Below, piece after piece: positions 1 through 64,000 of a DNA stretch of 64,000 nucleotides; the stretch's first letter is position 1; each line of letters begins with the position of its first letter. The DNA comes from Tropicimonas marinistellae (GTDB lineage Bacteria; Pseudomonadota; Alphaproteobacteria; Rhodobacterales; Rhodobacteraceae), in NCBI RefSeq assembly GCF_001509585.1, contig NZ_LNCI01000005.1:62001-126000 (forward strand), given 5' to 3'. The translations under genes were made by a program, and so were the position numbers. The notes beneath the pieces are model-generated. The model did not search any database and was not told the DNA's origin. It saw nothing but the letters and a program-made list of their open reading frames with translations.

Positions 1-84
1 TTCCAGTCCGGTGGCCTCGGAAAGGCTGTCTGCATCGATTGGTGAAGAGCCCAGGCAATCGCATGTTATCAACGTCTTGGGCAT
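1..84 (-). CDS. N-terminus of a 4Fe-4S protein linked to formate dehydrogenase (partial)
   Basis: An open frame of 28 codons runs off the left edge from an ATG at 84-82, with a good GGAGGA Shine-Dalgarno sequence at 88-93 read on the minus strand. The peptide begins MPKTLITCDCLGS and continues SIDADSL-like. I recognise this as the usual start of the roughly 650-residue ferredoxin-type protein that lies divergent to DUF3305/DUF3306 in Rhodobacterales formate dehydrogenase loci. Only the two early cysteines are visible, so no cluster-binding domain can be confirmed. Its likely role is electron transfer or enzyme maturation for the neighbouring dehydrogenase, inferred from context only. Confidence 0.62.
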   Translation of the reverse strand, partial: MPKTLITCDCLGSSPIDADSLSEATGLE

Positions 85-456
85 CGTTCCTCCAGTGGCG
101 CGGCAGGGTATTTGACCCCAAGCCTGGCTGCATTGCGCAGCTAGCCTAGCCGTGATTCGCGACGGACGACAACCGGTTTTGCGTCGACGGAGTCCCACAA
201 TGGGAAGGCCACGTTGTGGCCGCAGGGGCCGAATTGATTCGCGTTCACTGAGTGAGGAAAATCCGCACAAAAACACTCGGATTGGACATTTCGTCCCTGT
301 GGGGCATTTGGTGCCATTCGTTGCGGGCAAAATGTCCTCTTCGCCCGAAAGTCGTGCGTTTCGTTGAGAAAAGTCTTTCCGCGGCGGCGGTTGCTGTCCC
401 ACTCTGAGGTGGGAGGACGAAGCCGCGTGTACAACAATCCGAGTCAGTATCGGACC
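85..456. promoter_or_regulatory. Divergent intergenic region upstream of the formate dehydrogenase genes
   Basis: This 372-base gap separates the minus-strand Fe-S protein from the plus-strand formate dehydrogenase operon and must hold both promoters. I see no convincing gene in it. Two adjacent small hairpins have the same build: GGAC-ATTTC-GTCC at 284-296 and GGCA-TTTGG-TGCC at 303-315. A third, TCCCAC-N6-GTGGGA, is at 397-414, just before the first start codon. No clear FNR box or sigma-54 promoter was found. A TGG-N11/12-GC match near 310-325 has the wrong spacing. Confidence 0.5.
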
Positions 457-990
457 ATGCCACTTGGCGTGGTTGTTCGACGCTCACCCGGCGTCACGCG
501 ATGGGCGTCGTGGAACTGGACCGCGACATCCGTGCTGCCCGGTGCCGCTTCTGCATCGTGGCGCGAACTCCGCCGAGACGGCGATACCGTAGAATTCCAC
601 GCCGCAACCGTGCCGCTCGAACTCCACGGCGCGGAAACCGAGGCATACCTCCACGGGCTGACCGCCGCGGTGCCGAGCATCTACGTCGTTCTGCGCGAGA
701 CGTCCGGAGAATGGCCGATCGAAGTGCTTCTGGCGACGGCATCGCCCTACGAAGCCCAGGATTACACCGACAGTGGCGAAGAGATCGTCGAGAAAGTGCC
801 CATGACCCGGGGTCTGACTGCCTGGGTTCGGGAGTTCGTGGACATGTTCCACGAGGACGAGGTCTTCGTGAAGCGGAAGCGCGACAAGGCTCGGATCGAC
901 CTGAAGGACGATGGCATCGGCGATCCGCGCATCGGCAAGCCAGCCGATGTCTACGCTTCGCCGGCGCTCAAGCGGAGGCGTCTGCAATGA
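457..990 (+). CDS. DUF3305 family protein, formate dehydrogenase accessory
   Basis: 177 residues starting at the ATG at 457, chosen because the conserved part (MPLGVVVRRSPGVTRWASW) begins there. The open frame upstream to 364 is not protein-like. The family is known only as a small cytoplasmic protein encoded beside periplasmic formate dehydrogenases, and its biochemical role is not established. No signal peptide or transmembrane segment is seen. The C-terminus is basic and hydrophilic. It is first in the operon, and its stop overlaps the next start in an ATGA junction at 987-990, so translation of the two is probably coupled. Confidence 0.85.
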   Translation: MPLGVVVRRSPGVTRWASWNWTATSVLPGAASASWRELRRDGDTVEFHAATVPLELHGAETEAYLHGLTAAVPSIYVVLRETSGEWPIEVLLATASPYEAQDYTDSGEEIVEKVPMTRGLTAWVREFVDMFHEDEVFVKRKRDKARIDLKDDGIGDPRIGKPADVYASPALKRRRLQ

Positions 991-1634
991 GCGCTCGGGA
1001 TTTCTGGAGCCGACGCAAGGCCGCTGTGGAGGCCGAGGGCCGCGCCGACGAAATCGCGGCTGACGCTGCGCGTGCCGACGCGTTGGAATCGGAATTCGCG
1101 GATCGGGACGACGACGAGATCCTTGCTGAGCTTGGGCTCGCGGAACCCGAAATGCTTGAGAGCGCGCAAGAGGTCCGGGCATTCATCGCCGAGGCCGTGC
1201 CGCAGCGGTTGCGGGCGAGGGCGTTGCGTCGGCTGTGGACGTTGAACCCGACGCTTGCCAACCTGGATGGTCTTGTCGATTACGGCGAAGATTTCACCGA
1301 TGCGGCCACCGTCGTGGAAAACCTTCAGACGGTTTACCAGGTCGGGAAAGGGATGTTCGACCGCGTGGTGAATGAGACCGAGCCCGAGGCCGCGGAAGAC
1401 GTGCCACCCGCCGCGACCGGCGGGCAGGCGTTGGCGCTGGAGGAAGATGCGCCGGAGGATGCCGGCGGAGACGAGAGCGGCACGGAGACATCCGTGCCTG
1501 ATTTTCGCCCAGGGGAAGCGCCCCAAGAGCGGCAGGCGCAAGACGCCTTCGTGAACGAGATGACAGATGACGATGCCGGATTACTGCCGCCCGCGTCCCG
1601 ACGGATGCGCTTTCGCTTCGAGGCCGCAGGATGA
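987..1634 (+). CDS. DUF3306 family protein, formate dehydrogenase accessory
   Basis: 215 residues beginning MSARDFWSRRKAAVEAE at the ATG overlapping the DUF3305 stop. The frame is open further upstream, but the ATGA junction and the conserved FWSRRK start decide the start. The family pattern is visible: a basic N-terminal helix, an acidic helical stretch, then RALRRLWTLNPTLANLDGLVDYGEDFTDA (quoted as motif at about residues 80-108). The C-terminal half is acidic and low in complexity. It is probably a cytoplasmic maturation or assembly factor for formate dehydrogenase, inferred from constant co-occurrence. The next gene starts in another ATGA overlap at 1631. Confidence 0.85.
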   Translation: MSARDFWSRRKAAVEAEGRADEIAADAARADALESEFADRDDDEILAELGLAEPEMLESAQEVRAFIAEAVPQRLRARALRRLWTLNPTLANLDGLVDYGEDFTDAATVVENLQTVYQVGKGMFDRVVNETEPEAAEDVPPAATGGQALALEEDAPEDAGGDESGTETSVPDFRPGEAPQERQAQDAFVNEMTDDDAGLLPPASRRMRFRFEAAG

Positions 1635-2254
1635 TGGACAATAAGGGGATGGACGCAGTCTTGGAGCAGAACATTGCGGCGGAGGACCGGCTGCGGGCGG
1701 ATCTCTACAATTTCCTCGGCGCGATTCTGTCTGCGCCCCCCGATGAGACGTTGTTGCAGCAAACCGCCGGGTTGACCGGTGAAAGCAGCGAGCTGGGGCA
1801 GGCGATCGACGCGCTGGCGCGGATTGCGAAGGTGACGAAACCCAAGAAAGCCGAGAGCGAATTCGGGCGCCTTTTCATTGGGCTGGGCCGCGGCGAGTTG
1901 CTGCCCTACGCGAGTTACTACCTCACCGGCTTTCTCAACGAAAAGCCGCTGGCGGCGTTGCGCCGGGACATGGTGGCGCGCGGCATGGCACGTTCGGAGA
2001 ACGTGTTCGAGCCCGAAGACGGTATCGCGAGCCTGATGGAAATGATGGGAGCCATGATCGTGGGGCGCTTCGGCAATCCTGCGAACCTGTCAACGCAGAA
2101 AGATTTCTTCAACAAGCATGTCGGGCCCTGGGCCGGGCATTTCTTCACGGATTTGGAGGGTGCGAAGAACTCGGTCTTCTATGCGCCGGTCGGCACGGTC
2201 GGCCGGATCTTCATGGAGATCGAGGCGGAAGCCTTCCGGATGAGCGCGGCGTGA
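1631..2254 (+). CDS. TorD/DmsD-family molecular chaperone for formate dehydrogenase
   Basis: 207 residues, all-helical in character. It contains the TorD-family core E-x-E-F-G-RLFIGLGRGELLPYASYYLTGFL near residues 76-103, and the later HVGPWAGHFFTDLE segment typical of this family. TorD-like proteins bind twin-arginine signal peptides of molybdoenzymes and hold the apoprotein until the cofactor is inserted. Here the client should be FdhA, whose Tat signal is encoded 360 bases downstream. The start overlaps the DUF3306 stop. There is no export signal, as expected for a cytoplasmic chaperone. Confidence 0.88.
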   Translation: MMDNKGMDAVLEQNIAAEDRLRADLYNFLGAILSAPPDETLLQQTAGLTGESSELGQAIDALARIAKVTKPKKAESEFGRLFIGLGRGELLPYASYYLTGFLNEKPLAALRRDMVARGMARSENVFEPEDGIASLMEMMGAMIVGRFGNPANLSTQKDFFNKHVGPWAGHFFTDLEGAKNSVFYAPVGTVGRIFMEIEAEAFRMSAA

Positions 2255-2309
2255 AACCCGCAAGCCCAAGGCGGCGCGCCGCCAAACAACCAAGGGAGGA
2301 GACGTATCC

Positions 2310-2501
2310 ATGACACGGAAAACCGAGGAGACCGCGAGTCGCCGCGATTTCCTGAAACTGGCCGGGACGACCGCGCCAGTGGCCGCCATCGCCGTGGCGG
2401 CGGGCACGACCGGGGCCGAAGCGGCCGAACCCGACCTGTCATTGGAGAAGATGCAGGATACCGCGCATACCCGCGCCTATTACAGCAGCGCCCGGTTCTG
2501 A
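2310..2501 (+). CDS. Formate dehydrogenase region Tat-target protein (FdhX-like)
   Basis: 63 residues with a twin-arginine signal, SRRDFLKLAG at about residues 10-19, then an Ala-rich hydrophobic core ending near AEAAE and a mature tail of only about 25 residues (LSLEKMQDTAHTRAYYSSARF-like). This matches the small Tat-target family found immediately upstream of fdhA in proteobacterial formate dehydrogenase operons. A strong GGGAGGAG Shine-Dalgarno sequence precedes the ATG. The function is unknown. It may be a small periplasmic subunit or an assembly factor exported with FdhA. Confidence 0.88.
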   Translation: MTRKTEETASRRDFLKLAGTTAPVAAIAVAAGTTGAEAAEPDLSLEKMQDTAHTRAYYSSARF

Positions 2502-2617
2502 CCGGACGGTGCCGACCCGGCTACGAGCAACTGGTTGCGTGACGCCCGACCGCCCGTGCCATCAACGATAATCCAAGCGAGCGGGGCAGTGGCCCGAGCA
2601 AGCAAGGGAGTGAAACC

Positions 2618-5515
2618 ATGTTGAGGAAGAAGACCAACGGGGTTGCGAGACGCCCCCAGCGGACCACCCTCCTGACCGAGGCCGCAAATGCCTCCGTCGA
2701 TCGCCGCGCGTTCCTGCGCGGATCCGGACTGGCAATCGGGGGCCTCTCGGCCATCGCCGCAACAGGCGGCACCGTCACCCAGGCCACGGCTCAGACCGCC
2801 ACCCCGCGGCCCGTGGAACTCAAGAAATCCGTCTGCACCCATTGTTCGGTCGGCTGTACGGTCGTCGCCGAAGTGTCCGACGGTGTCTGGATCGGGCAGG
2901 AGCCCGGTTGGGACAGCCCGTTCAACCTCGGCGCACATTGTGCGAAGGGCGCGGCGGTGCGCGAACACGCGCACGGTGAACGCCGGCTCAAGTACCCGAT
3001 GAAGAAAGAGGGCGGCGAGTGGAAGCGCATTTCCTGGGAAGAGGCGATCAACGAGATCGGCGACCAGATGATGACGATCCGCGACGAGAGCGGGCCTGAC
3101 AGCGTCTACTGGCTCGGCTCGGCCAAGCACAACAATGAGCAGGCCTACCTGTTCCGCAAGTTCGCCGCCTACTGGGGCACGAACAACGTGGATCACCAGG
3201 CCCGGATCTGTCACTCCACCACTGTTGCCGGGGTTGCGAACACATGGGGCTACGGCGCCATGACCAATTCCTACAACGACATCCACAACTCCAAGGCGAT
3301 CTTCATTATCGGCGGCAACCCGGCCGAGGCGCATCCCGTCTCCCTGTTGCACGTGCTGCGCGCCAAGGAGACCAACAATGCCCCGCTGATCGTCTGCGAT
3401 CCACGTTTCACCCGCACCGCCGCCCATGCCGACGAATATGTCCGCTTCCGGCCCGGCAGCGACGTGGGCCTGATCTGGGGTATTCTCTGGCACATCTTCG
3501 ACAATGGCTGGGAGGACAAGGAGTTCATCCGTACCCGTGTCTGGGGCATGGACCAGATCCGCGAGGAAGTGGCCCGCTGGACACCCGAGGAGACGGAGCG
3601 CGTTACCGGCGTGCCCGGCAGCCAGCTGCGTCGCGTGGCGCGGACCATGGCCAACAACCGGCCCGGCACGGTGATCTGGTGCATGGGCGGCACCCAACAT
3701 ACCAACGGCAACAACAACACCCGGGCTTATTGCGTGCTGCAGCTCGCGCTCGGCAACATGGGCGCGTCCGGCGGTGGCACCAACATTTTCCGTGGCCATG
3801 ACAACGTGCAGGGCGCGACGGACCTGGGCGTGCTCAGCCATACACTGCCCGGCTATTATGGCCTTTCGGCCGGTGCCTGGGGCCACTGGGCACGCGTCTG
3901 GGAAGAGGACCCGGAGTGGCTGGCGGCACAATTCGCCAAGACCACGGGCGCCGACGGCAAGGAGAAGTCGCTCCAGAACCTCACCGGCATCCCGGTCAGC
4001 CGCTGGATCGACGGTGTGCTGGAAGACCCGGCGAACATGGACAACCCCGACAAGGTTCGGGCCATGGTGCTCTGGGGCCACGCGCCAAACTCCCAGACTC
4101 GGATGACCGAGATGAAGAAGGCCATGGAGATGCTGGACATGCTGGTCGTGATCGACCCGTATCCCACTGTGTCTGCCGTGCTTCATGACCGGACCGACGG
4201 CGTTTACCTGCTGCCGGCATGTACGCAGTTCGAGACCTACGGGTCCGTCACGGCCTCCAACCGTTCCATCCAGTGGCGCGAGAAGGTTGTCGAACCGCTC
4301 TTCGAGTCCAAGACCGATCACGAGATTATTGGCCTGTTCTCGCAGAAGTTCGGATTCCATGACAGGATCTTCCGCAACATCGCCCTGGAGGATGACGGCA
4401 TAACGCCGAACATCGAAGACACGCTGCGCGAGATCAATCGCGGCATGTGGACGGTGGGGTATACCGGCCAGTCGCCGGAGCGGTTGAAACTCCACATGGA
4501 AAACCAGCACACCTTCGACCGCACGACTTTGCAGGCGGTTGGCGGTCCGGCGGATGGCGACTTCTACGGTCTGCCATGGCCTTGCTGGGGCACGGCGGAG
4601 ATGGGCCATCCGGGTACACCGAACCTCTACGACATGTCCAAGCCTGTCGCTGAAGGTGGTCTCACCTTCCGTGCGCGCTTCGGCGTGGAGCGTGAGGGCC
4701 AGAACCTTCTGGCGGACGGCGTCTACTCGGTGGGGTCGGAGATCCAGGACGGGTATCCGGAATTCACCATGCAGATGCTGATGGACCTCGGCTGGGACGG
4801 TGACCTCACGGAAGACGAGCGCGCGGCTATCGACGCTGTGGCGGCCGAGAAGACCAACTGGAAGACCGACCTTTCGGGCGGTATCCAGCGGGTTGCCATC
4901 GAGCACGGGTGCGCACCCTTCGGTAACGCGAAGGCGCGGGCAGTGGTCTGGACGTTCCCGGATCCGATCCCGATACACCGCGAGCCGCTCTACACCAACC
5001 GCCGCGATCTCGTGGCCGACTACCCGACCTACGAGGACCGGAAGTTCTATCGTCTGCCGACGATGTATGCCTCGATCCAGAAGCAGGATTTCAGCAAGGA
5101 CTATCCGATCATCCTCACCTCGGGACGCCTCGTCGAATACGAGGGCGGGGGCGACGAAACTCGTTCCAACCCATGGCTGGCCGAGTTGCAGCAGGACATG
5201 TTCGTCGAGATCAACCCAAGGGACGCCAACAACCTTGGCGTGCGGGACGGCGCACAGGTCTGGGTCGAAGGGCCCGAGGGCGGCAAGGTCAAGGTCATGG
5301 CGATGGTCACGCAGCGGGTTGGCGAGGGCGTTGCCTTCATGCCGTTCCACTTCGGCGGCCATTTCCAGGGCGAAGACCAGAGGTCGAAGTATCCGGATGG
5401 AGCGGATCCATACGTTCTCGGGGAATCGACCAATACCGCGCAGACCTATGGTTACGACTCGGTCACCCAGATGCAGGAGACCAAGGCGACCCTCTGCAAG
5501 ATCATGCCAGCGTAA
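2618..5515 (+). CDS. fdhA: Formate dehydrogenase, catalytic molybdopterin alpha subunit
   Basis: 965 residues. It oxidises formate to CO2 on the periplasmic side and passes two electrons to FdhB. A Tat signal (DRRAFLRGSGL, RR at 29-30) is followed by a [4Fe-4S] motif with Cys73, Cys76, Cys80 and Cys108. The active-site motif ARICHSTTVAG places Cys198-His199 where FdnG/FdhF carry selenocysteine-His, so this is the cysteine form and no in-frame TGA is read. A C-terminal molydopterin-dinucleotide-binding domain fills the last 150 residues (LTSGRLVEYEGGGDETRSN region). Length fits the family. It lies 11 bases upstream of fdhB, with a good SD (GGGAG) before its own ATG. Confidence 0.96.
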   Translation: MLRKKTNGVARRPQRTTLLTEAANASVDRRAFLRGSGLAIGGLSAIAATGGTVTQATAQTATPRPVELKKSVCTHCSVGCTVVAEVSDGVWIGQEPGWDSPFNLGAHCAKGAAVREHAHGERRLKYPMKKEGGEWKRISWEEAINEIGDQMMTIRDESGPDSVYWLGSAKHNNEQAYLFRKFAAYWGTNNVDHQARICHSTTVAGVANTWGYGAMTNSYNDIHNSKAIFIIGGNPAEAHPVSLLHVLRAKETNNAPLIVCDPRFTRTAAHADEYVRFRPGSDVGLIWGILWHIFDNGWEDKEFIRTRVWGMDQIREEVARWTPEETERVTGVPGSQLRRVARTMANNRPGTVIWCMGGTQHTNGNNNTRAYCVLQLALGNMGASGGGTNIFRGHDNVQGATDLGVLSHTLPGYYGLSAGAWGHWARVWEEDPEWLAAQFAKTTGADGKEKSLQNLTGIPVSRWIDGVLEDPANMDNPDKVRAMVLWGHAPNSQTRMTEMKKAMEMLDMLVVIDPYPTVSAVLHDRTDGVYLLPACTQFETYGSVTASNRSIQWREKVVEPLFESKTDHEIIGLFSQKFGFHDRIFRNIALEDDGITPNIEDTLREINRGMWTVGYTGQSPERLKLHMENQHTFDRTTLQAVGGPADGDFYGLPWPCWGTAEMGHPGTPNLYDMSKPVAEGGLTFRARFGVEREGQNLLADGVYSVGSEIQDGYPEFTMQMLMDLGWDGDLTEDERAAIDAVAAEKTNWKTDLSGGIQRVAIEHGCAPFGNAKARAVVWTFPDPIPIHREPLYTNRRDLVADYPTYEDRKFYRLPTMYASIQKQDFSKDYPIILTSGRLVEYEGGGDETRSNPWLAELQQDMFVEINPRDANNLGVRDGAQVWVEGPEGGKVKVMAMVTQRVGEGVAFMPFHFGGHFQGEDQRSKYPDGADPYVLGESTNTAQTYGYDSVTQMQETKATLCKIMPA

Positions 5516-5526
5516 GGAGATAGAGA

Positions 5527-6120
5527 ATGGCAAGAGCGAAATTTCTCTGCGACGCCGAGCGCTGCATCGAGTGCAACGCCTGCGTCACGGCCTGCAAGAA
5601 CGAGCATGAGGTGCCATGGGGCATCAACCGCCGCCGCGTGGTGACCATCCAGGATGGTCAGCCCGGCGAACGGTCGATCTCGGTGGCCTGCATGCATTGC
5701 TCGGATGCGCCGTGTATGGCGGTCTGCCCGGTGGATTGCTTCTACCAGAACGAGGAAGGGGTGGTGCTCCACTCCAAGGACCTCTGCATTGGCTGCGGCT
5801 ATTGCTTCTACGCGTGCCCCTTCGGCGCGCCGCAATATCCGCAGGCGGGCAACTTCGGCTCGCGCGGCAAGATGGACAAATGCACCTTCTGCGCCGGCGG
5901 TCCCGAGGAGACCCATTCCAACGCGGAATTCTCCAAGTACGGCCGCAATCGGATCGCAGAGGGCAAGCTGCCGCTTTGCGCCGAGATGTGCTCGACCAAG
6001 GCGCTGTTGGCGGGCGACGGTGACGTCGTCTCCGCGATCTACCGCGAACGTGTGGTGGCGCGCGGCTTCGGCTCCGGCGCCTGGGGGTGGGGCACCGCCT
6101 ACGACCAGAAGGGCGGCTGA
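5527..6120 (+). CDS. fdhB: Formate dehydrogenase beta subunit, four [4Fe-4S] ferredoxin
   Basis: 197 residues that carry electrons from FdhA to the membrane cytochrome. Sixteen cysteines form four cluster sets: 13/16/19/23, 55/58/63/67, 87/90/93/97 and 119/122/151/155, with the CIGCGYCFYACPFGAPQ block as the best landmark. Unlike E. coli FdnH (about 294 residues) it has no C-terminal membrane helix, so it must be held to the membrane through FdhC. It has no signal peptide and is presumably exported with FdhA by Tat. It starts 11 bases after fdhA with an AAGGAGATAG ribosome binding site. Confidence 0.95.
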   Translation: MARAKFLCDAERCIECNACVTACKNEHEVPWGINRRRVVTIQDGQPGERSISVACMHCSDAPCMAVCPVDCFYQNEEGVVLHSKDLCIGCGYCFYACPFGAPQYPQAGNFGSRGKMDKCTFCAGGPEETHSNAEFSKYGRNRIAEGKLPLCAEMCSTKALLAGDGDVVSAIYRERVVARGFGSGAWGWGTAYDQKGG

Positions 6121-6258
6121 CAGGTTTCGCGGCCATCGGGCTTCAAGTCCCAATGGCCGCGGCCCTGTAACCTCATGAACCGCAAGCCACCGGGGCACCA
6201 AGTCCCGGTGGTTTGGCAAAGGCACATCTAATCCCTTGCAAGGGTCGGGTAAGATACG
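6121..6258 (+). other. Intercistronic hairpins between fdhB and fdhC
   Basis: The 138-base gap inside the operon holds two strong consecutive hairpins. The first pairs CGCGGCCAT (6128-6136) with ATGGCCGCG (6153-6161). The second pairs CCACCGGG (6187-6194) with CCCGGTGG (6204-6211) and can extend outward to 6183-6215 with one G-T pair. Both loops contain CAAGT. A 12-base palindrome CCCTTGCAAGGG follows at 6233-6244, shortly before the fdhC start. No T-run follows, so they are more likely to stabilise or process the mRNA than to end it, which is inference. Confidence 0.6.
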
Positions 6259-7494
6259 ATGAGTAATCGAAATTCCGGGTTCGGCGCATTTCTGGCACTG
6301 ATACTGGTCGTCGTGATCGCCGCGCTTGTGTTTTCGCTGCGCGCGCCCGATCCGGATGGCGTAGACGAGACACAACTCGCTGAAGCTCGGGAAGCAACGG
6401 GCGGTGCGCAGACCCGTGAGGACATCATGGCGCGCCAGCGAGGGCTGAACATCGACGATACGTTCCGCAGCGGAGCGACGGGTGATCCCAACAGCGCAGC
6501 AGCTGCGAACGCGCAACTCGGAACGCTGGGCGGCGTCTCCGATGCCGAGATGTGGCGCGCATTGCGCTACGGATCGGCGAACACCAGCGCGACCTCACGT
6601 GGCCCGGCGGCCGACGTGCTGATCCAGGACGGCGGCATGAGCTGGCTCACGCTCCGCGACGCCCGCGTCGGCAAATGGGGGGGATGGCTCCTCCTCGGCA
6701 TGATCGGTGTGCTGGCCTTCTTCTACCTCACCCGCGGCCGCGTGCCGATCGCCGGCGAAAAAACCGGGCGCAAGGTCCTGCGGTTCGGCAATATCGACCG
6801 GTTTGCCCACTGGATGACCGCCGGATCCTTCATCCTGCTGGCGGTGACCGGATTGATTTCCATGTACGGGCGACCCTACCTGATCGCGGTCATGGGCAAG
6901 GAGGCCCATGCGACACTCGCTTACTGGTCGAAACTCGTCCACAACAACGTGAGTTTCGCCTTCATGCTCGGCGTTCTGCTGATCTTCCTCAAATGGGTGC
7001 GTTTCAATATCCCGAACTGGAACGACGTCAAATGGCTTACGGTCATGGGCGGGCTTTTCGACGATTCCATTCATCCGCCTGCCGGCAAGTTCAACGCCGG
7101 GCAGAAGATCATCTTCTGGTCGGTGATGCTCATGTCGATTGGTGTGGTGGCGACCGGGTTTAGCCTGCTCCTGCCATTCCGCGTCGAGGTGTTCGGCGAT
7201 ATCTTCGCGTGGATCAACGGCCTCGGCGTGTTGTCCTGGTTTGGGATTGCCGACCTTCCCGTTGCGCTCTCCCCGCAAGAAGAAATGCAATATACCCAGC
7301 TCGTCCATGCCGGCTTCGCCTTCCTCTTCATTGCGATGATCATCGGCCACATCTACATCGGCACGCTCGGGATGGAGGGCGCGTTCGATGCCATGGGCAC
7401 CGGATACGTGGAGGAGCAATGGGCACGCGAGCACCATTCGCTCTGGCTCGACGAGGTGAAGGCGCGGGACGGTGCGGCCAGTCCGGCGGAATAG
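6259..7494 (+). CDS. fdhC: Formate dehydrogenase gamma subunit, cytochrome b556
   Basis: 411 residues forming the di-haem quinone-reducing membrane subunit. Helices lie near residues 10-26, 141-157, 186-203, 232-247, 284-304 and 352-368. His184, His228, His350 and His364 have spacings of 44 and 14, close to the haem ligands of E. coli FdnI (39 and 14), so both haems b should be present. Compared with FdnI it has an N-terminal extension of about 130 residues, with one membrane anchor and a poorly structured periplasmic stretch, as in other alphaproteobacterial and epsilonproteobacterial FdhC proteins. Its 3' end overlaps the next gene by 23 bases. Confidence 0.94.
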   Translation: MSNRNSGFGAFLALILVVVIAALVFSLRAPDPDGVDETQLAEAREATGGAQTREDIMARQRGLNIDDTFRSGATGDPNSAAAANAQLGTLGGVSDAEMWRALRYGSANTSATSRGPAADVLIQDGGMSWLTLRDARVGKWGGWLLLGMIGVLAFFYLTRGRVPIAGEKTGRKVLRFGNIDRFAHWMTAGSFILLAVTGLISMYGRPYLIAVMGKEAHATLAYWSKLVHNNVSFAFMLGVLLIFLKWVRFNIPNWNDVKWLTVMGGLFDDSIHPPAGKFNAGQKIIFWSVMLMSIGVVATGFSLLLPFRVEVFGDIFAWINGLGVLSWFGIADLPVALSPQEEMQYTQLVHAGFAFLFIAMIIGHIYIGTLGMEGAFDAMGTGYVEEQWAREHHSLWLDEVKARDGAASPAE

Positions 7495-8770
7495 GCTGTC
7501 CAAGCATGTCGCAGCCTTGGTTGTGACGGTCTGTGCCGGGGGCCTCTCGGCGCAGGAGTTCCAGACGTTGAAGGGGCACGGAGGCCCGATCATGGGAATC
7601 GCGGTCGCGCCCTCCGGCGAAGTCGCGACGGCGAGTTTCGACAATTCGGTCGGTGTCTGGAACGGTGCAGATCCAACCTGGCTGGAGGGGCACGATGCTG
7701 CGGTAACGGCCATAGCATTCGGTCCGAACGGCACGCTCGCGACGGGTGGCGACGACTTTGCCGTGCGGCTGTGGGGCGACGATCCCAAGCTGCTGGGCAG
7801 GCATCTGGGCAAGGTTACGGGCGTCGCGGTTGCGCCCGACGGGCATTCGGTTGCCAGCGGCAGTTGGGACGGAACCATCCTCATCTGGCCGCTCGACGAA
7901 GGCGAACCGCGCGAGCTTCCGGCGCCGGGAGCCGGCGTCAACGATGTCGCGTTCGACCGGAGCGGTGCGCGCCTCTTTGCCAGCACGACGGACGGCGTTC
8001 TGCTGCGCTATGATCCCGACGGCAGCGCGCCGGTGGCGTTGGCGCGGCACGGTTTTGGAATCAATTGCCTTGTTGTCGGAGACGGGTGGGTCGCTTATGG
8101 CGCCGTGGACGGCGGAACGCGGGTGATCGACGCGGAGACCGGGGCGCAGATTGCCGATTTCACGCTTGAGCGCCGCCCGATCCTCGCAATGGTCCATCAT
8201 GCTGAGTCGGGTCAGATCGCGGTCGGCGATGGCCACGGTTACATCATGATCCTCGACACGGCGGACTGGCGGATCGCGCGGGATTTCCGCGCGACGCGGC
8301 AAGGGCCTGTCTGGGCGCTCGCCTATTCGTCGGACGGTTCTGTGGTCCACGCCGGCGGGCTGGACGATGTGGTGTATTCCTGGCCTGTCGCTCTGCTCGA
8401 CGAATTCGATCCGGCAATGGGACAACAACGCAGCTTCCTGCAAGCGCCGGCGAGCATGCCCAATGGCGAACGCCAGTTCATGCGCAAATGCTCGATCTGT
8501 CATGCGCTGGATCCGGGACCGTCCCGGAAGGCCGGACCGACGTTGCACGGGTTGTTCGGGCGGGCCGCTGGAACGGTGCCGGAGTACCCCTATTCGTCGA
8601 CCCTGCTTGGCTCCGATATCGTCTGGACCGAGGAAACGGTAAACCAGCTGTTCGACGATGGACCCGACCACTACATTCCGGGATCGAAAATGCCGATGCA
8701 GGTCATTGCCGGCGACGGCGACAGGGCCGACCTGATCGACTATCTTAAGACCGCGACAAGGGGAGACTGA
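7472..8770 (+). CDS. WD40 repeat protein fused to a class I cytochrome c
   Basis: 432 residues with a GTG start inside the end of fdhC. A Sec signal (RRNRLSKHVAALVV to about LSAQEF) leads into a beta-propeller of about six WD40 blades, e.g. GHGGPIMGIAV, GHDAAVTAIAF and HLGKVTGVAV, ending near residue 310. A C-terminal cytochrome c domain has haem motif CSICH at 340-344 and likely axial methionine in GSKMPMQ. A Ca-type WD40-c fusion is expected to be periplasmic, soluble or membrane-associated. Its place in the operon suggests it takes electrons from formate oxidation or senses that flow. The partner is unknown, and no enzyme motif is seen. Confidence 0.85.
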   Translation: MRPVRRNRLSKHVAALVVTVCAGGLSAQEFQTLKGHGGPIMGIAVAPSGEVATASFDNSVGVWNGADPTWLEGHDAAVTAIAFGPNGTLATGGDDFAVRLWGDDPKLLGRHLGKVTGVAVAPDGHSVASGSWDGTILIWPLDEGEPRELPAPGAGVNDVAFDRSGARLFASTTDGVLLRYDPDGSAPVALARHGFGINCLVVGDGWVAYGAVDGGTRVIDAETGAQIADFTLERRPILAMVHHAESGQIAVGDGHGYIMILDTADWRIARDFRATRQGPVWALAYSSDGSVVHAGGLDDVVYSWPVALLDEFDPAMGQQRSFLQAPASMPNGERQFMRKCSICHALDPGPSRKAGPTLHGLFGRAAGTVPEYPYSSTLLGSDIVWTEETVNQLFDDGPDHYIPGSKMPMQVIAGDGDRADLIDYLKTATRGD

Positions 8771-8771
8771 A

Positions 8772-8897
8772 ATGAAAGCGATGCTCGCAGGATTCGCGGC
8801 GGCGATCGTGATCGCCTTCGGCGCGTGGTATGCGCTGAACCATGTGGGGTTTTCCTCGCAGGAGACGTATTCCGGCCCGAACGTGCGGTTGGAATAG
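8772..8897 (+). CDS. 41-residue single-span membrane protein
   Basis: A small gene with ATG at 8772, one base after the TGA of the WD40-cytochrome gene, and a GGGGAGACTG ribosome binding site just before it. The product starts MKAMLAGFAAAIVIAFGAWY, giving one transmembrane helix at about residues 4-21, followed by a short polar tail ending SGPNVRLE. The stop is 14 bases before the response-regulator start. Size resembles small cytochrome-complex subunits. I have no named family. Tight packing, a good SD and a clean hydrophobic profile support it as a real gene. Confidence 0.75.
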   Translation: MKAMLAGFAAAIVIAFGAWYALNHVGFSSQETYSGPNVRLE

Positions 8898-8911
8898 CTG
8901 GCGAGAGAGCT

Positions 8912-10279
8912 ATGACGGCAAGTACACAGAGGGTGGCGGGCAGCACTGCTGACGAATTCGGAAGCAAGCTTTCCGGAGCGTCCGTCATCGTGATCGACGA
9001 TGAGCCTGGCATGCGGAACTTTCTCACGAAAGTGCTGGCGTCCCGGGTCAAGCGGGTGGAGCAGGCCGGCTCGCCCCGGGAAGCGACGGAAAAGCTGGAC
9101 GGGAAGCACTTCGACCTCGTGATCCTCGACAATATCATGCCGGGAATGAAGGGGCTCGACTGGATCAACGAGCAGCGTCGAAAGGGATTCTACGGAGATA
9201 TCATCCTGATCACGGCCTATGCCGATCTCGAGACGGCCATCAGCGCGCTGCGCGCCGGTGTTGCAGACTTCGTGCTCAAGCCCTTCCGCGCGAACCAGAT
9301 TATCGGAGCAATCGAACGGACGCTGGATCGCAAGTACTTGCGCCGGGAAAACGCGCTTCTTCGGCGGGAGTTATATGCGCGGCACGCGCGTGGAAAGCTC
9401 CTGGGGAAATCCGAAGCGCTCACGGCGGTACGTTCCATGTTGAAGAAACTGGCGCCATTGCCGACGCCGGTGTTGTTTCTTGGCGCGAGCGGCACCGGCA
9501 AGGAACTTGCCGCCGGTCATCTGCACGAGATGTCCGATCGGGCGAACGCGCCGTTTGTGGCAGTCAATTGCGCGGCAATAGACCCCGACCGCGTCGCAAC
9601 GGAGCTCTTCGGCATCGTGGAGGAGGGCGGGCGGTTGAAGCCGGGGCTGATGTTGCTGGCCGACGGTGGCACGCTCTTTCTGGACGAAGTCGCGCAGATG
9701 CCGGAACGGCTGCAAACGGCCTTGTTGCGGGTCCTGGAGGACAAGAAGGTCCGGCCGGTCGGGGCGGAGCGCGAGATCCCTCTCGATCTGCGGTTTCTTT
9801 TCGCCACCAATGCCGATCTTCCTCAGGCAGTGGAGGAGGGGCGGTTCCGAATGGACCTGTTCCACCGCATAAACGTTATCACCATGGAACTCCCGCCGCT
9901 GCGCGAGCGATCGGAAGACATCGTCGAACTGGCGGCGCATTTCATGGAGCATTACTCGAACACGCTTGGGATGCCGTCGCTTGATCTGGACGAGGACACA
10001 CTCCTGAAGCTTCGGCGGTACCATTGGCCGGGGAACGTGCGAGAGTTGAAGAACCTGATCGAACGCTCGGTGATCCTCGGGGCGTTTCCGGAGGAATTTG
10101 CGGGGGGCGGAACGGTCAAGGGACCCGAGGCGATCGAGAACCTCGATCTGGTCACGAAACGGCATATCCTGCATGTCCTGGACCTGTGCGAGGGCAACAG
10201 GTCGGAAGCCGCGCGGCGGCTGGGCGTTTCGCGCAAGACAATCGACCGGAAACTGGCATCCTGGGTCGTTCCGACATAG
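8912..10279 (+). CDS. NtrC-family response regulator lacking the GAFTGA loop
   Basis: 455 residues from the ATG at 8912 (the open frame extends to 8825 but lacks similarity). A receiver domain covers 24-135, with acidic pair Asp29-Asp30, phosphoacceptor Asp73, Thr101 and Lys123 all present. The AAA+ domain (about 165-390) has Walker A GASGTGKE at 191-198, Walker B LFLDEV at 255-260 and arginines in RFRMDLFHRI and GNVRELKNLIERS. Between ELFG (231-234) and GGTLFLDE (252-259) only 17 residues remain, and GAFTGA is absent. A Fis-type HTH ends the protein (EAARRLGVSRKTIDRKL). It probably works without sigma-54, like Rhodobacter capsulatus NtrC. No sensor kinase is in the window. Confidence 0.92.
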   Translation: MTASTQRVAGSTADEFGSKLSGASVIVIDDEPGMRNFLTKVLASRVKRVEQAGSPREATEKLDGKHFDLVILDNIMPGMKGLDWINEQRRKGFYGDIILITAYADLETAISALRAGVADFVLKPFRANQIIGAIERTLDRKYLRRENALLRRELYARHARGKLLGKSEALTAVRSMLKKLAPLPTPVLFLGASGTGKELAAGHLHEMSDRANAPFVAVNCAAIDPDRVATELFGIVEEGGRLKPGLMLLADGGTLFLDEVAQMPERLQTALLRVLEDKKVRPVGAEREIPLDLRFLFATNADLPQAVEEGRFRMDLFHRINVITMELPPLRERSEDIVELAAHFMEHYSNTLGMPSLDLDEDTLLKLRRYHWPGNVRELKNLIERSVILGAFPEEFAGGGTVKGPEAIENLDLVTKRHILHVLDLCEGNRSEAARRLGVSRKTIDRKLASWVVPT

Positions 10280-10417
10280 CCGCGCGAGTCCGGTTCGGAC
10301 GAGGGGCAATTCCTGCGTACATGGATGGTCACCTGGGCCAAATCGGCACGAAGTGGAAGCGAACCGGCTGTAGGCATCGTTGGTTGTCGTCTTCTCGTAC
10401 GTGATTGGGGCGGGTTC
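10280..10417. other. Non-coding stretch after the response regulator
   Basis: This is the first part of a 408-base gap between convergent genes. A short hairpin GTCCG-GTT-CGGAC lies about 10 bases after the response-regulator stop and could contribute to termination. The remaining bases show no start-SD pair or motif I can support. The repeat element and the terminator listed next fill the rest of the gap. Confidence 0.5.
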
Positions 10418-10556
10418 GCCGCGCGCTTGCGCGCGGCCCGGCCCAACCGCCGAAGCCCATCTTCGATGGGCACACGGTGGGCGGGAGTGCTCCCGCCCGG
10501 GCGCAGCGCTGACGCGCCTTGCCCGGTTGGGCGTGGCGCGCGCTTGAGCGCGCGGG
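10418..10556 (+). repeat. Structured intergenic repeat, copy A (with an inverted half-copy)
   Basis: Stem I is a perfect 9-bp hairpin (GCCGCGCGC 10418-10426, GCGCGCGGC 10429-10437). It is followed by the linker CCGGCCCAAC, then stem II GCCCATC-TTC-GATGGGC at 10455-10471, then the tail GGTGGGCGGGAG. That tail itself pairs with CTCCCGCCC at 10490-10498. Bases 10520-10556 hold an inverted partial copy: GCCCGGTTGGGC, then the hairpin CGCGCGCT-TG-AGCGCGCG. The same architecture, with different stem sequences, occurs at 19.7 and 33.3 kb. It could be a REP/MITE-like element or a structured RNA. Confidence 0.7.
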
Positions 10557-10630
10557 GAGGGCGCCTGGACGTCCGCTTGGGGAGCTAACCTGTCGCACCG
10601 GCACGGGAACTGGATGGCATCGAGGTACGA

Positions 10631-10662
10631 ACAAAAGCCGGCGAACCATTGGCGCGCCGGCT
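10631..10662 (-). terminator. Intrinsic terminator of the Rap1a/Tai-like gene
   Basis: Read on the minus strand, AGCCGGCG (10662-10655) pairs perfectly with CGCCGGCT (10643-10636) across an 11-base loop, and the stem is followed directly by TTTTG. It lies 26 bases past the stop codon at 10688 of the gene it should end. Stem strength and the T-run make a rho-independent terminator likely. Confidence 0.72.
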
Positions 10663-10687
10663 GTTGAGTCTGTGTGTGCCCTCCTGC

Positions 10688-11053
10688 CTATTCGCAGGGA
10701 AAGCTCTCCTGCAACGTGGCGAGCAGGGCTTCGTTCGCAAGCAACTTGGTGCGCTGGCTGTAGGAGCCGTGGACCCACCGCATGAAAGCCCAGCGAACCT
10801 CGTCGGCCGTGTTTAGATCCGGTGCGCAGATGCCGAGTTCTGCCTTGGCGTCGATCACCTTCAGGGCACCGACGAACCCCATGATGTACTGTTCGCATTC
10901 GGCCTCGGCCGCAGCGCCCCAGCGGGCGTCATTGTCGGCCTCCTGGCAGGGTGAGAGGAGATCGGCCGCGGAATAGCCGGCACCTTGTGCCAGTGCGGAG
11001 GATCCAGCCACGACGGTGGCCGCAAGAGAAGCGATGAGAAGAACGGATCGCAT
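10688..11053 (-). CDS. Secreted Rap1a/Tai-family small protein
   Basis: 121 residues. The start at 11053 gives a clean signal peptide (MRSVLLIASLAATVVAGSSALAQ); the longer frame upstream is not protein-like. The mature part has the Rap1a/Tai pattern: four cysteines in the SPCQEAD, AECEQYIMGF, GICAPD and ESFPCE segments, and a conserved RWAFMRWV-H helix. The family was named from T6SS immunity proteins, but most members in other contexts have no known function. It follows the 12-haem cytochrome gene in the same direction with 74 bases between them, so the two may share a transcript. A terminator follows. A role with the cytochrome is possible but unproven. Confidence 0.72.
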   Translation of the reverse strand: MRSVLLIASLAATVVAGSSALAQGAGYSAADLLSPCQEADNDARWGAAAEAECEQYIMGFVGALKVIDAKAELGICAPDLNTADEVRWAFMRWVHGSYSQRTKLLANEALLATLQESFPCE

Positions 11054-11093
11054 GGATATGGCTCCTTGTCTCGGGGCTGTCTGGAGAGCGGAG

Positions 11094-11119
11094 GCCCCGG
11101 CCGTGTGTGCGGCCGGGGC
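11094..11119 (-). terminator. Strong hairpin between cytochrome and Rap1a/Tai-like genes
   Basis: GCCCCGGCCG (11094-11103) pairs perfectly with CGGCCGGGGC (11110-11119) across a six-base loop, nine bases after the cytochrome stop. No T-run follows on the minus strand, so it may be an attenuator or an mRNA 3'-end stabiliser that lowers expression of the downstream gene. Confidence 0.55.
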
Positions 11120-11127
11120 GTCCGGTG

Positions 11128-13485
11128 TCAGTTGCGGCCGGTTTCGGCCAGGGAGTGGATCGCCTGATCCATGACATCCTGGTGTTCTTCGTTGTTCACG
11201 AAGGCAGGCGTGTTGACCTTCTCCCAGAGCGCCTCGTCGGTCATGTTCTGGTGACAGCCCATGCACAGGCCGGTGCGCTCCATCTTCTCGCGCATCTCCT
11301 GCGGCAGCGGGCCGGTCAGCGGCCAGTGCGACCCGACCGTCACGAGCTGTTCACCGTCTTCGGTCACGATCCGGGAAAGATCGTGGTCGAGGCTCGGGAC
11401 CGGCTGCGACTGAAGCTGGTGCTGCTGCGGGATGGTTTCGCCGAAGGCGGTTTCCAGATCCACTACGAAGCCATCGTCATAGCCGGCCATGAAGCGGCCC
11501 CCCATGATCCCGTAGCCAAGCGCCTTGGGATTGTTGTGGCAGCTTTCGCAGCTACGTGCCTCGCGGCCGGCGGTGTGCGGCTGCACGGCGGCATGGTCCA
11601 GGCCCTTGGTGCCGCCGGCATCCGGGGTCATCCAGGTCTCGTTATGGGCGACCGTGTTGCCGTCCTTGTCGATGACCGTGGTGATGACCTGGCAGCCCGG
11701 CATCAGCGGAGATACGCGACCCTCGCCATTGATGCCCAGCGTCGGCTCTTCCCACCGCAGGTAGGAGCGGGTTTCGGAGACCTTGCCAGCCGAGGTCAGG
11801 CCGTTGGTTCCCAGAACGTTGTCCGCCGTCAGGCCGTTCGGTTCACGCGCATTGGCGTTCGCGATCCAGTCGACGTCAGTCTTGCCCTCGGAATAATCCA
11901 CGGTGATGTGGCAGCCATAGCACTGCGGTGCCCAGTCGGCGTGGCAGGCGTAGCATTCCATGCTCTCCATGTGCTTGCCGACAGACATCATGGCGACCTG
12001 GGCGTTCTGGTTCTTCCAGGTTCCATCGGTGGCGATTTGCTTCAGCACCGGGATCTCGAAATCGAGACCAGAGGCCGAGTGCAGCATCACCTTGTCACCG
12101 TCCTTGACGACGTTGCCGAACGGGTTGCCGCGCGCGGTCAACAGGAAGCCATCTTTCGCCTCGTAGTCGGTGGCGAACATGATGGTCTCGTCGGCTGCCT
12201 CCTCGGACAGGCCGCGCGGCGTGTCGGCGAGTTCTGTCTGGAACTCCTCGCCGTAACCCAGCGGCAGTTCCCACGGGTACTTGCTGACGGTGCCGTGGCA
12301 ATCCTCGCACTCGATTTCCACCTGCGCGAGCGTGGTGCCGGGAAGGTTACCGTCGCCGTGCATGTCGATCGAGGTATGGCAATCCTGGCAGAGCATGCCG
12401 CCCTCCGGGTTGCCGTCGCGCGATTGCACGGAGTGATGCAGGTCGTCCTTGATGTAGAGATAGTTCTTGGTGTGCAGCTTGGGCTGCTTGCCACCTTTCT
12501 CGTCATAGGGCGAGCCGTAGGGGAACTCCATGATGCCCTGATAACTCACGCCGATCCGCTTGCCGCGGTTGTGGCAGGAGTTGCAGGTTTCCGATGGGAT
12601 GCCGGAGTATTCCAGATCGCCGTGCTTCACGACGGATTTCCGGGTCGCCTGCAATTGGTGGGTCAGGAGTTTGCCGGGCTGATCCTTGGAAATCGTCGGG
12701 TCGCCGCCCTCGTAGAAGCCTTCGTTCGAATAGGGAACGTGGCAGGAGGAGCAGCCGGCGCCGCGGAAATCGCCGCGCTTCTCGCGGCCGGTAACGCCCA
12801 CGTGGCAGCGCTGACACTGCTGGCGGCTGTAGGTGATGCCGGCGAGGTTCGGGTGTTCGGAAATCGCGTCAACATCGACTTCCGGCACCTGCTCCATGCT
12901 GTCGGGCATCTGGTCGGGGTGCGCCTCGGAGAAAGCGACCATGTATTCCTTGTAGGCCTCGGTGCCGACGCTCGGCACATTGCCGTCCTCGTCCACCAGG
13001 TCGTAGTTGCCGTAGACCGAGCGGTGGGTATCGATCACACCCCAGGACCACAGGTTGCCCTGCAATTTACCGGCTTCGGTGTTCATCAGCGACTTGATCT
13101 GACGGTCGGCATAGCCCTCGTGGCAGCCGGACTGGCCGCACGTCTTGTCGGCAATCCAAACGGCGCCGGGATCGGGGAAGAACATGTCCGGCCCGCCGTT
13201 CTCGATCATGTCGGGGTGCGCGCCAGCGTGGGCAAGTTCGGCGGTCGTGCCGCCGACGGTGCCGCCGTGGCACATCGTGCAGCCCTCGGGGTCGTTGTAG
13301 TCTTCACCGAAGGCCATGATGGTGTCCATCATCACACCTTCGGTGAATCGCTCGATCCCCTCGTGGCAAGACAGACAGCCCTTTTCGGCCGCAAGCTCTT
13401 CCGAGACCTGCATTGGTGTCTCTTGGGCCGAAGCTAGCGTTGCCGCGCCCAAGAGCAACGACAGAACGAGAAATAGGCGTCTCAC
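11128..13485 (-). CDS. Twelve-haem periplasmic cytochrome c
   Basis: 785 residues from a GTG at 13485-13483, preceded by GGGAGAG. The start gives a typical signal peptide (VRRLFLVLSL to ASA|QE at 20). Eleven CXXCH motifs are present (CLSCH 37-41, CTMCH 69-73, then CQRCH, CSSCH, CNSCH, CQDCH, CEDCH, CYACH, CYGCH, CESCH and CMGCH), plus one CX4CH (CGQSGCH, 116-122), giving twelve predicted haems. There is no membrane anchor. I do not recognise a named enzyme family. It could be an electron carrier or a terminal reductase. The divergent FNR-type regulator and CcmFHI genes suggest oxygen-controlled expression and dedicated haem attachment. Confidence 0.9.
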   Translation of the reverse strand: MRRLFLVLSLLLGAATLASAQETPMQVSEELAAEKGCLSCHEGIERFTEGVMMDTIMAFGEDYNDPEGCTMCHGGTVGGTTAELAHAGAHPDMIENGGPDMFFPDPGAVWIADKTCGQSGCHEGYADRQIKSLMNTEAGKLQGNLWSWGVIDTHRSVYGNYDLVDEDGNVPSVGTEAYKEYMVAFSEAHPDQMPDSMEQVPEVDVDAISEHPNLAGITYSRQQCQRCHVGVTGREKRGDFRGAGCSSCHVPYSNEGFYEGGDPTISKDQPGKLLTHQLQATRKSVVKHGDLEYSGIPSETCNSCHNRGKRIGVSYQGIMEFPYGSPYDEKGGKQPKLHTKNYLYIKDDLHHSVQSRDGNPEGGMLCQDCHTSIDMHGDGNLPGTTLAQVEIECEDCHGTVSKYPWELPLGYGEEFQTELADTPRGLSEEAADETIMFATDYEAKDGFLLTARGNPFGNVVKDGDKVMLHSASGLDFEIPVLKQIATDGTWKNQNAQVAMMSVGKHMESMECYACHADWAPQCYGCHITVDYSEGKTDVDWIANANAREPNGLTADNVLGTNGLTSAGKVSETRSYLRWEEPTLGINGEGRVSPLMPGCQVITTVIDKDGNTVAHNETWMTPDAGGTKGLDHAAVQPHTAGREARSCESCHNNPKALGYGIMGGRFMAGYDDGFVVDLETAFGETIPQQHQLQSQPVPSLDHDLSRIVTEDGEQLVTVGSHWPLTGPLPQEMREKMERTGLCMGCHQNMTDEALWEKVNTPAFVNNEEHQDVMDQAIHSLAETGRN

Positions 13486-13553
13486 TGCGTGCTCTCCCTG
13501 AAAAACGGAATTCGATTCCGGGTCAGGGTATGTGCGACGGCGGACCCGCCGCC

Positions 13554-13567
13554 CTGACATTTGTCAG
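13554..13567. promoter_or_regulatory. Perfect inverted repeat CTGACA-TT-TGTCAG
   Basis: A 14-base dyad with six-base arms, 69 bases upstream of the cytochrome start and 125-138 bases upstream of the preferred regulator start. Symmetry and position suit an operator for a dimeric regulator. It is not an FNR or Dnr consensus (those read TTGAT/TTGTC outward-in), so the protein that binds it, if any, is unknown. Confidence 0.45.
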
Positions 13568-13612
13568 AAAACCCTCGTTTCAAAACATGTACTTGCGATA
13601 CGTATTCCGGGC

Positions 13613-13626
13613 TTGATCTGGCGCAA
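13613..13626. promoter_or_regulatory. Candidate FNR box TTGATCTGGCGCAA
   Basis: It matches TTGAT-N4-ATCAA at eight of ten defined positions (TTGAT-CTGG-CGCAA). It lies between the divergent cytochrome and an FNR-type regulator whose recognition helix carries the E--SR residues used by FNR to read TTGAT. Autoregulation and control of the cytochrome operon are plausible. Confidence 0.55.
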
Positions 13627-13691
13627 AGACAGTGCGCGCCCACCTGTGGATGTTGCCGCAAACCTTACAAACCCAGCGGGAACAGCCAGGC

Positions 13692-14471
13692 ATGCAGCGA
13701 TCAAAGACCGAGGCCCTTAAGGACCATGCGTTGTCCTGTATCGCTTGCAAATCAAGGCTATGCGCATTTGCGCGGGCCGCCCAAGACAGCGTCTCGCCCC
13801 GGATATTCGAGATCGCTCGCGGCGATCGCCTCGAATGCCTGAGTGGAAATTGTCTCAAGTTCTGGATCATTATCCGGGGCACTGCGGCAATCTGCACGGT
13901 GCTCGAAGACGGTCGGCGGCAGATCGTGTCGCTGCCGGGGGCGAGCGATGTGGTCTGCGGTCTGCTTGCCGACGGAGGCAATCCGCACTGGCTGGAGGCG
14001 CTGGATACCTGCGAGGTGTGCGAGATCGACTTCACGCCCTGTGCGGCCGAACTCGCACATGACCCGACCTTCATGCATGCGATGATGGATCTGTTGCACG
14101 CCCAGCTTGTGCGAACGTCGCAGCATCTGATCACGCTCGGCCGGCTGGACAGCACCGAACGCCTTATCTTCTTCCTGGCGCAGCTTTCGTTTCACCCATC
14201 CCAGGCGGACGGCGCCACCGCGCCGGTACAGCTGCCCATGTCGCGCGAGGATATCGCCGACTACCTTGGCCTCAACGCGGAGACTGTCAGCCGAATCCTC
14301 ACCAAACTTCGCAAGAGCGGGTTGGTGAAGTTCCTCAACCGGTCGGAGTTCTACGTGCCGGACATGGCGGCGCTGCGCCGCCGGCTCCCGCTGCCGCTGT
14401 TGGGCGAAGACGCCGCCGTGATCGGGCAGTTTACCGGGAAGGATGCCGAGAGCGAGAGGGCACAAGCATGA
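13692..14471 (+). CDS. FNR-type [4Fe-4S] Crp-family transcription regulator
   Basis: 259 residues from the ATG at 13692 (GTG at 13632 and ATG at 13650 are alternatives). The N-terminus has Cys16-X2-Cys19-X4-Cys24, and Cys110 in CEVCEID aligns with FNR Cys122 in MVCEIPF, so all four FNR cluster ligands have counterparts. A cNMP-type beta-roll covers about 35-120, a dimerisation helix about 122-155, and a winged HTH at 183-212 contains ETVSRIL, with the Glu-Ser-Arg pattern of FNR. Extra cysteines at 49, 54, 68, 89, 107 and 117 are unusual. It should sense oxygen or NO and is coupled to ccmF by an ATGA overlap. Confidence 0.85.
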   Translation: MQRSKTEALKDHALSCIACKSRLCAFARAAQDSVSPRIFEIARGDRLECLSGNCLKFWIIIRGTAAICTVLEDGRRQIVSLPGASDVVCGLLADGGNPHWLEALDTCEVCEIDFTPCAAELAHDPTFMHAMMDLLHAQLVRTSQHLITLGRLDSTERLIFFLAQLSFHPSQADGATAPVQLPMSREDIADYLGLNAETVSRILTKLRKSGLVKFLNRSEFYVPDMAALRRRLPLPLLGEDAAVIGQFTGKDAESERAQA

Positions 14472-16447
14472 TCACCGAGTTCGGCCACTTTGCCCTTTGG
14501 ATGGCGCTTGCGGCGGCATTGGTTCAATCCGTTGTTCCGCTCTGGGGGGTACGTAATGCGTCCGCTGCGGGGATGCGTGTGGCCGATACAGCTGCGCAGA
14601 TCCAGTTTCTGGCTGTTGCGGTAGCCTTCGGGGCGCTTGTCCGCGCCTATGTCGTGTCGGATTTCTCGCTGGAGACGGTGGCTCTCAACTCCCATTCCAG
14701 CAAGCCGATGCTCTACAAGGTCACCGGCGTCTGGGCCAATCACGAAGGGTCAATGCTGCTGTGGGTGTTGATGCTGGCGCTGTTCGGGGTGCTGATCTCG
14801 CTCTTCGGGCGGATGATTCCGGTCGCCATGAGGGCGACGGTTCTCGCCGTGCAGGCGGTCGTCGGTGTTGGCTTCTACCTGTTCATACTGTTGACCTCGA
14901 ACCCATTCATCCGGTTGGACAACCCGCCGCTTGACGGCCGCGGAATGAACCCGCTGCTGCAGGATCCGGGCGTCGCCTTTCATCCGCCACTGCTTTACCT
15001 GGGCTATGTTGGCTTCTCGACGGCCTTCGCTTTCGCACTGGCCGCCCTCATCACGGGCCGGGTCGACCCGGCCTGGGCGCGCTGGATGCGGCCGTGGGTG
15101 CTGATCGCGTGGTCTGGGCTCACCGCCGGCATTGGCTTGGGCTCCTGGTGGGCCTATTACGAGCTAGGCTGGGGGGGATTCTGGTTCTGGGACCCGGTGG
15201 AAAACGCTTCCTTCATGCCATGGCTGATCGGCACCGCACTGCTGCATTCGGCCATCGTGGTGGAGAAGCGAAACGCACTGCTGCAATGGACCATCCTGCT
15301 TGCGATCCTGACCTTCTCGCTCAGCCTGATCGGCACGTTCCTCGTGCGTTCCGGTATCCTTTCGTCGGTCCATGCTTTCGCCACCGATCCGGCGCGTGGC
15401 GTTTTCATCCTCGTCCTGCTCTGCCTCTACATTGGCGTGGCACTAATGCTCTTTGCCTGGCGGGCAGGGGAGTTGCGCGAAGGTGGTGTCTTCGCGCTCT
15501 GGTCGCGGGAGAGCGGCCTGCTGGTCAACAACGTGCTGCTCTCGGCAGCCACGGGCGTCGTTTTCGTGGGCACGCTCTACCCGCTGGTGTTGGAGTTGCT
15601 GACCGGGGACAAGATCACCGTCGGCGCCCCCTATTTCAACCAGACGTTCCTCCCGCTCTTCGGCGCAACAATGCTGGCTGCGGGCGTAGGGCCGTTTCTA
15701 TCCTGGAAACGGGCGCGGCCCGCTGTGGTGCTGCGACGGGCGGCAGTTACGATGACCGTGAGTGTCGCGCTGACCATCGGGCTCGCCCTGACACTGACGC
15801 AGGCCGATCCGGCTGGTCTGTTCGGCGCATTTGTCGCGATTTTCCTCGCTACGGCGACGTTGCAGGATCTGGCTCTGCGCGCTGGAGTGCCCGGCGTGCG
15901 CGCCAGTGTCGCTCTGCGTCGGCTGCTGGGGCTGCCGCGGTCCGCCTGGGGGCTCTATCTCGGTCACACCGGGCTTGCCCTTGCCGCCGCTGGCGTTGTT
16001 GCCGTCTCCGTCTGGAAGGCGGAGGAGATCCGCTCGGTCGCACCCGGCACGGAAATGGCGGTGGGGCCCTATGCCTTCACGCTTGCCGAGATCGGTCAGG
16101 CGCAAGGACCGAACTACCAGACAACAATCGCCACGATCGAGGTGACGCGCGCGGGGCAGGCGGTTGCGACGTTGCAGCCGGAGCGGCGCTGGTACCCCGT
16201 CGAGGGGCGCCCGACGACGGAAGCGGGCATCCGTTCGCTCTGGCACGGGGATCTCTACGCGGTGTTGGGCGACCCAGACGGCACTGGGCGGCACGTCGTG
16301 CGCTACTACTACAACCCCGGCGTGCCGTGGATGTGGGCCGGTGCGGTGCTGATCGCATGCTCCGCGCTCATTTCGCTCACCGACAGACGGCTGCGTATCG
16401 GTGCACCGTCTCGGCGACGCGCGCCCACGATGCAACCGGCGGAATAG
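14468..16447 (+). CDS. ccmF: Cytochrome c haem lyase subunit CcmF
   Basis: 659 residues, a polytopic membrane protein with about 14-15 helices. The WWD haem-handling signature is clear near residues 225-250 (WWAYYELGWGGFWFWDPVENASF pattern), and conserved periplasmic histidines are present. With CcmH and CcmI it attaches haem from holo-CcmE to apocytochrome c in the periplasm. It starts inside the stop of the FNR-type regulator, an unusual neighbour for ccmF, and is followed four bases later by ccmH. No ccmE lies beside it. Order and context also resemble nrfE-nrfF-nrfG, dedicated haem lyases for special cytochromes. Confidence 0.95.
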   Translation: MITEFGHFALWMALAAALVQSVVPLWGVRNASAAGMRVADTAAQIQFLAVAVAFGALVRAYVVSDFSLETVALNSHSSKPMLYKVTGVWANHEGSMLLWVLMLALFGVLISLFGRMIPVAMRATVLAVQAVVGVGFYLFILLTSNPFIRLDNPPLDGRGMNPLLQDPGVAFHPPLLYLGYVGFSTAFAFALAALITGRVDPAWARWMRPWVLIAWSGLTAGIGLGSWWAYYELGWGGFWFWDPVENASFMPWLIGTALLHSAIVVEKRNALLQWTILLAILTFSLSLIGTFLVRSGILSSVHAFATDPARGVFILVLLCLYIGVALMLFAWRAGELREGGVFALWSRESGLLVNNVLLSAATGVVFVGTLYPLVLELLTGDKITVGAPYFNQTFLPLFGATMLAAGVGPFLSWKRARPAVVLRRAAVTMTVSVALTIGLALTLTQADPAGLFGAFVAIFLATATLQDLALRAGVPGVRASVALRRLLGLPRSAWGLYLGHTGLALAAAGVVAVSVWKAEEIRSVAPGTEMAVGPYAFTLAEIGQAQGPNYQTTIATIEVTRAGQAVATLQPERRWYPVEGRPTTEAGIRSLWHGDLYAVLGDPDGTGRHVVRYYYNPGVPWMWAGAVLIACSALISLTDRRLRIGAPSRRRAPTMQPAE

Positions 16448-16451
16448 GACA

Positions 16452-16976
16452 ATGGCGATGCGTGAAATACCCGATCCTCGCTCCCTCTTCCGGTCCGTTT
16501 GGCATGTATTGTGCGGCACATTCCTCCCCTGCCTGCTTGCGGTGGTGCTGACCGGAACCACGCCGCCGGCCCAGGCGCTCGACGCGGAAGAGATGTTCGA
16601 AGATCCGGCGCAGGAGGCTCGTGCCCGCGATATCGGCCGCCAGCTTCGCTGCCTTGTCTGCCAGAACGAGTCGATCTTCGATTCCAATGCCGGTCTTGCC
16701 CGCGATTTGCGCGTGGTCGTGCGGGAACGGATGGCGGAAGGGGACAGCGACGCCGAGGTCATCGCCTTCGTGTCCGACCGCTACGGCGACTACGTGCTGC
16801 TGAAACCACCTGTGGAGGGCCATACGCTCGTGCTCTGGCTCGCGCCGGTGCTGTTCCTCGGGATCGGCGGGATCGGGTTGCTGACCTACCACCGAAGCCG
16901 GGAGCGGCGCGTTGTTCCCGAACTGAGCGCGGCGGACAGGGCTGAGGCGCAGCACCTCCTGAACGGAGAACAATGA
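16452..16976 (+). CDS. ccmH: Cytochrome c biogenesis protein CcmH (thiol reductase subunit)
   Basis: 174 residues from the ATG at 16452, chosen because the longer frame to 16401 overlaps ccmF without similarity. A signal anchor at about residues 18-36 precedes the periplasmic three-helix domain with the LRCLVCQNES motif (Cys67, Cys70) that keeps apocytochrome cysteines reduced. A second hydrophobic helix at about 118-137 (LVLWLAPVLFLGIGGIG) anchors the C-terminus. The stop overlaps the ccmI start. Confidence 0.94.
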   Translation: MAMREIPDPRSLFRSVWHVLCGTFLPCLLAVVLTGTTPPAQALDAEEMFEDPAQEARARDIGRQLRCLVCQNESIFDSNAGLARDLRVVVRERMAEGDSDAEVIAFVSDRYGDYVLLKPPVEGHTLVLWLAPVLFLGIGGIGLLTYHRSRERRVVPELSAADRAEAQHLLNGEQ

Positions 16977-18406
16977 TGGCGTTCTGGATACTCATTGTCA
17001 TTTCCGCCGCGTTTGCAGGCCTTTGGGTCGCGCGCCCGTTCCTGAAGGGCGGTACGATTGAAATGGATGATAGCGACGGCGCGATATCCGTCTATCGAGA
17101 CCAACTGGAGGAAGTCGAGCGCGACCTGTCGGCTGGCTTGATCTCACCGGAAGAGCGGGACCAGGCGCGCCGGGAAATCGAGCGTCGGGCGTTGCTCGCG
17201 GCGCGGAACATGGGCGGCGGCTTTTCCGTGTCGCAAAGGTCGGTGGCCGGAGCGGGCGTGCTGGCCGGTGTCGCGGCACTCATCGCGCTCGTAGGCTATG
17301 GTTGGAGCGGCATGCCCGCCGCCGAAGATCAGCCGCTCGCCGCGCGCCGCACGGATATTCTGGAACAACGCGCAGCGGCCGGAGACATGACCAGCCGGAT
17401 CGCCTTGTTGATCGACAAGACGTCGGAGAACCCCCAATCCTTCGAAGATTGGTGGACGCTCGCCCAATCCTACGCCGCCATTGGTGACCATGCATCGTCG
17501 GTCGAGGCTTACCGCAAGGCGGCGGAACTCGATGGTGACAGCCCTGGCGTGCTGTCGGCTTATGCAGAGGCAATGACGCTGGCCAATGGCAACAAGGTGC
17601 CCGATGCCGCGCGGCTGATATTCGAGCAGGTCCTGAACCGCGGTCCGGACGTGCGCGCCCGCTATTACATCGCGCTCTCAAAGGCGCAGGCCCAGCAGTT
17701 CGAGGCAGCGCTGGAGGATTGGGCCGCACTCGCCCGGGACAGCCAACCCGACGCGCCCTGGATGCCGCTGGTGCGCCGTGACATGGTCAACATGGCGCGA
17801 TTTGCCAAGGCGGACCTCGCGACCTACCTTCCCGATGCCACGCCGGAGGAAATCGCGGCCGCTGGCGGTCAAACGGTTTCGGTGGAAACCGCGGCAGAAT
17901 CCGTGGCGCGACGGGAGTCTCTCGAGACGGCACTGGCCGGCGATCCGTTCGACTACAAGGGGTGGATCGAGCTTGCCGGTCTCCATGTGGCTGCCGGGGA
18001 GGACGACGCGGCAGCAGAGGCGCTGGCATCAGCGCGAGAGGCCTATGCCGCCGCCCCCTTCGTGCAGACCAAGATCGACGAGGCGGCACGCAGGCTTGGC
18101 CTCGACCTGATCGCGCAACCCGGCAGCGTCTCCGGCCCGTCTCCGGAGGATATCGCGGCAGCGGCCGATCTCAGCGAGGACGAGCGCGATGACATGATCG
18201 ACGGAATGGTGGCCGGGCTCGCAGCAAAGCTGGAGGAGGTGCCGGACAATCCCGATGGCTGGATCATGCTGGTCCGCTCCTACGCGGTAATCGGCGCGCA
18301 GGACAAGGCACGCGCCGCGTTCGAAGAGGCGACCGCGCATTTCGCCGAGGATCCGACCGTTCTCTCCCGGTTGCGGCAGGAAGCTGCAACCGTACTGACG
18401 GAGTAA
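16973..18406 (+). CDS. ccmI: Cytochrome c biogenesis protein CcmI, TPR apocytochrome chaperone
   Basis: 477 residues with two N-terminal transmembrane segments (about 3-18 and 84-102) around a cytoplasmic leucine-zipper-like loop, then a long periplasmic region with TPR units (e.g. near residues 150-270 and 320-470, the latter containing NPDGWIMLVRSYAVIGAQDKA-type repeats). CcmI binds the C-terminal helix of apocytochromes and delivers them to CcmF-CcmH. It is last in the operon, ends 15 bases from the convergent selD end, and has no obvious strong terminator between them. Confidence 0.92.
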   Translation: MMAFWILIVISAAFAGLWVARPFLKGGTIEMDDSDGAISVYRDQLEEVERDLSAGLISPEERDQARREIERRALLAARNMGGGFSVSQRSVAGAGVLAGVAALIALVGYGWSGMPAAEDQPLAARRTDILEQRAAAGDMTSRIALLIDKTSENPQSFEDWWTLAQSYAAIGDHASSVEAYRKAAELDGDSPGVLSAYAEAMTLANGNKVPDAARLIFEQVLNRGPDVRARYYIALSKAQAQQFEAALEDWAALARDSQPDAPWMPLVRRDMVNMARFAKADLATYLPDATPEEIAAAGGQTVSVETAAESVARRESLETALAGDPFDYKGWIELAGLHVAAGEDDAAAEALASAREAYAAAPFVQTKIDEAARRLGLDLIAQPGSVSGPSPEDIAAAADLSEDERDDMIDGMVAGLAAKLEEVPDNPDGWIMLVRSYAVIGAQDKARAAFEEATAHFAEDPTVLSRLRQEAATVLTE

Positions 18407-18421
18407 CGGGCGGGGCCGTGC

Positions 18422-19486
18422 CTAGGCGACGTGCAGACGCGCCGTGCCCGGTTCCGACGTGACCGAGCCAATCTCCGCGGCGGCGGCAAAGCCGTGTTTG
18501 CGGAAAAGCGCCAGTACGCTGTCCGTCGCTTCTGGGGCACAGGCCACCAGGAGGCCGCCGGACGTTTGCGGATCGGTGAGGAGCGCCCGATCCAGGTCTG
18601 ACAGCCCTCCGTCCAGGTCGATCTCGCTGCCGTAGCTTGACCAATTGCGCCCGGACGCTCCGGTTACGAAGCCTCGTTCGAGCAGCTCCGGAATGCCGTC
18701 CATCACCGGCACCGAGGCCCAGTCCAGCACTGCCGCAGTGCCGCCCGCGCGAAGCATCTCCAGCATATGCCCGCCCAGGCCGAAACCCGTAACATCGGTC
18801 AGCGCGTGAACGCCCGGCATTTCCGCGAGTTCCGGACCGGGCGTATTGAGTTGCGTCGTGGTCGCGATCATCTGTGCATAGCCCGATGCATCGAGGGCCT
18901 CGGCCTTGAGGGCCGCGGACATCACGCCCGCACCGAGCGGTTTTCCGAGCACGAGACGGTCGCCGGGGCGGGCGCCAGCGTTCTTCTTCACCAGCTCGGG
19001 TCGGACGAGACCGAGGGCGACGAGCCCGTAGATCGCTTCCACGGAATCGATGGAATGGCCGCCGACCACGGGAATGCCGGCGCCACGCGCCGCCGACGCC
19101 CCGCCTTCGAGAATCCGGCCGATGGTCTGCTTGGAAAGGACGTTGATCGGCATGCCGACCAGGGCCAGCGCCATGATCGGACGGGCGCCCATCGCATAAA
19201 TATCGCTGAGTGCGTTGGTGGCGGCGATCCGGCCGAAGTCGAACGGGTCGTCGACGATCGGCATGAAGAAATCGGTCGTCGCGACGAGCGCCTGATCGTC
19301 GTTCAGTCGGTAGACGGCGGCATCGTCGGCGGTCTCGTTGCCGACGATAACTTCCTCGGGAAAGGTCATCGCCGTCGTCTCCCGCAGGATCTCCGAAAGG
19401 ACGGCCGGTGCGATCTTGCAACCGCAACCGCCGCCGTGGGAGAGCGACGTCAGGCGGGGTTCGGCGGTCGTGGCGATCTGGGTCAT
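18422..19486 (-). CDS. selD: Selenide, water dikinase
   Basis: 354 residues from the ATG at 19486. The frame is open to 19696, but the conserved start MTQIATT-LTSLSHGGGCGCK fixes it. It makes selenophosphate from selenide and ATP. The catalytic pair is Cys21 and Lys24 (E. coli Cys17 and Lys20), so this is the cysteine form. ATP-binding Asp motifs (GNETADDAAVY, VVGGHSID, DVTGFGLGGHMLEML) are present. Selenophosphate feeds selenocysteine or 2-selenouridine synthesis. No selA, selB, selC or selU is in the window, and the local FdhA is a cysteine enzyme, so the consumer lies elsewhere. Confidence 0.95.
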   Translation of the reverse strand: MTQIATTAEPRLTSLSHGGGCGCKIAPAVLSEILRETTAMTFPEEVIVGNETADDAAVYRLNDDQALVATTDFFMPIVDDPFDFGRIAATNALSDIYAMGARPIMALALVGMPINVLSKQTIGRILEGGASAARGAGIPVVGGHSIDSVEAIYGLVALGLVRPELVKKNAGARPGDRLVLGKPLGAGVMSAALKAEALDASGYAQMIATTTQLNTPGPELAEMPGVHALTDVTGFGLGGHMLEMLRAGGTAAVLDWASVPVMDGIPELLERGFVTGASGRNWSSYGSEIDLDGGLSDLDRALLTDPQTSGGLLVACAPEATDSVLALFRKHGFAAAAEIGSVTSEPGTARLHVA

Positions 19487-19643
19487 TGGGCCTCTGGTAA
19501 GAGCGAATCCGCACGCGGGCGGCGTGAACGCCGCGGATCGTCGGGGTTGCGCGTGGAGCCTGGTTAGGCAGGTGTCAGAGGCCTCGGCGTAGCCCCCGGA
19601 ACAGCCACTGTCAATGTGCCGCTGAAAAGGCCGACGGGTGGCT

Positions 19644-19710
19644 CTCCCGCCCGTCGTCTGGCATCGCAGATGCCCTCCTCCCGTTGGGCGGGGCACGCGT
19701 TCCGCGTGCC
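19644..19710 (-). repeat. Structured intergenic repeat, copy B
   Basis: Read on the minus strand: stem I GGCACGCG-GAA-CGCGTGCC (19710-19692), linker CCCGCCCAAC, spacer GGGAGGAGG, stem II GGCATC-TGC-GATGCC (19674-19660), then AGACGACGGGCGGGAG. The linker, spacer and tail match copy C almost base for base while both stems differ yet still pair. It lies between the DEAD helicase and selD, in the same direction as both. Confidence 0.72.
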
Positions 19711-19765
19711 AGGCACACCGTGCTCGACGGCGCTCTCAGCCCATTCGCGTAGGAGGTCGTCGGGG

Positions 19766-21148
19766 CTAGCCGACCTTCGAATCTGCAAATGACCGCGTGA
19801 GGAAATCGGGGACGTGATCGCCCATGCCCACTACCGGGCCATCATCGCGCTCGCCCCTGCGGCCGCGTGACGACCGGCGGGGCGCGCGGGTCTCGCGGTC
19901 CTTACGTGGTTCTTCGGCCGTCTCGCGCGGCGTTTCACCCGTCGCGTCAGGTGCCTCGGGGTCCGCCGCCTTGCGGCCGGATCGCCGCTCCCGCTTGGGC
20001 AGGTCCGGCGCGTCGAGCCGCGGAATCTGCTGTTTGACCATGTCCTCGATCGCGGCGAGCGCCTTGTCGTCGGAGGGCGTCGCGATCATGAGCGCGGTTC
20101 CTTCGCGGCCGGCGCGGCCCGTGCGGCCGATCCGGTGGACATAATCTTCCGCGTGGTTCGGCACGTCGAAGTTGAAAACGTGGCTCACGTTGGGGATGTC
20201 GAGGCCACGCGCGGCGACATCCGAAGCCACAAGGAAGGTGATCGAGCCGTCGCGGAACCCCTCCAACGTGCGCATCCGGTGCGACTGGTCCAGGTCGCCG
20301 TGGATCGGCTCGGCGTTGAGCCCGTGTTTCTTCAGCGACTTGGCCACGATATCCACGTCGACCTTTCGGTTGCAGAAGATAATCGCGTTCCGGAACTTCT
20401 CGCCTTCGCGTTCGATCAGAGACCGCAGCACAGCCCTTTTTTCGCTCGCAGAGCGATCCCGGCGCGACGGTTTGAACTGCACGAGACCCTGGGTGATCGT
20501 GTCCGACGTGGTCGCCTGGCGCGCCACCTCGATCTTTGCCGGGGCATGCAGAAAGGTACTCGTCAGCCGCTCGATCTCCGGCGGCATGGTAGCCGAGAAA
20601 AAGAGGGTCTGGCGCGTGAACGGCGTAAGTTGGAAGATCCGCTCGATGTCCGGGATGAAGCCCATGTCGAGCATTCGGTCCGCTTCGTCCACCACCATGA
20701 CCTGAACGCCGGTGAGCAGCAGCTTGCCGCGTTCGAAATGGTCGAGCAGGCGACCCGGCGTCGCGATCAGAACATCGACGCCCTTGTCGATCAGCTTGTC
20801 CTGTTCGCCGAAGGAAACACCGCCGATCAGCAGCGCTTTGGTGAGCTTGGTGTACTTGGCATAGGCATCGAAATTCTCCGCCACCTGCGCGGCCAGTTCC
20901 CGCGTCGGCGCCAGCACCAGCGAGCGGGGCATTCGGGCGCGGGCGCGGCCACGCCCCAGCAAGGTGATCATCGGCAGCGTGAAAGAGGCTGTCTTGCCGG
21001 TTCCGGTCTGGGCAATGCCGAGAACATCCTTGCCTTCAAGCGCGGGCGGAATGGCGCCGGCCTGAATCGGTGTCGGCGTTTCGTAGCCGGTTTCTTCGAT
21101 GGCTTTCAGGACCTTGGGGTCCAGGGTCAAGTCAGAGAACTTTGTCAT
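19766..21148 (-). CDS. DEAD-box ATP-dependent RNA helicase
   Basis: 460 residues from the ATG at 21148 (the upstream open frame is not conserved). Motifs in order: Q motif with TPIQ, motif I AQTGTGKT, Ia PTRELA, GG, TPGR, II DEADRMLDMGF, III SAT, IV IIFCN, V ARGLDIP and VI HRIGRTGR. A basic, disordered tail of about 85 residues rich in Arg, Glu and Pro follows, as in RhlE/DbpA-like proteins of this group. It remodels RNA duplexes in ribosome assembly or decay. The gene stands alone with about 230 bases of upstream sequence. Confidence 0.95.
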   Translation of the reverse strand: MTKFSDLTLDPKVLKAIEETGYETPTPIQAGAIPPALEGKDVLGIAQTGTGKTASFTLPMITLLGRGRARARMPRSLVLAPTRELAAQVAENFDAYAKYTKLTKALLIGGVSFGEQDKLIDKGVDVLIATPGRLLDHFERGKLLLTGVQVMVVDEADRMLDMGFIPDIERIFQLTPFTRQTLFFSATMPPEIERLTSTFLHAPAKIEVARQATTSDTITQGLVQFKPSRRDRSASEKRAVLRSLIEREGEKFRNAIIFCNRKVDVDIVAKSLKKHGLNAEPIHGDLDQSHRMRTLEGFRDGSITFLVASDVAARGLDIPNVSHVFNFDVPNHAEDYVHRIGRTGRAGREGTALMIATPSDDKALAAIEDMVKQQIPRLDAPDLPKRERRSGRKAADPEAPDATGETPRETAEEPRKDRETRAPRRSSRGRRGERDDGPVVGMGDHVPDFLTRSFADSKVG

Positions 21149-21380
21149 GTACGTCCAGTTTTGGCAGCCCCGGAAGGGCCGCGATTGATTGGGACGTAAC
21201 GATCTGACGCCCCGGCGGCTTGGTTCCGCGCGGATCGCGGACGCCTGCCGTTTACAGCAGGCCGCCGCACGGGTCAACTTGGCGGCCGATTTGGCGGGGA
21301 TTCTAGCCGCTTGGCGGTTATTTTGGGCACGAAATGGCGCGCCGCGCGCTGCGCAACAAAGGGATCTGGGGAGCGCGCGG

Positions 21381-23306
21381 TCAATCCACCGTCTTCGGAA
21401 CGGTTGATACGTGCTCCTGGTTTTCCACGTCCTGGACTTCGAGTGCGGTCACAAGCGCGGTTTCCAGTACCTTGTTCAGTTCACGCGCACGCGCGAGGTA
21501 TGCCGGGTTGTCCCGCAGCGTTTTTTCGGGGTCCCAGAGGGGGGCAAGTTCGCGCAGGGTCATGCGGTCGTGTTTGTAGAACGCCCGTTCGACCTCGCTC
21601 GCCTCGAACTCCGAGTAATCCATGTTTTCCAGCACGTAGCGGGCGGCACGCAGGGAACTGTCGAACATCTCGCGCACGATGTCATCGGCACCGGCCTGGT
21701 ACAACTCGTAGACATGCACCCTGTCCTGGGCGCGGGCCACGATGTGGAGGTCCGGCCGTTGAGAGCGTGCGTAGCGGACCAATCGGCTTGTCGCCTGCTT
21801 GTCGTCGAGCGCGACGACGAGAACCCGCGCCGTGCCGAGACCCGCAGCATGAAGCAGGACGGGCCGGGTCGGATCTCCGTAGAAGGCCTTGAACCCGAAG
21901 TGGCGCATCAGTTCGATCGCCTGCAGATCGTGATCGAGCACGGTGCACTTCAACCCGGCCATCTCCACCATCCGGTTGACCACCTGTCCGAAGCGGCCGA
22001 TCCCGGCGATGATGATCGGCGCCTGCTCGTCGATCTCGTCGTGGTGGCGGTGGACGTCGGTCGCCTCGGTATGTTCGCCGAGGCGGTGTGCGATCGTATC
22101 GTAGAGAATGAAGAGCAGCGGCGTCAGCAGCATGGACAGCGCAACCACGAGCAACAGGGTCTGTGAAAGCCGATCTGGAAGCACGTTTTCCTGTTGGCTG
22201 AATGACACCAGTACGAAGCCGAATTCACCGGCTTGGGCAAGGCTGAGGGTGAACAACCAGCGGTCGCGGCGACGCAGATCGAAGAGCTTGGCGAGCAGGA
22301 TCAGAATGACGCCCTTTGTCAGCACCAGCAACAGCGTCAGACCGACCACCGTGCCGATATTGTCGATCATGATCCTGAAGTCGATGCCGGCGCCCACCGA
22401 CATGAAGAAGAGCCCGAGCAGAAGGCCCTTGAAGGGCTCGACGTTGGCCTCGAGTTCGTGGCGGAACTCGCTGGAGGCCAGCACGACCCCGCCAAGAAAG
22501 GCGCCCAGTGCCGGCGACAAGCCGATCAGCGTCATCAGATAGGCGATGCCGAAGACGATCAGCAGCGCCGTCGCGGTGTGGATTTCCCGCATTTTCGCCA
22601 TGTGGACGAACCGGAAGAGCAGGGGCGACACATAGGTGCCGCCGACAATGACGGCGGCGATAACGCCCATGATCGCAAGGGCCGCCTGCCAGCCGGGCAA
22701 CCCCTCAAGCAGGGACAAATGGGCGGGCGCGTGCTCTTCGCCGTCCAGACCGGGACGAACGATCGCCCCCGATGCGTCGAGTTGCGGTAGTTCCGGCATG
22801 GCGAGCAACGGGATCAGCGCCAGCATGGGAATGACAGCGATGTCCTGTGTCAGCAGAACGGAGAAGGTCGCCTTGCCGCCGGGCGTTTTCATCAGCCCTT
22901 TCTCGGAAAGCGTCTGCAACACGATGGCGGTTGACGACAGCGCCAGAATGAGCCCGATGGCCAGCGACATGTTGAATGTTTCGCCCATGAGCATCGACAA
23001 CGCCGTCACCGCCGCCGTCGTAAGCCCGATTTGAAGACCGCCCATGCCGACCAGCTTGTCGCGCATCTCCCAGAGGATTCGCGGCTCCAGTTCCAGCCCG
23101 ATCAGGAACAGCATCATTACCACGCCGAACTCGGCGTAGTGGCGCAGGGTCTCCGCTTCGACGCCCAGAAGATGCAGGAGCGGGCCAATGGCAATTCCGG
23201 CGAGGAGGTAGCCAAGCACCGACCCCAGCCCAAGTCGCGCGGCCAGTGGCACCCCGATGACGGCGGCGCCCAGCAGGATCGTCGCCTCGTCGAAGAAGCC
23301 TTCCAT
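21381..23306 (-). CDS. Kef-type monovalent cation:proton antiporter
   Basis: 641 residues. About 12-13 membrane helices fill residues 1-400 in the CPA2 fold, including the GAFLGGVVLASSEFRHELEANVEPFKGLLLGLFFMSVG-type signature region. A TrkA-N/RCK Rossmann domain begins near 428 (IIIAGIGRFGQVVNRMV) and ends near 545, with a charged C-terminal tail. It resembles KefB/KefC, glutathione-gated potassium efflux systems that acidify the cytoplasm on electrophile stress. No separate KefF/KefG-type ancillary gene is adjacent, so the gating ligand is uncertain. Confidence 0.9.
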   Translation of the reverse strand: MEGFFDEATILLGAAVIGVPLAARLGLGSVLGYLLAGIAIGPLLHLLGVEAETLRHYAEFGVVMMLFLIGLELEPRILWEMRDKLVGMGGLQIGLTTAAVTALSMLMGETFNMSLAIGLILALSSTAIVLQTLSEKGLMKTPGGKATFSVLLTQDIAVIPMLALIPLLAMPELPQLDASGAIVRPGLDGEEHAPAHLSLLEGLPGWQAALAIMGVIAAVIVGGTYVSPLLFRFVHMAKMREIHTATALLIVFGIAYLMTLIGLSPALGAFLGGVVLASSEFRHELEANVEPFKGLLLGLFFMSVGAGIDFRIMIDNIGTVVGLTLLLVLTKGVILILLAKLFDLRRRDRWLFTLSLAQAGEFGFVLVSFSQQENVLPDRLSQTLLLVVALSMLLTPLLFILYDTIAHRLGEHTEATDVHRHHDEIDEQAPIIIAGIGRFGQVVNRMVEMAGLKCTVLDHDLQAIELMRHFGFKAFYGDPTRPVLLHAAGLGTARVLVVALDDKQATSRLVRYARSQRPDLHIVARAQDRVHVYELYQAGADDIVREMFDSSLRAARYVLENMDYSEFEASEVERAFYKHDRMTLRELAPLWDPEKTLRDNPAYLARARELNKVLETALVTALEVQDVENQEHVSTVPKTVD

Positions 23307-23518
23307 ATGCCGTTCCTTTCCGCACCCGCCGAGCCGCTAACACGGGCGCGGGCGGTATCTGTTCTACTTGCATACGGCCGGGCGAAACCCGCCGGATCTA
23401 TTCTACCACGTCCAATGATCTTTCGCGCTAACAGCTACTCCGCGCAATTGTCCGCTGTCCATGTCAAGATGCCGCAGAACCACGATTTCAAGGACGATAC
23501 ATTGAGCCGCACAAATGC

Positions 23519-26500
23519 CTAGCCTTTGGGCATCTTCAGCGTGACGGAGCGACCGCCCTTGGAGTACTTCAGCTCGCTGGCGCTGATTGTGGCAACGCGC
23601 CCGCCGTCCAACCGGTCCCCTACCTTGACCTTCAGGTACTTGCCCGATGGTAGGCGGACCAGGGCCCGACGCTCGTTCGACGTTCCATAGACACCGATCA
23701 GAGAGACCCTGTTGAGGGCAACCGCGTTTTCCAGCGTCGCGCGCCGTGCGACCGCTGCCGGCGTGGGGCCGGTCGGGTTGGCCTTGTACCGGTTCGGGAC
23801 TGCGGGTCCGACACGCGCCGACGCCGCTGCAGAAGCGGCGGCAGCTTCCGCGGCTGCCTGGCGTGCGCGTTCTGCGGCCTCTGCCTCCGCTTTCGCGACC
23901 GCTTCGGCCTTCGCCTTGGCTTCCGCCTCGGCGCGCAATGCCGCCTGCGCGATTTTCTCGCTGCGGGCCGCCTCGGCTTCCGCCGCGGCCTGTGCGGTGG
24001 CTTGCGCGATGACCTGCCGGTCGCGTTCCTGCTGTCGCAATGCACGATCGGCAATCTGCGAAATATTCGCCGGGCGCAGCCGCGGGACAGGCGAGGCTGG
24101 CACGGCGCGACGCGTCGCGCTGGCGAGATCCGCGGCAAGGGCGGCGTCCTCGGGAGAGACCTCGGTTCCGATGTCCTCGTTCGCGGCTATTTCCCCAGCG
24201 TCCTGCGCTGTAGCCGTTTCCGCGTCGGCCATTCGTTTCGCTGCATCGAGGCTTTCGGCGACCTCCTGTTCGGAGACAGGGCGGCTACGCGGCCGGAACC
24301 CCGAGAGTTCGGCCCGAGTGAGGCCCCCGAAAACAGCGCGCTCGGTGGTCTCCACAAGGTCGCCGGGGCGCCGCAGTGGCCTGAATTCAGCCAGCGGATC
24401 GTCTGCGACCGCACGTGCCACGACCGATTCCTCCAGCGATGCGGTGCGTCGCGGCGGCACGATAAAGGGGCGCCCGGAGTGGATCAGCACGCCGCCGGGC
24501 GAGAGCGTGCCGGCTTCGGTGGCGATCACGAGACCACCGGCACCGACTTCCGCTTTCGCGTCGGGGTGACGCGGGGGCGTTGGCAAGCGAGGGCCGCGGT
24601 CGATATCCGCCTCGATCTCCGGAAGGGCAAAGGCATCTTCATTGCGCACCACGGGATCGATTGCCGCGATTTCGAGCGTGTCGAGGGAATCCGCGTCAGG
24701 CTCGAAGCCCGGCTCGGGCGCACGCATCCAGATTCCCGTGGCGACATAGGTTTCCGCCGCAAATTGCAGACTGACCGGACCGGTCGCCGTTGCCTCTGGA
24801 GCCACGCTTCCCGGCACGTCAGCGGGCGCGACCGCGTCAGCGATGGCCGGATCGGGCATCGTGCGACGGAGGGGGTCGTCGGGCTCCTTCGCTTCCGGCG
24901 TCCCGTCCCGGGCCGGTCCGCTCGCGATCGGCTGGGGAGCGGGCGCGTTCGCGGTCGTTTCCGCGCTATCCGGGGAGGGGGCCAAAGGCTCCAGGGCATT
25001 TGATGGCGGTTCTGGCTGAACGGGGGCGATCGAGGCGGTGTCGGCTTCTGGCGCCGGTGCACCGGATGATTCCGTCAGATCGTCGGCCCCCTGCAAAGCG
25101 CCTTCAGAAGATGACGCGACAGGTACGCCGGGCGTAACGGTTACCTCCGGCGGAGCCACGGCCGTCTCAACTTCCGGAGACTCCTCGGGGTTGTCTGGTG
25201 CATCGAGCACGAGCGTCCAAAGCGCAGCGAACCCCAGCAATGCCGCTGCCCCGATGGCCAGACCGACCACTCGGCCGCGCGTGGCGGACCCGGCTTGCGG
25301 GGGTCGGCGTGCATTGAAATCGGGTGTTGCACGCTCAACACCGGATCGACGGCGGCGCGATGGGGCTTCGAGACTGGCTGCGGCGGCGGCGGCCAGTGCA
25401 TCCACATCAACATCTTCCTCAGCGTCAACATTGGCCGGCGGTGCCTGCACGGCCCCATTTGCGACCACGCCAGCTGAAACGCCGGCCGGCGGTGCCGGCT
25501 TTGCTGCAACGGGCACGTCCGGCGCGGCGTGCCCGCGTTTGGACTTGAAGCTCGGCGAGGAAGCCGTGGACGTCTTCTCATCGGCATCCGCCGCCTCCCG
25601 AGTGAGCGGCGGGGCATCGTCTTCGAGCGGTATTTCTTCTGCGAACGGCGCTTCCCCGGGGTCCCGATCGGTCTCGTGGCGGAAATTGGAAAGGTCCGGC
25701 GGTTCTTCCGGGAGAATTGTTGCGGCGGCTTCGCTCAGGACGCGCTCCGTCGCGACGGTGGAAGCGGCGGCGTTTGAGCGCGCAAACGTCGGCGAAACGT
25801 CCGCATCGGAAGTGATCGGTGCATCCAGAATGGAAACTGTCGGCTCTTCCGCGGTATCGTCAATCGGCGGGGAGGCCGCGTCAGGCACCGCCGGACCCGG
25901 AGGGGGAGAAGCCGCCAACTCCTTTTCCGGTCCGGAATCACGATCAGTTTCGCGCGGATCGCTTGCGGTTTCCACGGCGGGGCCGGAAAGCACGCGCACC
26001 GGTGCGTTGTCGCGGCGCGGGGTCTCCCCGGTCGGCATCCATTGTGCCGCCTGTCCCGTGGGCCCGAAAAACGGCTCCGCTGGAAACCCGTCGTCGGGTG
26101 GAACCGCCACGAAACTCACGGGGTTGAAACGATGCAGGCTCGCAAAATCTTCGGCCTCCTCCAGCGTCTCCCGTGCCACCGCCGCGATGCAAAGCCCCTG
26201 TTCCGCCCAAGCCCAGTCGTAGGCCAGTTCTTCCAGTGCGTACGGGGTAGCGCCTTCGAGCGCTTTTGCCGCCCGCGCGGCGCCGTCCTGCCCGTCTCGG
26301 CCGCTTGCGGGTACTTGGGTATAAAGAATCTGGGAATTCGGGAGTACGAGCTTCGTGGCAAAGGGCACATCACCGGAAAGCGCCTCGCCGAGCGATCGCA
26401 ATTCCATCAGCCGTGTCCCAAGGTCCGGATCGTCGATCCCAACGCTCCCGACCGGTTTCCAGCCCGCATCATCGCGTTTCAGCAGCGCGATTCCGTCGGA

Positions 26501-26533
26501 ATCGAGAGTGAGGGCGAAGGTCGGGGTCATCAC
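23519..26533 (-). CDS. Large bitopic protein with PilP-like C-terminal domain
   Basis: 1,004 residues. Residues 1-140 form a globular cytoplasmic part (MTPTFALTLDSDGIALLKR) with some likeness to PilM/GspL-type folds. A long acidic, Pro/Ala-rich linker follows, then one transmembrane helix at about 419-441 (VVGLAIGAAALLGFAALWTL). A periplasmic disordered stretch leads to an Ala-Glu-Lys coiled coil (about 860-915), and the last 60 residues (VSLIGVYGTSNERRALVRLPSGK) resemble the PilP/HR domain of type IV pilus and secretion inner-membrane complexes. No other pilus gene is nearby. Function is uncertain; it may be a cell-envelope scaffold. Confidence 0.7.
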   Translation of the reverse strand: MMTPTFALTLDSDGIALLKRDDAGWKPVGSVGIDDPDLGTRLMELRSLGEALSGDVPFATKLVLPNSQILYTQVPASGRDGQDGAARAAKALEGATPYALEELAYDWAWAEQGLCIAAVARETLEEAEDFASLHRFNPVSFVAVPPDDGFPAEPFFGPTGQAAQWMPTGETPRRDNAPVRVLSGPAVETASDPRETDRDSGPEKELAASPPPGPAVPDAASPPIDDTAEEPTVSILDAPITSDADVSPTFARSNAAASTVATERVLSEAAATILPEEPPDLSNFRHETDRDPGEAPFAEEIPLEDDAPPLTREAADADEKTSTASSPSFKSKRGHAAPDVPVAAKPAPPAGVSAGVVANGAVQAPPANVDAEEDVDVDALAAAAAASLEAPSRRRRSGVERATPDFNARRPPQAGSATRGRVVGLAIGAAALLGFAALWTLVLDAPDNPEESPEVETAVAPPEVTVTPGVPVASSSEGALQGADDLTESSGAPAPEADTASIAPVQPEPPSNALEPLAPSPDSAETTANAPAPQPIASGPARDGTPEAKEPDDPLRRTMPDPAIADAVAPADVPGSVAPEATATGPVSLQFAAETYVATGIWMRAPEPGFEPDADSLDTLEIAAIDPVVRNEDAFALPEIEADIDRGPRLPTPPRHPDAKAEVGAGGLVIATEAGTLSPGGVLIHSGRPFIVPPRRTASLEESVVARAVADDPLAEFRPLRRPGDLVETTERAVFGGLTRAELSGFRPRSRPVSEQEVAESLDAAKRMADAETATAQDAGEIAANEDIGTEVSPEDAALAADLASATRRAVPASPVPRLRPANISQIADRALRQQERDRQVIAQATAQAAAEAEAARSEKIAQAALRAEAEAKAKAEAVAKAEAEAAERARQAAAEAAAASAAASARVGPAVPNRYKANPTGPTPAAVARRATLENAVALNRVSLIGVYGTSNERRALVRLPSGKYLKVKVGDRLDGGRVATISASELKYSKGGRSVTLKMPKG

Positions 26534-26696
26534 ACCTTTCTGAAGCGGCTAAAAGGATGGCGCGGCCACGCACCGAAGGTGCCCCATTTGTATCGCAGGA
26601 AATTGCAGAGTGAAACACAATTGGCGCCAAGGTTCGACCTTCCGAGCGCGTCTGAACCTGTAGGTTTGCCGGGAATGGCACAAACGGAGAGTGAAG

Positions 26697-27428
26697 ATGG
26701 GATACAGGCATATGACGGCGGCGGCGCTGGCCGTGGCAATCGGAATTGGGGCCGGCGCGGCGCTGGCACAGGAGAACACCGCAAAAGAGGCGCATCCGAC
26801 CCTTACGGTCTCGGGAGAAGGCCGTGTGAACGTGGCGCCGGACATGGCCGTGCTGCGCTTGGGCGTGGTCGCATCGGACAAGGACGCCTCCGGTGCAGTC
26901 CGGGAAATGAGCGCCCGCATGGGAGCCGTCTTGGAACGGCTGCAATCCGCGGGAATAGCCGAGCGCGATATTCAGACCAGCAGCCTGACCGTGCGACCAA
27001 AGCCGCAACGCGATGCCACACGGAATGAAAACGGCGTCGACCTCGGCACCTTCGAAGCCTCCACCGAGGTTACGGTCCGGCTGCGAGACCTTGAGCGGCT
27101 TGGTAGCCTTCTCGACGCGGTCGCGCAGGATGGCGCGAACCTCTTTCGCGGTCTCAGCTTCGGCATTCAAGAGCCTGAAACTGTGAATGATTTCGCGCGC
27201 AGAAAGGCGGTAGAAGATGCCATGCGTAGGGCAGCGGTCTATGTCGATGCGGCTGGGGTTTCACTCGGGCCGATCTTGTCGATCGAGGAGCTGGGAGGAC
27301 CCGTATCGCCGAGGATGATGCGCGCCGAAGCCGACGGTTTTTCCGGCGGTAGCGTTCCGGTCGCCGCAGGCGAATTGTCTGTGACATCGGCCGTGACGAT
27401 CACCTACGCCTTGTCTCCGCGACAATGA
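26697..27428 (+). CDS. SIMPL domain (DUF541) periplasmic protein
   Basis: 243 residues from the ATG at 26697, with GGAGA eight bases upstream; a GTG two codons earlier is less likely. Signal peptide to about residue 24 (AALA|QEN). The mature protein has the DUF541 pattern: TLTVSGEGRVNVAPDMAVLRLGV at the start, the middle IQTSSLTVRPK, and a C-terminal SVTSAVTITYAL strand. These proteins form oligomeric rings in the periplasm, related to oxidative-stress protein BP26, but have no defined activity. It is divergent from the PilP-like gene, and a strong hairpin follows its stop. Confidence 0.88.
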   Translation: MGYRHMTAAALAVAIGIGAGAALAQENTAKEAHPTLTVSGEGRVNVAPDMAVLRLGVVASDKDASGAVREMSARMGAVLERLQSAGIAERDIQTSSLTVRPKPQRDATRNENGVDLGTFEASTEVTVRLRDLERLGSLLDAVAQDGANLFRGLSFGIQEPETVNDFARRKAVEDAMRRAAVYVDAAGVSLGPILSIEELGGPVSPRMMRAEADGFSGGSVPVAAGELSVTSAVTITYALSPRQ

Positions 27429-27432
27429 CAGT

Positions 27433-27462
27433 TTGGGCGGCAATCGTCGGATTGTCGCCCAA
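27433..27462 (+). terminator. Hairpin after the SIMPL gene
   Basis: TTGGGCGGCAATC (27433-27445) pairs with GATTGTCGCCCAA (27450-27462), 13 pairs including one G-T, around the tetraloop GTCG, five bases after the stop. No T-run follows, so it may act as a 3' stabiliser or a weak terminator. Confidence 0.6.
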
Positions 27463-27511
27463 CACGCGCCATCTTCTCCGAATAGCGTGATCGCCGAAGA
27501 AACACGGCGAC

Positions 27512-28720
27512 ATGACAATGAACGGCAAGATACTACTGTTCGTCTGCGGTACGGCACTCTGTGGCGCATACTTTCTTTCTGGCGGCGCAGGTGGTGTCGG
27601 GCAGCTTGGTTTTGGTCGGGAAGAGGCGCGCGCGCGTCCGGCGGAATCCGGCTACCTCCATGGCGAGAACGCGCCGAACCCGGTGCCGGGCGAGCGCAGC
27701 GAGGCAGATCTTACTCAAGGCGGTATCGGCCGCGAAGGTGCCCCCGCGCAGCTGGCGGCGACCGAGCGGCGCGGGAAGGTTCCCATCAGCGATGTTATCG
27801 CGAATTATCACCGCCCGTTGATGTCAGAAGTGCCTGGACAGATCCGCACGGCGGAGCCTGCGGAAGATTGCCGGTTCCGAGCGCCGATGTCTGGAAGCCG
27901 GGTCGTAGGCGTTTCCTCGAACGAAACTGCCTTCAAGGCGCCGTTCTACGCCTTCAAAGAGGCCGAACTGGACCTCTTGCTTGCTCGGCAAACCGCTGCG
28001 CCGGAACGTGTCGCGGAAACCTCCACAGGCACAGTCGGTGTGAACCGTGGCTTTCCCACGGCAGTTCTCGAAACCGCAAGCGTCGCGGCGCCGTTCCGGT
28101 ATTCGGTGATGGATGTTGTCGTTACCGATACGGTCGTGCCGGTGCATCTTGTTTTGCAGGCCGATCACGGTCGCGTGCTATGGAACGTGCACTTGGCGCG
28201 GGGCGCAAAGGTGTCGGGTGTGTCGTTGCTGGGAGGGCATCTGCCGGCCGTCGCCAACCTGCCGCCACGCGTTCCCGTGCAGGCGATGGACAATGACGCG
28301 ATCGCCGCCTGCGAATGGGCACGGGCCGGAATAGGCCAGCCGACCGATCTGGAAAAGACCTGGGCCGGGAGCGGAACGCTGCCAGCCGATAGTCCGCAGA
28401 TTGATGGGCGTGCAGGGCAGATTTCGGACGCCGAAATGGCACGTTGGTTCGATGGGTCACTCGATCCGCACGTTGAAGGGCAGCGGATCGTGACCGGGGC
28501 CGATACGGTCATTGCGGTGGTGGGACCGGTTCCGGATGCGCCCGAAACGCGAGTGATGCATCATTCCTTGCGCCGGGCGCGGGTTGTCATGGCAGAGGCG
28601 GACGTCACCATTGCGAAGATGCCGAAACACGCCGACGTGCTGGTGAAGCGGCACATTCGGGACCGTGCGAAGATCTCCGCGTTGGATGACGTGGCGCCAG
28701 ACAACCGTCAAGCGAACTGA
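27512..28720 (+). CDS. Unrecognised exported protein, 402 residues
   Basis: I do not recognise this family. It starts MTMNGKILLFVCGTALCGAYFLSGG, a signal anchor or signal peptide, then a polar Gly/Glu/Arg-rich stretch of about 70 residues. The C-terminal 270 residues look folded, with strand-rich segments such as FRYSVMDVVVTDTVVPVHLVL and RVLWNVHLARGAKVSGVSLLGG, and few cysteines (the EDCRF and AACEW sites could pair). It has no catalytic motif I can name. It sits 83 bases after the SIMPL gene and 12 bases before a small secreted-protein gene, so the last two are likely co-expressed in the cell envelope. Confidence 0.7.
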   Translation: MTMNGKILLFVCGTALCGAYFLSGGAGGVGQLGFGREEARARPAESGYLHGENAPNPVPGERSEADLTQGGIGREGAPAQLAATERRGKVPISDVIANYHRPLMSEVPGQIRTAEPAEDCRFRAPMSGSRVVGVSSNETAFKAPFYAFKEAELDLLLARQTAAPERVAETSTGTVGVNRGFPTAVLETASVAAPFRYSVMDVVVTDTVVPVHLVLQADHGRVLWNVHLARGAKVSGVSLLGGHLPAVANLPPRVPVQAMDNDAIAACEWARAGIGQPTDLEKTWAGSGTLPADSPQIDGRAGQISDAEMARWFDGSLDPHVEGQRIVTGADTVIAVVGPVPDAPETRVMHHSLRRARVVMAEADVTIAKMPKHADVLVKRHIRDRAKISALDDVAPDNRQAN

Positions 28721-28732
28721 GCGGAGACATCC

Positions 28733-28900
28733 ATGCGCGCGCATCTGACCTATATTGTTTTGCGGGCGATTTTCGTTCTTGGCTGCCTGATGGCCGCGCT
28801 ATTGGCGTGGCCAGGGCCCACAGGGGCAGGCGAGATGCCGGCTGGACCCAAGAACTGCCCGCTCCAGCAGCCGCTGGGTGAGGCATCGCCCCGCCTATGA
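28733..28900 (+). CDS. Small exported protein, 55 residues
   Basis: ATG at 28733 with GGAG seven bases upstream, 12 bases after the stop of the 402-residue gene. The product begins MRAHLTYIVLRAIFVLGCLM, giving a signal peptide or single membrane helix at about 6-26, and ends with a short Pro/Gly-rich mature segment containing one cysteine (KNCPLQQPLGE). No family is recognised. Spacing, ribosome binding site and hydrophobic start support translation, but conservation is untested. Confidence 0.5.
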   Translation: MRAHLTYIVLRAIFVLGCLMAALLAWPGPTGAGEMPAGPKNCPLQQPLGEASPRL

Positions 28901-29011
28901 CCGCAGCACACCCATGGCTTTTTCCATAACCCGTCGCGATTGCCGATTGGGCAAACCAATCTGACGGTGAAACTTCAGAGCGCCTCGTCATTGGCGACGC
29001 TCCAGAAAGGA

Positions 29012-29032
29012 GGGGGCGGCTGTGCCGCCCCC
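29012..29032 (-). terminator. Terminator-like hairpin after the sulfhydrylase gene
   Basis: GGGGGCGGC (29012-29020) pairs perfectly with GCCGCCCCC (29024-29032) around a three-base loop, 54 bases past the minus-strand stop. On that strand TCCTTTCT follows, a weak T-rich tail. Confidence 0.6.
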
Positions 29033-29085
29033 GTCGTGAAAGTCTCTCGAGTGTTTGCAGCGCCCTGAACCGCGGCCGTCGGGTG

Positions 29086-30378
29086 TCAGGCCGTCGCCTT
29101 GGCAAGGGCCTGATCCAGATCGGCGATCAGATCCTCGGCATCCTCGATGCCAATCGACACGCGCACCATATCGGGTGCCGCCCCGGCGGCTTCCAGCTGC
29201 TCGGGCGTGAGTTGGCGGTGCGTGGTGGAGGCCGAGTGAATCACCAGTGACCTCGCATCCCCGAGGTTCGCCACATGGCTGAAAAGCTCCAGCGAATCCA
29301 CGAGTTTCACACAGGCGTCGAAACCGCCCTTGACGGCAAAGGTGAACAACGCGCCGGCGCCTTTTGGACAGATGGTTGCAACGCGCTCGTAGTAGGGGGA
29401 CGAAGGCAGGCCGGCATAGGTTACCGCCTCCACCCGCGGGTCTTGCTCCAGCCATTCGGCAACCTTGCGCGCGTTTTCCACGTGTTTTTCCATGCGCAGC
29501 GACAGGGTTTCGATCCCCATCAGAGTGTAATGTGCACCTTGGGGGTTCATCGTCATGCCAAGGTCGCGCAAGCCTACGGCGATGGAATGGAACGTGTAGG
29601 CCATGGCCCCGAGCGCCTCGTGGAAGACGAGGCCGTGATAGGCTGGTTCCGGCTGGCTCAGCGACGGAAACTTGCCAGACGCCGACCAGTCGAACTTGCC
29701 GGAATCCACCACGCACCCGCCCGTCACCGTGCCGTTACCGGTCAGGTACTTCGTCGTGGAATGCACCACGAGCGTCGCCCCGAGCGCGATCGGGTTGCAG
29801 AGGTAGGGCGTGGCGGAAGTGTTGTCGACGATCAGCGGAATACCGGCCGCGTCGGCAATGGCGGCCATTGCGGGGATATCGGTGATGTAGCCGCCGGGAT
29901 TGGCGATGGACTCGCAGAAGATCGCGCGGGTGTTCTCGTCAATCGCGTTCTTGACCGCCTCGGCGTCCTCCGTGTCGACGAACCTCGCCGACCACCCGAA
30001 GCGTTTGATTGTCTGGGAGAACTGCGTGATCGTGCCACCGTAGAGCCGCGTGGAAGCAACGATGTTGAGCCCCGGTCCCATCAGCGGGAAGAGCGCCATG
30101 ATCTGCGCCGCGTGACCAGACGAGCAGCAGATCGCGCCCGCACCGCCTTCCAAAGCGCAAATCCGGTCGGCCAGCGCTGCGACCGTGGGGTTGGTTAGGC
30201 GGGAATAGATGTAGCCCACTTCCTGAAGATTGAAGAGGGCGGCGGCATGGTCTGCATCGCGGAAGACATACGCCGTCGTTTGGTAGATCGGCGTTTGCCG
30301 GGCGCCGGTCGCCGGGTCGGGCGCAGCGCCCGCGTGGATCTGAAGGGTGTCGAAGCCGAGTTGGCGGCCGTCGGTCAT
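29086..30378 (-). CDS. O-acetylhomoserine sulfhydrylase (PLP enzyme)
   Basis: 430 residues from the ATG at 30378; the frame extends to 30597 without similarity. It belongs to the Cys/Met metabolism PLP family: FDTLQIHAGAAPDPATGARQTPIYQTTAYVF opens the fold (positions about 7-37), GAGAICCSSGHAAQ binds cofactor, and the Schiff-base lysine is in VVHSTTKYLTG near residue 210. It likely converts O-acetylhomoserine and sulfide to homocysteine in direct sulfhydrylation; length fits MetY (about 430) better than MetB/MetC. No SAM riboswitch was recognised in the short upstream region. Confidence 0.92.
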   Translation of the reverse strand: MTDGRQLGFDTLQIHAGAAPDPATGARQTPIYQTTAYVFRDADHAAALFNLQEVGYIYSRLTNPTVAALADRICALEGGAGAICCSSGHAAQIMALFPLMGPGLNIVASTRLYGGTITQFSQTIKRFGWSARFVDTEDAEAVKNAIDENTRAIFCESIANPGGYITDIPAMAAIADAAGIPLIVDNTSATPYLCNPIALGATLVVHSTTKYLTGNGTVTGGCVVDSGKFDWSASGKFPSLSQPEPAYHGLVFHEALGAMAYTFHSIAVGLRDLGMTMNPQGAHYTLMGIETLSLRMEKHVENARKVAEWLEQDPRVEAVTYAGLPSSPYYERVATICPKGAGALFTFAVKGGFDACVKLVDSLELFSHVANLGDARSLVIHSASTTHRQLTPEQLEAAGAAPDMVRVSIGIEDAEDLIADLDQALAKATA

Positions 30379-30506
30379 GGGGATGTCCTCCGCTTGGGTC
30401 CCGTTTGGTCGCGCGGAGCCTAGGGGAAGGTTGTGGCCGGAGCAACGGGCGGATCGGGCTCGCAATGGCGCGCTACCGGCACGCATCCGGGCACGCGAGG
30501 TGCCGA

Positions 30507-31358
30507 CTACCTCAGCACCACGCCGAGCCGTCCGGCAAGATCGGTGAAATACTGCCACGCGACGCGCCCTGAACGCGCACCGCGCGTGGCCTGCCATTCA
30601 ATCGCCTCGGCCCGCAGGGTCTCTGCGTCGACCTCGATACCATGAGCCGCGCAATAGCCGGCGATCATGGCGAGGTATTCGTCCTGGCTGCAGGGATGGA
30701 AGCCGAGCCATAAGCCGAAACGGTCGCTGAGCGACACCTTTTCTTCCACCGCCTCCGAGGGATTGATCGCGGAGGATCGTTCGTTCTCGATCATGTCCCT
30801 CGGCATCAAGTGGCGCCGGTTCGACGTGGCGTAGAAGAGCACGTTATCGGGGCGGCCTTCGATCCCGCCATCAAGCACCGCCTTGAGCGATTTGTAGTGC
30901 TGATCGTCGTGGCTGAAGCTCAGATCGTCGCAAAAGAGGAGAAACCGATGCCTCGTTGCTACCCGAAGCAAACCAAGCAAACGTTGCAACGTCGGAAGGT
31001 CCTCGCGTTGCAATTCGACGATCTTCAAGTCTTCGCCCTGCCGACGAACCTCGGCATGGACCGCTTTGACAAGACTGGATTTTCCCATGCCGCGCGCGCC
31101 CCACAGAAGCGCGTTGTTCGCCGGAAGCCCCCGCGCGAACTGCAGCGTGTTCGCAAGCAGTGTGTCGCGGGCACGGTCGATCCCGAGCAGGAGCGAGAGG
31201 TCGACGCGATTGACCCGTTCCACCTGCGCCAGTCGGTCGGGCTGGGTTTGCCAGACGAAAGCCTCGGCGCTCGTGAAATCGGGTGCGGCTGTGGGGGCAG
31301 GTGCAATCCGTTCAAGGGCTGCGGCGATCCGGTCCAGTTCCTCGACGGTGAAGTCCAT
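30507..31358 (-). CDS. DUF815-type AAA+ ATPase
   Basis: 283 residues. Walker A WGARGMGKSSLVKAV is near residue 80, Walker B LLFCDDLSF near 147, and a sensor-like NVLFYATSNRRHLMPR follows near 177-192. The family is a single-domain predicted ATPase, widely conserved next to tatABC in Rhodobacterales, with no assigned function. It starts one base inside the tatC stop, so it is translated with the Tat operon. A role in membrane-protein or Tat-substrate handling is only a contextual guess. Confidence 0.85.
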   Translation of the reverse strand: MDFTVEELDRIAAALERIAPAPTAAPDFTSAEAFVWQTQPDRLAQVERVNRVDLSLLLGIDRARDTLLANTLQFARGLPANNALLWGARGMGKSSLVKAVHAEVRRQGEDLKIVELQREDLPTLQRLLGLLRVATRHRFLLFCDDLSFSHDDQHYKSLKAVLDGGIEGRPDNVLFYATSNRRHLMPRDMIENERSSAINPSEAVEEKVSLSDRFGLWLGFHPCSQDEYLAMIAGYCAAHGIEVDAETLRAEAIEWQATRGARSGRVAWQYFTDLAGRLGVVLR

Positions 31359-32260
31359 CAGGCGCCCTTGGCTGCTTCCGTGGTCTCGTCCGGCGCCTCT
31401 TCCTCGTCTTCGTCGAGGAGCCCCATCTCGCGAAGCTCCGCGTTTCGTTTCCGCTCAACCCGACCCACAAGAAGGATCGACAGTTCGTAGAGCGAGTAGA
31501 CCACGACGAAGAGGATGACCTGCGTGATGACGTCCGGTGGCGTGACCAGAGCGGCCAGGGTGAGAATACCCACGATAGCGTATTTGCGAACGTTCCTGAG
31601 GCCGGCGACAGAGACCAGCCCGGCCTTTCCCATGAGGGTCAGCAAAACGGGCAACTGGAAGCACAGGCCAAAGGCGATGATGAACTTGAGGGTCAGATCA
31701 AGGCTTTCCCGGACCGAGCCGAGGAACACGGTGCGCAATTCCTCGCTTTGCACATCAGCCGGAATGTCCTCACCACTCAACATGGCCGCGAGTGCCGGAA
31801 TGGCGTCAGAAAAGCCGATGAAAAAGTTCATCGCGAGTGGCGTTACCACGAAATGGGCAAAGGACGCGCCTGCAAGAAAGAGAATCGGTGAGGCGACCAG
31901 GAAGGGCAGGAACGCGTTCTTCTCCGATCGGTAGAGACCCGGTGCAACGAAGCGCCAAAGCTGGAAACCGACATAGGGGAACGAGATCGCGAGACCGAAA
32001 ATCAACGAGATACGGATCAGAACGAAGAACTTCTCTTGCGGCGCGGTGAAGATAAGCTGTGGGTTCTCCCCACGGCTGCGCAAGATGTCCGCGATTGGTT
32101 CGACCAGGAAGTTGAGGATTGGCTCGGCGACGAAGAAACAGGCGACCATGGCGATGAAGAACGCCACCACGGAGCGGATCAACCGGGTCCGGAGTTCTGC
32201 CAGGTGTTCGATCAACGGCGCGGAGCTGTCTTCGATCTCGTCGTCGGGGCGGTCGCTCAT
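31358..32260 (-). CDS. tatC: Twin-arginine translocase subunit TatC
   Basis: 300 residues from the ATG at 32260. Six membrane helices; the N-terminal cytoplasmic motif APLIEHLAELRTRLIRS and the FPYVGFQLWRFVAPGLYRSEK loop are the conserved signal-peptide-binding regions. An acidic C-terminal tail of about 35 residues (DEDEEEAPDE) is longer than in E. coli TatC. It recognises RR signals such as those of FdhA and FdhX in this window. It lies ten bases after tatB. Confidence 0.96.
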   Translation of the reverse strand: MSDRPDDEIEDSSAPLIEHLAELRTRLIRSVVAFFIAMVACFFVAEPILNFLVEPIADILRSRGENPQLIFTAPQEKFFVLIRISLIFGLAISFPYVGFQLWRFVAPGLYRSEKNAFLPFLVASPILFLAGASFAHFVVTPLAMNFFIGFSDAIPALAAMLSGEDIPADVQSEELRTVFLGSVRESLDLTLKFIIAFGLCFQLPVLLTLMGKAGLVSVAGLRNVRKYAIVGILTLAALVTPPDVITQVILFVVVYSLYELSILLVGRVERKRNAELREMGLLDEDEEEAPDETTEAAKGA

Positions 32261-32270
32261 GCCTGTCTGC

Positions 32271-32774
32271 TCACGTCTTGGAACTGTCTGAGGCCGCAGG
32301 CGGTTCTGCGCCGGCGTCGGAAACGGTTTCGGACGCCCGTGCCGCGGCCTCGGCATCCAGGCGCGCCGTGGCGCGGGCAGCCGCGCTTTCGCGGATCTTG
32401 CGGGCTGCGTCCTCCCGCTCTTCGGTCATTTTTTGGGTTTGCGGGCCGCGCGGCGCGGGACGGGCGGACGCTTCGTCGGCAACTTCGTCATCCTCGCCAA
32501 ACGGGTCGAAATCGTCGAAGTCCGTGGCCTTTTTCAGGGCTTCCGCGCCCATCGCCCGCGGGTTGGTCGCATTCTTCAGGTCCCGCGCGACGTCCTTCAC
32601 GCCGGCCTCGTCGGCGGCATCCTCCATCGCCCGGGTGAAATCGCGCGCCATTGACCGCAAGCGCGCGGTGAACTTGCCCAGAGTACGAAACATCATCGGC
32701 AGATCCTTCGGACCCACCACGATGAGGGCCACGATGCCGATCAGAAGCAGTTCACTCCATCCAAGGTCCAGCAT
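32271..32774 (-). CDS. tatB: Twin-arginine translocase subunit TatB
   Basis: 167 residues. The N-terminal helix begins MLDLGWSELLLIGIVALIVVGPKDLPMMFR, the TatB hallmark with Glu8 in the membrane span and the G-P hinge. An amphipathic helix and a long charged, Ala-rich tail follow. It works with TatC in the receptor complex. It lies 58 bases after tatA. Confidence 0.95.
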   Translation of the reverse strand: MLDLGWSELLLIGIVALIVVGPKDLPMMFRTLGKFTARLRSMARDFTRAMEDAADEAGVKDVARDLKNATNPRAMGAEALKKATDFDDFDPFGEDDEVADEASARPAPRGPQTQKMTEEREDAARKIRESAAARATARLDAEAAARASETVSDAGAEPPAASDSSKT

Positions 32775-32832
32775 GTCGGGTCAGCCTTGTATTGTGCCGA
32801 ACGCCGGTTCGGCGCCGAGCTCGGACCTGGTC

Positions 32833-33057
32833 TCAGACCTTGTCTTTGTCGGAGCTTTCTTCGGGAGTAACGTCCCGCGCTGCTTCGGAAGATTTGTCCT
32901 CCAGTTCTTCCTTGCCCTCCGCGACGCCCTTCTTGAAGGCAGTGATACCCTTGCCGACCTCGCCCATCAGCGAGGAAACCTTTCCGCGCCCGAACAGAAC
33001 CAGGACCACCACAGCGATCAGGATCAGGCCGGGGACACCGATATTTCCGATACCCAT
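32833..33057 (-). CDS. tatA: Twin-arginine translocase pore subunit TatA
   Basis: 74 residues from the ATG at 33057 (the upstream frame to 33165 is not conserved). The membrane helix GVPGLILIAVVVLVLFGRGK and the phenylalanine-glycine hinge precede the amphipathic helix SLMGEVGKGITAFKKGV, then an acidic tail. It oligomerises to form the transport path for folded proteins. It is first of tatA-tatB-tatC-ATPase, with AGGGAGAAA as SD. Confidence 0.95.
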   Translation of the reverse strand: MGIGNIGVPGLILIAVVVLVLFGRGKVSSLMGEVGKGITAFKKGVAEGKEELEDKSSEAARDVTPEESSDKDKV

Positions 33058-33251
33058 GTTTTTCTCCCTGTAAGGTCCGCTCGGTTTCCTCCGCGGGACC
33101 CGTGGTTGAAGATGTCCGGACATATCTATGAGTTTCGAGCGCCAGTTCAAAGCCCCAAACGCCAAGCGCGCCCGGAAATCCGAATGTGTGTCGGTTGGCC
33201 ACCTTGGATTTGAGCGCGCGACGTGGGCGGTGCCGATGACGCACGGGAGCC

Positions 33252-33326
33252 GCCGCGCGCGTCAGGCGCGCGGCCCGGCCCAACTGGAGGAGGTGCATCG
33301 CTAGATGCGCCGACGACGGGCGGGAG
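33252..33326 (+). repeat. Structured intergenic repeat, copy C
   Basis: Stem I GCCGCGCGC (33252-33260) pairs with GCGCGCGGC (33266-33274). The linker CCGGCCCAAC, spacer TGGAGGAGG, stem II GTGCATC-GCTA-GATGCGC (33293-33310, one G-T pair) and tail CGACGACGGGCGGGAG follow. It reads against the direction of both flanking minus-strand genes, unlike copy B, so it is not a fixed leader of one gene type. Confidence 0.72.
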
Positions 33327-33346
33327 ACCGCTGCCCTAACCTGTGC

Positions 33347-34426
33347 TCACGCCGGGAAGACGAAACACCGGTCGCGGCGCAGCGTCAGCCAGAGCGGCGT
33401 GCCGGGCTTCGGAAGGAAGACAGCCGGGACAGTTGCCTTGAGCGTTGTGCCATCGTGGTCCATGCGAAACTCCACGAGGCTTTCGCGTCCCATGAAACGC
33501 GCGCGTTGCACGATACCGCGGGCGGCGACGCCGTCTGTCGATGTGGGGTTCGGACCGCGTCCCTCGCGGTCGAAGTCGATCCGGAGATGTTGTGGTCGAA
33601 TGACAATTTCCACAGGCGCCCCGTCCGAATGGCCTGGGGTCAGGAACTGGCCAAAGGGTGTCTCCGTCAGCGCACCGTGAGATACGCCGCATACAATATT
33701 GATATCGCTGAAAAATGCAGCTGCAGCGCGATCCACGGGGTTGTTGTAGATGTGATAGGGCGCGCCTTGCTGCACGATCCGTCCGTCCCGCATCAGGGCG
33801 ATCTCGTCGGCCATCCGCATCGCCTCGTCGGGTTCGTGTGTGACCAGCAGGACCGCTGTATTCTCCTCTTTCAGCACCTCCAGCGTACGGTCGCGGATAT
33901 CGTCTCGCAGCCGGTTGTCCAGGCCCGAAAACGGCTCGTCCATGAGCATGATCGCCGGCTTCGGGGCGATTGCGCGCACCAGGGCCACGCGTTGCTGTTC
34001 GCCTCCAGAGAGTTGATGGGGGAAGGCGTCGATATGGCCGGCAAGGTCGACGCGGTCCAGCAAGTCGCGCACCCGTGGCCGGTTCCCTCGCAAGCCGCCG
34101 TCGAGGCCGAAGGAGACGTTTTCGCCAACGCTGAGGTGGGGGAAAAGGGCGAAGTCCTGGAACATCAGCCCAATTCCGCGCTGCTCGGGCGGCAGGTGGG
34201 ACATGTCGTCGGACACACATTTCCCTTCGACAAGAACTTTGCCGGTGGTCTGTCGGTCGACGCCGGCGACAATGCGCAGCGTGGTTGACTTGCCACAGCC
34301 GGACGGCCCCAACAGGCAGGTCACCTGACCCGGTTCAACCGACAACGACACGCCGCCAACGACGTCACGACCGTCGAAGCGGCGTGTGATCGTGTCGATC
34401 TCGAGGCGGGGCGCGGCTCTAGGCAA
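33347..34426 (-). CDS. ABC transporter ATP-binding protein, Fe3+/polyamine (FbpC/PotA) type
   Basis: 359 residues. Walker A LLGPSGCGKST lies at about 39-47, signature LSGGEQQRVALVRA near 140, and Walker B IMLMDEPFSGLD near 160. A C-terminal TOBE domain (IVIRPQHLRIDF and following) marks importers of the CUT1/Fbp/Pot group. No permease or binding protein is adjacent, since its neighbours are tatA and a divergent exporter, so the substrate cannot be assigned and the partner genes must be elsewhere or just a few kilobases away in another order. Confidence 0.9.
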   Translation of the reverse strand: MPRAAPRLEIDTITRRFDGRDVVGGVSLSVEPGQVTCLLGPSGCGKSTTLRIVAGVDRQTTGKVLVEGKCVSDDMSHLPPEQRGIGLMFQDFALFPHLSVGENVSFGLDGGLRGNRPRVRDLLDRVDLAGHIDAFPHQLSGGEQQRVALVRAIAPKPAIMLMDEPFSGLDNRLRDDIRDRTLEVLKEENTAVLLVTHEPDEAMRMADEIALMRDGRIVQQGAPYHIYNNPVDRAAAAFFSDINIVCGVSHGALTETPFGQFLTPGHSDGAPVEIVIRPQHLRIDFDREGRGPNPTSTDGVAARGIVQRARFMGRESLVEFRMDHDGTTLKATVPAVFLPKPGTPLWLTLRRDRCFVFPA

Positions 34427-34622
34427 GTCGGGATCTGGGTAAGTGTTTCTGTCAGATTTCCAGCAGGCGTATCAGTGCCCCGCCAGTCGGGCAAGAGGTC
34501 CGGGCATGTTTCGCGACCTGATTTGTCCGCCGATCGGGAGCACCCTCAGTAAATGCAACGGGTTGCTGGCCATTCAACGGCGCGCTCCCTAGGGTGACAT
34601 GACGGCAGCGGAAGGCGACCTC

Positions 34623-36443
34623 ATGGCAGACGCAATTCAGGAAGAAGAACGGCGGCGCGGGCTTGCGGTTCTGCGGGATGTGGCTCCGTATTTGTGGCCG
34701 GATGGCGAGCCGGGCACAAAGCTGCGTGTGGTTGCGGCGATGGCGGCGCTGGTTTTGGCAAAGCTGGTCGCAGTGACCACGCCGATGCTTTACAAGGGCG
34801 CCGTCGATGCGCTTGCCGGCGACAATCCCGACGGCGGTACGATGCTTGCGCTCGGCGCGGTGGGGCTCACGGTCGCCTACGGCACTGTGCGGCTGATGAA
34901 TATCGCATTCCAGCAGTTGCGCGACGTCATCTTTGCGCGTGTCAGTCAGGGCGCGCTTCGAAAGCTCGCCTTGCGGACCTTCCGGCATATCCACGCGCTG
35001 TCCCTGCGCTACCACATCAGTCGGAAAACCGGTGCGCTCAGCCGGATCATGGAGCGCGGGGTGAAGGGGGTCTCCTTTCTGCTGCGATTTCTGCTGTTTT
35101 CCATTGCGCCGCTCATTCTGGAACTCCTTCTGGTCTGCGCGATCCTCGTTGCTGTCTTTGACTGGAGATTTCTGGCGGTACTGGCCGTCACCATCGCCCT
35201 CTACGTCTGGTTTACCTTCGCGATCACCGAGTGGCGTGTGCGGATTCGGCGCGAGATGAACGAACAGGACAACGAGGCCAATCAGCGGGCCATTGACTCA
35301 CTGCTGAACTTCGAGACAGTGAAGTATTTCGGGGCCGACCGGCGGGAAGCGGAGCGATACGATCAGGCCATGGCGGGATACGAGGCCGCGGCGTTGAAGA
35401 CAGCCTACTCCCTGGGCGCGATCAACCTCGGCCAGGCGATCGTCATCAACATCGGGTTGGTCGCTGTGATGGTGATGGCTGCCCGGGGCGTCTCGGCCGG
35501 TGATTATACGGTTGGGGACTTCGTCATGGTCAACGCCTACATGCTCCAGATCATCATGCCACTGAATTTCCTTGGCACTGTCTATCGAGAAATCCGCCAG
35601 AGCCTCGTGGACATGGGCGAAATGTTCGACCTGCTCGAACAGCCGGCCGAGGTGGTCGACAAGCCGGGGGCACCGGCGCTGAAGGTCGCCGGTGGAGAGG
35701 TCGTCTTCGACGATGTGGTGTTCGCCTATGAGTCCGACCGGCCGATTCTGCGTGGTGTGTCACTGAGCGTTCCCGCAGGGCGGTCACTGGCCATTGTTGG
35801 GCCGACAGGGTCTGGGAAGTCCACTATCGGGCGGCTGCTCTTCCGGTTCTATGACGTCGACGGAGGAAGCCTGCGGATCGATGGCCAGGACGTGCGCGAC
35901 GTGACCCAGCAGTCGTTGCATTGTTCCATCGGTGTCGTGCCGCAGGACACGGTGCTGTTCAACGACTCGATCTACTACAACATCGCCTATGGCCGACCTG
36001 AGGCCAGTCGCGCGGAGGTCGAAGAGGCCGCGCGCACGGCGGAGATTCACGATTTCATCATGTCATTGCCCCGCGGGTACGACACACTTGTCGGTGAGCG
36101 CGGATTGAAGCTGTCAGGCGGCGAAAAGCAGCGCGTGGGCATCGCTCGAACGGTCCTGAAGGATCCGCCCATTCTTCTGCTGGACGAGGCGACATCGGCG
36201 CTCGACACGCGGACCGAACAGGGCATCCAGACTTCGCTGCGGCGCATGGGGCGTGGGCGAACGGTGATCACCATCGCGCATCGCCTGTCCACGATCGTCG
36301 ATTCCGACGAGATCGTCGTGTTGGACGCCGGCGAGGTGGTGGAACGGGGCAGCCATTCGGACTTGCTGGCTCTGAACGGGCGATATGCAAGCATGTGGCT
36401 GACCCAGCGTGCCGAAAGCGACGATGGAGCGGATGCGGCCTGA
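34623..36443 (+). CDS. ABC exporter of the Atm1/HMT1 type
   Basis: 606 residues from the ATG at 34623, preceded by GGAAGGCG. An ATG at 34599 would add eight residues. Six membrane helices in residues 30-310 are followed by a nucleotide-binding domain with Walker A GPTGSGKST, Q-loop VVPQDTVLF, signature LSGGEKQRVGIARTV and Walker B ILLLDEATSALD. The sequence YNIAYGRPEASRAEVEEAAR is typical of Atm1-like half-transporters that export glutathione-linked sulfur or metal complexes. It probably works as a homodimer. Confidence 0.9.
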   Translation: MADAIQEEERRRGLAVLRDVAPYLWPDGEPGTKLRVVAAMAALVLAKLVAVTTPMLYKGAVDALAGDNPDGGTMLALGAVGLTVAYGTVRLMNIAFQQLRDVIFARVSQGALRKLALRTFRHIHALSLRYHISRKTGALSRIMERGVKGVSFLLRFLLFSIAPLILELLLVCAILVAVFDWRFLAVLAVTIALYVWFTFAITEWRVRIRREMNEQDNEANQRAIDSLLNFETVKYFGADRREAERYDQAMAGYEAAALKTAYSLGAINLGQAIVINIGLVAVMVMAARGVSAGDYTVGDFVMVNAYMLQIIMPLNFLGTVYREIRQSLVDMGEMFDLLEQPAEVVDKPGAPALKVAGGEVVFDDVVFAYESDRPILRGVSLSVPAGRSLAIVGPTGSGKSTIGRLLFRFYDVDGGSLRIDGQDVRDVTQQSLHCSIGVVPQDTVLFNDSIYYNIAYGRPEASRAEVEEAARTAEIHDFIMSLPRGYDTLVGERGLKLSGGEKQRVGIARTVLKDPPILLLDEATSALDTRTEQGIQTSLRRMGRGRTVITIAHRLSTIVDSDEIVVLDAGEVVERGSHSDLLALNGRYASMWLTQRAESDDGADAA

Positions 36444-36526
36444 CGGAATGTGCCCCTCGCATGGGGCTGGCCGTTCCAATCGCGAGATCATCGTCCGGGA
36501 CGGCCAGTCAAGCGTGGTGCGTTTGC

Positions 36527-39500
36527 CTACTCCGCCGCGCGCAGGGAATCATCGTCGGTATCGTTCGGCGGCGATTTCGGCGCAGTGTCCGGTGTTTCGT
36601 CCGACGGGGCGGATTCGACGCTCCCGTCCACGTCGCCGGGGACTTCCGGCGCCGACAGACGCGGCGGCGCTGCATCGGCTGCGAGGGTGGGGGGAATGTC
36701 CCAGATCAATTCGGGCGCGCGGACACGGTTGGCGGCTCGTGTCAGGGTCCAGTCCTGCGCAGCCCTGCTCCTGCGTCCGCCTGCGACAGCGCCAAAGAGG
36801 TGCAGCCCGCCGTAGGCGCCCTTCCAGAACCAGACGCGTGCAGCGAGCATCGCGGGCGTGAAGACCAGCGTCAGCACGGTGGCGATGCCCAGGCCGAATA
36901 CAACGGCGGTGGCAAGTTGTTTCCACCAGAGCGCGGTGGGGCTGTCGATGGAGTAGCCGCCGTTGAAGAAATCGAGAGACAGGCCGAACATCATCGGCGT
37001 AAGGCCGGCCATCGTCGTCGACGTGGTCAGCAGAACCGGGCGCAGACGCTGTTCGGCGGTGCGCGCAATGGCCTCCAGTCGCGGCATGTACTGGCTGAAC
37101 TCCTGATAGGTGTCGATCAGCACGATGTTGTTGTTCACCACGATCCCGGCCAGCGCCACGATGCCCGTACCGGTCATGATGATCGAGAACGGCTGATCCA
37201 TCACGATCATCCCGATCAATACGCCGGTGGTAGAGAGTACCACGGCCAGCAGAACCAGCACCGCGTTGTAGAGGCTGTTGAACTGGGTCAGCAGGATCAC
37301 GAACATCAAGCCGAGCGCGCCTGCGAAGGCGCTCATCAGGAAGGCCTGGCTCTCTTGCTGTTCCTCCTCGTCGCCGGTCCATTGCCAGCCCACGTCGTCG
37401 GGCAAGGGGAGTTCCGACTGCAGCCAGTTGGTGATTTCAGTTATCCTCTCGGTGGCATTGACCGGAACGACGGTCAGCCCATCGCGCGCAATCTGTTCGC
37501 GGATCGAGGGGCGTTCCTGTGTGTCCTCGGCGCGCACGACATCCACTATCGCGCCATCGCCGTCGACCAGTTTCACCAGTCCCGGAGCCACATCCGCGCG
37601 CAAGTCGTAGTAGCGTTGGGCGTCCACACGATCGATGCGGGCGAGTTTCGGGACCGGTTTGCGGGTGATGAAGTTGGAAAGCGGTACAAGCCCATCCATG
37701 GTGCGGACCTTGAGCGAATCGAGGGTCGACAGGAGCCTGTCTTCCTCCGGAAGCCGCACGCGGATGTCGATTTCCTCGTCTGAACTGTCCACGCGCATCG
37801 TGTCGAGCAGGATGCCGCGGGTGACGAGTTGTACCATTGCGCCCACGGTCGCAACGTCGGCGCCGTAGCGGCCAGCTTTCTCAACGTCCACGTCAATCTG
37901 CCAGTCGATGCCGGGCAGGGGAAGCGTATCGTCGATGTCGATCAATCCGGGCATCGACTCGAACTTCGCCCGCGCGATTGCGACCGCGTCGTCCAGACTG
38001 TCCCAATCGTCGCCCGTCAGCCGCAAGTGGACCGGCTTGCCGGAGCCCGGCCCCATGCTGAGATCCAGCGTTTCGGTGTAGATGCCGGGGATCTGGTCGA
38101 GTTTGGCCTGGATTCGCTCCAGTACCAGATCGCCATCGAGTTCGGGCCGGTCCTTGCGGTCCTCCCAGCGGACCAATTCGACCTGTACCTGTCCGATGGT
38201 GTCGCGCGGGCTCGACGCGCCACCGGTGTTGGCATTGAGCCCGCCTTCGCCGGCGAAGGCGAAGACACTGTCGACCCCGGGTTCGCCAAGGATGAGTTGC
38301 TCGACCTCACGCACCAACGCGTCCTTGTCGTCGAGGCTGAGGTTGCCGCGCGCACGCACGTAGACGATTGCCTGTTCGGGTTCCGATTCCACGAAGAATT
38401 CGACGCCGCGGTTGTGCTCGCCGAAGTATTGGAAAGTCGCCATGACGAAGAAGGCGACGCCGCCAATCACCACCAACGGCATGATCGGGTTCCCCGTCAG
38501 CATCCGGATGGCCCACCCGAAAGCGGTACGCTGGTAGCCCGCGCGAATGCGCTTGCGCCGCCACTGGACCTTCGCGGCGTCCATCGTGATGGACGATGCG
38601 AAAGCGCCAAGCACAAGGATAACGACGCCGACGATCCGGGCTGCCGCCCCGGCGGGCTCACCGTCCGCCGGGGCCGGGAGGATGTAGGTCGGGTTGAGGA
38701 CCTGCATCGCGCCCACGAAGATCATGTACAGCGACACCGGTACGAGCGCGGCCTTGATGATCCAGGGCCAGGGCCGAATGCGCTCCGCGATGTGGTGGAA
38801 CGTGCGGGCCAACCGGCCGGACACGCCGCCGATAACGGGCAGGAATACCAACGCAACGATGAGCGAGGCCGACAGCACGAAAATAAGCGTGATCGGCAGC
38901 ATCTTCATGAATTCGCCGGAAACGCCCGGCCAGAAGAGCATCGGGAGGAAGGCGCACAGCGTCGTGGCGGTGGAACTGACGATGGGCCAGAACATCCGCT
39001 TGGACGCCTCGACATAGGCGTGCATCGGGCCGGTTCCGGCCTGAATTCGCTTGTCGGCGTATTCGACCACAACGATTGCCCCGTCGACCAGCATCCCCAC
39101 TGAAAGGATCAGGCCGAACATCACCATGTTCGAGATCGCGACGTCCATGATGGCGAGGAAGCCGAAACACAGCAGGAAGGAAGTCGGAATGGCGAAACCA
39201 ACCAGCAATGACGGTCGCGGGCCGAGGGCGGCCAGCACCACGATCATGACCAGTCCGATGGCGGTCAGTACCGAGCCCTCGAGTTGCGTCACCATCGAGT
39301 TGACCTGTACCGACTGGTCATTCGAGGTGCCGACGACGATGGCTTCCTGCAACTCCGGCGGCCATTTGGCCTTTTCCTGCTGCAACGTCTCCCGCACAAG
39401 GGCGGCCATGTCGATCACGTTGTAGCCCTTGCGCTTGACGACCTGCAGCGCGACGGTCTTTTCGCCGTTGAAACGGGCTGTTCCCTCACGGTCCTCGTAG

Positions 39501-40288
39501 GTCAGGGAGATGGTGGCAAGATCGCCCAGCGTGACGACGGAATCGCCGTTTACCTTCACCGGCAATCCGTAGATGTCGGTGGTGCTGTCGAAGGAGGAGG
39601 GGATTTTGACCGAGAAGGCGCCGCCTTCGGTTTCGATTTCGCCCGCAGCGATGAGCTGGTTGTTGTTGACGACCGCGTTGATCAGTTCGCCCGCTGTCAC
39701 ATTGTAGGATTCGAGCTTCAGCGGGTCGATGGTGACCTCAACCATCTCGTCGCGGTGACCGGCGAGCGCGGCCTCCAGGACCGGCTCCAGCCCTTCCAGC
39801 TTGTCCTGCAACTCGTTGGCGATGCGCAGCAACGTTCGTTCCGGAAGCGGGCCGGAGAGGTTCACGATGATGATCGGGAACTCGGAGAAGTTGAACTCGT
39901 CGACAGTGTAGTTTTCCGCGCCTTCGGGGAAATTCGCCTCCGCCTTGTTCATCGCGGCGCGCACGTCGGCAAGGGTCGCGGACTTGTCCCAGCCAAATTC
40001 GAACTCCAGCACGAGGTTCGCGTAACCTTCGACCGCTGTCCCGGTCATCCGGTCGAGCCCGTCGAGATCCGACATTTCGGTTTCCATCGGCTTGACGAGC
40101 AGTTTCTCGGCGTCCTCGGCAGAGATGCCCGGGAAGGGGACGGAAATGAAGACGGCCGGGATCTCGATATCCGGCTCGCCCTCCTTCGGCAGATTGATGT
40201 AGGTCATCGCACCGGCCACGATGGCCAGCAGGATGATCCCGATAATCATGCGCGTGTGATGCGAGGCCCAGTCGACGATCCCGGTCAT
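36527..40288 (-). CDS. RND efflux transporter permease (AcrB family)
   Basis: 1,253 residues, larger than AcrB (1,049). Two RND halves each carry a periplasmic porter domain. TM4 has GMLVDGAIVVVEYAD, keeping one of the two proton-relay aspartates (AcrB Asp407) but with Gly for Asp408. TM10 has VVNNNIVLIDTY where AcrB has Lys940. Between TM6 and TM7 there is an insertion of about 80 residues with two more hydrophobic segments (AALVPVSLYMIFVGAMQVL and IVGVVILVLGAFASSI), and an acidic 100-residue C-terminal tail. It pairs with the adaptor 29 bases upstream. The substrate is unknown and no outer-membrane channel is adjacent. Confidence 0.92.
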   Translation of the reverse strand: MTGIVDWASHHTRMIIGIILLAIVAGAMTYINLPKEGEPDIEIPAVFISVPFPGISAEDAEKLLVKPMETEMSDLDGLDRMTGTAVEGYANLVLEFEFGWDKSATLADVRAAMNKAEANFPEGAENYTVDEFNFSEFPIIIVNLSGPLPERTLLRIANELQDKLEGLEPVLEAALAGHRDEMVEVTIDPLKLESYNVTAGELINAVVNNNQLIAAGEIETEGGAFSVKIPSSFDSTTDIYGLPVKVNGDSVVTLGDLATISLTYEDREGTARFNGEKTVALQVVKRKGYNVIDMAALVRETLQQEKAKWPPELQEAIVVGTSNDQSVQVNSMVTQLEGSVLTAIGLVMIVVLAALGPRPSLLVGFAIPTSFLLCFGFLAIMDVAISNMVMFGLILSVGMLVDGAIVVVEYADKRIQAGTGPMHAYVEASKRMFWPIVSSTATTLCAFLPMLFWPGVSGEFMKMLPITLIFVLSASLIVALVFLPVIGGVSGRLARTFHHIAERIRPWPWIIKAALVPVSLYMIFVGAMQVLNPTYILPAPADGEPAGAAARIVGVVILVLGAFASSITMDAAKVQWRRKRIRAGYQRTAFGWAIRMLTGNPIMPLVVIGGVAFFVMATFQYFGEHNRGVEFFVESEPEQAIVYVRARGNLSLDDKDALVREVEQLILGEPGVDSVFAFAGEGGLNANTGGASSPRDTIGQVQVELVRWEDRKDRPELDGDLVLERIQAKLDQIPGIYTETLDLSMGPGSGKPVHLRLTGDDWDSLDDAVAIARAKFESMPGLIDIDDTLPLPGIDWQIDVDVEKAGRYGADVATVGAMVQLVTRGILLDTMRVDSSDEEIDIRVRLPEEDRLLSTLDSLKVRTMDGLVPLSNFITRKPVPKLARIDRVDAQRYYDLRADVAPGLVKLVDGDGAIVDVVRAEDTQERPSIREQIARDGLTVVPVNATERITEITNWLQSELPLPDDVGWQWTGDEEEQQESQAFLMSAFAGALGLMFVILLTQFNSLYNAVLVLLAVVLSTTGVLIGMIVMDQPFSIIMTGTGIVALAGIVVNNNIVLIDTYQEFSQYMPRLEAIARTAEQRLRPVLLTTSTTMAGLTPMMFGLSLDFFNGGYSIDSPTALWWKQLATAVVFGLGIATVLTLVFTPAMLAARVWFWKGAYGGLHLFGAVAGGRRSRAAQDWTLTRAANRVRAPELIWDIPPTLAADAAPPRLSAPEVPGDVDGSVESAPSDETPDTAPKSPPNDTDDDSLRAAE

Positions 40289-40317
40289 TGCGCGCTCCCT
40301 GGTGGCAAATTCTTCGG

Positions 40318-41583
40318 CTAGTGAATGACGTTTTCGCGATAAGTTACGTCAAGCGGCACGCCTTCGGTCACATATTCCTGACCGACGACGATAATATCCA
40401 ATGTCTCCGGCAGACCGGCGACCCATATCCCGTCCGCGGTGTCACGAAGGAACTCGACCGGCGAAAAGGCTGCCACCTTGCCGTCTCCTTCGGTTGCGGC
40501 CGCGGCGAATCTTACGCCGAGGCGGCCAGCATCGTCCAGTGTCAGAGACGAGCCCGGAACCAGATGCGCCGTAGAGCCGGCGGCGGCGATTGCAATATCG
40601 GCAGTCTGGCCGTCGCGGATACGCAGATCGGCGTTGGGAACCTGAATCTCAACGCGGAACGTCCGCGTGAGCGGGTCGGCCGAACGGGACAGGAACGTGA
40701 CCGCGCCAGTGACCTGTTCGCCGGAGACCAGCGCAGCGGAGGCGGGTGCGCCAAGTTTCACCTGATCGACCTGCGTTTCCGGGACAAATCCAACAAGCTT
40801 GATCGGATCGAGTTGGATCACAGTGGCGCAAGAAGAACCGGGTTGCATCAACGCGCCAAGTTCGGCGGCGTCGGTCTCCAGCAGCCCATCGAATGGCGCT
40901 TCGATGGTCAACCTGTCGATCTCGCGTTCGGCGAGCGCCACGGCCGCGGCGGCGGCCTCGACTTGCGATGTCGCGGCTTCAAGACCGGACCGGGACGACT
41001 CCAGGCTCGCACGCGCCGAACTGACGGCCGCGCGGGTCGAGGCGACCCGTGTCTCGGATGCAAATCCACCTTCGATCAGTCGGTTGGCCGCGCGGTCGTT
41101 GATTTCGGCTTCCTCGAGAAGTGCTTCTGCCTCGACAACACGGGCTTCGGAGACAGGCAACCCGGCCTTGGCGGAGGCAAGTTGCGCGCGCGCTTCCGAA
41201 AGCTGCGCCAGGCGTGTACCGGGATCGATTTCGCAAAGAACCTGGCCCTTCTCGACGAAGGCGCCCTTGCGCAACGGATCGGAGACGATCTGGCCGGAAG
41301 TCTCGGCCATGGCGTCGACTTGCCGGGCGGCCTCCGTCCGACCGCGCACGAAGACCGCGCTGTCGACGGTCTGCGCGACGGAGGCCATCGCCACAACTGA
41401 CACGCGCCCGGGCGTGTCGTCGGTGGCGTCGGTCGTTTCTCCTTCCGCGTCGGTCGCATCCTGAACGGGCGCGGGCGCTTCCGGGTCGATACCGGCAAAA
41501 CGCAGCACGGTGTCCCGTTCCATCACGAGGAAATAGACCACCGCGGCGACGATGGCGGCTATAAGAACCGAAAACCACCTCAT
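40318..41583 (-). CDS. RND efflux periplasmic adaptor (HlyD/AcrA family)
   Basis: 421 residues from the ATG at 41583, where a membrane anchor MRWFSVLIAAIVAAVVYFLVM begins; the open frame to 42174 is spurious. An acidic linker of about 40 residues precedes the lipoyl half-motifs (DAMAETSGQIVSDPLRKGAFVEKGQVL), a coiled-coil hairpin (about 135-245) and beta-barrel domains. It bridges the inner-membrane pump to an outer-membrane channel. It is anchored by a helix, not a lipid. It is first in a two-gene operon with the RND permease. Confidence 0.92.
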   Translation of the reverse strand: MRWFSVLIAAIVAAVVYFLVMERDTVLRFAGIDPEAPAPVQDATDAEGETTDATDDTPGRVSVVAMASVAQTVDSAVFVRGRTEAARQVDAMAETSGQIVSDPLRKGAFVEKGQVLCEIDPGTRLAQLSEARAQLASAKAGLPVSEARVVEAEALLEEAEINDRAANRLIEGGFASETRVASTRAAVSSARASLESSRSGLEAATSQVEAAAAAVALAEREIDRLTIEAPFDGLLETDAAELGALMQPGSSCATVIQLDPIKLVGFVPETQVDQVKLGAPASAALVSGEQVTGAVTFLSRSADPLTRTFRVEIQVPNADLRIRDGQTADIAIAAAGSTAHLVPGSSLTLDDAGRLGVRFAAAATEGDGKVAAFSPVEFLRDTADGIWVAGLPETLDIIVVGQEYVTEGVPLDVTYRENVIH

Positions 41584-41603
41584 ATCAATTCGCCCTTCAT
41601 CGG

Positions 41604-41633
41604 ATTGTAAGCTGTTTGAAACACTTCGGTGAA
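41604..41633 (-). promoter_or_regulatory. Candidate promoter of the RND operon with overlapping dyad
   Basis: On the minus strand TTCACC (41633-41628) and TACAAT (41609-41604) are 18 bases apart, a reasonable -35/-10 pair, giving a short leader before the adaptor ATG at 41583. An 11-base dyad TGTTT-C-AAACA lies in the spacer and could be a repressor site, as often found for pumps controlled by TetR-type proteins, though no such gene is adjacent. Confidence 0.35.
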
Positions 41634-41874
41634 ATGTGACTTCAGCACCGCAATAGCAAGAGTCAAAGCGCATTGAAACCGTGCGAAGGGAGTTGACGCT
41701 GGGTAAAAAGGTGCATTGGCCCAACGGTATACCCCGCGTTTGGGCGGCCGCAGGTTGCGGCTGTCCCACGTCCATTGTCCGGGGCTTGGCATTCGCGGAA
41801 ACTTCGGGGTAAGAGAGGGGCGTTTTCCAGAGCGCCCGCAGGTCTGCTGACGGGTGCCGCAACAGGACGGACCC

Positions 41875-42534
41875 ATGAGCCAGGCTGACAGTTTCATCGA
41901 AGAGGTCAACGAAGAGGTCCGCCGAGAGAAACTCTTCTCTCTCTTGCGCAAGTACGGCTGGATCGGGATCGCCGCCGTTGTGCTGCTTGTCGGTGGAGCC
42001 GGTTGGAACGAGTACCGCAAGGCATCCGACAAGGCGGCTGCCGAGGCGCTCGGCGACAGTGTACTTGCCGCCGTTGAGAAACCTGACGACGACGCCCGAA
42101 TTGCCGCTTTGGGAGAGATTCCCGCCGATGGGGCGGCCGCTTCCGTGGTTGGGTTGCTGACGGCTGCCCAGCAATTGACTGCCGATGACCCGGCCGCCGC
42201 CGCTGAGATCCTTCGGCCGCTCGCGGCGGACACATCCCTTTCAGTCGTCTACAGCGACCTCGCGGCGCTGAAAATGGTCCTTCTCGGAGAGGCGGCATTC
42301 ACGCCGGAGGATCGTGCGCAGGTGTTGGATCGGCTGGCACAGCCGGGCGCGCCGTACCGAAATCTCGCCCTTGAGCAGAAGGCGCTCGACCTTGCTGCGG
42401 CCGGAAAGACCGATGAAGCGGTTGCTGCAGCGCGGTCACTTCTCGAGGAGCCCGGTCTCACGCAAGGGTTGATGCAGCGCGTTGTGCAACTCATCGTGGC
42501 GCTTGGAGCGGATGTCGCCGAGGAAGCCGGCTGA
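41875..42534 (+). CDS. YfgM-like tetratricopeptide membrane protein
   Basis: 219 residues from the ATG at 41875. A cytoplasmic N-terminus (SFIEEVNEEVRREKLFSLLRKYG) precedes one membrane helix at about 29-44, then periplasmic TPR-type helices rich in Ala/Leu. This is the TPR_21 family of YfgM, which links the SecYEG translocon to periplasmic chaperones. The order YfgM-BamB-Der is the same as in E. coli (yfgM-bamB-der), which strongly supports the assignment. Confidence 0.88.
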   Translation: MSQADSFIEEVNEEVRREKLFSLLRKYGWIGIAAVVLLVGGAGWNEYRKASDKAAAEALGDSVLAAVEKPDDDARIAALGEIPADGAAASVVGLLTAAQQLTADDPAAAAEILRPLAADTSLSVVYSDLAALKMVLLGEAAFTPEDRAQVLDRLAQPGAPYRNLALEQKALDLAAAGKTDEAVAAARSLLEEPGLTQGLMQRVVQLIVALGADVAEEAG

Positions 42535-42604
42535 CCGGCGCGAGGTTGCGAGAGCATCCGCGTGGCAGATACGGTTGCCAGGAGAGGAAACGGGAGATCG
42601 AGCG

Positions 42605-43954
42605 GTGAAGACACTGGCGAAAACGGTCGGAGGTTTGGCGCTTGCCCTGGTTTTGGCGGGCTGCTCCAACGAGACTCCGCTTCCGGGGGAACGGCTCGAA
42701 ATCCGCTCGCCGGAGGGGCTTACGGTCGGCGGTGAGGCCGCGCCGCGCATCGAAGGTGCAACGCCGGCTTCGGCGCTATCGCGCGACGTTCCCATTTCGC
42801 TCCCCGGGCAGGTCAACCACGCGGCATGGACGCACCGTGGTGGCTCCCCCGTGCACCGACTGCAGCATCCTGCGCTCGGTGCGGCGCAAACGTTGGTCTG
42901 GTCGGCCGATATCGGCGCGGGCGAGAGCCGCAAGCTGAAAATCACGGCAGATCCGGTCGTGGCGGATGGTCGTATCTTCACGCTCGACGCGCTCAGCCGG
43001 GTGAGCGGTCTTTCCACTGGCGGGGCGACGCTCTGGTCGCGGGATCTTACCCCGGCCTCCGACCGCTCGAAGGATTCCTCCGGTGGCGGGCTCGCGATCG
43101 GTGGCGGGCGGCTGTTCGTGACGACGGGCTTCGGCGAGTTGCACGCGCTCGACCCGGCCACCGGGCGCACGCTCTGGGTTCAGGGCTTCGACGCTCCGGT
43201 CGCAGGGGCGCCCACGGTCTATGGCGATCTCGTCTACGTCAGTAGCCGGGACAACCGGGCCTTTGCGGTGCGCGCTTCGGATGGCCGCTTGCGGTGGGAA
43301 TTGCCGCTGGCGCCGACGCCCTCGGCTACCGTCAACGGCGCCGGGCCCGCGGTGACGAGCCGCGTTGCCGTCTTCCCCTTCGGCTCCGCCGAACTGGTGG
43401 CCGCGCTGCGGCAGGGCGGAGTCCGGGTTTGGAGCTCCACGGTTGCCGGCGAACGACGGGGGCGGGCCTATGCGGGGGTGAACGACATCTCCTCCGATCC
43501 GGTGGTCGTGGGGAACACGCTCTACGCCGGGTCGCCGTCGGGGCGGATCGCGGCCATCGACGTCAACAGCGGCGAGCGGATCTGGACGGCCACCGAGGGC
43601 GCGATGAGCCCGGTCGTGGTCGAAGGCGGCTCGGTCTTCGCGGTGACGGACATCCAGCAGCTCGTCCGGATCAACGCGGCCACGGGCGAGGTGATCTGGC
43701 GCACCGACCTGCCGGGGTTCAAGAACGAGCGCCCGCGCCGCTATCAGGCGGTCTACGCCCATTATGGCCCGGTCCTGGCGGGCGGCAAGCTGCTCGTGGC
43801 CTCCGACGACGGGGTCCTGCGCAGCTTCAGCCCGCAGAGCGGCGCGCTGCTCTCGCAGGTGGCCCTGCCGGCCGGCGCGACCACCAACCCGGTCGTGGTC
43901 AACCGGACGCTCTACCTGGTGACGACGAAGGGGCAGTTGGTCGCCTACCGGTAA
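42605..43954 (+). CDS. bamB: BamB-like outer-membrane assembly lipoprotein
   Basis: 449 residues from a GTG at 42605, chosen because it gives a lipoprotein signal (VKTLAKTVGGLALALVLAGC, lipidated Cys20); the frame upstream overlaps the YfgM gene. The rest is an eight-bladed PQQ-type propeller with repeated A-x-x-G-x-W motifs (LDPATGRTLWVQGF, ASDGRLRWELPL, VNSGERIWTATEG and NAATGEVIWRTDL). It is longer than E. coli BamB (392), as usual in this order. It supports insertion of beta-barrel proteins by the BAM complex. Confidence 0.9.
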   Translation: MKTLAKTVGGLALALVLAGCSNETPLPGERLEIRSPEGLTVGGEAAPRIEGATPASALSRDVPISLPGQVNHAAWTHRGGSPVHRLQHPALGAAQTLVWSADIGAGESRKLKITADPVVADGRIFTLDALSRVSGLSTGGATLWSRDLTPASDRSKDSSGGGLAIGGGRLFVTTGFGELHALDPATGRTLWVQGFDAPVAGAPTVYGDLVYVSSRDNRAFAVRASDGRLRWELPLAPTPSATVNGAGPAVTSRVAVFPFGSAELVAALRQGGVRVWSSTVAGERRGRAYAGVNDISSDPVVVGNTLYAGSPSGRIAAIDVNSGERIWTATEGAMSPVVVEGGSVFAVTDIQQLVRINAATGEVIWRTDLPGFKNERPRRYQAVYAHYGPVLAGGKLLVASDDGVLRSFSPQSGALLSQVALPAGATTNPVVVNRTLYLVTTKGQLVAYR

Positions 43955-44493
43955 CCGGACGGCCCTGCAAAAGGGCGGTGTCTCACGCGTGAGACAGGAG
44001 CCCGGTGACGACTTTTCAATGGGTTACACGGACGAATTAATGAAGCGTTCATACATGGACGACGCTTGAGCGGCGCCGTGGAGAGCGCGACGCCAGCCGT
44101 TGACGGGGCGCGGGCATGCCGTCCGAGATGTGCGGACGCCACCTTCAGCGACTGAATGGTCATTCCGGGGCCCGGTTCCCTCAGCATCGCGTTGAGAAAC
44201 GGAAGGCATGCCACTGTGTTTGTGCGTGTCATTGGGACGGTGTTGCTCCGGCGGGCACGGCGTGTTTGCCGCTGGCACGCGGTATCGCGGCGCGCGGGTT
44301 CGCGCGTTGCCGCCTCCGTTCAAGAGACCTACGACGCTGGCGCGGCCCACATGGTGCCCGGAGGTCTGCCGAGACATCGCGGGTGCCGCCCGGATACCTA
44401 TGTCGGGAGGCCCTGCAAATCACACCTTTCGGCTGCGGCGCGCATGCGCTATGGGTCCGGGTCGGTTCAACCTCAAATTCGCGCGAGACAGCC
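43955..44493. other. 539-base intergenic region between bamB and der
   Basis: I see no supported gene here. After bamB comes a small hairpin CCCT-GCAAA-AGGG, then a perfect 16-base palindrome GTCTCACGCGTGAGAC at 43980-43995. Bases 44010-44060 are noticeably AT-richer than the surroundings. A 16-codon frame (MGYTDELMKRSYMDDA) starts at 44019 but its nearest SD (AGGAG) is 17 bases away. A minus-strand frame at 44024-44377 has composition unlike a protein. The length is unusual for this compact region. Confidence 0.5.
43980..43995. promoter_or_regulatory. Perfect 16-base palindrome GTCTCACGCGTGAGAC
   Basis: Two eight-base arms with no spacer, 26 bases downstream of bamB and about 500 bases upstream of der. 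It could be an operator for a dimeric regulator or a very tight cruciform. There is no T-run, so it is not a standard terminator. I cannot name a cognate protein. Confidence 0.4.
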
Positions 44494-45951
44494 ATGAGTT
44501 TCACCCTGGCCCTGGTGGGCCGTCCCAATGTCGGCAAGTCCACGTTGTTCAACCGTCTGGTGGGCAAGCGTCTGGCGCTGGTGGACGATCAGCCCGGTGT
44601 GACCCGCGATTTGCGGGAGGGCGAGGCGCGGCTGGGCGACCTGCGGTTCACGGTGATCGACACCGCCGGGCTGGAGGAGGCCACCGACGAGAGCCTTCAG
44701 GGGCGGATGCGGCGGCTGACGGAGCGGGCGGTGGAGATGGCCGACGTGTGCCTCTTCATGCTGGACGCCCGTCAGGGCGTGACGCCAGCCGACGAGGTGT
44801 TCGCCGACATCCTGCGGCGCAAGTCGGCCCATGTGCTGCTGGCGGCCAACAAGGCGGAGAGCAACGCGAGCGACGCGGGGGTCTACGAAGCCTATGGGCT
44901 GGGCCTCGGCGATCCGATCCGGATTTCGGCGGAACACGGGGAGGGCATGGCGGACCTGCATGCGGCCCTGATGCCGCTGGCTGATGCCTTCGAGGCGCGT
45001 GCGCAGGCGGAAGCGCCTGCGGTGAATGTCGATCTGCCGGAGGACGGCGGTGGGGAGGCGGATGTGCCCACCCCGGCGAAACCCATGCAGGTGGCCGTGG
45101 TCGGCCGGCCGAACGCGGGGAAATCCACCCTGATCAACCGCATTCTGGGCGAGGACCGTTTGCTGACCGGGCCGGAAGCGGGCATTACCCGCGATGCGAT
45201 CTCGCTGCCGATTGACTGGAACGGCACGCCGATGCGGATTTTCGACACGGCGGGGATGCGCAAGAAGGCGAAGGTGCAGGAGAAGCTGGAGAAGCTCTCC
45301 GTCTCCGACGGGCTCCGGGCGGTGAAATTCGCCGAGGTCGTGGTGGTGCTGCTGGACGTGGAAATCCCCTTCGAGCAGCAGGACCTGCGGATTGCCGACC
45401 TTGCGGAGCGCGAGGGGCGGGCCGTGGTGGTGGCGGTCAACAAGTGGGATCTGGAAGACGACAAGCAGGGCAAGTTGGCCGGTTTGAAGGAAGCCTTCGA
45501 GCGCCTGCTGCCGCAGCTCAAGGGCGCGCCGCTGATCACCGTGTCGGCCAAGACGGGCCGGGGGCTCGACCGGTTGCACGATGCAATCGTGCGGGCGCAT
45601 GAGGTCTGGAACCGGCGTGTGCCCACGGCGCGGTTGAACCAGTGGCTGACCGGCATGCTGGAGGCCCATCCGCCGCCCGCGCCCGGCGGCAAGCGGGTGA
45701 AGCTGCGCTACATGACCCAGGTGAAGACGCGGCCGCCGGGATTCGTGGTGATGGCGTCTTTTCCGGAGAAGCTGCCGGATAGTTACAAACGGTATCTTAT
45801 CAACGGGTTGCGGGAGGATTTTGATATGCCCGGCACGCCGATCCGGCTGACCTTCCGCAGCCAGGCCGACAAGAACCCGTACAAGGACCGGAAGAAATCC
45901 ACGCCCTCGCGGCTGCGGAAGCATCTCGGGAAGCCAAGTCCGAAATCCTGA
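44494..45951 (+). CDS. der: Ribosome-assembly GTPase Der (EngA)
   Basis: 485 residues from the ATG at 44494. Two tandem GTPase domains: G1 GRPNVGKST at 8-16 with DTAGLEE (G3) and NKAE (G4), then GRPNAGKST near 203 with [11 protein letters not shown] and NKWD. A C-terminal KH-like domain ([37 protein letters not shown] region) and a basic tail follow. Der acts in 50S subunit maturation. An Ala/Glu-rich acidic linker separates the two domains. Confidence 0.97.
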
Positions 45952-45976
45952 TGGCACGGGAGGACCGGTTGAGCGC

Positions 45977-46942
45977 TCAGGCTGGCACGGGGGCTTGCCG
46001 GGCCTTTCGGACGTAGTGGGCGATGCGGTCGAAGTGCTTGTCCCAGGTGCCGCAGCAGCCGCCCCAGATGTCGGCGTCCGGGTAGCGGGCGGCGAGGTCT
46101 CCCATCATCTGCCCGAGTTCCTCGGGGTCGCCTTCTTCGATATGGCCGAGTTTGCAGAGGGACACCTTGTCCAGCTTCGCCGCGTTGGGGCGGAGGGAGC
46201 GGATGCGGGCGGTCCAGTCGCCCGGCTCCAGCGCCGGTTCGAACTCGACAGGGTGAGAGCAGTTGATTCCGTAGGAATCGGGGCGGGATGCGCCCGCCTC
46301 GGCGTCCGTCGCTTCAATCGCTTCGCGCAGGCTCGGACCCGACTTCAGCTTGTGCGTTCGGTCGAGGGTGAAGGACAGATTCAGCGGCAGGCCGGCGGCC
46401 GCAGCGGCCCGGCTGATGCCAACGGCCTCGGGAACATTGTTGATCGTGGCGGCCCAGACCATATCCGCGCCGCACTCCTTCAGCGTCTCCATCTGCGTCG
46501 CGTGGTAGTCTTCGGCTTCCGTGGCGGTGATGTCGTGGTTCTGGGCATAGGCATCGCCGCGCGGGCCGACGCATCCGGCCACGGCGATCCGTGGCAGCTG
46601 GCCCTGGTAGGGGCGGGCGACGTCGCGGAGAAAGTCGATGCAGAGGTGCTGCATTTCCCGCAGCCGTTCGGGGGAATATCCGAGCTTCGCCGCCCAATCC
46701 GGGCTCGCGCGGTAGTCGAACCCGGCCATCAGGGCCGCGAAACCGTGCCCGGCGGCGACGTCGAGGTAGCGGCGGTACATGTCGCTCAGATCGGTGCGGG
46801 CGGCGGGATTGGCCATCAGTTCGAACATCGCGAAGTCGCGCAGTTCGTACCCGTGGCGATACATGATCTCGGTTTCAACACCGCCCTCGGCGAGGTACAG
46901 GACACCGTCCTCGCGGGGAAAGAGCGTGCTTTCGACGGACAT
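45977..46942 (-). CDS. Homocysteine S-methyltransferase family protein
   Basis: 321 residues. A TIM-barrel methyltransferase of the Hcy-binding family: LAEGGVETEIMYRHGYELRDFAMFEL is at the start, and zinc-ligand cysteines are in NCSHP (near 225) and the GGCCGT motif near 295. It transfers a methyl group (from S-methylmethionine, betaine or methyltetrahydrofolate in relatives) to homocysteine. The donor cannot be told from sequence. It could use homocysteine made by the sulfhydrylase 16 kb away, but it is a separate single gene. Confidence 0.85.
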   Translation of the reverse strand: MSVESTLFPREDGVLYLAEGGVETEIMYRHGYELRDFAMFELMANPAARTDLSDMYRRYLDVAAGHGFAALMAGFDYRASPDWAAKLGYSPERLREMQHLCIDFLRDVARPYQGQLPRIAVAGCVGPRGDAYAQNHDITATEAEDYHATQMETLKECGADMVWAATINNVPEAVGISRAAAAAGLPLNLSFTLDRTHKLKSGPSLREAIEATDAEAGASRPDSYGINCSHPVEFEPALEPGDWTARIRSLRPNAAKLDKVSLCKLGHIEEGDPEELGQMMGDLAARYPDADIWGGCCGTWDKHFDRIAHYVRKARQAPVPA

Positions 46943-47078
46943 TGGGGCCTCCTGTTCGACGCGGTTCGGGAAAGCCTAGCAGATCGCGGCGCCTTTGACC
47001 TAACGGGAGGGGCCGGACGGTTCCGCGGGCCCGGGACGGGCGCATCTTGCCCGGCGCGGGACACGGCCGTCAGGCGCG

Positions 47079-47114
47079 CCGCGCATCGCCGGTCCGAGGC
47101 GTGGCGATGCGCGG
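47079..47114 (-). terminator. Long perfect hairpin after the TspO-like gene
   Basis: CCGCGCATCGCC (47079-47090) pairs over all 12 bases with GGCGATGCGCGG (47103-47114) around a 12-base loop, 21 bases past the minus-strand stop. Pairing can continue outward with mismatches. No T-run is present. It probably marks the 3' end of the serS transcript. Confidence 0.55.
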
Positions 47115-47134
47115 TGTGCGTCGGGCGGGATCTC

Positions 47135-47875
47135 TTAGCCCGGTTTTCGGCTGGCGACCCAGGCGAGGGCGACGGCGACGACGCCGAGCAGGGCGAGGGC
47201 CGTCAGGGCCCAGTCCCGCCCGGCATTGGCGACGCCCACGGCGAGGAGGCCCCAGCCCACGGCGAGGGCGTATTCCGGCGTGCCGTTCAGGCGGTGCTGC
47301 ACCCAGACGGCGAGACTGCCTGCTGCAAGGAGCGCCAGCCAGGCCCAGACGGTCGCGCCGGGGCCGATGCCGTAGCCGGACGCGACGATGGCGAGGCCGG
47401 CGAAGCTTGCCACGGTGAGCCAGCCGGCATAGAGCGCGATGGGGGCGCGGAGCCACCAGCGGTCGTAGCCGGGCAGGGTGGCGAAGAGCGCGGTGAGCGC
47501 GGCGGCGAGCATGCCGAAGATCAGGACGATCGACCAGACCGGGCTGAAATTCGCCACCGCCGTCCAGGGCGTGCCGAGCACGAGCGAGGCGATGAGCGGC
47601 CAGCGCGGCCTGTCCCATTGCGGGTCGTCGGCGCGGGTGCCCATGCCGTAGAAGGCATGGGCGAGAAGCCAGAGATAGATCACGCCCCAGATTGCGAAGG
47701 CGTAGCCCGCGGGCTGCACCGGCGGATCGATTTGCGGGACCGGGAAGGCCTCCGGCGCGAAGCCGCTGAAGGGCACCGTCAGCGACATCGTGGCAAAGGC
47801 CACCGCGGCGGTCACCAGCAGGACCGATTTCATCCGGCCCGGAGATTCGGCGCCGGGATCGTGGAAATCGCTCAC
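47135..47875 (-). CDS. TspO/MBR-related tryptophan-rich membrane protein
   Basis: 246 residues from a GTG at 47875 that overlaps the serS stop (GTGA). An internal ATG 14 codons later also gives a good start, [13 protein letters not shown]. About seven hydrophobic helices are seen. The [20 protein letters not shown] segment and the many tryptophans (WDRPRWP, TPWTAV, WSIV and WWLRAP) resemble the TspO-like group, which is longer than true TspO (about 160). The ligand is unknown. Coupling to serS is probably only transcriptional convenience. Confidence 0.7.
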
Positions 47876-49164
47876 TCCAGCGCGCCTTCGGCGGTGATCC
47901 GGGTCTTGCCGCCGAGCCACTGGTGCAGCACCTGCGGCAGCAGCACCGAGCCATCCGCCTGCTGGCCGTTCTCCAGCACCGCGATCAGGCAGCGTCCGAC
48001 GGCGAGGCCGGAGCCGTTCAGCGTGTGCACGAATTCCGGCTTGCCGCCGCCGGTCGGGCGGAAGCGGGCGTTCATGCGGCGGGCCTGGAAATCGCCGCAG
48101 ACCGAGACCGAGGAGATCTCGCGGTAGGTGTTCTGCCCCGGCAGCCAGACCTCGATGTCGTGCGTCTTGCGCGCGCCGAAGCCCATGTCACCGGTGCAGA
48201 GCACGACCGTGCGGTAGGGCAGGCCGAGCTTCTCAAGGATGGTTTCGGCGCAGCGGGTCATCCGCGCGTGCTCTTCGAGGCTCTCGTCGGGGTGGGTGAT
48301 GGAGACCATCTCCACCTTCTCGAACTGGTGCTGGCGGAGCATGCCGGAGGTATCCTTGCCCGCGCTGCCCGCCTCGGAGCGGAAGCAGAGCGAATGCGCG
48401 GTGTAGCGGCGGGGCAGGTAGCTTTCCTCGACGATGCAGTCGTTGACGATGTTGGTCAGCGTCACCTCGGAGGTGGGGATCAGCCACCAGCCCTCGCGCA
48501 GCAGGTAGGAATCCTCGCCGAACTTGGGCAATTGCCCGGTGCCGAACATCATCTCCTCGCGCACCATGACCGGGCCGTTGACCTCGGTCAGGCCGTGTTC
48601 GCTCGTATGCGTGTCGAGCATGAACTGCGCAAGCGCCCGGTGCACGCGCGCCACCGCGCCCGACATGAGCACGAACCGGGAGCCGGCGAGCTTGGCGGCG
48701 GTCTCGAAATCCATGCCGTCCTGCACGGCGGCAAGCTCGTAGTGCTCCTTCGGGTCGAAATCGAAGGCGCGCGGCTCGCCCCAGCGGCGGATTTCCACGT
48801 TGTCGTTCTCGTCCGCGCCCTCGGGCACGTCGTCGTGCGGCAGGTTGGGCAAGCCGGCCAGCATGTCCCGCAGGCGGGAATCCTCGGTCTTGGCCTCGTC
48901 CTCGAGTCGCGCGATCTCGGCCTTCTTCTCGCCGACGAGCGCGCGCAGGCGTTCGAACTCGGCCTCGTCGCCCCTGGCCTTGGCGGCGCCGACCTCCTTG
49001 GAGGCGGCGTTGCGCTCGGCCAGCGCGGTCTCCGCTGCGGCGATCTTTTCGCGGCGGGCGGCGTCGAGGGCCAGGATATCGGAAGACACCGACGACAGCC
49101 CGAGCTTCGCCATGCCGGCGTCGAAGGTTTCGGGGTTTTCGCGAATGAAGCGAATGTCGTGCAT
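47872..49164 (-). CDS. serS: Seryl-tRNA synthetase
   Basis: 430 residues from the ATG at 49164. The N-terminal tRNA-binding coiled coil (residues 25-110, [22 protein letters not shown]) is followed by the class II catalytic core: motif 2 [28 protein letters not shown] and motif 3 [19 protein letters not shown], with [11 protein letters not shown] between. It charges tRNA-Ser, and also tRNA-Sec where present. Length is standard. Confidence 0.97.
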
Positions 49165-49284
49165 CGGGTCTCTCCTTGGCCCCTGACTACAATTGTGCAG
49201 GGGCCTCATGCCGGAAAGCGGCGCAGGAGGGAAGGGGGCATGCGGGCGCGGGGGGGCCGAATTGGGAAATCTGCGGCGAGTGGA

Positions 49285-50016
49285 TCAGCGTTCTTTTTCG
49301 AACGAATAGGTTCCGGCGACGATGCCCCGGATCGGGTCGCACCCTTGCAGATCGTGGTAGCGCCAGGCGGCGACGGCGAACTTTCGCGGCGCAATGAAGT
49401 AGATCCCGGCGCTTATGACGTCCGCCGACGGCGACCAGTCGATGTTGGATGCTTCCACCAGGGCGGTGCGGTCTTCCGGGGTCAGCGCGGCCAATTCGAG
49501 GGCGTTGGCGACGTATTCGTGGTCAACCAAGGGGATCGGGCAGCCCTTGCCAGTCTGGTGGAGCAAGGCGTGGGCCATCTCGTGAGTCAGAACGGAGCGG
49601 AAGAGAGCCTCCTTCGAAAGGCGCGAATAGGGGTCATCGGGACCGATCCGGCTTTGCATGATGTCGGGCCACAGAATCGAGATGCTGTTTACCCGGCAGT
49701 CGAACGCCGCAAGGCCCGGCCCGATTGGAAGCTCGACATGATCCACGGGTTTGACCAGGATCGCGGCGTCTTGCGAGATGCCGCATATGGTGACCGCGCG
49801 CATGGCCGCGATGGAATCCGCGCAGATACGGTCGAACGTCAATGGGTCCGGGGTGTCGACGAGGAGCATCGGATCATTGCAGGGCTGCGGGGCGGCAGCG
49901 GCAAGAACTGCCGCCAGGAATGTGCCGCTCAGGGCGCCCAGAACACGCGTCAGGAACGCGCGCCTCTTGCCCCCGGCACCACGCGAAACGCGTTCATATC
50001 CGGGGCTTGGTTTCAT
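49285..50016 (-). CDS. Secreted protein with an HExxH zinc-protease motif
   Basis: 243 residues. A basic N-terminus and hydrophobic segment (RRAFLTRVLGALSGTFLAAVLAAAA, about 19-42) suggest export. HEMAHALLHQ at 145-154 is a typical gluzincin-type HExxH. A possible third ligand lies in DHEYVANALELAAL about 20 residues later. Cysteines at 46, 65, 78, 107, 159 and near 230 could form disulfides. I do not know a named peptidase family with this layout, so activity is inferred from the motif only. It is followed by the trypsin-like gene on the same strand 85 bases on. Confidence 0.7.
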   Translation of the reverse strand: MKPSPGYERVSRGAGGKRRAFLTRVLGALSGTFLAAVLAAAAPQPCNDPMLLVDTPDPLTFDRICADSIAAMRAVTICGISQDAAILVKPVDHVELPIGPGLAAFDCRVNSISILWPDIMQSRIGPDDPYSRLSKEALFRSVLTHEMAHALLHQTGKGCPIPLVDHEYVANALELAALTPEDRTALVEASNIDWSPSADVISAGIYFIAPRKFAVAAWRYHDLQGCDPIRGIVAGTYSFEKER

Positions 50017-50101
50017 GCTCCATTATAACATTTACGCTAGGGAATGTCGCCCGGTAAATCGCCGCTTGAGCCACGAAAACCGGGGCGCGGGGCAGGTCCG
50101 G

Positions 50102-50824
50102 TTACTCCGGGCGCGGCTCTGCAAGCGGTGCGATCGTGCGGATGTTCGCGGCCCCGGAGAGGGCGGCCGACACCACCGCGACCACGCGCCAGCCGGTTCC
50201 GGATGCCCATAGGACAGGCGCCCCGGAAGCGCCGCTGATCACCGCGCAATCCAGCCCGATCTGGCCCGTGGCGCGGAAGGTCACCGCGCAGTCCCGCTGC
50301 ACCGACGGGGCATGCGGCCTGTCCTGGCGGTAGCCGATGAGCGTGAGCGGCGGCGCGGCCGCCGGCAGCGGGGCCGGGGGGATGGCCGCGATTTCCTCCG
50401 GCGGGATCGCGCTTTGGAGCACCACGACCCCGGTATCGGCCGAGAGCCGCTGCGGCGAGGGCGGGGCGTCTGGGTCGTAGCGCGGGTCGATCCGCACCGC
50501 CTTGCCCGCCCGATGCGCCGCAAAGGCGCCGCCGCGCCATCCGGCAACGAAGTGAATGTCCTCGGGCCGGGCCGGGCGGCCGTCGCGGTAGAGGCAATGG
50601 GCCGCCGTCAGCACCCGGTCCGGCGCAATGAGCGTGCCGCTGCACATGCCGCGCCGCTTGAGCCCGGCGATATTCACCCGCCCGATGGCGTTCCACTGGG
50701 GCTGATCGACCTCGGGCAGGAGGATGGGCGCGCGCGGATCGGCCAGCGCGGGGACAGTCGCGAGGGCGGCGAGTGTGGCTGCGACGGCAAGCAGGTGTGG
50801 GAGAATCCGAAACCGGGAGACCAT
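50102..50824 (-). CDS. Trypsin-like serine protease, secreted
   Basis: 240 residues with a signal peptide ending near ALA|DP (28). Chymotrypsin-fold landmarks: His76 in LTAAHC, Asp130 in SADTGVVVL and Ser200 in ISGASGAPVL, giving a full triad. The GDSGGP motif is changed to GASGAP, common in this V8/trypsin-like bacterial group. It probably works in the periplasm or outside the cell; the substrate is unknown. It may share a transcript with the HExxH gene. Confidence 0.85.
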   Translation of the reverse strand: MVSRFRILPHLLAVAATLAALATVPALADPRAPILLPEVDQPQWNAIGRVNIAGLKRRGMCSGTLIAPDRVLTAAHCLYRDGRPARPEDIHFVAGWRGGAFAAHRAGKAVRIDPRYDPDAPPSPQRLSADTGVVVLQSAIPPEEIAAIPPAPLPAAAPPLTLIGYRQDRPHAPSVQRDCAVTFRATGQIGLDCAVISGASGAPVLWASGTGWRVVAVVSAALSGAANIRTIAPLAEPRPE

Positions 50825-51007
50825 CCCCCCACCTAGCCAATGCGCCGTGCATCCTCAACTCCGGCGGTGATGGTGGGGCGTTCGGCCTTCGTGCGGGCGT
50901 TCGGGAACTCTTGCTACCGCACCTTCTTGCACTTGCCCCACCGCCCACATAGGTTGCGCGCCAGCGACGGGGGGAAGCCCCCCGCATGTCCAACCGAGGG
51001 GAGTCCC

Positions 51008-51340
51008 ATGTTCGCATCGCCTGCCTATGCCCAGGCTGCCGGAGGCGCCGGTGGCGGCGCCATCATGCAGTTCCTGCCGCTGATCCTGATCTTCGCCATC
51101 ATGTATTTCCTGCTGATCCGTCCGCAGCAGAAGAAGGTGAAGGAACATCAGAAGATGGTGAGCGAGCTGCGCCGGGGCGACCAGGTCGTGACCCAGGGCG
51201 GCGTGATTGCCAAGGTGTCCAAGGTGAAGGACGACAACGAGCTTGAGGTCGAAATTGCCGAGGGCGTCAAGGTGCGCGTCGTGCGCAGCACTGTGGCGCA
51301 GGTTCTGACCAAGACCGAACCGGCCGTCGAGAGCAAGTAA
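51008..51340 (+). CDS. yajC: Preprotein translocase accessory subunit YajC
   Basis: 110 residues from the ATG at 51008. One membrane helix at about 19-38 (IMQFLPLILIFAIMYFLLIRPQQKK) is followed by the conserved HQKMVSELRRGDQVVTQGGVIAKV segment. It forms a membrane subcomplex with SecD and SecF, encoded directly downstream. Confidence 0.95.
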   Translation: MFASPAYAQAAGGAGGGAIMQFLPLILIFAIMYFLLIRPQQKKVKEHQKMVSELRRGDQVVTQGGVIAKVSKVKDDNELEVEIAEGVKVRVVRSTVAQVLTKTEPAVESK

Positions 51341-51364
51341 ACGCGCTGAAGGGCGAGCCTTCCC

Positions 51365-53026
51365 ATGCTGCACATCCCATTCTGGAAACGCCTCCTGATC
51401 TGGGGCGTTACGGCCGTGATTCTCTTCATGGCGGTGCCCAACCTGTTTTATGGCCGGGTCGAACTTCACAATGACGCGGTCAAGACCATCGAGGCCGCCG
51501 GCGAGACGCCGGAGCTGGCCGCCGATGCCGCGGGCTGGCCGGGGTGGATGCCCTCGGGGTTGGTGAACCTCGGGCTCGACCTGCGGGGCGGCGCCTACCT
51601 GCTGGCGGACGTGCAGGTGGCCGATGTCTATGCCGACCGGCTGGACGGCATGTGGCCTGATGTGCGCGACGCGCTGCGCGAGGAGCGCGACACGGTGGGT
51701 GCGATCCGGCGGATCGACGGGCCGGCAGACGAATTGCACGTGCGGATTGCCAATCCCGACGGCATGGCGCGGGCGCTGGAGGTCGTGCGCGGGCTTGCCC
51801 GGCCGACGCTGAGCCTGACCGGGGTCGGCTCGAACGACATCGAGGTGGCCGGGCAGGGCGACGTGCTGATCGTGACCCTGTCGGAGGCCGAGAAGCGCGC
51901 CACCGACGACCGCACGGTGCAGCAGAGCGTGGAGATCGTGCGCCGCCGGGTCGACGAGGTGGGCACGCGGGAGCCCTCGATCCAGCGCCAGGGCGAATCC
52001 CGGATCGTGATCCAGGTGCCGGGCATCGGTTCGGCCGACGAACTCAAGAGCCTGATCGGGACGACGGCGAAGCTGACCTTTCACCCGGTGGTGAGCCGCA
52101 CCACTGACCCGGACGCCGACCCCGGTGCGCGGAACCTGCTGCTGCCGTCGATGGACGAGGAGGGCGTTTTCTACGTCGTCGAGCAGAGCCATGTGGTCTC
52201 CGGCGAGGAGTTGACCGACGCGCAGCCGAGTTTCGACCAGAACGGCCGGCCGGCAGTGAATTTCCGGTTCAACCCCACCGGCGCGCGGAAGTTCGGGGAT
52301 TACACGCGCGACAACATCGGCTCGCCTTTCGCCATCGTGCTCGACAACGAGGTGATTTCCGCCCCGGTCATCCAGGATCACATTCCGGGCGGCTCCGGGA
52401 TCATCACCGGCAATTTCACCGTCGAGGGCTCGAACGAGCTGGCCGTGCTGCTGCGCGCCGGTGCGCTGCCGGCGGAGATGATCTTCCTTCAGGAGCGGAC
52501 CATCGGCCCGGAACTCGGGCAGGATTCCATCGAGGCAGGCCGGATCGCCACCATCGTCGCCTTCGCGGCGGTGCTGGTCTTCATGTTCCTCAGCTACGGG
52601 CTCTTCGGGATCTTCGCCAATATCGCGCTGATCATCAACGTGGGGCTGATCTTCGGCCTGCTGTCGATCATCGGGGCCACGCTGACGCTGCCCGGTATCG
52701 CGGGGATCGTGCTGACGGTGGGGATGGCGGTGGACGCCAACGTGCTGGTCTTCGAACGCATCCGCGAGGAACTCAAGACGGCGCGCGGCCCCAGCCGGGC
52801 CATCGAGCTTGGCTACGAGAAGGCGCTCAGCGCCATTATCGACGCCAATATCACCACCTTCATCACCGCGGTGATCCTGTTTGCGCTCGGCTCCGGCCCG
52901 GTGCGCGGCTTCTCGGTGACGCTGGCGCTCGGGATCATCACCTCGGTCTTCACCGCGATCTACGTGACGCGGTTGATCATCGTGACCTGGTACGACCGCC
53001 GCCGGCCCAAGACAATCGAGGTCTGA
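51365..53026 (+). CDS. secD: Protein export membrane protein SecD
   Basis: 553 residues. The D1 motif GLDLRGGAYLL follows the first helix, and a large periplasmic P1 domain lies at about 110-370. Five helices contain GMAVDANVLVFERIREEL (D4), with the Asp of the proton path. It uses the proton gradient to pull exported chains into the periplasm. It lies one base before secF and 24 bases after yajC. Confidence 0.97.
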   Translation: MLHIPFWKRLLIWGVTAVILFMAVPNLFYGRVELHNDAVKTIEAAGETPELAADAAGWPGWMPSGLVNLGLDLRGGAYLLADVQVADVYADRLDGMWPDVRDALREERDTVGAIRRIDGPADELHVRIANPDGMARALEVVRGLARPTLSLTGVGSNDIEVAGQGDVLIVTLSEAEKRATDDRTVQQSVEIVRRRVDEVGTREPSIQRQGESRIVIQVPGIGSADELKSLIGTTAKLTFHPVVSRTTDPDADPGARNLLLPSMDEEGVFYVVEQSHVVSGEELTDAQPSFDQNGRPAVNFRFNPTGARKFGDYTRDNIGSPFAIVLDNEVISAPVIQDHIPGGSGIITGNFTVEGSNELAVLLRAGALPAEMIFLQERTIGPELGQDSIEAGRIATIVAFAAVLVFMFLSYGLFGIFANIALIINVGLIFGLLSIIGATLTLPGIAGIVLTVGMAVDANVLVFERIREELKTARGPSRAIELGYEKALSAIIDANITTFITAVILFALGSGPVRGFSVTLALGIITSVFTAIYVTRLIIVTWYDRRRPKTIEV

Positions 53027-53027
53027 G

Positions 53028-53996
53028 ATGCGCCTGAAACTCGTTCCCTCCGAAACCAAGTGGGATTTCTTCAAGTACGTGTCCGCCACTTTCGGCGCCT
53101 CGATGCTGGCGATGGTGGTCTCGGTGGTGCTGTTCTTCACCGTGGGGCTGAATTTCGGCATCGACTTCCTGGGCGGCACGACGATCCGCACCGAGAGTAC
53201 GAACGCCGTGGACGTGGGGGCCTATCGCCAGGCGCTCACGCCGCTGGACCTGGGCGATGTCTCGATCACCGAGGTGTTCGACGCGACCTTCGAGGAAGAT
53301 CAGAACGTCTCGCAGATCCGGATCCAGCAGCAGGAAGGCCACGAGGCGGTGACGCCGGAGACCATCCAGGCGATGGAGGCGGCGTTGCGGTCGGTGGACC
53401 CTGACATCACCTTCCCGTCGGTCGAGAGTGTCGGGCCGAAGGTGTCGGGCGAGCTGGTGCAGACGGCGATTCTCGCGGTGGTGCTCGCCATCGCGGCGGT
53501 GCTGTTCTACATCTGGCTGCGGTTCGAATGGCAGTTTTCGGTCGGCGCGGTCGTGGCGCTGATCCATGATATCACACTCACCATCGGCATTTTCTGCCTG
53601 CTGCAGATCCGTTTCGACCTGACCATCATCGCGGCGCTTCTGACCATCGTGGGCTATTCGCTCAACGACACGGTGGTCGTGTTCGACCGGGTGCGCGAAA
53701 ACCTGCGCCGCTACAAGAAACTCGATCTCAAGCAGGTCCTGAACCTGTCGATCAACGAAACCCTGAGCCGGACGGTCATGACCTCCGTGACCACGCTGAT
53801 CGCGCTGGTGTCGATGTATGTCCTGGGCGGCGACGTGATCCGGGGATTCGTCTTCGCGATGATCTGGGGCATCATCGTGGGTACCTATTCGTCGGTCTTC
53901 GTGGCCGCGCCGGTGCTGCTGCGCCTCGGGGTGAAGCGCGACTGGTCCAAGCCCAGCCAGGGCGGCGGCACGCAATTCGCAAACGTGGATGCCTGA
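53028..53996 (+). CDS. secF: Protein export membrane protein SecF
   Basis: 322 residues. The NFGIDFLGGTTIR motif follows the first helix, and the SecF signature VVVFDRVRENLRRYK and the SLSRTVMTSVTTL-like motif lie in the C-terminal helices. It pairs with SecD. The 3' end overlaps the TauE-like gene by eight bases, tying that gene to the operon. Confidence 0.97.
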   Translation: MRLKLVPSETKWDFFKYVSATFGASMLAMVVSVVLFFTVGLNFGIDFLGGTTIRTESTNAVDVGAYRQALTPLDLGDVSITEVFDATFEEDQNVSQIRIQQQEGHEAVTPETIQAMEAALRSVDPDITFPSVESVGPKVSGELVQTAILAVVLAIAAVLFYIWLRFEWQFSVGAVVALIHDITLTIGIFCLLQIRFDLTIIAALLTIVGYSLNDTVVVFDRVRENLRRYKKLDLKQVLNLSINETLSRTVMTSVTTLIALVSMYVLGGDVIRGFVFAMIWGIIVGTYSSVFVAAPVLLRLGVKRDWSKPSQGGGTQFANVDA

Positions 53997-54738
53997 GGCA
54001 TTGTCGGCCGCCCTGGCGCAGCCGGGGCTGGGCTGGCTCATGCTCATCATCGCGATTGGCGGCGTCGTACGGGGGTTTGCCGGGTTCGGCGTCGGGCTCG
54101 TCTTCATCCCGCTAGCCGCCACCATCCTGCCGCCGATCTGGGTTCTGGTGGCGATCACCGTGGCGGATATCGTCGGGGCGCTGCCGCTCGTCCCGCGCGC
54201 CTTGCGGGACGGCAGCGGGCAGGATGTTGGCGTGATGGCGCTCGGATGCGTCGTTGTCTTTCCCTTCGCGATCCTGTTGCTGGAACAGATCGATCCGGAC
54301 CTGTTCCGCCGCGTTGCCGCCGGCGTATCGCTCGGCTTGCTGACGATCCTGATCTCCGGCTGGCGCCATAGCATCACGTTCCGGCGGCCCGCGCTTGCTG
54401 GGATCGGCGGCGCGGCGGGGCTGATGGGCGGGCTGACGGGCCTGCCCGGGCCGCCGATGATCCTCGCCTTCATGAGCGGCCAGTACCGCCCCGAGCAGAT
54501 TCGCGGCAACACGATCCTGTTCCTGCTGTGTTACGCGGGGATACTGGTTGTCACCTATCAGCTGCGCGGCCTGCTCGACCCGACCGCTGTCGCCATCGGG
54601 CTGTTGCTCATCCCGCCCTATGTTGCCGGGAGCCTGCTGGGCACGTGGTTCTTTGACCCCGCGCGTGCGCGCCTGTATCGGTTGAGCGCCTACGGGATTA
54701 TCGCCGCCTCGGCGGTCCTGTCCCAGCTAGCCGGATGA
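53989..54738 (+). CDS. TauE/SafE family anion exporter
   Basis: 249 residues, eight hydrophobic helices. The GFAGFGVGLVFIPLAATILPP segment near the start and the GLTGLPGPPMIL segment in the middle are the two repeat signatures of the family. Relatives export sulfite, sulfoacetate or related anions; the substrate here is not known. It overlaps secF, which is usual in this order and does not imply a role in secretion. Confidence 0.88.
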   Translation: MPEALSAALAQPGLGWLMLIIAIGGVVRGFAGFGVGLVFIPLAATILPPIWVLVAITVADIVGALPLVPRALRDGSGQDVGVMALGCVVVFPFAILLLEQIDPDLFRRVAAGVSLGLLTILISGWRHSITFRRPALAGIGGAAGLMGGLTGLPGPPMILAFMSGQYRPEQIRGNTILFLLCYAGILVVTYQLRGLLDPTAVAIGLLLIPPYVAGSLLGTWFFDPARARLYRLSAYGIIAASAVLSQLAG

Positions 54739-54745
54739 GAGAGCC

Positions 54746-55099
54746 ATGGAACTGAGCGAAGTCACCTATCCCGATGCCGTCCCGTTCGAAGGATACGGGC
54801 CGGGCTTTTTCCGCATTGGCGGCCAGGTGCACGAGGGCAATGTGCTCGCGGTTTCACAATCGGTGCGCGGCTGGGGCGGGTTTGACGACTCCGCGTCCGT
54901 CGCCGCGCTGGCAGCAGAGATCGACGTCGTGCTGGTGGGAACGGGGGCGGAGACGGTCCATGCGCCGGCCGCCTTCCGGTCCGCGCTGGAGGCGGTGGGT
55001 ATTGGCGTGGAGGTCATGCCGACACCTTCGGCCTGCCGCACCTACAACGTGCTTCTCGGCGAGGGGCGGCGCGTCGCCGCGGCGGTGCTGGCGCTTTGA
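54746..55099 (+). CDS. Mth938-like domain protein
   Basis: 117 residues. The family core is visible: VLAVSQSVRGWGG, then DVVLVGTG near residue 55 and MPTPSACRTYNVLLGEGRRVAAAVLAL at the end. It is a small cytoplasmic fold, related to mitochondrial NDUFAF3 (complex I assembly), conserved after secDF in Rhodobacterales. Its biochemical function is unknown. Confidence 0.9.
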   Translation: MELSEVTYPDAVPFEGYGPGFFRIGGQVHEGNVLAVSQSVRGWGGFDDSASVAALAAEIDVVLVGTGAETVHAPAAFRSALEAVGIGVEVMPTPSACRTYNVLLGEGRRVAAAVLAL

Positions 55100-55197
55100 G
55101 CGGGAATCGCGGCCGGGAGACCGCCGACTGGCCGGCCGCCGCGCCGGGACGCGATGGCGCACTTTCTTCCCGGACGAGGCTGGGGTAAGGGCGGATC

Positions 55198-55818
55198 ATG
55201 GAGTTGCGTGTCGAGGATCTTGCCGTCGTGCGGGGCGGAATGCGGGTGCTGGAGGGCGTGTGCTTCCAGGTGCCTGCCGGTCGTGCGCTGGTTCTGCGGG
55301 GGCCGAACGGAATCGGCAAGACGACGCTTCTGCGCACGCTCGCGGGGCTGCAACTCTCCGATGGCGGAGAGATGACACCGGGGCCAGAGGCGATGGCCTA
55401 TGCCTCCCATGCCGATGGCAACAAGGCGACGCTGAGTGTCGAGGAGAACCTGACGTTCTGGGCGCGGCTTCACGGTATGCGGGAGGTCGAGGCGGCGTTG
55501 TCCGGGTTCAACCTCGCGTCCCTGCGGGAGCGGCCTGCGGGGAGCCTTTCTGCCGGGCAGAAACGGCGCCTCGGGCTGGCGCGGATGGCGGTGACCGGAC
55601 GCTCCATCTGGCTTCTGGACGAGCCCACGGTTTCGCTCGACGCCGATAGCGTGGCGCTCTTCGCGGCCTCTGTCCGGCAGCATCTTGCCGCCGGTGGCAG
55701 CGCCGTGATCGCGACGCACATCGACCTTGGGCTGGAGGGGGCCGAAGTGCTGAACCTTGCCCCCTACAAGGCCGCGCCGCCGGAGCAGGACCACGATTTT
55801 CACGAGGCGTTCCTGTGA
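55198..55818 (+). CDS. ccmA: Haem exporter ATP-binding protein CcmA
   Basis: 206 residues. Walker A GPNGIGKTT at about 37-45, signature LSAGQKRRLGLARM near 117 and Walker B IWLLDEPTVSLD near 137. It powers release of holo-CcmE from CcmC in the CcmABCD complex. Its stop overlaps the ccmB start. First of ccmABCDG. Confidence 0.96.
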   Translation: MELRVEDLAVVRGGMRVLEGVCFQVPAGRALVLRGPNGIGKTTLLRTLAGLQLSDGGEMTPGPEAMAYASHADGNKATLSVEENLTFWARLHGMREVEAALSGFNLASLRERPAGSLSAGQKRRLGLARMAVTGRSIWLLDEPTVSLDADSVALFAASVRQHLAAGGSAVIATHIDLGLEGAEVLNLAPYKAAPPEQDHDFHEAFL

Positions 55819-56471
55819 TCGGGCTGTTGAAACGCGACCTTGCGCTCTCGGTGCGGGCGGGCGGCGGTTTCGGGCTGGCGCTGGCGTTCTTCCTGATCGT
55901 GGTGACGCTGACGCCCTTTGCGGTCGGGCCGGAACCGGCAAAGCTGGCGACCATCGCGGCAGGTATCCTGTGGCTCGGGGCGTTGCTCTCCTGCCTGCTG
56001 TCGCTGGATCGCATCCTGGCGCTCGATTACGAGGACGGTGCGCTGGAACTGCTGGCCACCGCGCCGATCCCGATGGAGGGGGTGGCGGCGGTCAAGGCCT
56101 TCGCGCATTGGCTGACCACCGGCCTGCCGCTGACGCTTGCGGCCCCGGCGCTCGGGGTGCTGCTCAACCTGCCGGCGGGCGGGTATTTCTGGCTCACCCT
56201 GTCGCTTGCTATCGGCACGCCGGCGCTGTCGGTGGTCGGCACATTCGGCGCGGCGTTGACCGTCGGGCTCAAGCGCGGCGGGTTGCTGCTGTCGCTCATC
56301 GTGTTGCCGCTCTACGTGCCGACGCTGATCTTCGGGGCGGAGGTGGCGCGGCGCGGCGCGGAGGGCATGGCCCTGTCGTCGCCGCTGGCGCTGCTGGCGG
56401 GGATCACGCTTGCCACGGTCGCGCTGCTGCCCTTCGCGTCGGCTGCGGCAATCCGCATCAACCTGCGGTGA
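55815..56471 (+). CDS. ccmB: Haem exporter permease CcmB
   Basis: 218 residues with six membrane helices. Conserved EDGALELLATAPIPMEG loop near 74-90 and SLAIGTPALSVVGTFGAALTVGLKRGG in the middle. It starts in an ATG overlapping the ccmA end and is followed by a 55-base gap before ccmC. Confidence 0.95.
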   Translation: MIGLLKRDLALSVRAGGGFGLALAFFLIVVTLTPFAVGPEPAKLATIAAGILWLGALLSCLLSLDRILALDYEDGALELLATAPIPMEGVAAVKAFAHWLTTGLPLTLAAPALGVLLNLPAGGYFWLTLSLAIGTPALSVVGTFGAALTVGLKRGGLLLSLIVLPLYVPTLIFGAEVARRGAEGMALSSPLALLAGITLATVALLPFASAAAIRINLR

Positions 56472-56526
56472 AATCCTGCATGTAGGCTCGCTTGAGCAGA
56501 TCGAATCGAAAGACTAGGTAGCCCCC

Positions 56527-57255
56527 ATGTCACTCTGGGAATATGCGAACCCCCGCAAGTTCATGGCCCTGTCGGGCGCACTGCTGCCATTCGCGGTGGC
56601 GGGTACCGCGGCGGCGCTCGCAATCGGGTTGATCTGGGGGTACTTCTTCACGCCCGACGATTACCGGCAGGGGGCCACGGTCAAGATCATCTACATCCAT
56701 GTGCCGGCGGCCATGGTGGCGATCAACTGTTGGCTGATGATGCTGATCGCCTCGCTGGTGTGGCTCATCCGGCGGCACCACGTGAGCGCGCTCGCGGCGA
56801 AGGCGGCGGCCCCGATCGGTGCAACGATGACGGTGATCGCCCTAGCGACCGGCGCAATCTGGGGGCAACCGATGTGGGGCACCTGGTGGGCCTGGGACCC
56901 GCGGCTGACCTCGTTCCTGATCCTCTTCCTGTTCTACCTCGGGTACATGGCGCTGTGGGCCGCGGTGGAGAACCCGGACACGGCGGCGGAGCTGACCTCG
57001 GTTCTGTGCATCGTGGGATCGGTCTTCGCGGTACTCAGCCGCTACGCGCTGGTGTTCTGGAACCAGGGGCTGCATCAGGGCGCGTCGCTGTCGCTCGACA
57101 AGGAAGAGAACGTTTCGGACGTGTTCTATTGGCCGCTGCTGATCTCGATTGCCGGGTTCGTCGGGCTCTTCGTGACGCTGCTGCTGCTGCGTACGCGCAC
57201 CGAGGTGCGGGCGCGCCGCCTGAAGGCGTTGCTTGCGCGGGAGCGCATGGCATGA
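56527..57255 (+). CDS. ccmC: Haem-handling membrane protein CcmC
   Basis: 242 residues, six helices. The tryptophan-rich WWD loop MWGTWWAWDPRLTS (near 118-131) lies between the two conserved periplasmic histidines (KIIYIHVPAAM and the later LHQGASLSL). It loads haem onto CcmE. Its stop overlaps the ccmD start (ATGA). Confidence 0.96.
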   Translation: MSLWEYANPRKFMALSGALLPFAVAGTAAALAIGLIWGYFFTPDDYRQGATVKIIYIHVPAAMVAINCWLMMLIASLVWLIRRHHVSALAAKAAAPIGATMTVIALATGAIWGQPMWGTWWAWDPRLTSFLILFLFYLGYMALWAAVENPDTAAELTSVLCIVGSVFAVLSRYALVFWNQGLHQGASLSLDKEENVSDVFYWPLLISIAGFVGLFVTLLLLRTRTEVRARRLKALLARERMA

Positions 57256-57494
57256 TGCCGGACCTGGGAAAATACACCGTCGAAGTGCTGTCGGCCTATG
57301 CCGTGTCGCTGGGGCTGATTGCCGTGCTGGTGATCGTGTCGATCCGGCAGTCATCGCGGACACGTGCGTTGCTGCATGACGTGGAAGCGGCAAGACTGGC
57401 CGCAGCTACCGCCGCCGCCGCAGGCACCGACGCAGGCACTGACGCGGCAAACGGCGCTTCGGCGGAACCAAAGGAGACTGCGCAGAATGGCTAA
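57252..57494 (+). CDS. ccmD: Haem exporter small subunit CcmD
   Basis: 80 residues; ATG at 57252 overlaps the ccmC stop, with a second ATG directly after. MPDLGKYTVEVLSAYAVSLGLIAVLVI gives the conserved tyrosine-containing start and single membrane helix at about 17-33, and the following RQSSRTRALLHDVE is the usual cytoplasmic positive segment. It has a longer Ala/Thr-rich tail than E. coli CcmD (69). It stabilises CcmC-CcmE. The 3' end overlaps ccmG by eight bases. Confidence 0.92.
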   Translation: MMPDLGKYTVEVLSAYAVSLGLIAVLVIVSIRQSSRTRALLHDVEAARLAAATAAAAGTDAGTDAANGASAEPKETAQNG

Positions 57495-58035
57495 GGTGTC
57501 GCCCCTGATGATCCTACCGCCGGCGATCTTCCTCGCGGTGGCCGGGCTGTTTTACGCGGGGATGCTTCGGGAAGACCCGGATTCCCTGCCGACGGCGCTC
57601 AAGGGAAAACCGGCGCCGGCGATGCAGCTGGAGCCCTTTGCGGACCGCCCGTTGCTCGACGATGCGGCGCTTCGGAATGGCGAGGTGACGCTGGTCAACT
57701 TCTGGGCCAGCTGGTGCGCCCCGTGCCGCGCCGAGCATCCTCAGCTCATGCAATTGTCAGAGGAGGGGGTCCAGGTTCACGGTGTGAACTACAAGGATAC
57801 CGAGCCGAAGGCGCTTGGCTTCCTCGCCGGGCTGGGCGACCCATACGTTCTGTCGGGGGCCGATCCGGACGGGCGCACCGCCATCGACTGGGGCGTCTAC
57901 GGCAGCCCGGAGACCTTCGTGCTCGCCCCCGACGGAACCGTCGTGCTGCGGTTCGCCGGGCCGATCACGCCGTCGATCCTGGAAAACAAGATCCGGCCCG
58001 CGATGGCGGAGGCCGCCGCGATCGGTGGGAGTTGA
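57487..58035 (+). CDS. ccmG: Thioredoxin-like cytochrome c biogenesis protein CcmG/DsbE
   Basis: 182 residues from the ATG at 57487 inside the end of ccmD; the open frame upstream to 57364 is spurious. One membrane anchor at about 8-25, then a periplasmic thioredoxin fold with WCAPC (Cys77, Cys80) and the acidic GVNYKD site typical of CcmG. It reduces apocytochrome or CcmH disulfides. Last of ccmABCDG. Confidence 0.95.
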   Translation: MAKVSPLMILPPAIFLAVAGLFYAGMLREDPDSLPTALKGKPAPAMQLEPFADRPLLDDAALRNGEVTLVNFWASWCAPCRAEHPQLMQLSEEGVQVHGVNYKDTEPKALGFLAGLGDPYVLSGADPDGRTAIDWGVYGSPETFVLAPDGTVVLRFAGPITPSILENKIRPAMAEAAAIGGS

Positions 58036-58200
58036 CGGGAAGCCTCCGCAGGCGCGGAAGCGGCGCGTCGCCGGACGTGGCCAAGATTAAGAATATGGTA
58101 AACTCCCTTCGTTAACCAAAATCCGTAGAGCCACTGGGCTGCGACGGTGGGCCGGGCTTGCGCCAGCCGACCTCCCCCGACAGGTGAGAACGGACAGGGT

Positions 58201-61200
58201 ATGGCGAGTTTTCCGCAGACGCTGACAGACGGCAGCGGTTTCGTCTGGGACATGTGGAACGACGGGCGGATCGGCGACGGGACCAACGACGCCTTCGACT
58301 CCGGTTTCGACCTGTTCTACATGCCGTATGCCTATACCTATGCGACCTCGGAGAGCGGGCGGCAGATCACGATTTCCGGCGCATCGACGCAATCGGGTGC
58401 GACGATCGCCTTCGAGCGCAGCCTCTACGTCCCCACGTTGTCCGGCTGGGCGCGATACGTCGACACGGCGACCAATACCGGCGCCAGCGTTCAGACGGTC
58501 ACATTCTCCGTACGCACCGACCTGGGGTCGAACTACGCCACGGAGGTGGTTGCCACGTCATCGGGGGACGCGGCCTTCGGCACCGACGACACGACAATCG
58601 TCACCGACGACGGCGACGCGGCGGGCGATCCGATGGTCGGGATCGCATTCAGCGACGGAACGCGCGCGCCCGACTACACGCTTCTGAGCAACGACGACCT
58701 GATCTTCGAGTACACCGTGACGCTTGAACCGGGAGAGAGCGCCTCCATCGTCTATTTCGCCGTGCAATCCTACGACCTGTCGGAACTGCAATCGACGCTC
58801 GCCGTCCTCTCCGGCTCCTTGGCTTCGACGATGATGGTGGGCATCCCCGAGTCGCGCTTGTCGGGGATACTGAATTACACGTCGGGCATCGATGTCCCCA
58901 CGCTCTATCACGGCGACGACGAGGACGATTTGCTCTCCGGGACGTCTAGGGACGACACGTTTTACGCCTACGAGGGGAATGACCTGATCTTTGGCGCCGG
59001 GGGCAACGACCTGGTGGAGGCCGGTGACGGCGACGATTTCGTGGACGGTGGCGCGGGGGCCGACCAGATCGACGCAGGCGCCGGGAACGACGTGGTGATC
59101 GGCGGTGACGGACGTGACACGATTGTCGGTGGAAGTGGTGACGACACGCTACGCGGTGACGGCGGCGACGACGTTCTGACCGGGGGAGCAGGCGACGACA
59201 CCCTCATGGGGGATGCCGGGAACGATACGCTCACCGGGGGTGACAATGCCGACAGCCTCGTGGGCGGCGATGGCGACGACACGCTCGCGGGCGAGGCGGG
59301 AAACGACCTGCTTTCCGGCGGCGCGGGGGCGGACAGGCTCGATGGAGGCGACGGTACGGACCGCGTGAGCTACGCGGGTTCGGAAGACGGTGTCGAAATC
59401 GACCTTGCGGCGGGCACCGCGACCGGCGGAGATGCCGATGGCGACATCCTGATCCTGATCGAGGGACTTCTCGGCACCGCGTTCGACGACGTGCTGACCG
59501 GCAACGGGAGCGACAACTGGCTGCGGCCGGGCCACGGCGACGACAGCGTTGACGGCGGCGACGGGTTCGACAGGATCGATTACTCCGACGCCCCGGACGC
59601 CGTCACGGTGCAGGTCGGGGCGGCCTCGGCCACGCAGGACACGGGCGGATCCGGCAGCGATACGATCACCTCCATCGAGGGCGTGAGGGGCTCGCGGTTC
59701 GATGACGTCCTGACAGGCACCGCCGCCTACGAGTGGTTTCGCGGCGGAGCCGGCGCCGACAGGATCGTCAGCAACGGGGGCGGCGATCTGGTGCGCGGCA
59801 ATGGCGGCGACGACGAATTGTTCGGCGGAGACGGGGCGGAGACGCTCTGGGGTGGCTATGGCGACGACACGATCCACGCCGGTGCCGGAGCAGACCTGAT
59901 CATGGGCGACGCGGGCGACGACGTGGTCTTCGCCGGGGATGGCGACGACGAAGTGGATGGAAACGACGGTCAGGACACCATCGATGCCGGTGCCGGCATG
60001 GATGCGGTGTCTGGCGGCGCCGGAGACGATGCGTTGCAGGGCGGCGACGGGGACGACGCCCTGTCGGGCGACGACGGAGACGACGACCTGCGGGGCGGTG
60101 ACGGCAACGACACGGTAACGGGCGGCGACGGGAACGACTCGTTGCGAGGCGGCAATGGCGCCGACACACTGACCGGCGGCGACGGGCGGGACACGATCTT
60201 CGGCGGGGCCGACGACGACCGGGTGGAGGGCGGCGCCGGCGATGACACGGTCGACGCGGGCGAGGGCGCGAATGTTGTGATCGGCGGCAGCGGCGACGAT
60301 GTGATCGTGAGCGGTGCAGGCGACGACGACATCGACGGGGGGGCGGATGACGACACGATAGATGCCGGGGACGGGCGCAACGTCATCAAGGGCGGTTTCG
60401 GTGACGATTCCATCCTGTCCGGTTCCGGGGCCGATGACGTGGACGCCGGCGATGGCGCCGATGAGATCGATGCCGGGGACGGGGCCAACGAGATATCCGG
60501 CGGGTCGGGCGATGATCGAATCCGGAGCGGCGACGACGGTGACGTGATCGACGGCGGTTCCGGCGACGACGAGATTGACGCCGGCGGCGGTGACAACAAC
60601 GTGACGGGCGGTGCTGGCGCAGATGTCATCGACACGTCGGGCGGCGACGACAGTATCGCTGGCGGCGACGGGCACGACATCATACGCGCCGGCAGTGGTG
60701 CGAACGTGATCGGCGGCGGTGCGGGAGACGACCAGATCACGTCCGGCGCCGGCGACGACGAGGTGGATGCCGGCGATGGGAACGATAGGGTTTCTGCAGG
60801 GGGCGGCGCCAATTCCATCCTCGGGGGAAATGGCGACGACACGCTGATCACGGCTGCGGGTGACGATTCGATCAACGGGGGCTGGGGGAATGACGATATC
60901 CAGGCGGGTGACGGCAGGAACACCGTCTGGGCCGGGGCCGGTGTGGACCGCGTCATCTGCGGTATCGGCCGTGACTGGATCGACGGCGGCGAGGATGACG
61001 ATGTCATCGACGCTGGCGATGGCGACAACACGGTTCTGGGAGGCGCGGGAAACGACGAGATCGACACCGGCACGGGCAATGACGTGATCGATGGCGGCGG
61101 CGGAGACGACGTGATCCGCGCCGGCGATGGGACCAACGTGATCGGCGGTGGCGCGGGCGAAGACCGGATAACCACGGGCAGTGGCGACGACGATATCGAC

Positions 61201-62037
61201 GGCGGCGCGGAGAACGACGTGATCGAGGCCGGCGAAGGGGAAAACACCGTCGTCGGCGGGGACGGTGCGGACGAGATCGGCACCGGGGCCGGGGCCGACG
61301 ACATAGACGGCGGCGACGGCAATGACGTGATCCGTGCGGGCAACGGCGCCAACCGGGTCGAGGGCGGTGCCGGCGCGGACGAGATCACGCTCGGCTGGGG
61401 AAGCGATGTCGTGGACGGGGGCGCGGGCGACGACGTGATCCGCGCAGGCGGCGGCGCCAACACCGTGGATGGAGGCGCGGGAAAGGACGACATCGTCACA
61501 GGCGCCGGCAAGGATACGATCAGCGGCGGCGACGGCGCCGATACGGTCAAGGCAGGCAGCGGCAACGACAGGATCGACGGCGGGCGTCAGGCCGACACCG
61601 TGTTCGGCGGCGCCGGCGACGATGTCATCGACGGTAAGGCGGGCGCCGACCGGCTGGACGGCGGCGACGGGGAGGATTCGCTGAACGGCGGCAGCGGAAA
61701 TGACGTGCTCGCCGGCGGCAAGGGGAACGACCTGCTGAACGGCGGGGCCGGCATGGACACTTTGGACGGCGCGCAGAAGAACGACCGGCTGATCGGCGGG
61801 CGCGATGCCGATACCTTCGTGTTCGCGACCGGGTACGGGCGGGACACCGTGGCGGATTTCGTGCCGGGGACCGACCGGCTCGATCTGAGCGGCGCATTGC
61901 TGACGGATTTCGCGGCCGTGGAGGCTGCGGCCAAAGACACGAGCGCCGGGTTGAGGATCACGTTGTCGACCGGCGACAAGCTCATCCTCGAAGGCGTGGA
62001 ACTCGCCGATCTGAACGCGGGCGACGTGATGTTCTGA
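58201..62037 (+). CDS. Very large RTX calcium-binding secreted protein
   Basis: 1,278 residues from the ATG at 58201 (SD GACAGGGT); the frame extends to 58147 without support. Residues 1-235 form a strand-rich domain of unknown type (DGSGFVWDMWNDGRIGDGTNDAF). From about 240 to 1,200 come GGxGxDxUx nonapeptides in several beta-rolls, including twelve 36-residue super-repeats at 673-1104. The C-terminus (DTFVFATGYGRDTVADFVPGTDRLDL, then LILEGVELADLNAGDVMF) is the usual type I secretion signal. No T1SS ABC or adaptor gene is beside it. It could be an adhesin or surface protein; no enzyme domain is seen. Confidence 0.9.
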   Translation: MASFPQTLTDGSGFVWDMWNDGRIGDGTNDAFDSGFDLFYMPYAYTYATSESGRQITISGASTQSGATIAFERSLYVPTLSGWARYVDTATNTGASVQTVTFSVRTDLGSNYATEVVATSSGDAAFGTDDTTIVTDDGDAAGDPMVGIAFSDGTRAPDYTLLSNDDLIFEYTVTLEPGESASIVYFAVQSYDLSELQSTLAVLSGSLASTMMVGIPESRLSGILNYTSGIDVPTLYHGDDEDDLLSGTSRDDTFYAYEGNDLIFGAGGNDLVEAGDGDDFVDGGAGADQIDAGAGNDVVIGGDGRDTIVGGSGDDTLRGDGGDDVLTGGAGDDTLMGDAGNDTLTGGDNADSLVGGDGDDTLAGEAGNDLLSGGAGADRLDGGDGTDRVSYAGSEDGVEIDLAAGTATGGDADGDILILIEGLLGTAFDDVLTGNGSDNWLRPGHGDDSVDGGDGFDRIDYSDAPDAVTVQVGAASATQDTGGSGSDTITSIEGVRGSRFDDVLTGTAAYEWFRGGAGADRIVSNGGGDLVRGNGGDDELFGGDGAETLWGGYGDDTIHAGAGADLIMGDAGDDVVFAGDGDDEVDGNDGQDTIDAGAGMDAVSGGAGDDALQGGDGDDALSGDDGDDDLRGGDGNDTVTGGDGNDSLRGGNGADTLTGGDGRDTIFGGADDDRVEGGAGDDTVDAGEGANVVIGGSGDDVIVSGAGDDDIDGGADDDTIDAGDGRNVIKGGFGDDSILSGSGADDVDAGDGADEIDAGDGANEISGGSGDDRIRSGDDGDVIDGGSGDDEIDAGGGDNNVTGGAGADVIDTSGGDDSIAGGDGHDIIRAGSGANVIGGGAGDDQITSGAGDDEVDAGDGNDRVSAGGGANSILGGNGDDTLITAAGDDSINGGWGNDDIQAGDGRNTVWAGAGVDRVICGIGRDWIDGGEDDDVIDAGDGDNTVLGGAGNDEIDTGTGNDVIDGGGGDDVIRAGDGTNVIGGGAGEDRITTGSGDDDIDGGAENDVIEAGEGENTVVGGDGADEIGTGAGADDIDGGDGNDVIRAGNGANRVEGGAGADEITLGWGSDVVDGGAGDDVIRAGGGANTVDGGAGKDDIVTGAGKDTISGGDGADTVKAGSGNDRIDGGRQADTVFGGAGDDVIDGKAGADRLDGGDGEDSLNGGSGNDVLAGGKGNDLLNGGAGMDTLDGAQKNDRLIGGRDADTFVFATGYGRDTVADFVPGTDRLDLSGALLTDFAAVEAAAKDTSAGLRITLSTGDKLILEGVELADLNAGDVMF
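60217..61512 (+). repeat. Twelve tandem 108-base (36-residue) higher-order RTX repeats
   Basis: Units start every 108 bases from 60217 to 61405 with no insertion or deletion. Each holds four nonapeptides, and in all twelve the third nonapeptide begins with Asn (NVV, NVI, NEI, NNV, NVI, NSI, NTV, NTV, NVI, NTV, NRV, NTV), where the other three begin with Asp, apart from occasional changes. Residues 673-1104. The next 36 residues keep the length but revert to Asp. DNA identity between units is modest, so the period is held at protein level. Confidence 0.9.
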
Positions 62038-62070
62038 GCGCCCAGGACGCCGCCAGCACTTGCCCAGGCG

Positions 62071-62634
62071 CTACGCGGACCCGCGGGTCAGGGCGGCCAC
62101 GCCGGTACGGGCGGTCTCCACCAGGCCGAGCGGGCGCATCAGCTCGATGAACGCGTCGATCTTCTCGGGCGATCCGGCAATGGAGAATACGAAGCTCTCG
62201 AGCGTGGAATCGACCGCATTCGCGCGGAAGATATCGGCCAGACGAAGCGCCTCGACCCGCTTGTCCCCGCTTCCCGTGACCTTCAGGAGGGCCAGCTCGC
62301 GCTCCACGGAGGGGCCCTCGGTGGTCAGGTCCTGCACCCGGTGGACCGGAACAAGCCGCCCCAGCTGCGCCTTGATCTGCTCGATGACTTCGGGCGTGCC
62401 GGTGGTGACGATCGTGATCCGCGAGCGGTGGCCGGTGTGGTCGACCTCCGCCACCGTCAGGCTTTCGATATTGTAGCCGCGGCCGGAAAAGAGCCCGATG
62501 ACACGCGCCAGCACCCCGGCTTCGTTGTCCACGACAACGGCGAGGGTGTGGGTCTCGATGACTTCCGCATTGGGATTGCGCAGATCGTAGGCCGAGTGTT
62601 TCGACGAGCCCTGCTTGATCTTCAGTGGCGACAT
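62071..62634 (-). CDS. ilvH: Acetolactate synthase regulatory (small) subunit
   Basis: 187 residues from the ATG at 62634; the longer frame is spurious. An N-terminal ACT domain (ETHTLAVVVDNEAGVLARVIGLFSGRGYNIESLTVAEV, about 28-65) binds valine for feedback control, and a C-terminal ALS_ss domain (RELALLKVTGSGDKRVEALRLADIFRANAVD) activates IlvB/IlvI. The catalytic subunit gene is not in the window; it would be expected upstream on this strand, but the TPR-sulfotransferase intervenes. Confidence 0.95.
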   Translation of the reverse strand: MSPLKIKQGSSKHSAYDLRNPNAEVIETHTLAVVVDNEAGVLARVIGLFSGRGYNIESLTVAEVDHTGHRSRITIVTTGTPEVIEQIKAQLGRLVPVHRVQDLTTEGPSVERELALLKVTGSGDKRVEALRLADIFRANAVDSTLESFVFSIAGSPEKIDAFIELMRPLGLVETARTGVAALTRGSA

Positions 62635-62701
62635 GTTCTTTCCTCGTCTGTGGCGCGCGTTGCGTGTATCGCGTCGGTGATGTGTTCTTCGGTCTGGCGG
62701 C

Positions 62702-64000
62702 TCATGCGTCATATCCCCAGCGCGCGATCCAGGGCTCCAACAGCGGCAGAACATCCTGCATCTGGCGTTGATAGCGGCGCCAGCGGTCGGTGATGACCTG
62801 CGGCCCCGCTCCGGCGGTTTGATCCGGCAAGCTCGCATCCCAGCTGACGCCAAGCGCTGCCAGCGCCGGTTCCATGGCGCTTCGCTGGTCCTCCAGGGCG
62901 GCGTCGAGGCGGATCTCCTCAACCGGCAGGTCCAGGAGTTCAACGGTTTCAGTCCAGAGTGTCATGAGCTGGTCGTAGACCCGCGCGGTTCCCTCGAGCG
63001 TCAGGAAATTGTCCGTGGCGCCATTGGAGCGGAAATGCTGCATGAAGGCGCTCAGGACGCAGTCGCAGGGGTGGCGCTGTGTGAACAGGAAGCGGGCCGT
63101 GGGAAACAGCCTGTGGATCAGCGCCGCCTCTCCGAGGTTGAGTGACATACCGTCGATCCGAATGCCCGCGGCTGGCGTCTTCGAAGCTGCGTCGAAGGCA
63201 GTGAAATAGGCCGCGCGCGCGGCGGCGATCCTGTCGTCGGTGAGTGCCGCGAGATCGGACAGCGCCGTGGTCGCCCCAAGAGACTGGCGGACCGGGCGCA
63301 ACAGATCCTGCTTCTCGACAACCGTCACGTCCGGGTGCGCGCGCAGAACGCTGCGAACGAGACCGGTGTCGGAACACGGGAAGCCAACCAGAAAGACTGG
63401 CGGCGGGGTTCCGTTGCCAGCGGACGTGGGCCATGGCCGTCCGGATTGCGCGGCAACGTCGGCAATCCGCTGCTCCAGCGTGGCGAGATAGGGGTTGTCT
63501 GCGCCGGTTCCGGTCACGGCGGTTCGGGCCGCAATGGCATTCGCTTCGGAAAAGGCTTCGAAAGCCTCCGTGCTTTCGCCGAGCCGGTCATAGAGAGAAC
63601 CCAGCAACTCGCTCCGGGTGGCGCGCATCTCCGGCGGCAGGGCTTCCGGGCGTATCCGCTGAAGCTCCTCGACGGCCGCATCGTCCGCGCCCTCCCGAGA
63701 CAGGAGCTTTGCCCTGTGCAGGCGTATCGCGGGGTGCGGTGCGTCCATCGACGCCTCCGCCTGCTCGATGGCGCCTCGGTAGGCGGCAAGGTCTCCCGCC
63801 GACTCGTGGAGCCGGCATAATCCCTCGTGAGCGGCCAGAAGGCCGGGCGACGCGGCAAGTGCGGTTTCGTAGGCCTCGACGGCCTCTGCCTGCCGGCCGA
63901 GATCGGCGAGCACCTGGGCAAGCACCGTGCGGAACGCGGGGTTGGTCGGCGCAAGCGAGGTCGCTTGCCGGGCCGGGATCAACGCCATGTCCGGTTTTCC
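62702..64000 (-). CDS. TPR-sulfotransferase fusion protein (5' part cut by window edge)
   Basis: 433 codons remain, open to the right edge (GKPD precedes the first internal Met). About 170 residues of TPR-like helices (FRTVLAQVLADLGRQAEAVEAYETAL) lead to a sulfotransferase domain. The 5'-phosphosulfate loop, normally PRSGTT, here reads VGFPCSDTGLVRSVLRAHP. The later IDGMSLNLGEAALIHRLFPTARFLFTQRHPCDCVLSAFMQHF region with RHP(C)D and S is the 3'-phosphate-binding part and is well kept. Relatives transfer sulfate from PAPS to sugars or proteins, but the altered first loop makes activity uncertain. Confidence 0.85.
   Translation of the reverse strand, partial: GKPDMALIPARQATSLAPTNPAFRTVLAQVLADLGRQAEAVEAYETALAASPGLLAAHEGLCRLHESAGDLAAYRGAIEQAEASMDAPHPAIRLHRAKLLSREGADDAAVEELQRIRPEALPPEMRATRSELLGSLYDRLGESTEAFEAFSEANAIAARTAVTGTGADNPYLATLEQRIADVAAQSGRPWPTSAGNGTPPPVFLVGFPCSDTGLVRSVLRAHPDVTVVEKQDLLRPVRQSLGATTALSDLAALTDDRIAAARAAYFTAFDAASKTPAAGIRIDGMSLNLGEAALIHRLFPTARFLFTQRHPCDCVLSAFMQHFRSNGATDNFLTLEGTARVYDQLMTLWTETVELLDLPVEEIRLDAALEDQRSAMEPALAALGVSWDASLPDQTAGAGPQVITDRWRRYQRQMQDVLPLLEPWIARWGYDA

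Follow-up and report, generated by a model that had tools for sequence, protein, structure and literature searches.

An additional CcmFHI set behind an FNR-type regulator and beside a 12-haem cytochrome in Tropicimonas: a probable low-oxygen haem lyase for mostly plain haem sites

Introduction

Dedicated haem lyases have precedents in NrfEFG, SirEFG and ANME CcmF2. In Escherichia coli, NrfEFG are CcmF/CcmH/CcmI paralogues associated with one multihaem cytochrome, and NrfA possesses a CXXCK site (PMC12285233). In Shewanella, CRP controls the sulfite reductase SirA by way of SirR, and the motif of SirA is long and atypical (PMC6976685); ANME CcmF2, as inferred from genomes, constitutes a divergent clade that is always found beside ANME MHC-B (PMC9012536). 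Dedicated lyases have been explained either by odd motifs, such as those of NrfA and SirA, or by very large cytochromes with stretched motifs as in ANME.

The locus analysed here is part of the window, by which we mean the whole stretch of 64,000 nucleotides of DNA of the marine bacterium Tropicimonas marinistellae that was investigated, from a host genome of 5.42 Mb (99.98% complete). Like E. coli NrfEFG, it consists of CcmF/CcmH/CcmI paralogues beside a multihaem cytochrome and is devoid of own haem-delivery genes (PMC12285233); with Shewanella SirEFG(H) it shares a second CcmF and a CcmI-type chaperone that are encoded within the cluster of the cytochrome, and probably a respiratory role (PMC6976685); and with ANME CcmF2 it has in common a divergent CcmF clade beside one multihaem cytochrome that is known from genomes (PMC9012536). 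On the other hand, mostly plain haem motifs, a regulator gene overlapping ccmF and a promoter with two sites set the block apart from all three. In contrast to NrfEFG, a match to NrfA is absent and the CcmF falls with alphaproteobacterial CcmF in the tree; in contrast to SirEFG(H), the overlapping regulator is of the FNR type. The ANME side is archaeal, with very large S-layer cytochromes and stretched motifs and, in the part of the source drawn on, no linked CcmH/CcmI set (PMC9012536), whereas the block is bacterial and combines CcmFHI and a regulator with a cytochrome of about 800 residues. Literature searches for such a cytochrome or a second ccmF listed no report of the module.

We consider it probable, at about two chances in three, that ccmFHI is a co-inherited, low-oxygen-induced haem lyase that mainly serves the 12-haem cytochrome and provides capacity rather than unusual chemistry. 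A partner with mostly plain motifs, natural relatives that have the cytochrome family but a single CcmF, and the own regulator render chemistry separable from capacity and regulation as a reason for duplication. Nature thereby offers, in this block, a test of what a cell gains from a private machine for haem attachment though the haem sites look ordinary.

Results and discussion

Layout of the locus

The features of the window relevant to the argument are as follows.

10688..11053, minus strand: Rap1a-like small secreted protein (PF18602, 1.6e-12)
11128..13485 (open reading frame to 13560), minus strand: 12-haem c-type cytochrome (12 CXnCH sites); N-terminal signal peptide and GTG start assigned by eye
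13553..13566, no strand: palindrome CTGACATTTGTCAG, the second dyad, about 68 nt before the cytochrome start
13613..13626, no strand: FNR-type box TTGATCTGGCGCAA, two mismatches to TTGATN4ATCAA
13692..14471, plus strand: regulator of the FNR family (family matches); CX2CX4C and fourth Cys present
14468..16447, plus strand: ccmF of the cytochrome-linked clade (TIGR00353 above cut-off; tree; four His kept)
16452..16976 (start inferred, approximate), plus strand: ccmH with LRCxxC motif (PF03918, 2e-48)
16973..18406, plus strand: ccmI with N-terminal domain and TPR domain (TIGR03142 above cut-off; PF23914)
55198..58035, plus strand: shared ccmA, ccmB, ccmC, ccmD and ccmG (gene calls; CcmC by family search, the others by eye); 350 nt upstream free of FNR boxes with at most two mismatches

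The cytochrome and the Rap1a-like gene are located on one strand, divergent from regulator-ccmF-ccmH-ccmI, and the 3' end of the regulator gene overlaps the start of ccmF by four bases, as does ccmH that of ccmI. This arrangement had been proposed by the original prediction and is backed by strong family matches, as is its placement of ccmABCDG about 37 kb from the block by the gene calls and the search for CcmC. It also holds that ccmF has no neighbouring ccmE, the sole CcmE found being encoded on another contig behind an argC-like gene. No tRNA genes are present near the block (positions 1-25000 of the window). Among the matches listed, the nearest named relatives by the cytochrome belong to Tropicimonas and Aliiruegeria.

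Three CcmF copies in the host genome

A second ccmF/ccmH/ccmI set and a ccmE, the presence of which elsewhere in the genome had been left to be checked, were both found: in total the genome encodes three CcmF, three CcmH, three CcmI (on the window and on contigs C4 and C23) and one CcmE. Outside the window, two further ccmF-ccmH pairs are located on contigs C3 and C4. The C3 pair adjoins an enoyl-CoA hydratase-like gene and is taken as the housekeeping copy, as in the CcmF tree its CcmF groups with those from genomes of the same genus and family. On C4, ccmF-ccmG-ccmH-ccmI make up a third copy that is distinct from the others and the CcmF of which groups with one same-genus copy. An extra CcmF/H/I besides the housekeeping set and a conserved linkage to one cytochrome, features of a dedicated System I lyase, are both observed.

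The CcmF of the window scores 639.6 bits with the CcmF/NrfE family model TIGR00353 (cut-off 569). The four histidines that we take to be the haem-handling residues of CcmF are kept in 33/33 linked and 31/31 other copies, so that no altered chemistry is visible.

That the set might be a relocated nrfEFG-like set, the remnant of a nitrite reductase system, is suggested by the NrfE-named model PRK10369, which the window CcmF passes with 473.6 bits (cut-off 394). The two other CcmF of the genome, however, pass it as well (442 and 471 bits) and E. coli NrfE reaches 1130 bits; the model therefore does not single out the window copy. The cut-off of another NrfE-named model, TIGR03145, is reached neither by the window CcmF nor by E. 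coli NrfE itself. Furthermore, a search of the whole genome for NrfA (PF02335) gave no match, and linked CcmF and alphaproteobacterial CcmF form a group (support 100) apart from E. coli CcmF and NrfE, the exact place of NrfE being unsure in trees that were built by a quick method and have both E. coli proteins flagged as long branches. A descent from nrfEFG is hence barely credible, and a special kinship with NrfEFG is not supported.

Conservation of the block across loci

A scan of genome contigs retrieved 146 relatives of the cytochrome, of which the 80 best-matching were kept; two of the resulting loci, L048 and L068, were left out for want of a called cytochrome, which leaves 79 loci, the window and 78 others. 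Genes were called by codon usage with approximate starts, and several neighbours were named by eye or by cluster membership. Many loci derive from MAGs, where absence of a gene is weak evidence, and contig ends truncate L016 and L045. Within this best-matching part, the regulator is adjacent to the cytochrome in 41/79 loci, the Rap1a-like gene in 51/79, and the full block cytochrome-regulator-ccmF-(ccmH)-ccmI is present in 33/79, each time with the Rap gene on the other side. The flanks of these 33 blocks mostly differ, with 28 distinct left neighbours and 28 distinct right neighbours among the 32 blocks that have one. Conservation of cytochrome, regulator and ccmFHI as a unit in relatives, proposed as a check at the outset, was borne out in this way. 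Formate dehydrogenase gamma and WD40 genes near the block are common to the window and the same-genus loci L011 and L012; selD and the formate dehydrogenase cluster were considered as parts of the module and dismissed, as the flanks of most other block loci differ.

Variants of the arrangement involve the ccm genes themselves. In five loci ccmF and ccmH constitute one open frame with the CcmH RCxxC motif inside; a literature phrase search found no paper on natural CcmF-CcmH fusions. Two Rhodospirillales MAGs have a complete ccm operon in which the cytochrome and the Rap gene separate ccmC from ccmD; a gammaproteobacterial MAG has the pair divergent from ccmB-C-E-F-H-I (some names by eye). The linked set of L062 reads regulator-ccmF-ccmG-ccmH until a contig end cuts it, with a full ccm operon elsewhere in the genome.

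The cytochrome of the window has 12 haem sites, 11 CX2CH and one CX4CH (CGQSGCH). The latter could indicate that ccmFHI is needed for a chemically special haem attachment, in the way that CXXCK calls for NrfEFG and the long motif of SirA for SirEFG, and known dedicated lyases do accompany odd motifs in the excerpted source (PMC6976685). Across the family, though, a CX4CH site occurs in 7/33 full-block loci and in 5/46 other cytochromes, and 25/33 block loci have 12 plain CX2CH sites, the remaining one being a truncated call; these counts cover motif patterns alone, a normal motif in unusual structural surroundings being outside their reach. The atypical partner motif common to the NrfA, SirA and MHC-B cases is accordingly no rule in the block loci. 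The CX4CH site as the reason for the set, as originally suspected, did not survive this comparison, and special chemistry appears highly improbable.

Phylogeny and co-occurrence of ccmFHI and the cytochrome

In the CcmF tree (70 rows), 33 linked rows are separated from 29 unlinked ones by a branch with support 100, with eight rows ungrouped, such that the linked CcmF form a clade separate from housekeeping CcmF. The L062 CcmF joins the linked rows with support 99. In the cytochrome tree (77 rows), 34 linked-labelled rows, L016 included, are inside a 37-row clade (support 99), the three unlinked members of which are L045, cut by the contig end, and L036 and L043, both of them without block although inside the clade and from genomes in which a single CcmF was found. 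Congruence between the two trees is incomplete; L023, for example, is placed with Roseibium by its CcmF and with Shimia abyssi by its cytochrome.

Pairwise distances in 32 blocks, with L058 left out for its truncated cytochrome call, correlate for regulator, CcmF and CcmI with rho 0.65-0.78, and for the cytochrome with rho 0.43-0.53 against these three and 0.52 against Rap. None of 999 permutations matched the values for either group of pairs, in which shared species descent is still contained. Rap distances correlate weakly with those of regulator, CcmF and CcmI (rho 0.23-0.28; 4 to 15 of 999 permutations).

Co-occurrence was assessed in genome samples (60, 248, 385 and 34) that overlap in part. 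Among the own genome and 59 relatives, the cytochrome is present in seven, with a CcmF within a few kilobases in 7/7; a single CcmF is present in each of the three same-genus genomes that lack the cytochrome, and two further genomes of this sample (G016 and G020) lack it, yet have two CcmF. Among 248 family genomes, the own included, the cytochrome again occurs in seven, and a linked-type CcmF (at least 72% identity) in 7/7 of them, the best other CcmF having 56% identity among the matches listed. Of the remaining 241 genomes, one, G231, encodes a linked-type CcmF (77%), together with intact ccmH and ccmI; the cytochrome was not found in a search of that genome, and regulator and Rap gene are absent from the 18 kb read. 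In 385 genomes of the class, five CcmF matches reached the cut-off, two of linked type (own and G241) and three at 57-58%, namely G587, which is part of a complete ccmA-I operon, G533, which belongs to a ccmC-I run that ccmAB do not adjoin, and G470, presumably the L062 copy, which it matches by position and identity. The 34 genomes accessed via chosen loci show two or three CcmF in 13/13 full-block cases (two shared with the earlier samples, by coordinates). In 21 sampled cytochrome genomes without block, one CcmF is found in 16, two in four and none in one; in L039 and L063, which belong to the 16, the single CcmF is part of the operon around the cytochrome. With one CcmF in 16/21 block-less cytochrome genomes, the cytochrome can presumably be matured by the general system, and the set is not strictly required.

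These data bear on the main rival to a dedicated, capacity-giving lyase, a second general-purpose lyase that is induced at low oxygen for all c-type cytochromes, with the 12-haem cytochrome as its largest customer and co-regulated neighbour. The orphan ccmFHI in G231, cytochrome genomes with a single CcmF, the unchanged catalytic His of CcmF and CcmF distances that are tracked less well by the cytochrome than by the regulator are all compatible with such a booster. As it should spread independently of the 12-haem cytochrome, the presence of ccmFHI in 7/7 cytochrome genomes of 248 as compared to 1/241 others counts against it, and we regard a general booster as unlikely, if by far less so than special chemistry. 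Of the dedicated ccmFHI of the original prediction, the separate set, the conserved unit, the distinct clade and the position behind an FNR-type box stand; strict dedication is weakened because G231 keeps ccmFHI without the cytochrome and because the block-less genomes mostly have one CcmF.

Regulator and divergent promoter

The promoter scan comprised the cytochrome-regulator stretch and 60 bases on each side. In loci with the regulator near the cytochrome, an FNR-type box with at most two mismatches is present in 40/42; when no more than one mismatch to TTGATN4ATCAA is allowed, 27 positions are found, as compared to 0.66 expected on the basis of the remaining sequence of these 42 loci. A window-wide scan for FNR-type sites alone found 15 where 9.8 are expected, which is not significant. 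A second dyad, CTGAY-N4-RTCAG, occurs exactly 33 times in 79 regions versus 0.24 expected, an expected count that provides no blind test since examples were already at hand when the pattern was defined. The exact dyad is present in 33/42 loci with a local regulator versus 1/37 without. In the host genome CTGAC-N4-GTCAG is found at eight places (reversed control: two), of which, by the gene calls, the block promoter copy alone is intergenic; for the other seven places, one or two of these calls are doubtful. As both palindromes share TGA-N6-TCA, both look like CRP/FNR-family sites and are putative members of this class. Upstream of the C3 ccmF, the C4 ccmF, ccmA and argC-ccmE, no TTGATN4ATCAA site with at most two mismatches was found in stretches of 270-370 nt.

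The regulator of the window possesses CX2CX4C, a fourth Cys and the E..SR recognition helix, features of the FNR oxygen sensor. The fourth Cys is kept in 38/42 regulators, the contact residues E, S and R in 39, 42 and 42 of 42, and the N-terminal CX2C...C pattern was found in 27/42, the window among them. Not every local regulator need therefore be an iron-sulfur sensor; the window protein is, by sequence criteria, a candidate FNR-type (4Fe-4S) sensor. Against the FnrL, FixK and Fnr NCBIfam models it scores at most 77 bits, and the cut-offs of 228 to 300 are not reached.

A model for a capacity-giving lyase

As the set tracks one cytochrome lineage and one promoter design, a lyase that gives capacity at low oxygen is favoured. 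Upon a fall in oxygen, the FNR-type regulator and/or the global FNR would act on the divergent promoter via its two sites, with the 12-haem cytochrome and its Rap1a-like partner being made from one side and, from the other, the regulator together with CcmF-CcmH-CcmI as a second complex for haem ligation. This complex would take haem from the shared CcmABCDE pathway and attach the 12 haems to the apocytochrome that CcmI presents. Low-oxygen induction of the block and a preference of ccmFHI for the 12-haem cytochrome are predicted from sequence, and the extra set would supply capacity and timing for a haem-hungry protein rather than the handling of an unusual site.

An extended version, held tentatively and with the odds slightly against it, considers the block a module shaped by load and not by chemistry. 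The private regulator would read CTGAC-N4-GTCAG, at one promoter in the genome, beside a global FNR box and switch on the cytochrome together with its own CcmFHI. A ccmFGH set of the housekeeping type that adjoined the cytochrome may have been its origin, with L062 as a stage still with ccmG, and the module may have spread as a unit through the Alphaproteobacteria, with fusion of CcmF and CcmH in Kiloniellales/Rhodovibrionaceae-type genomes.

The 12-haem cytochrome and its neighbours

The cytochrome family, found from Alphaproteobacteria to Chloroflexota, is strongly conserved and apparently uncharacterised, with 12 haem sites in 73/75 long members, the window included. Like Geobacter ExtM (PMC5877670), the window protein has 12 haems, and its residues 227-684 align to the ExtM model of NCBIfam; in contrast, the score of 225 bits is well under the cut-off of 800 and the window gene list contains no ext-type cluster. 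It can be considered a distant relative of ExtM, below the cut-off for ExtM membership. A single-sequence search for solved-structure relatives returned three unrelated chains (E 0.62-0.77) and a profile search one chain at 0.04, none of them useful, and a plasmid collection gave no match to the cytochrome.

At 95% conservation the family has 11 non-motif His and one non-motif Cys, Cys623, which is invariant across a 62-row alignment. With 11 such histidines for 12 haems, one haem may be without a His partner and thereby a candidate active site. A NapC/NirT-type cytochrome downstream of the family cytochrome in two gammaproteobacterial loci (family search on one of the two) suggests that electrons derive from the quinol pool, and the protein is predicted to be a periplasmic oxidoreductase fed from there. 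The Rap1a-like protein is likely a partner of the cytochrome; across 32 block copies, its Cys36, Cys53, Cys76 and Cys120 each show a conservation of 95% or more. In 18/79 loci, mostly of Chloroflexota, a TPR lipoprotein adjoins the cytochrome.

Arrangements of the ccm genes

ccmFHI genes of the linked type, the CcmF clade to which the block belongs, also occur as an orphan set, and the genes for the cytochrome and the Rap1a-like (Rap) protein lie within complete ccm operons at two loci:

L135:8355-12228, linked-type orphan ccmFHI set
L039:6978-17834, complete ccm operon enclosing the cytochrome and Rap genes
L063:1902-13153, complete ccm operon enclosing the cytochrome and Rap genes

No cytochrome, regulator or Rap gene was present in the inspected neighbourhood of the orphan set, which provides a natural test of whether linked-type ccmFHI serves other cytochromes. 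Within both operons, the cytochrome and Rap genes are flanked by ccmC and ccmD. Natural in-frame CcmF-CcmH fusions of 802 or 813 residues are encoded by Kiloniellales/Rhodovibrionaceae-type genomes (L031, L032, L033, L053 and L054).

The T. marinistellae genome itself carries a third set:

L006:5589-9806 (contig C4), ccmF-ccmG-ccmH-ccmI

Its CcmF scores 716 bits; DUF411-like and other copper-type genes, named by eye, lie nearby. A separate observation concerns 8 extra CcmF copies in 7 other genomes of the family; these have nearly identical scores (733.5-734.4 bits) and look recently spread.

Neighbours and distribution of the cytochrome

In Chloroflexota and some gammaproteobacteria, a TPR lipoprotein (neighbour-gene cluster 7) is encoded near the same cytochrome (L055, L060, L067, L073 and other loci), possibly as a stand-in for the CcmI chaperone. 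The cytochrome of L046, a contig labelled Dehalococcoidia, clusters with Kiloniellaceae and Rhodospirillaceae cytochromes in the cytochrome tree; misbinning or transfer is likely.

Near the block itself lies:

window 532-8770, FDH3-type formate dehydrogenase cluster (DUF3305-like, TorD-like, alpha, beta, gamma) and, after it, a gene for a WD40 protein

The WD40 protein has a C-terminal cytochrome c domain, and in two Aliiruegeria loci, too, the block has the formate dehydrogenase gamma and WD40 genes nearby.
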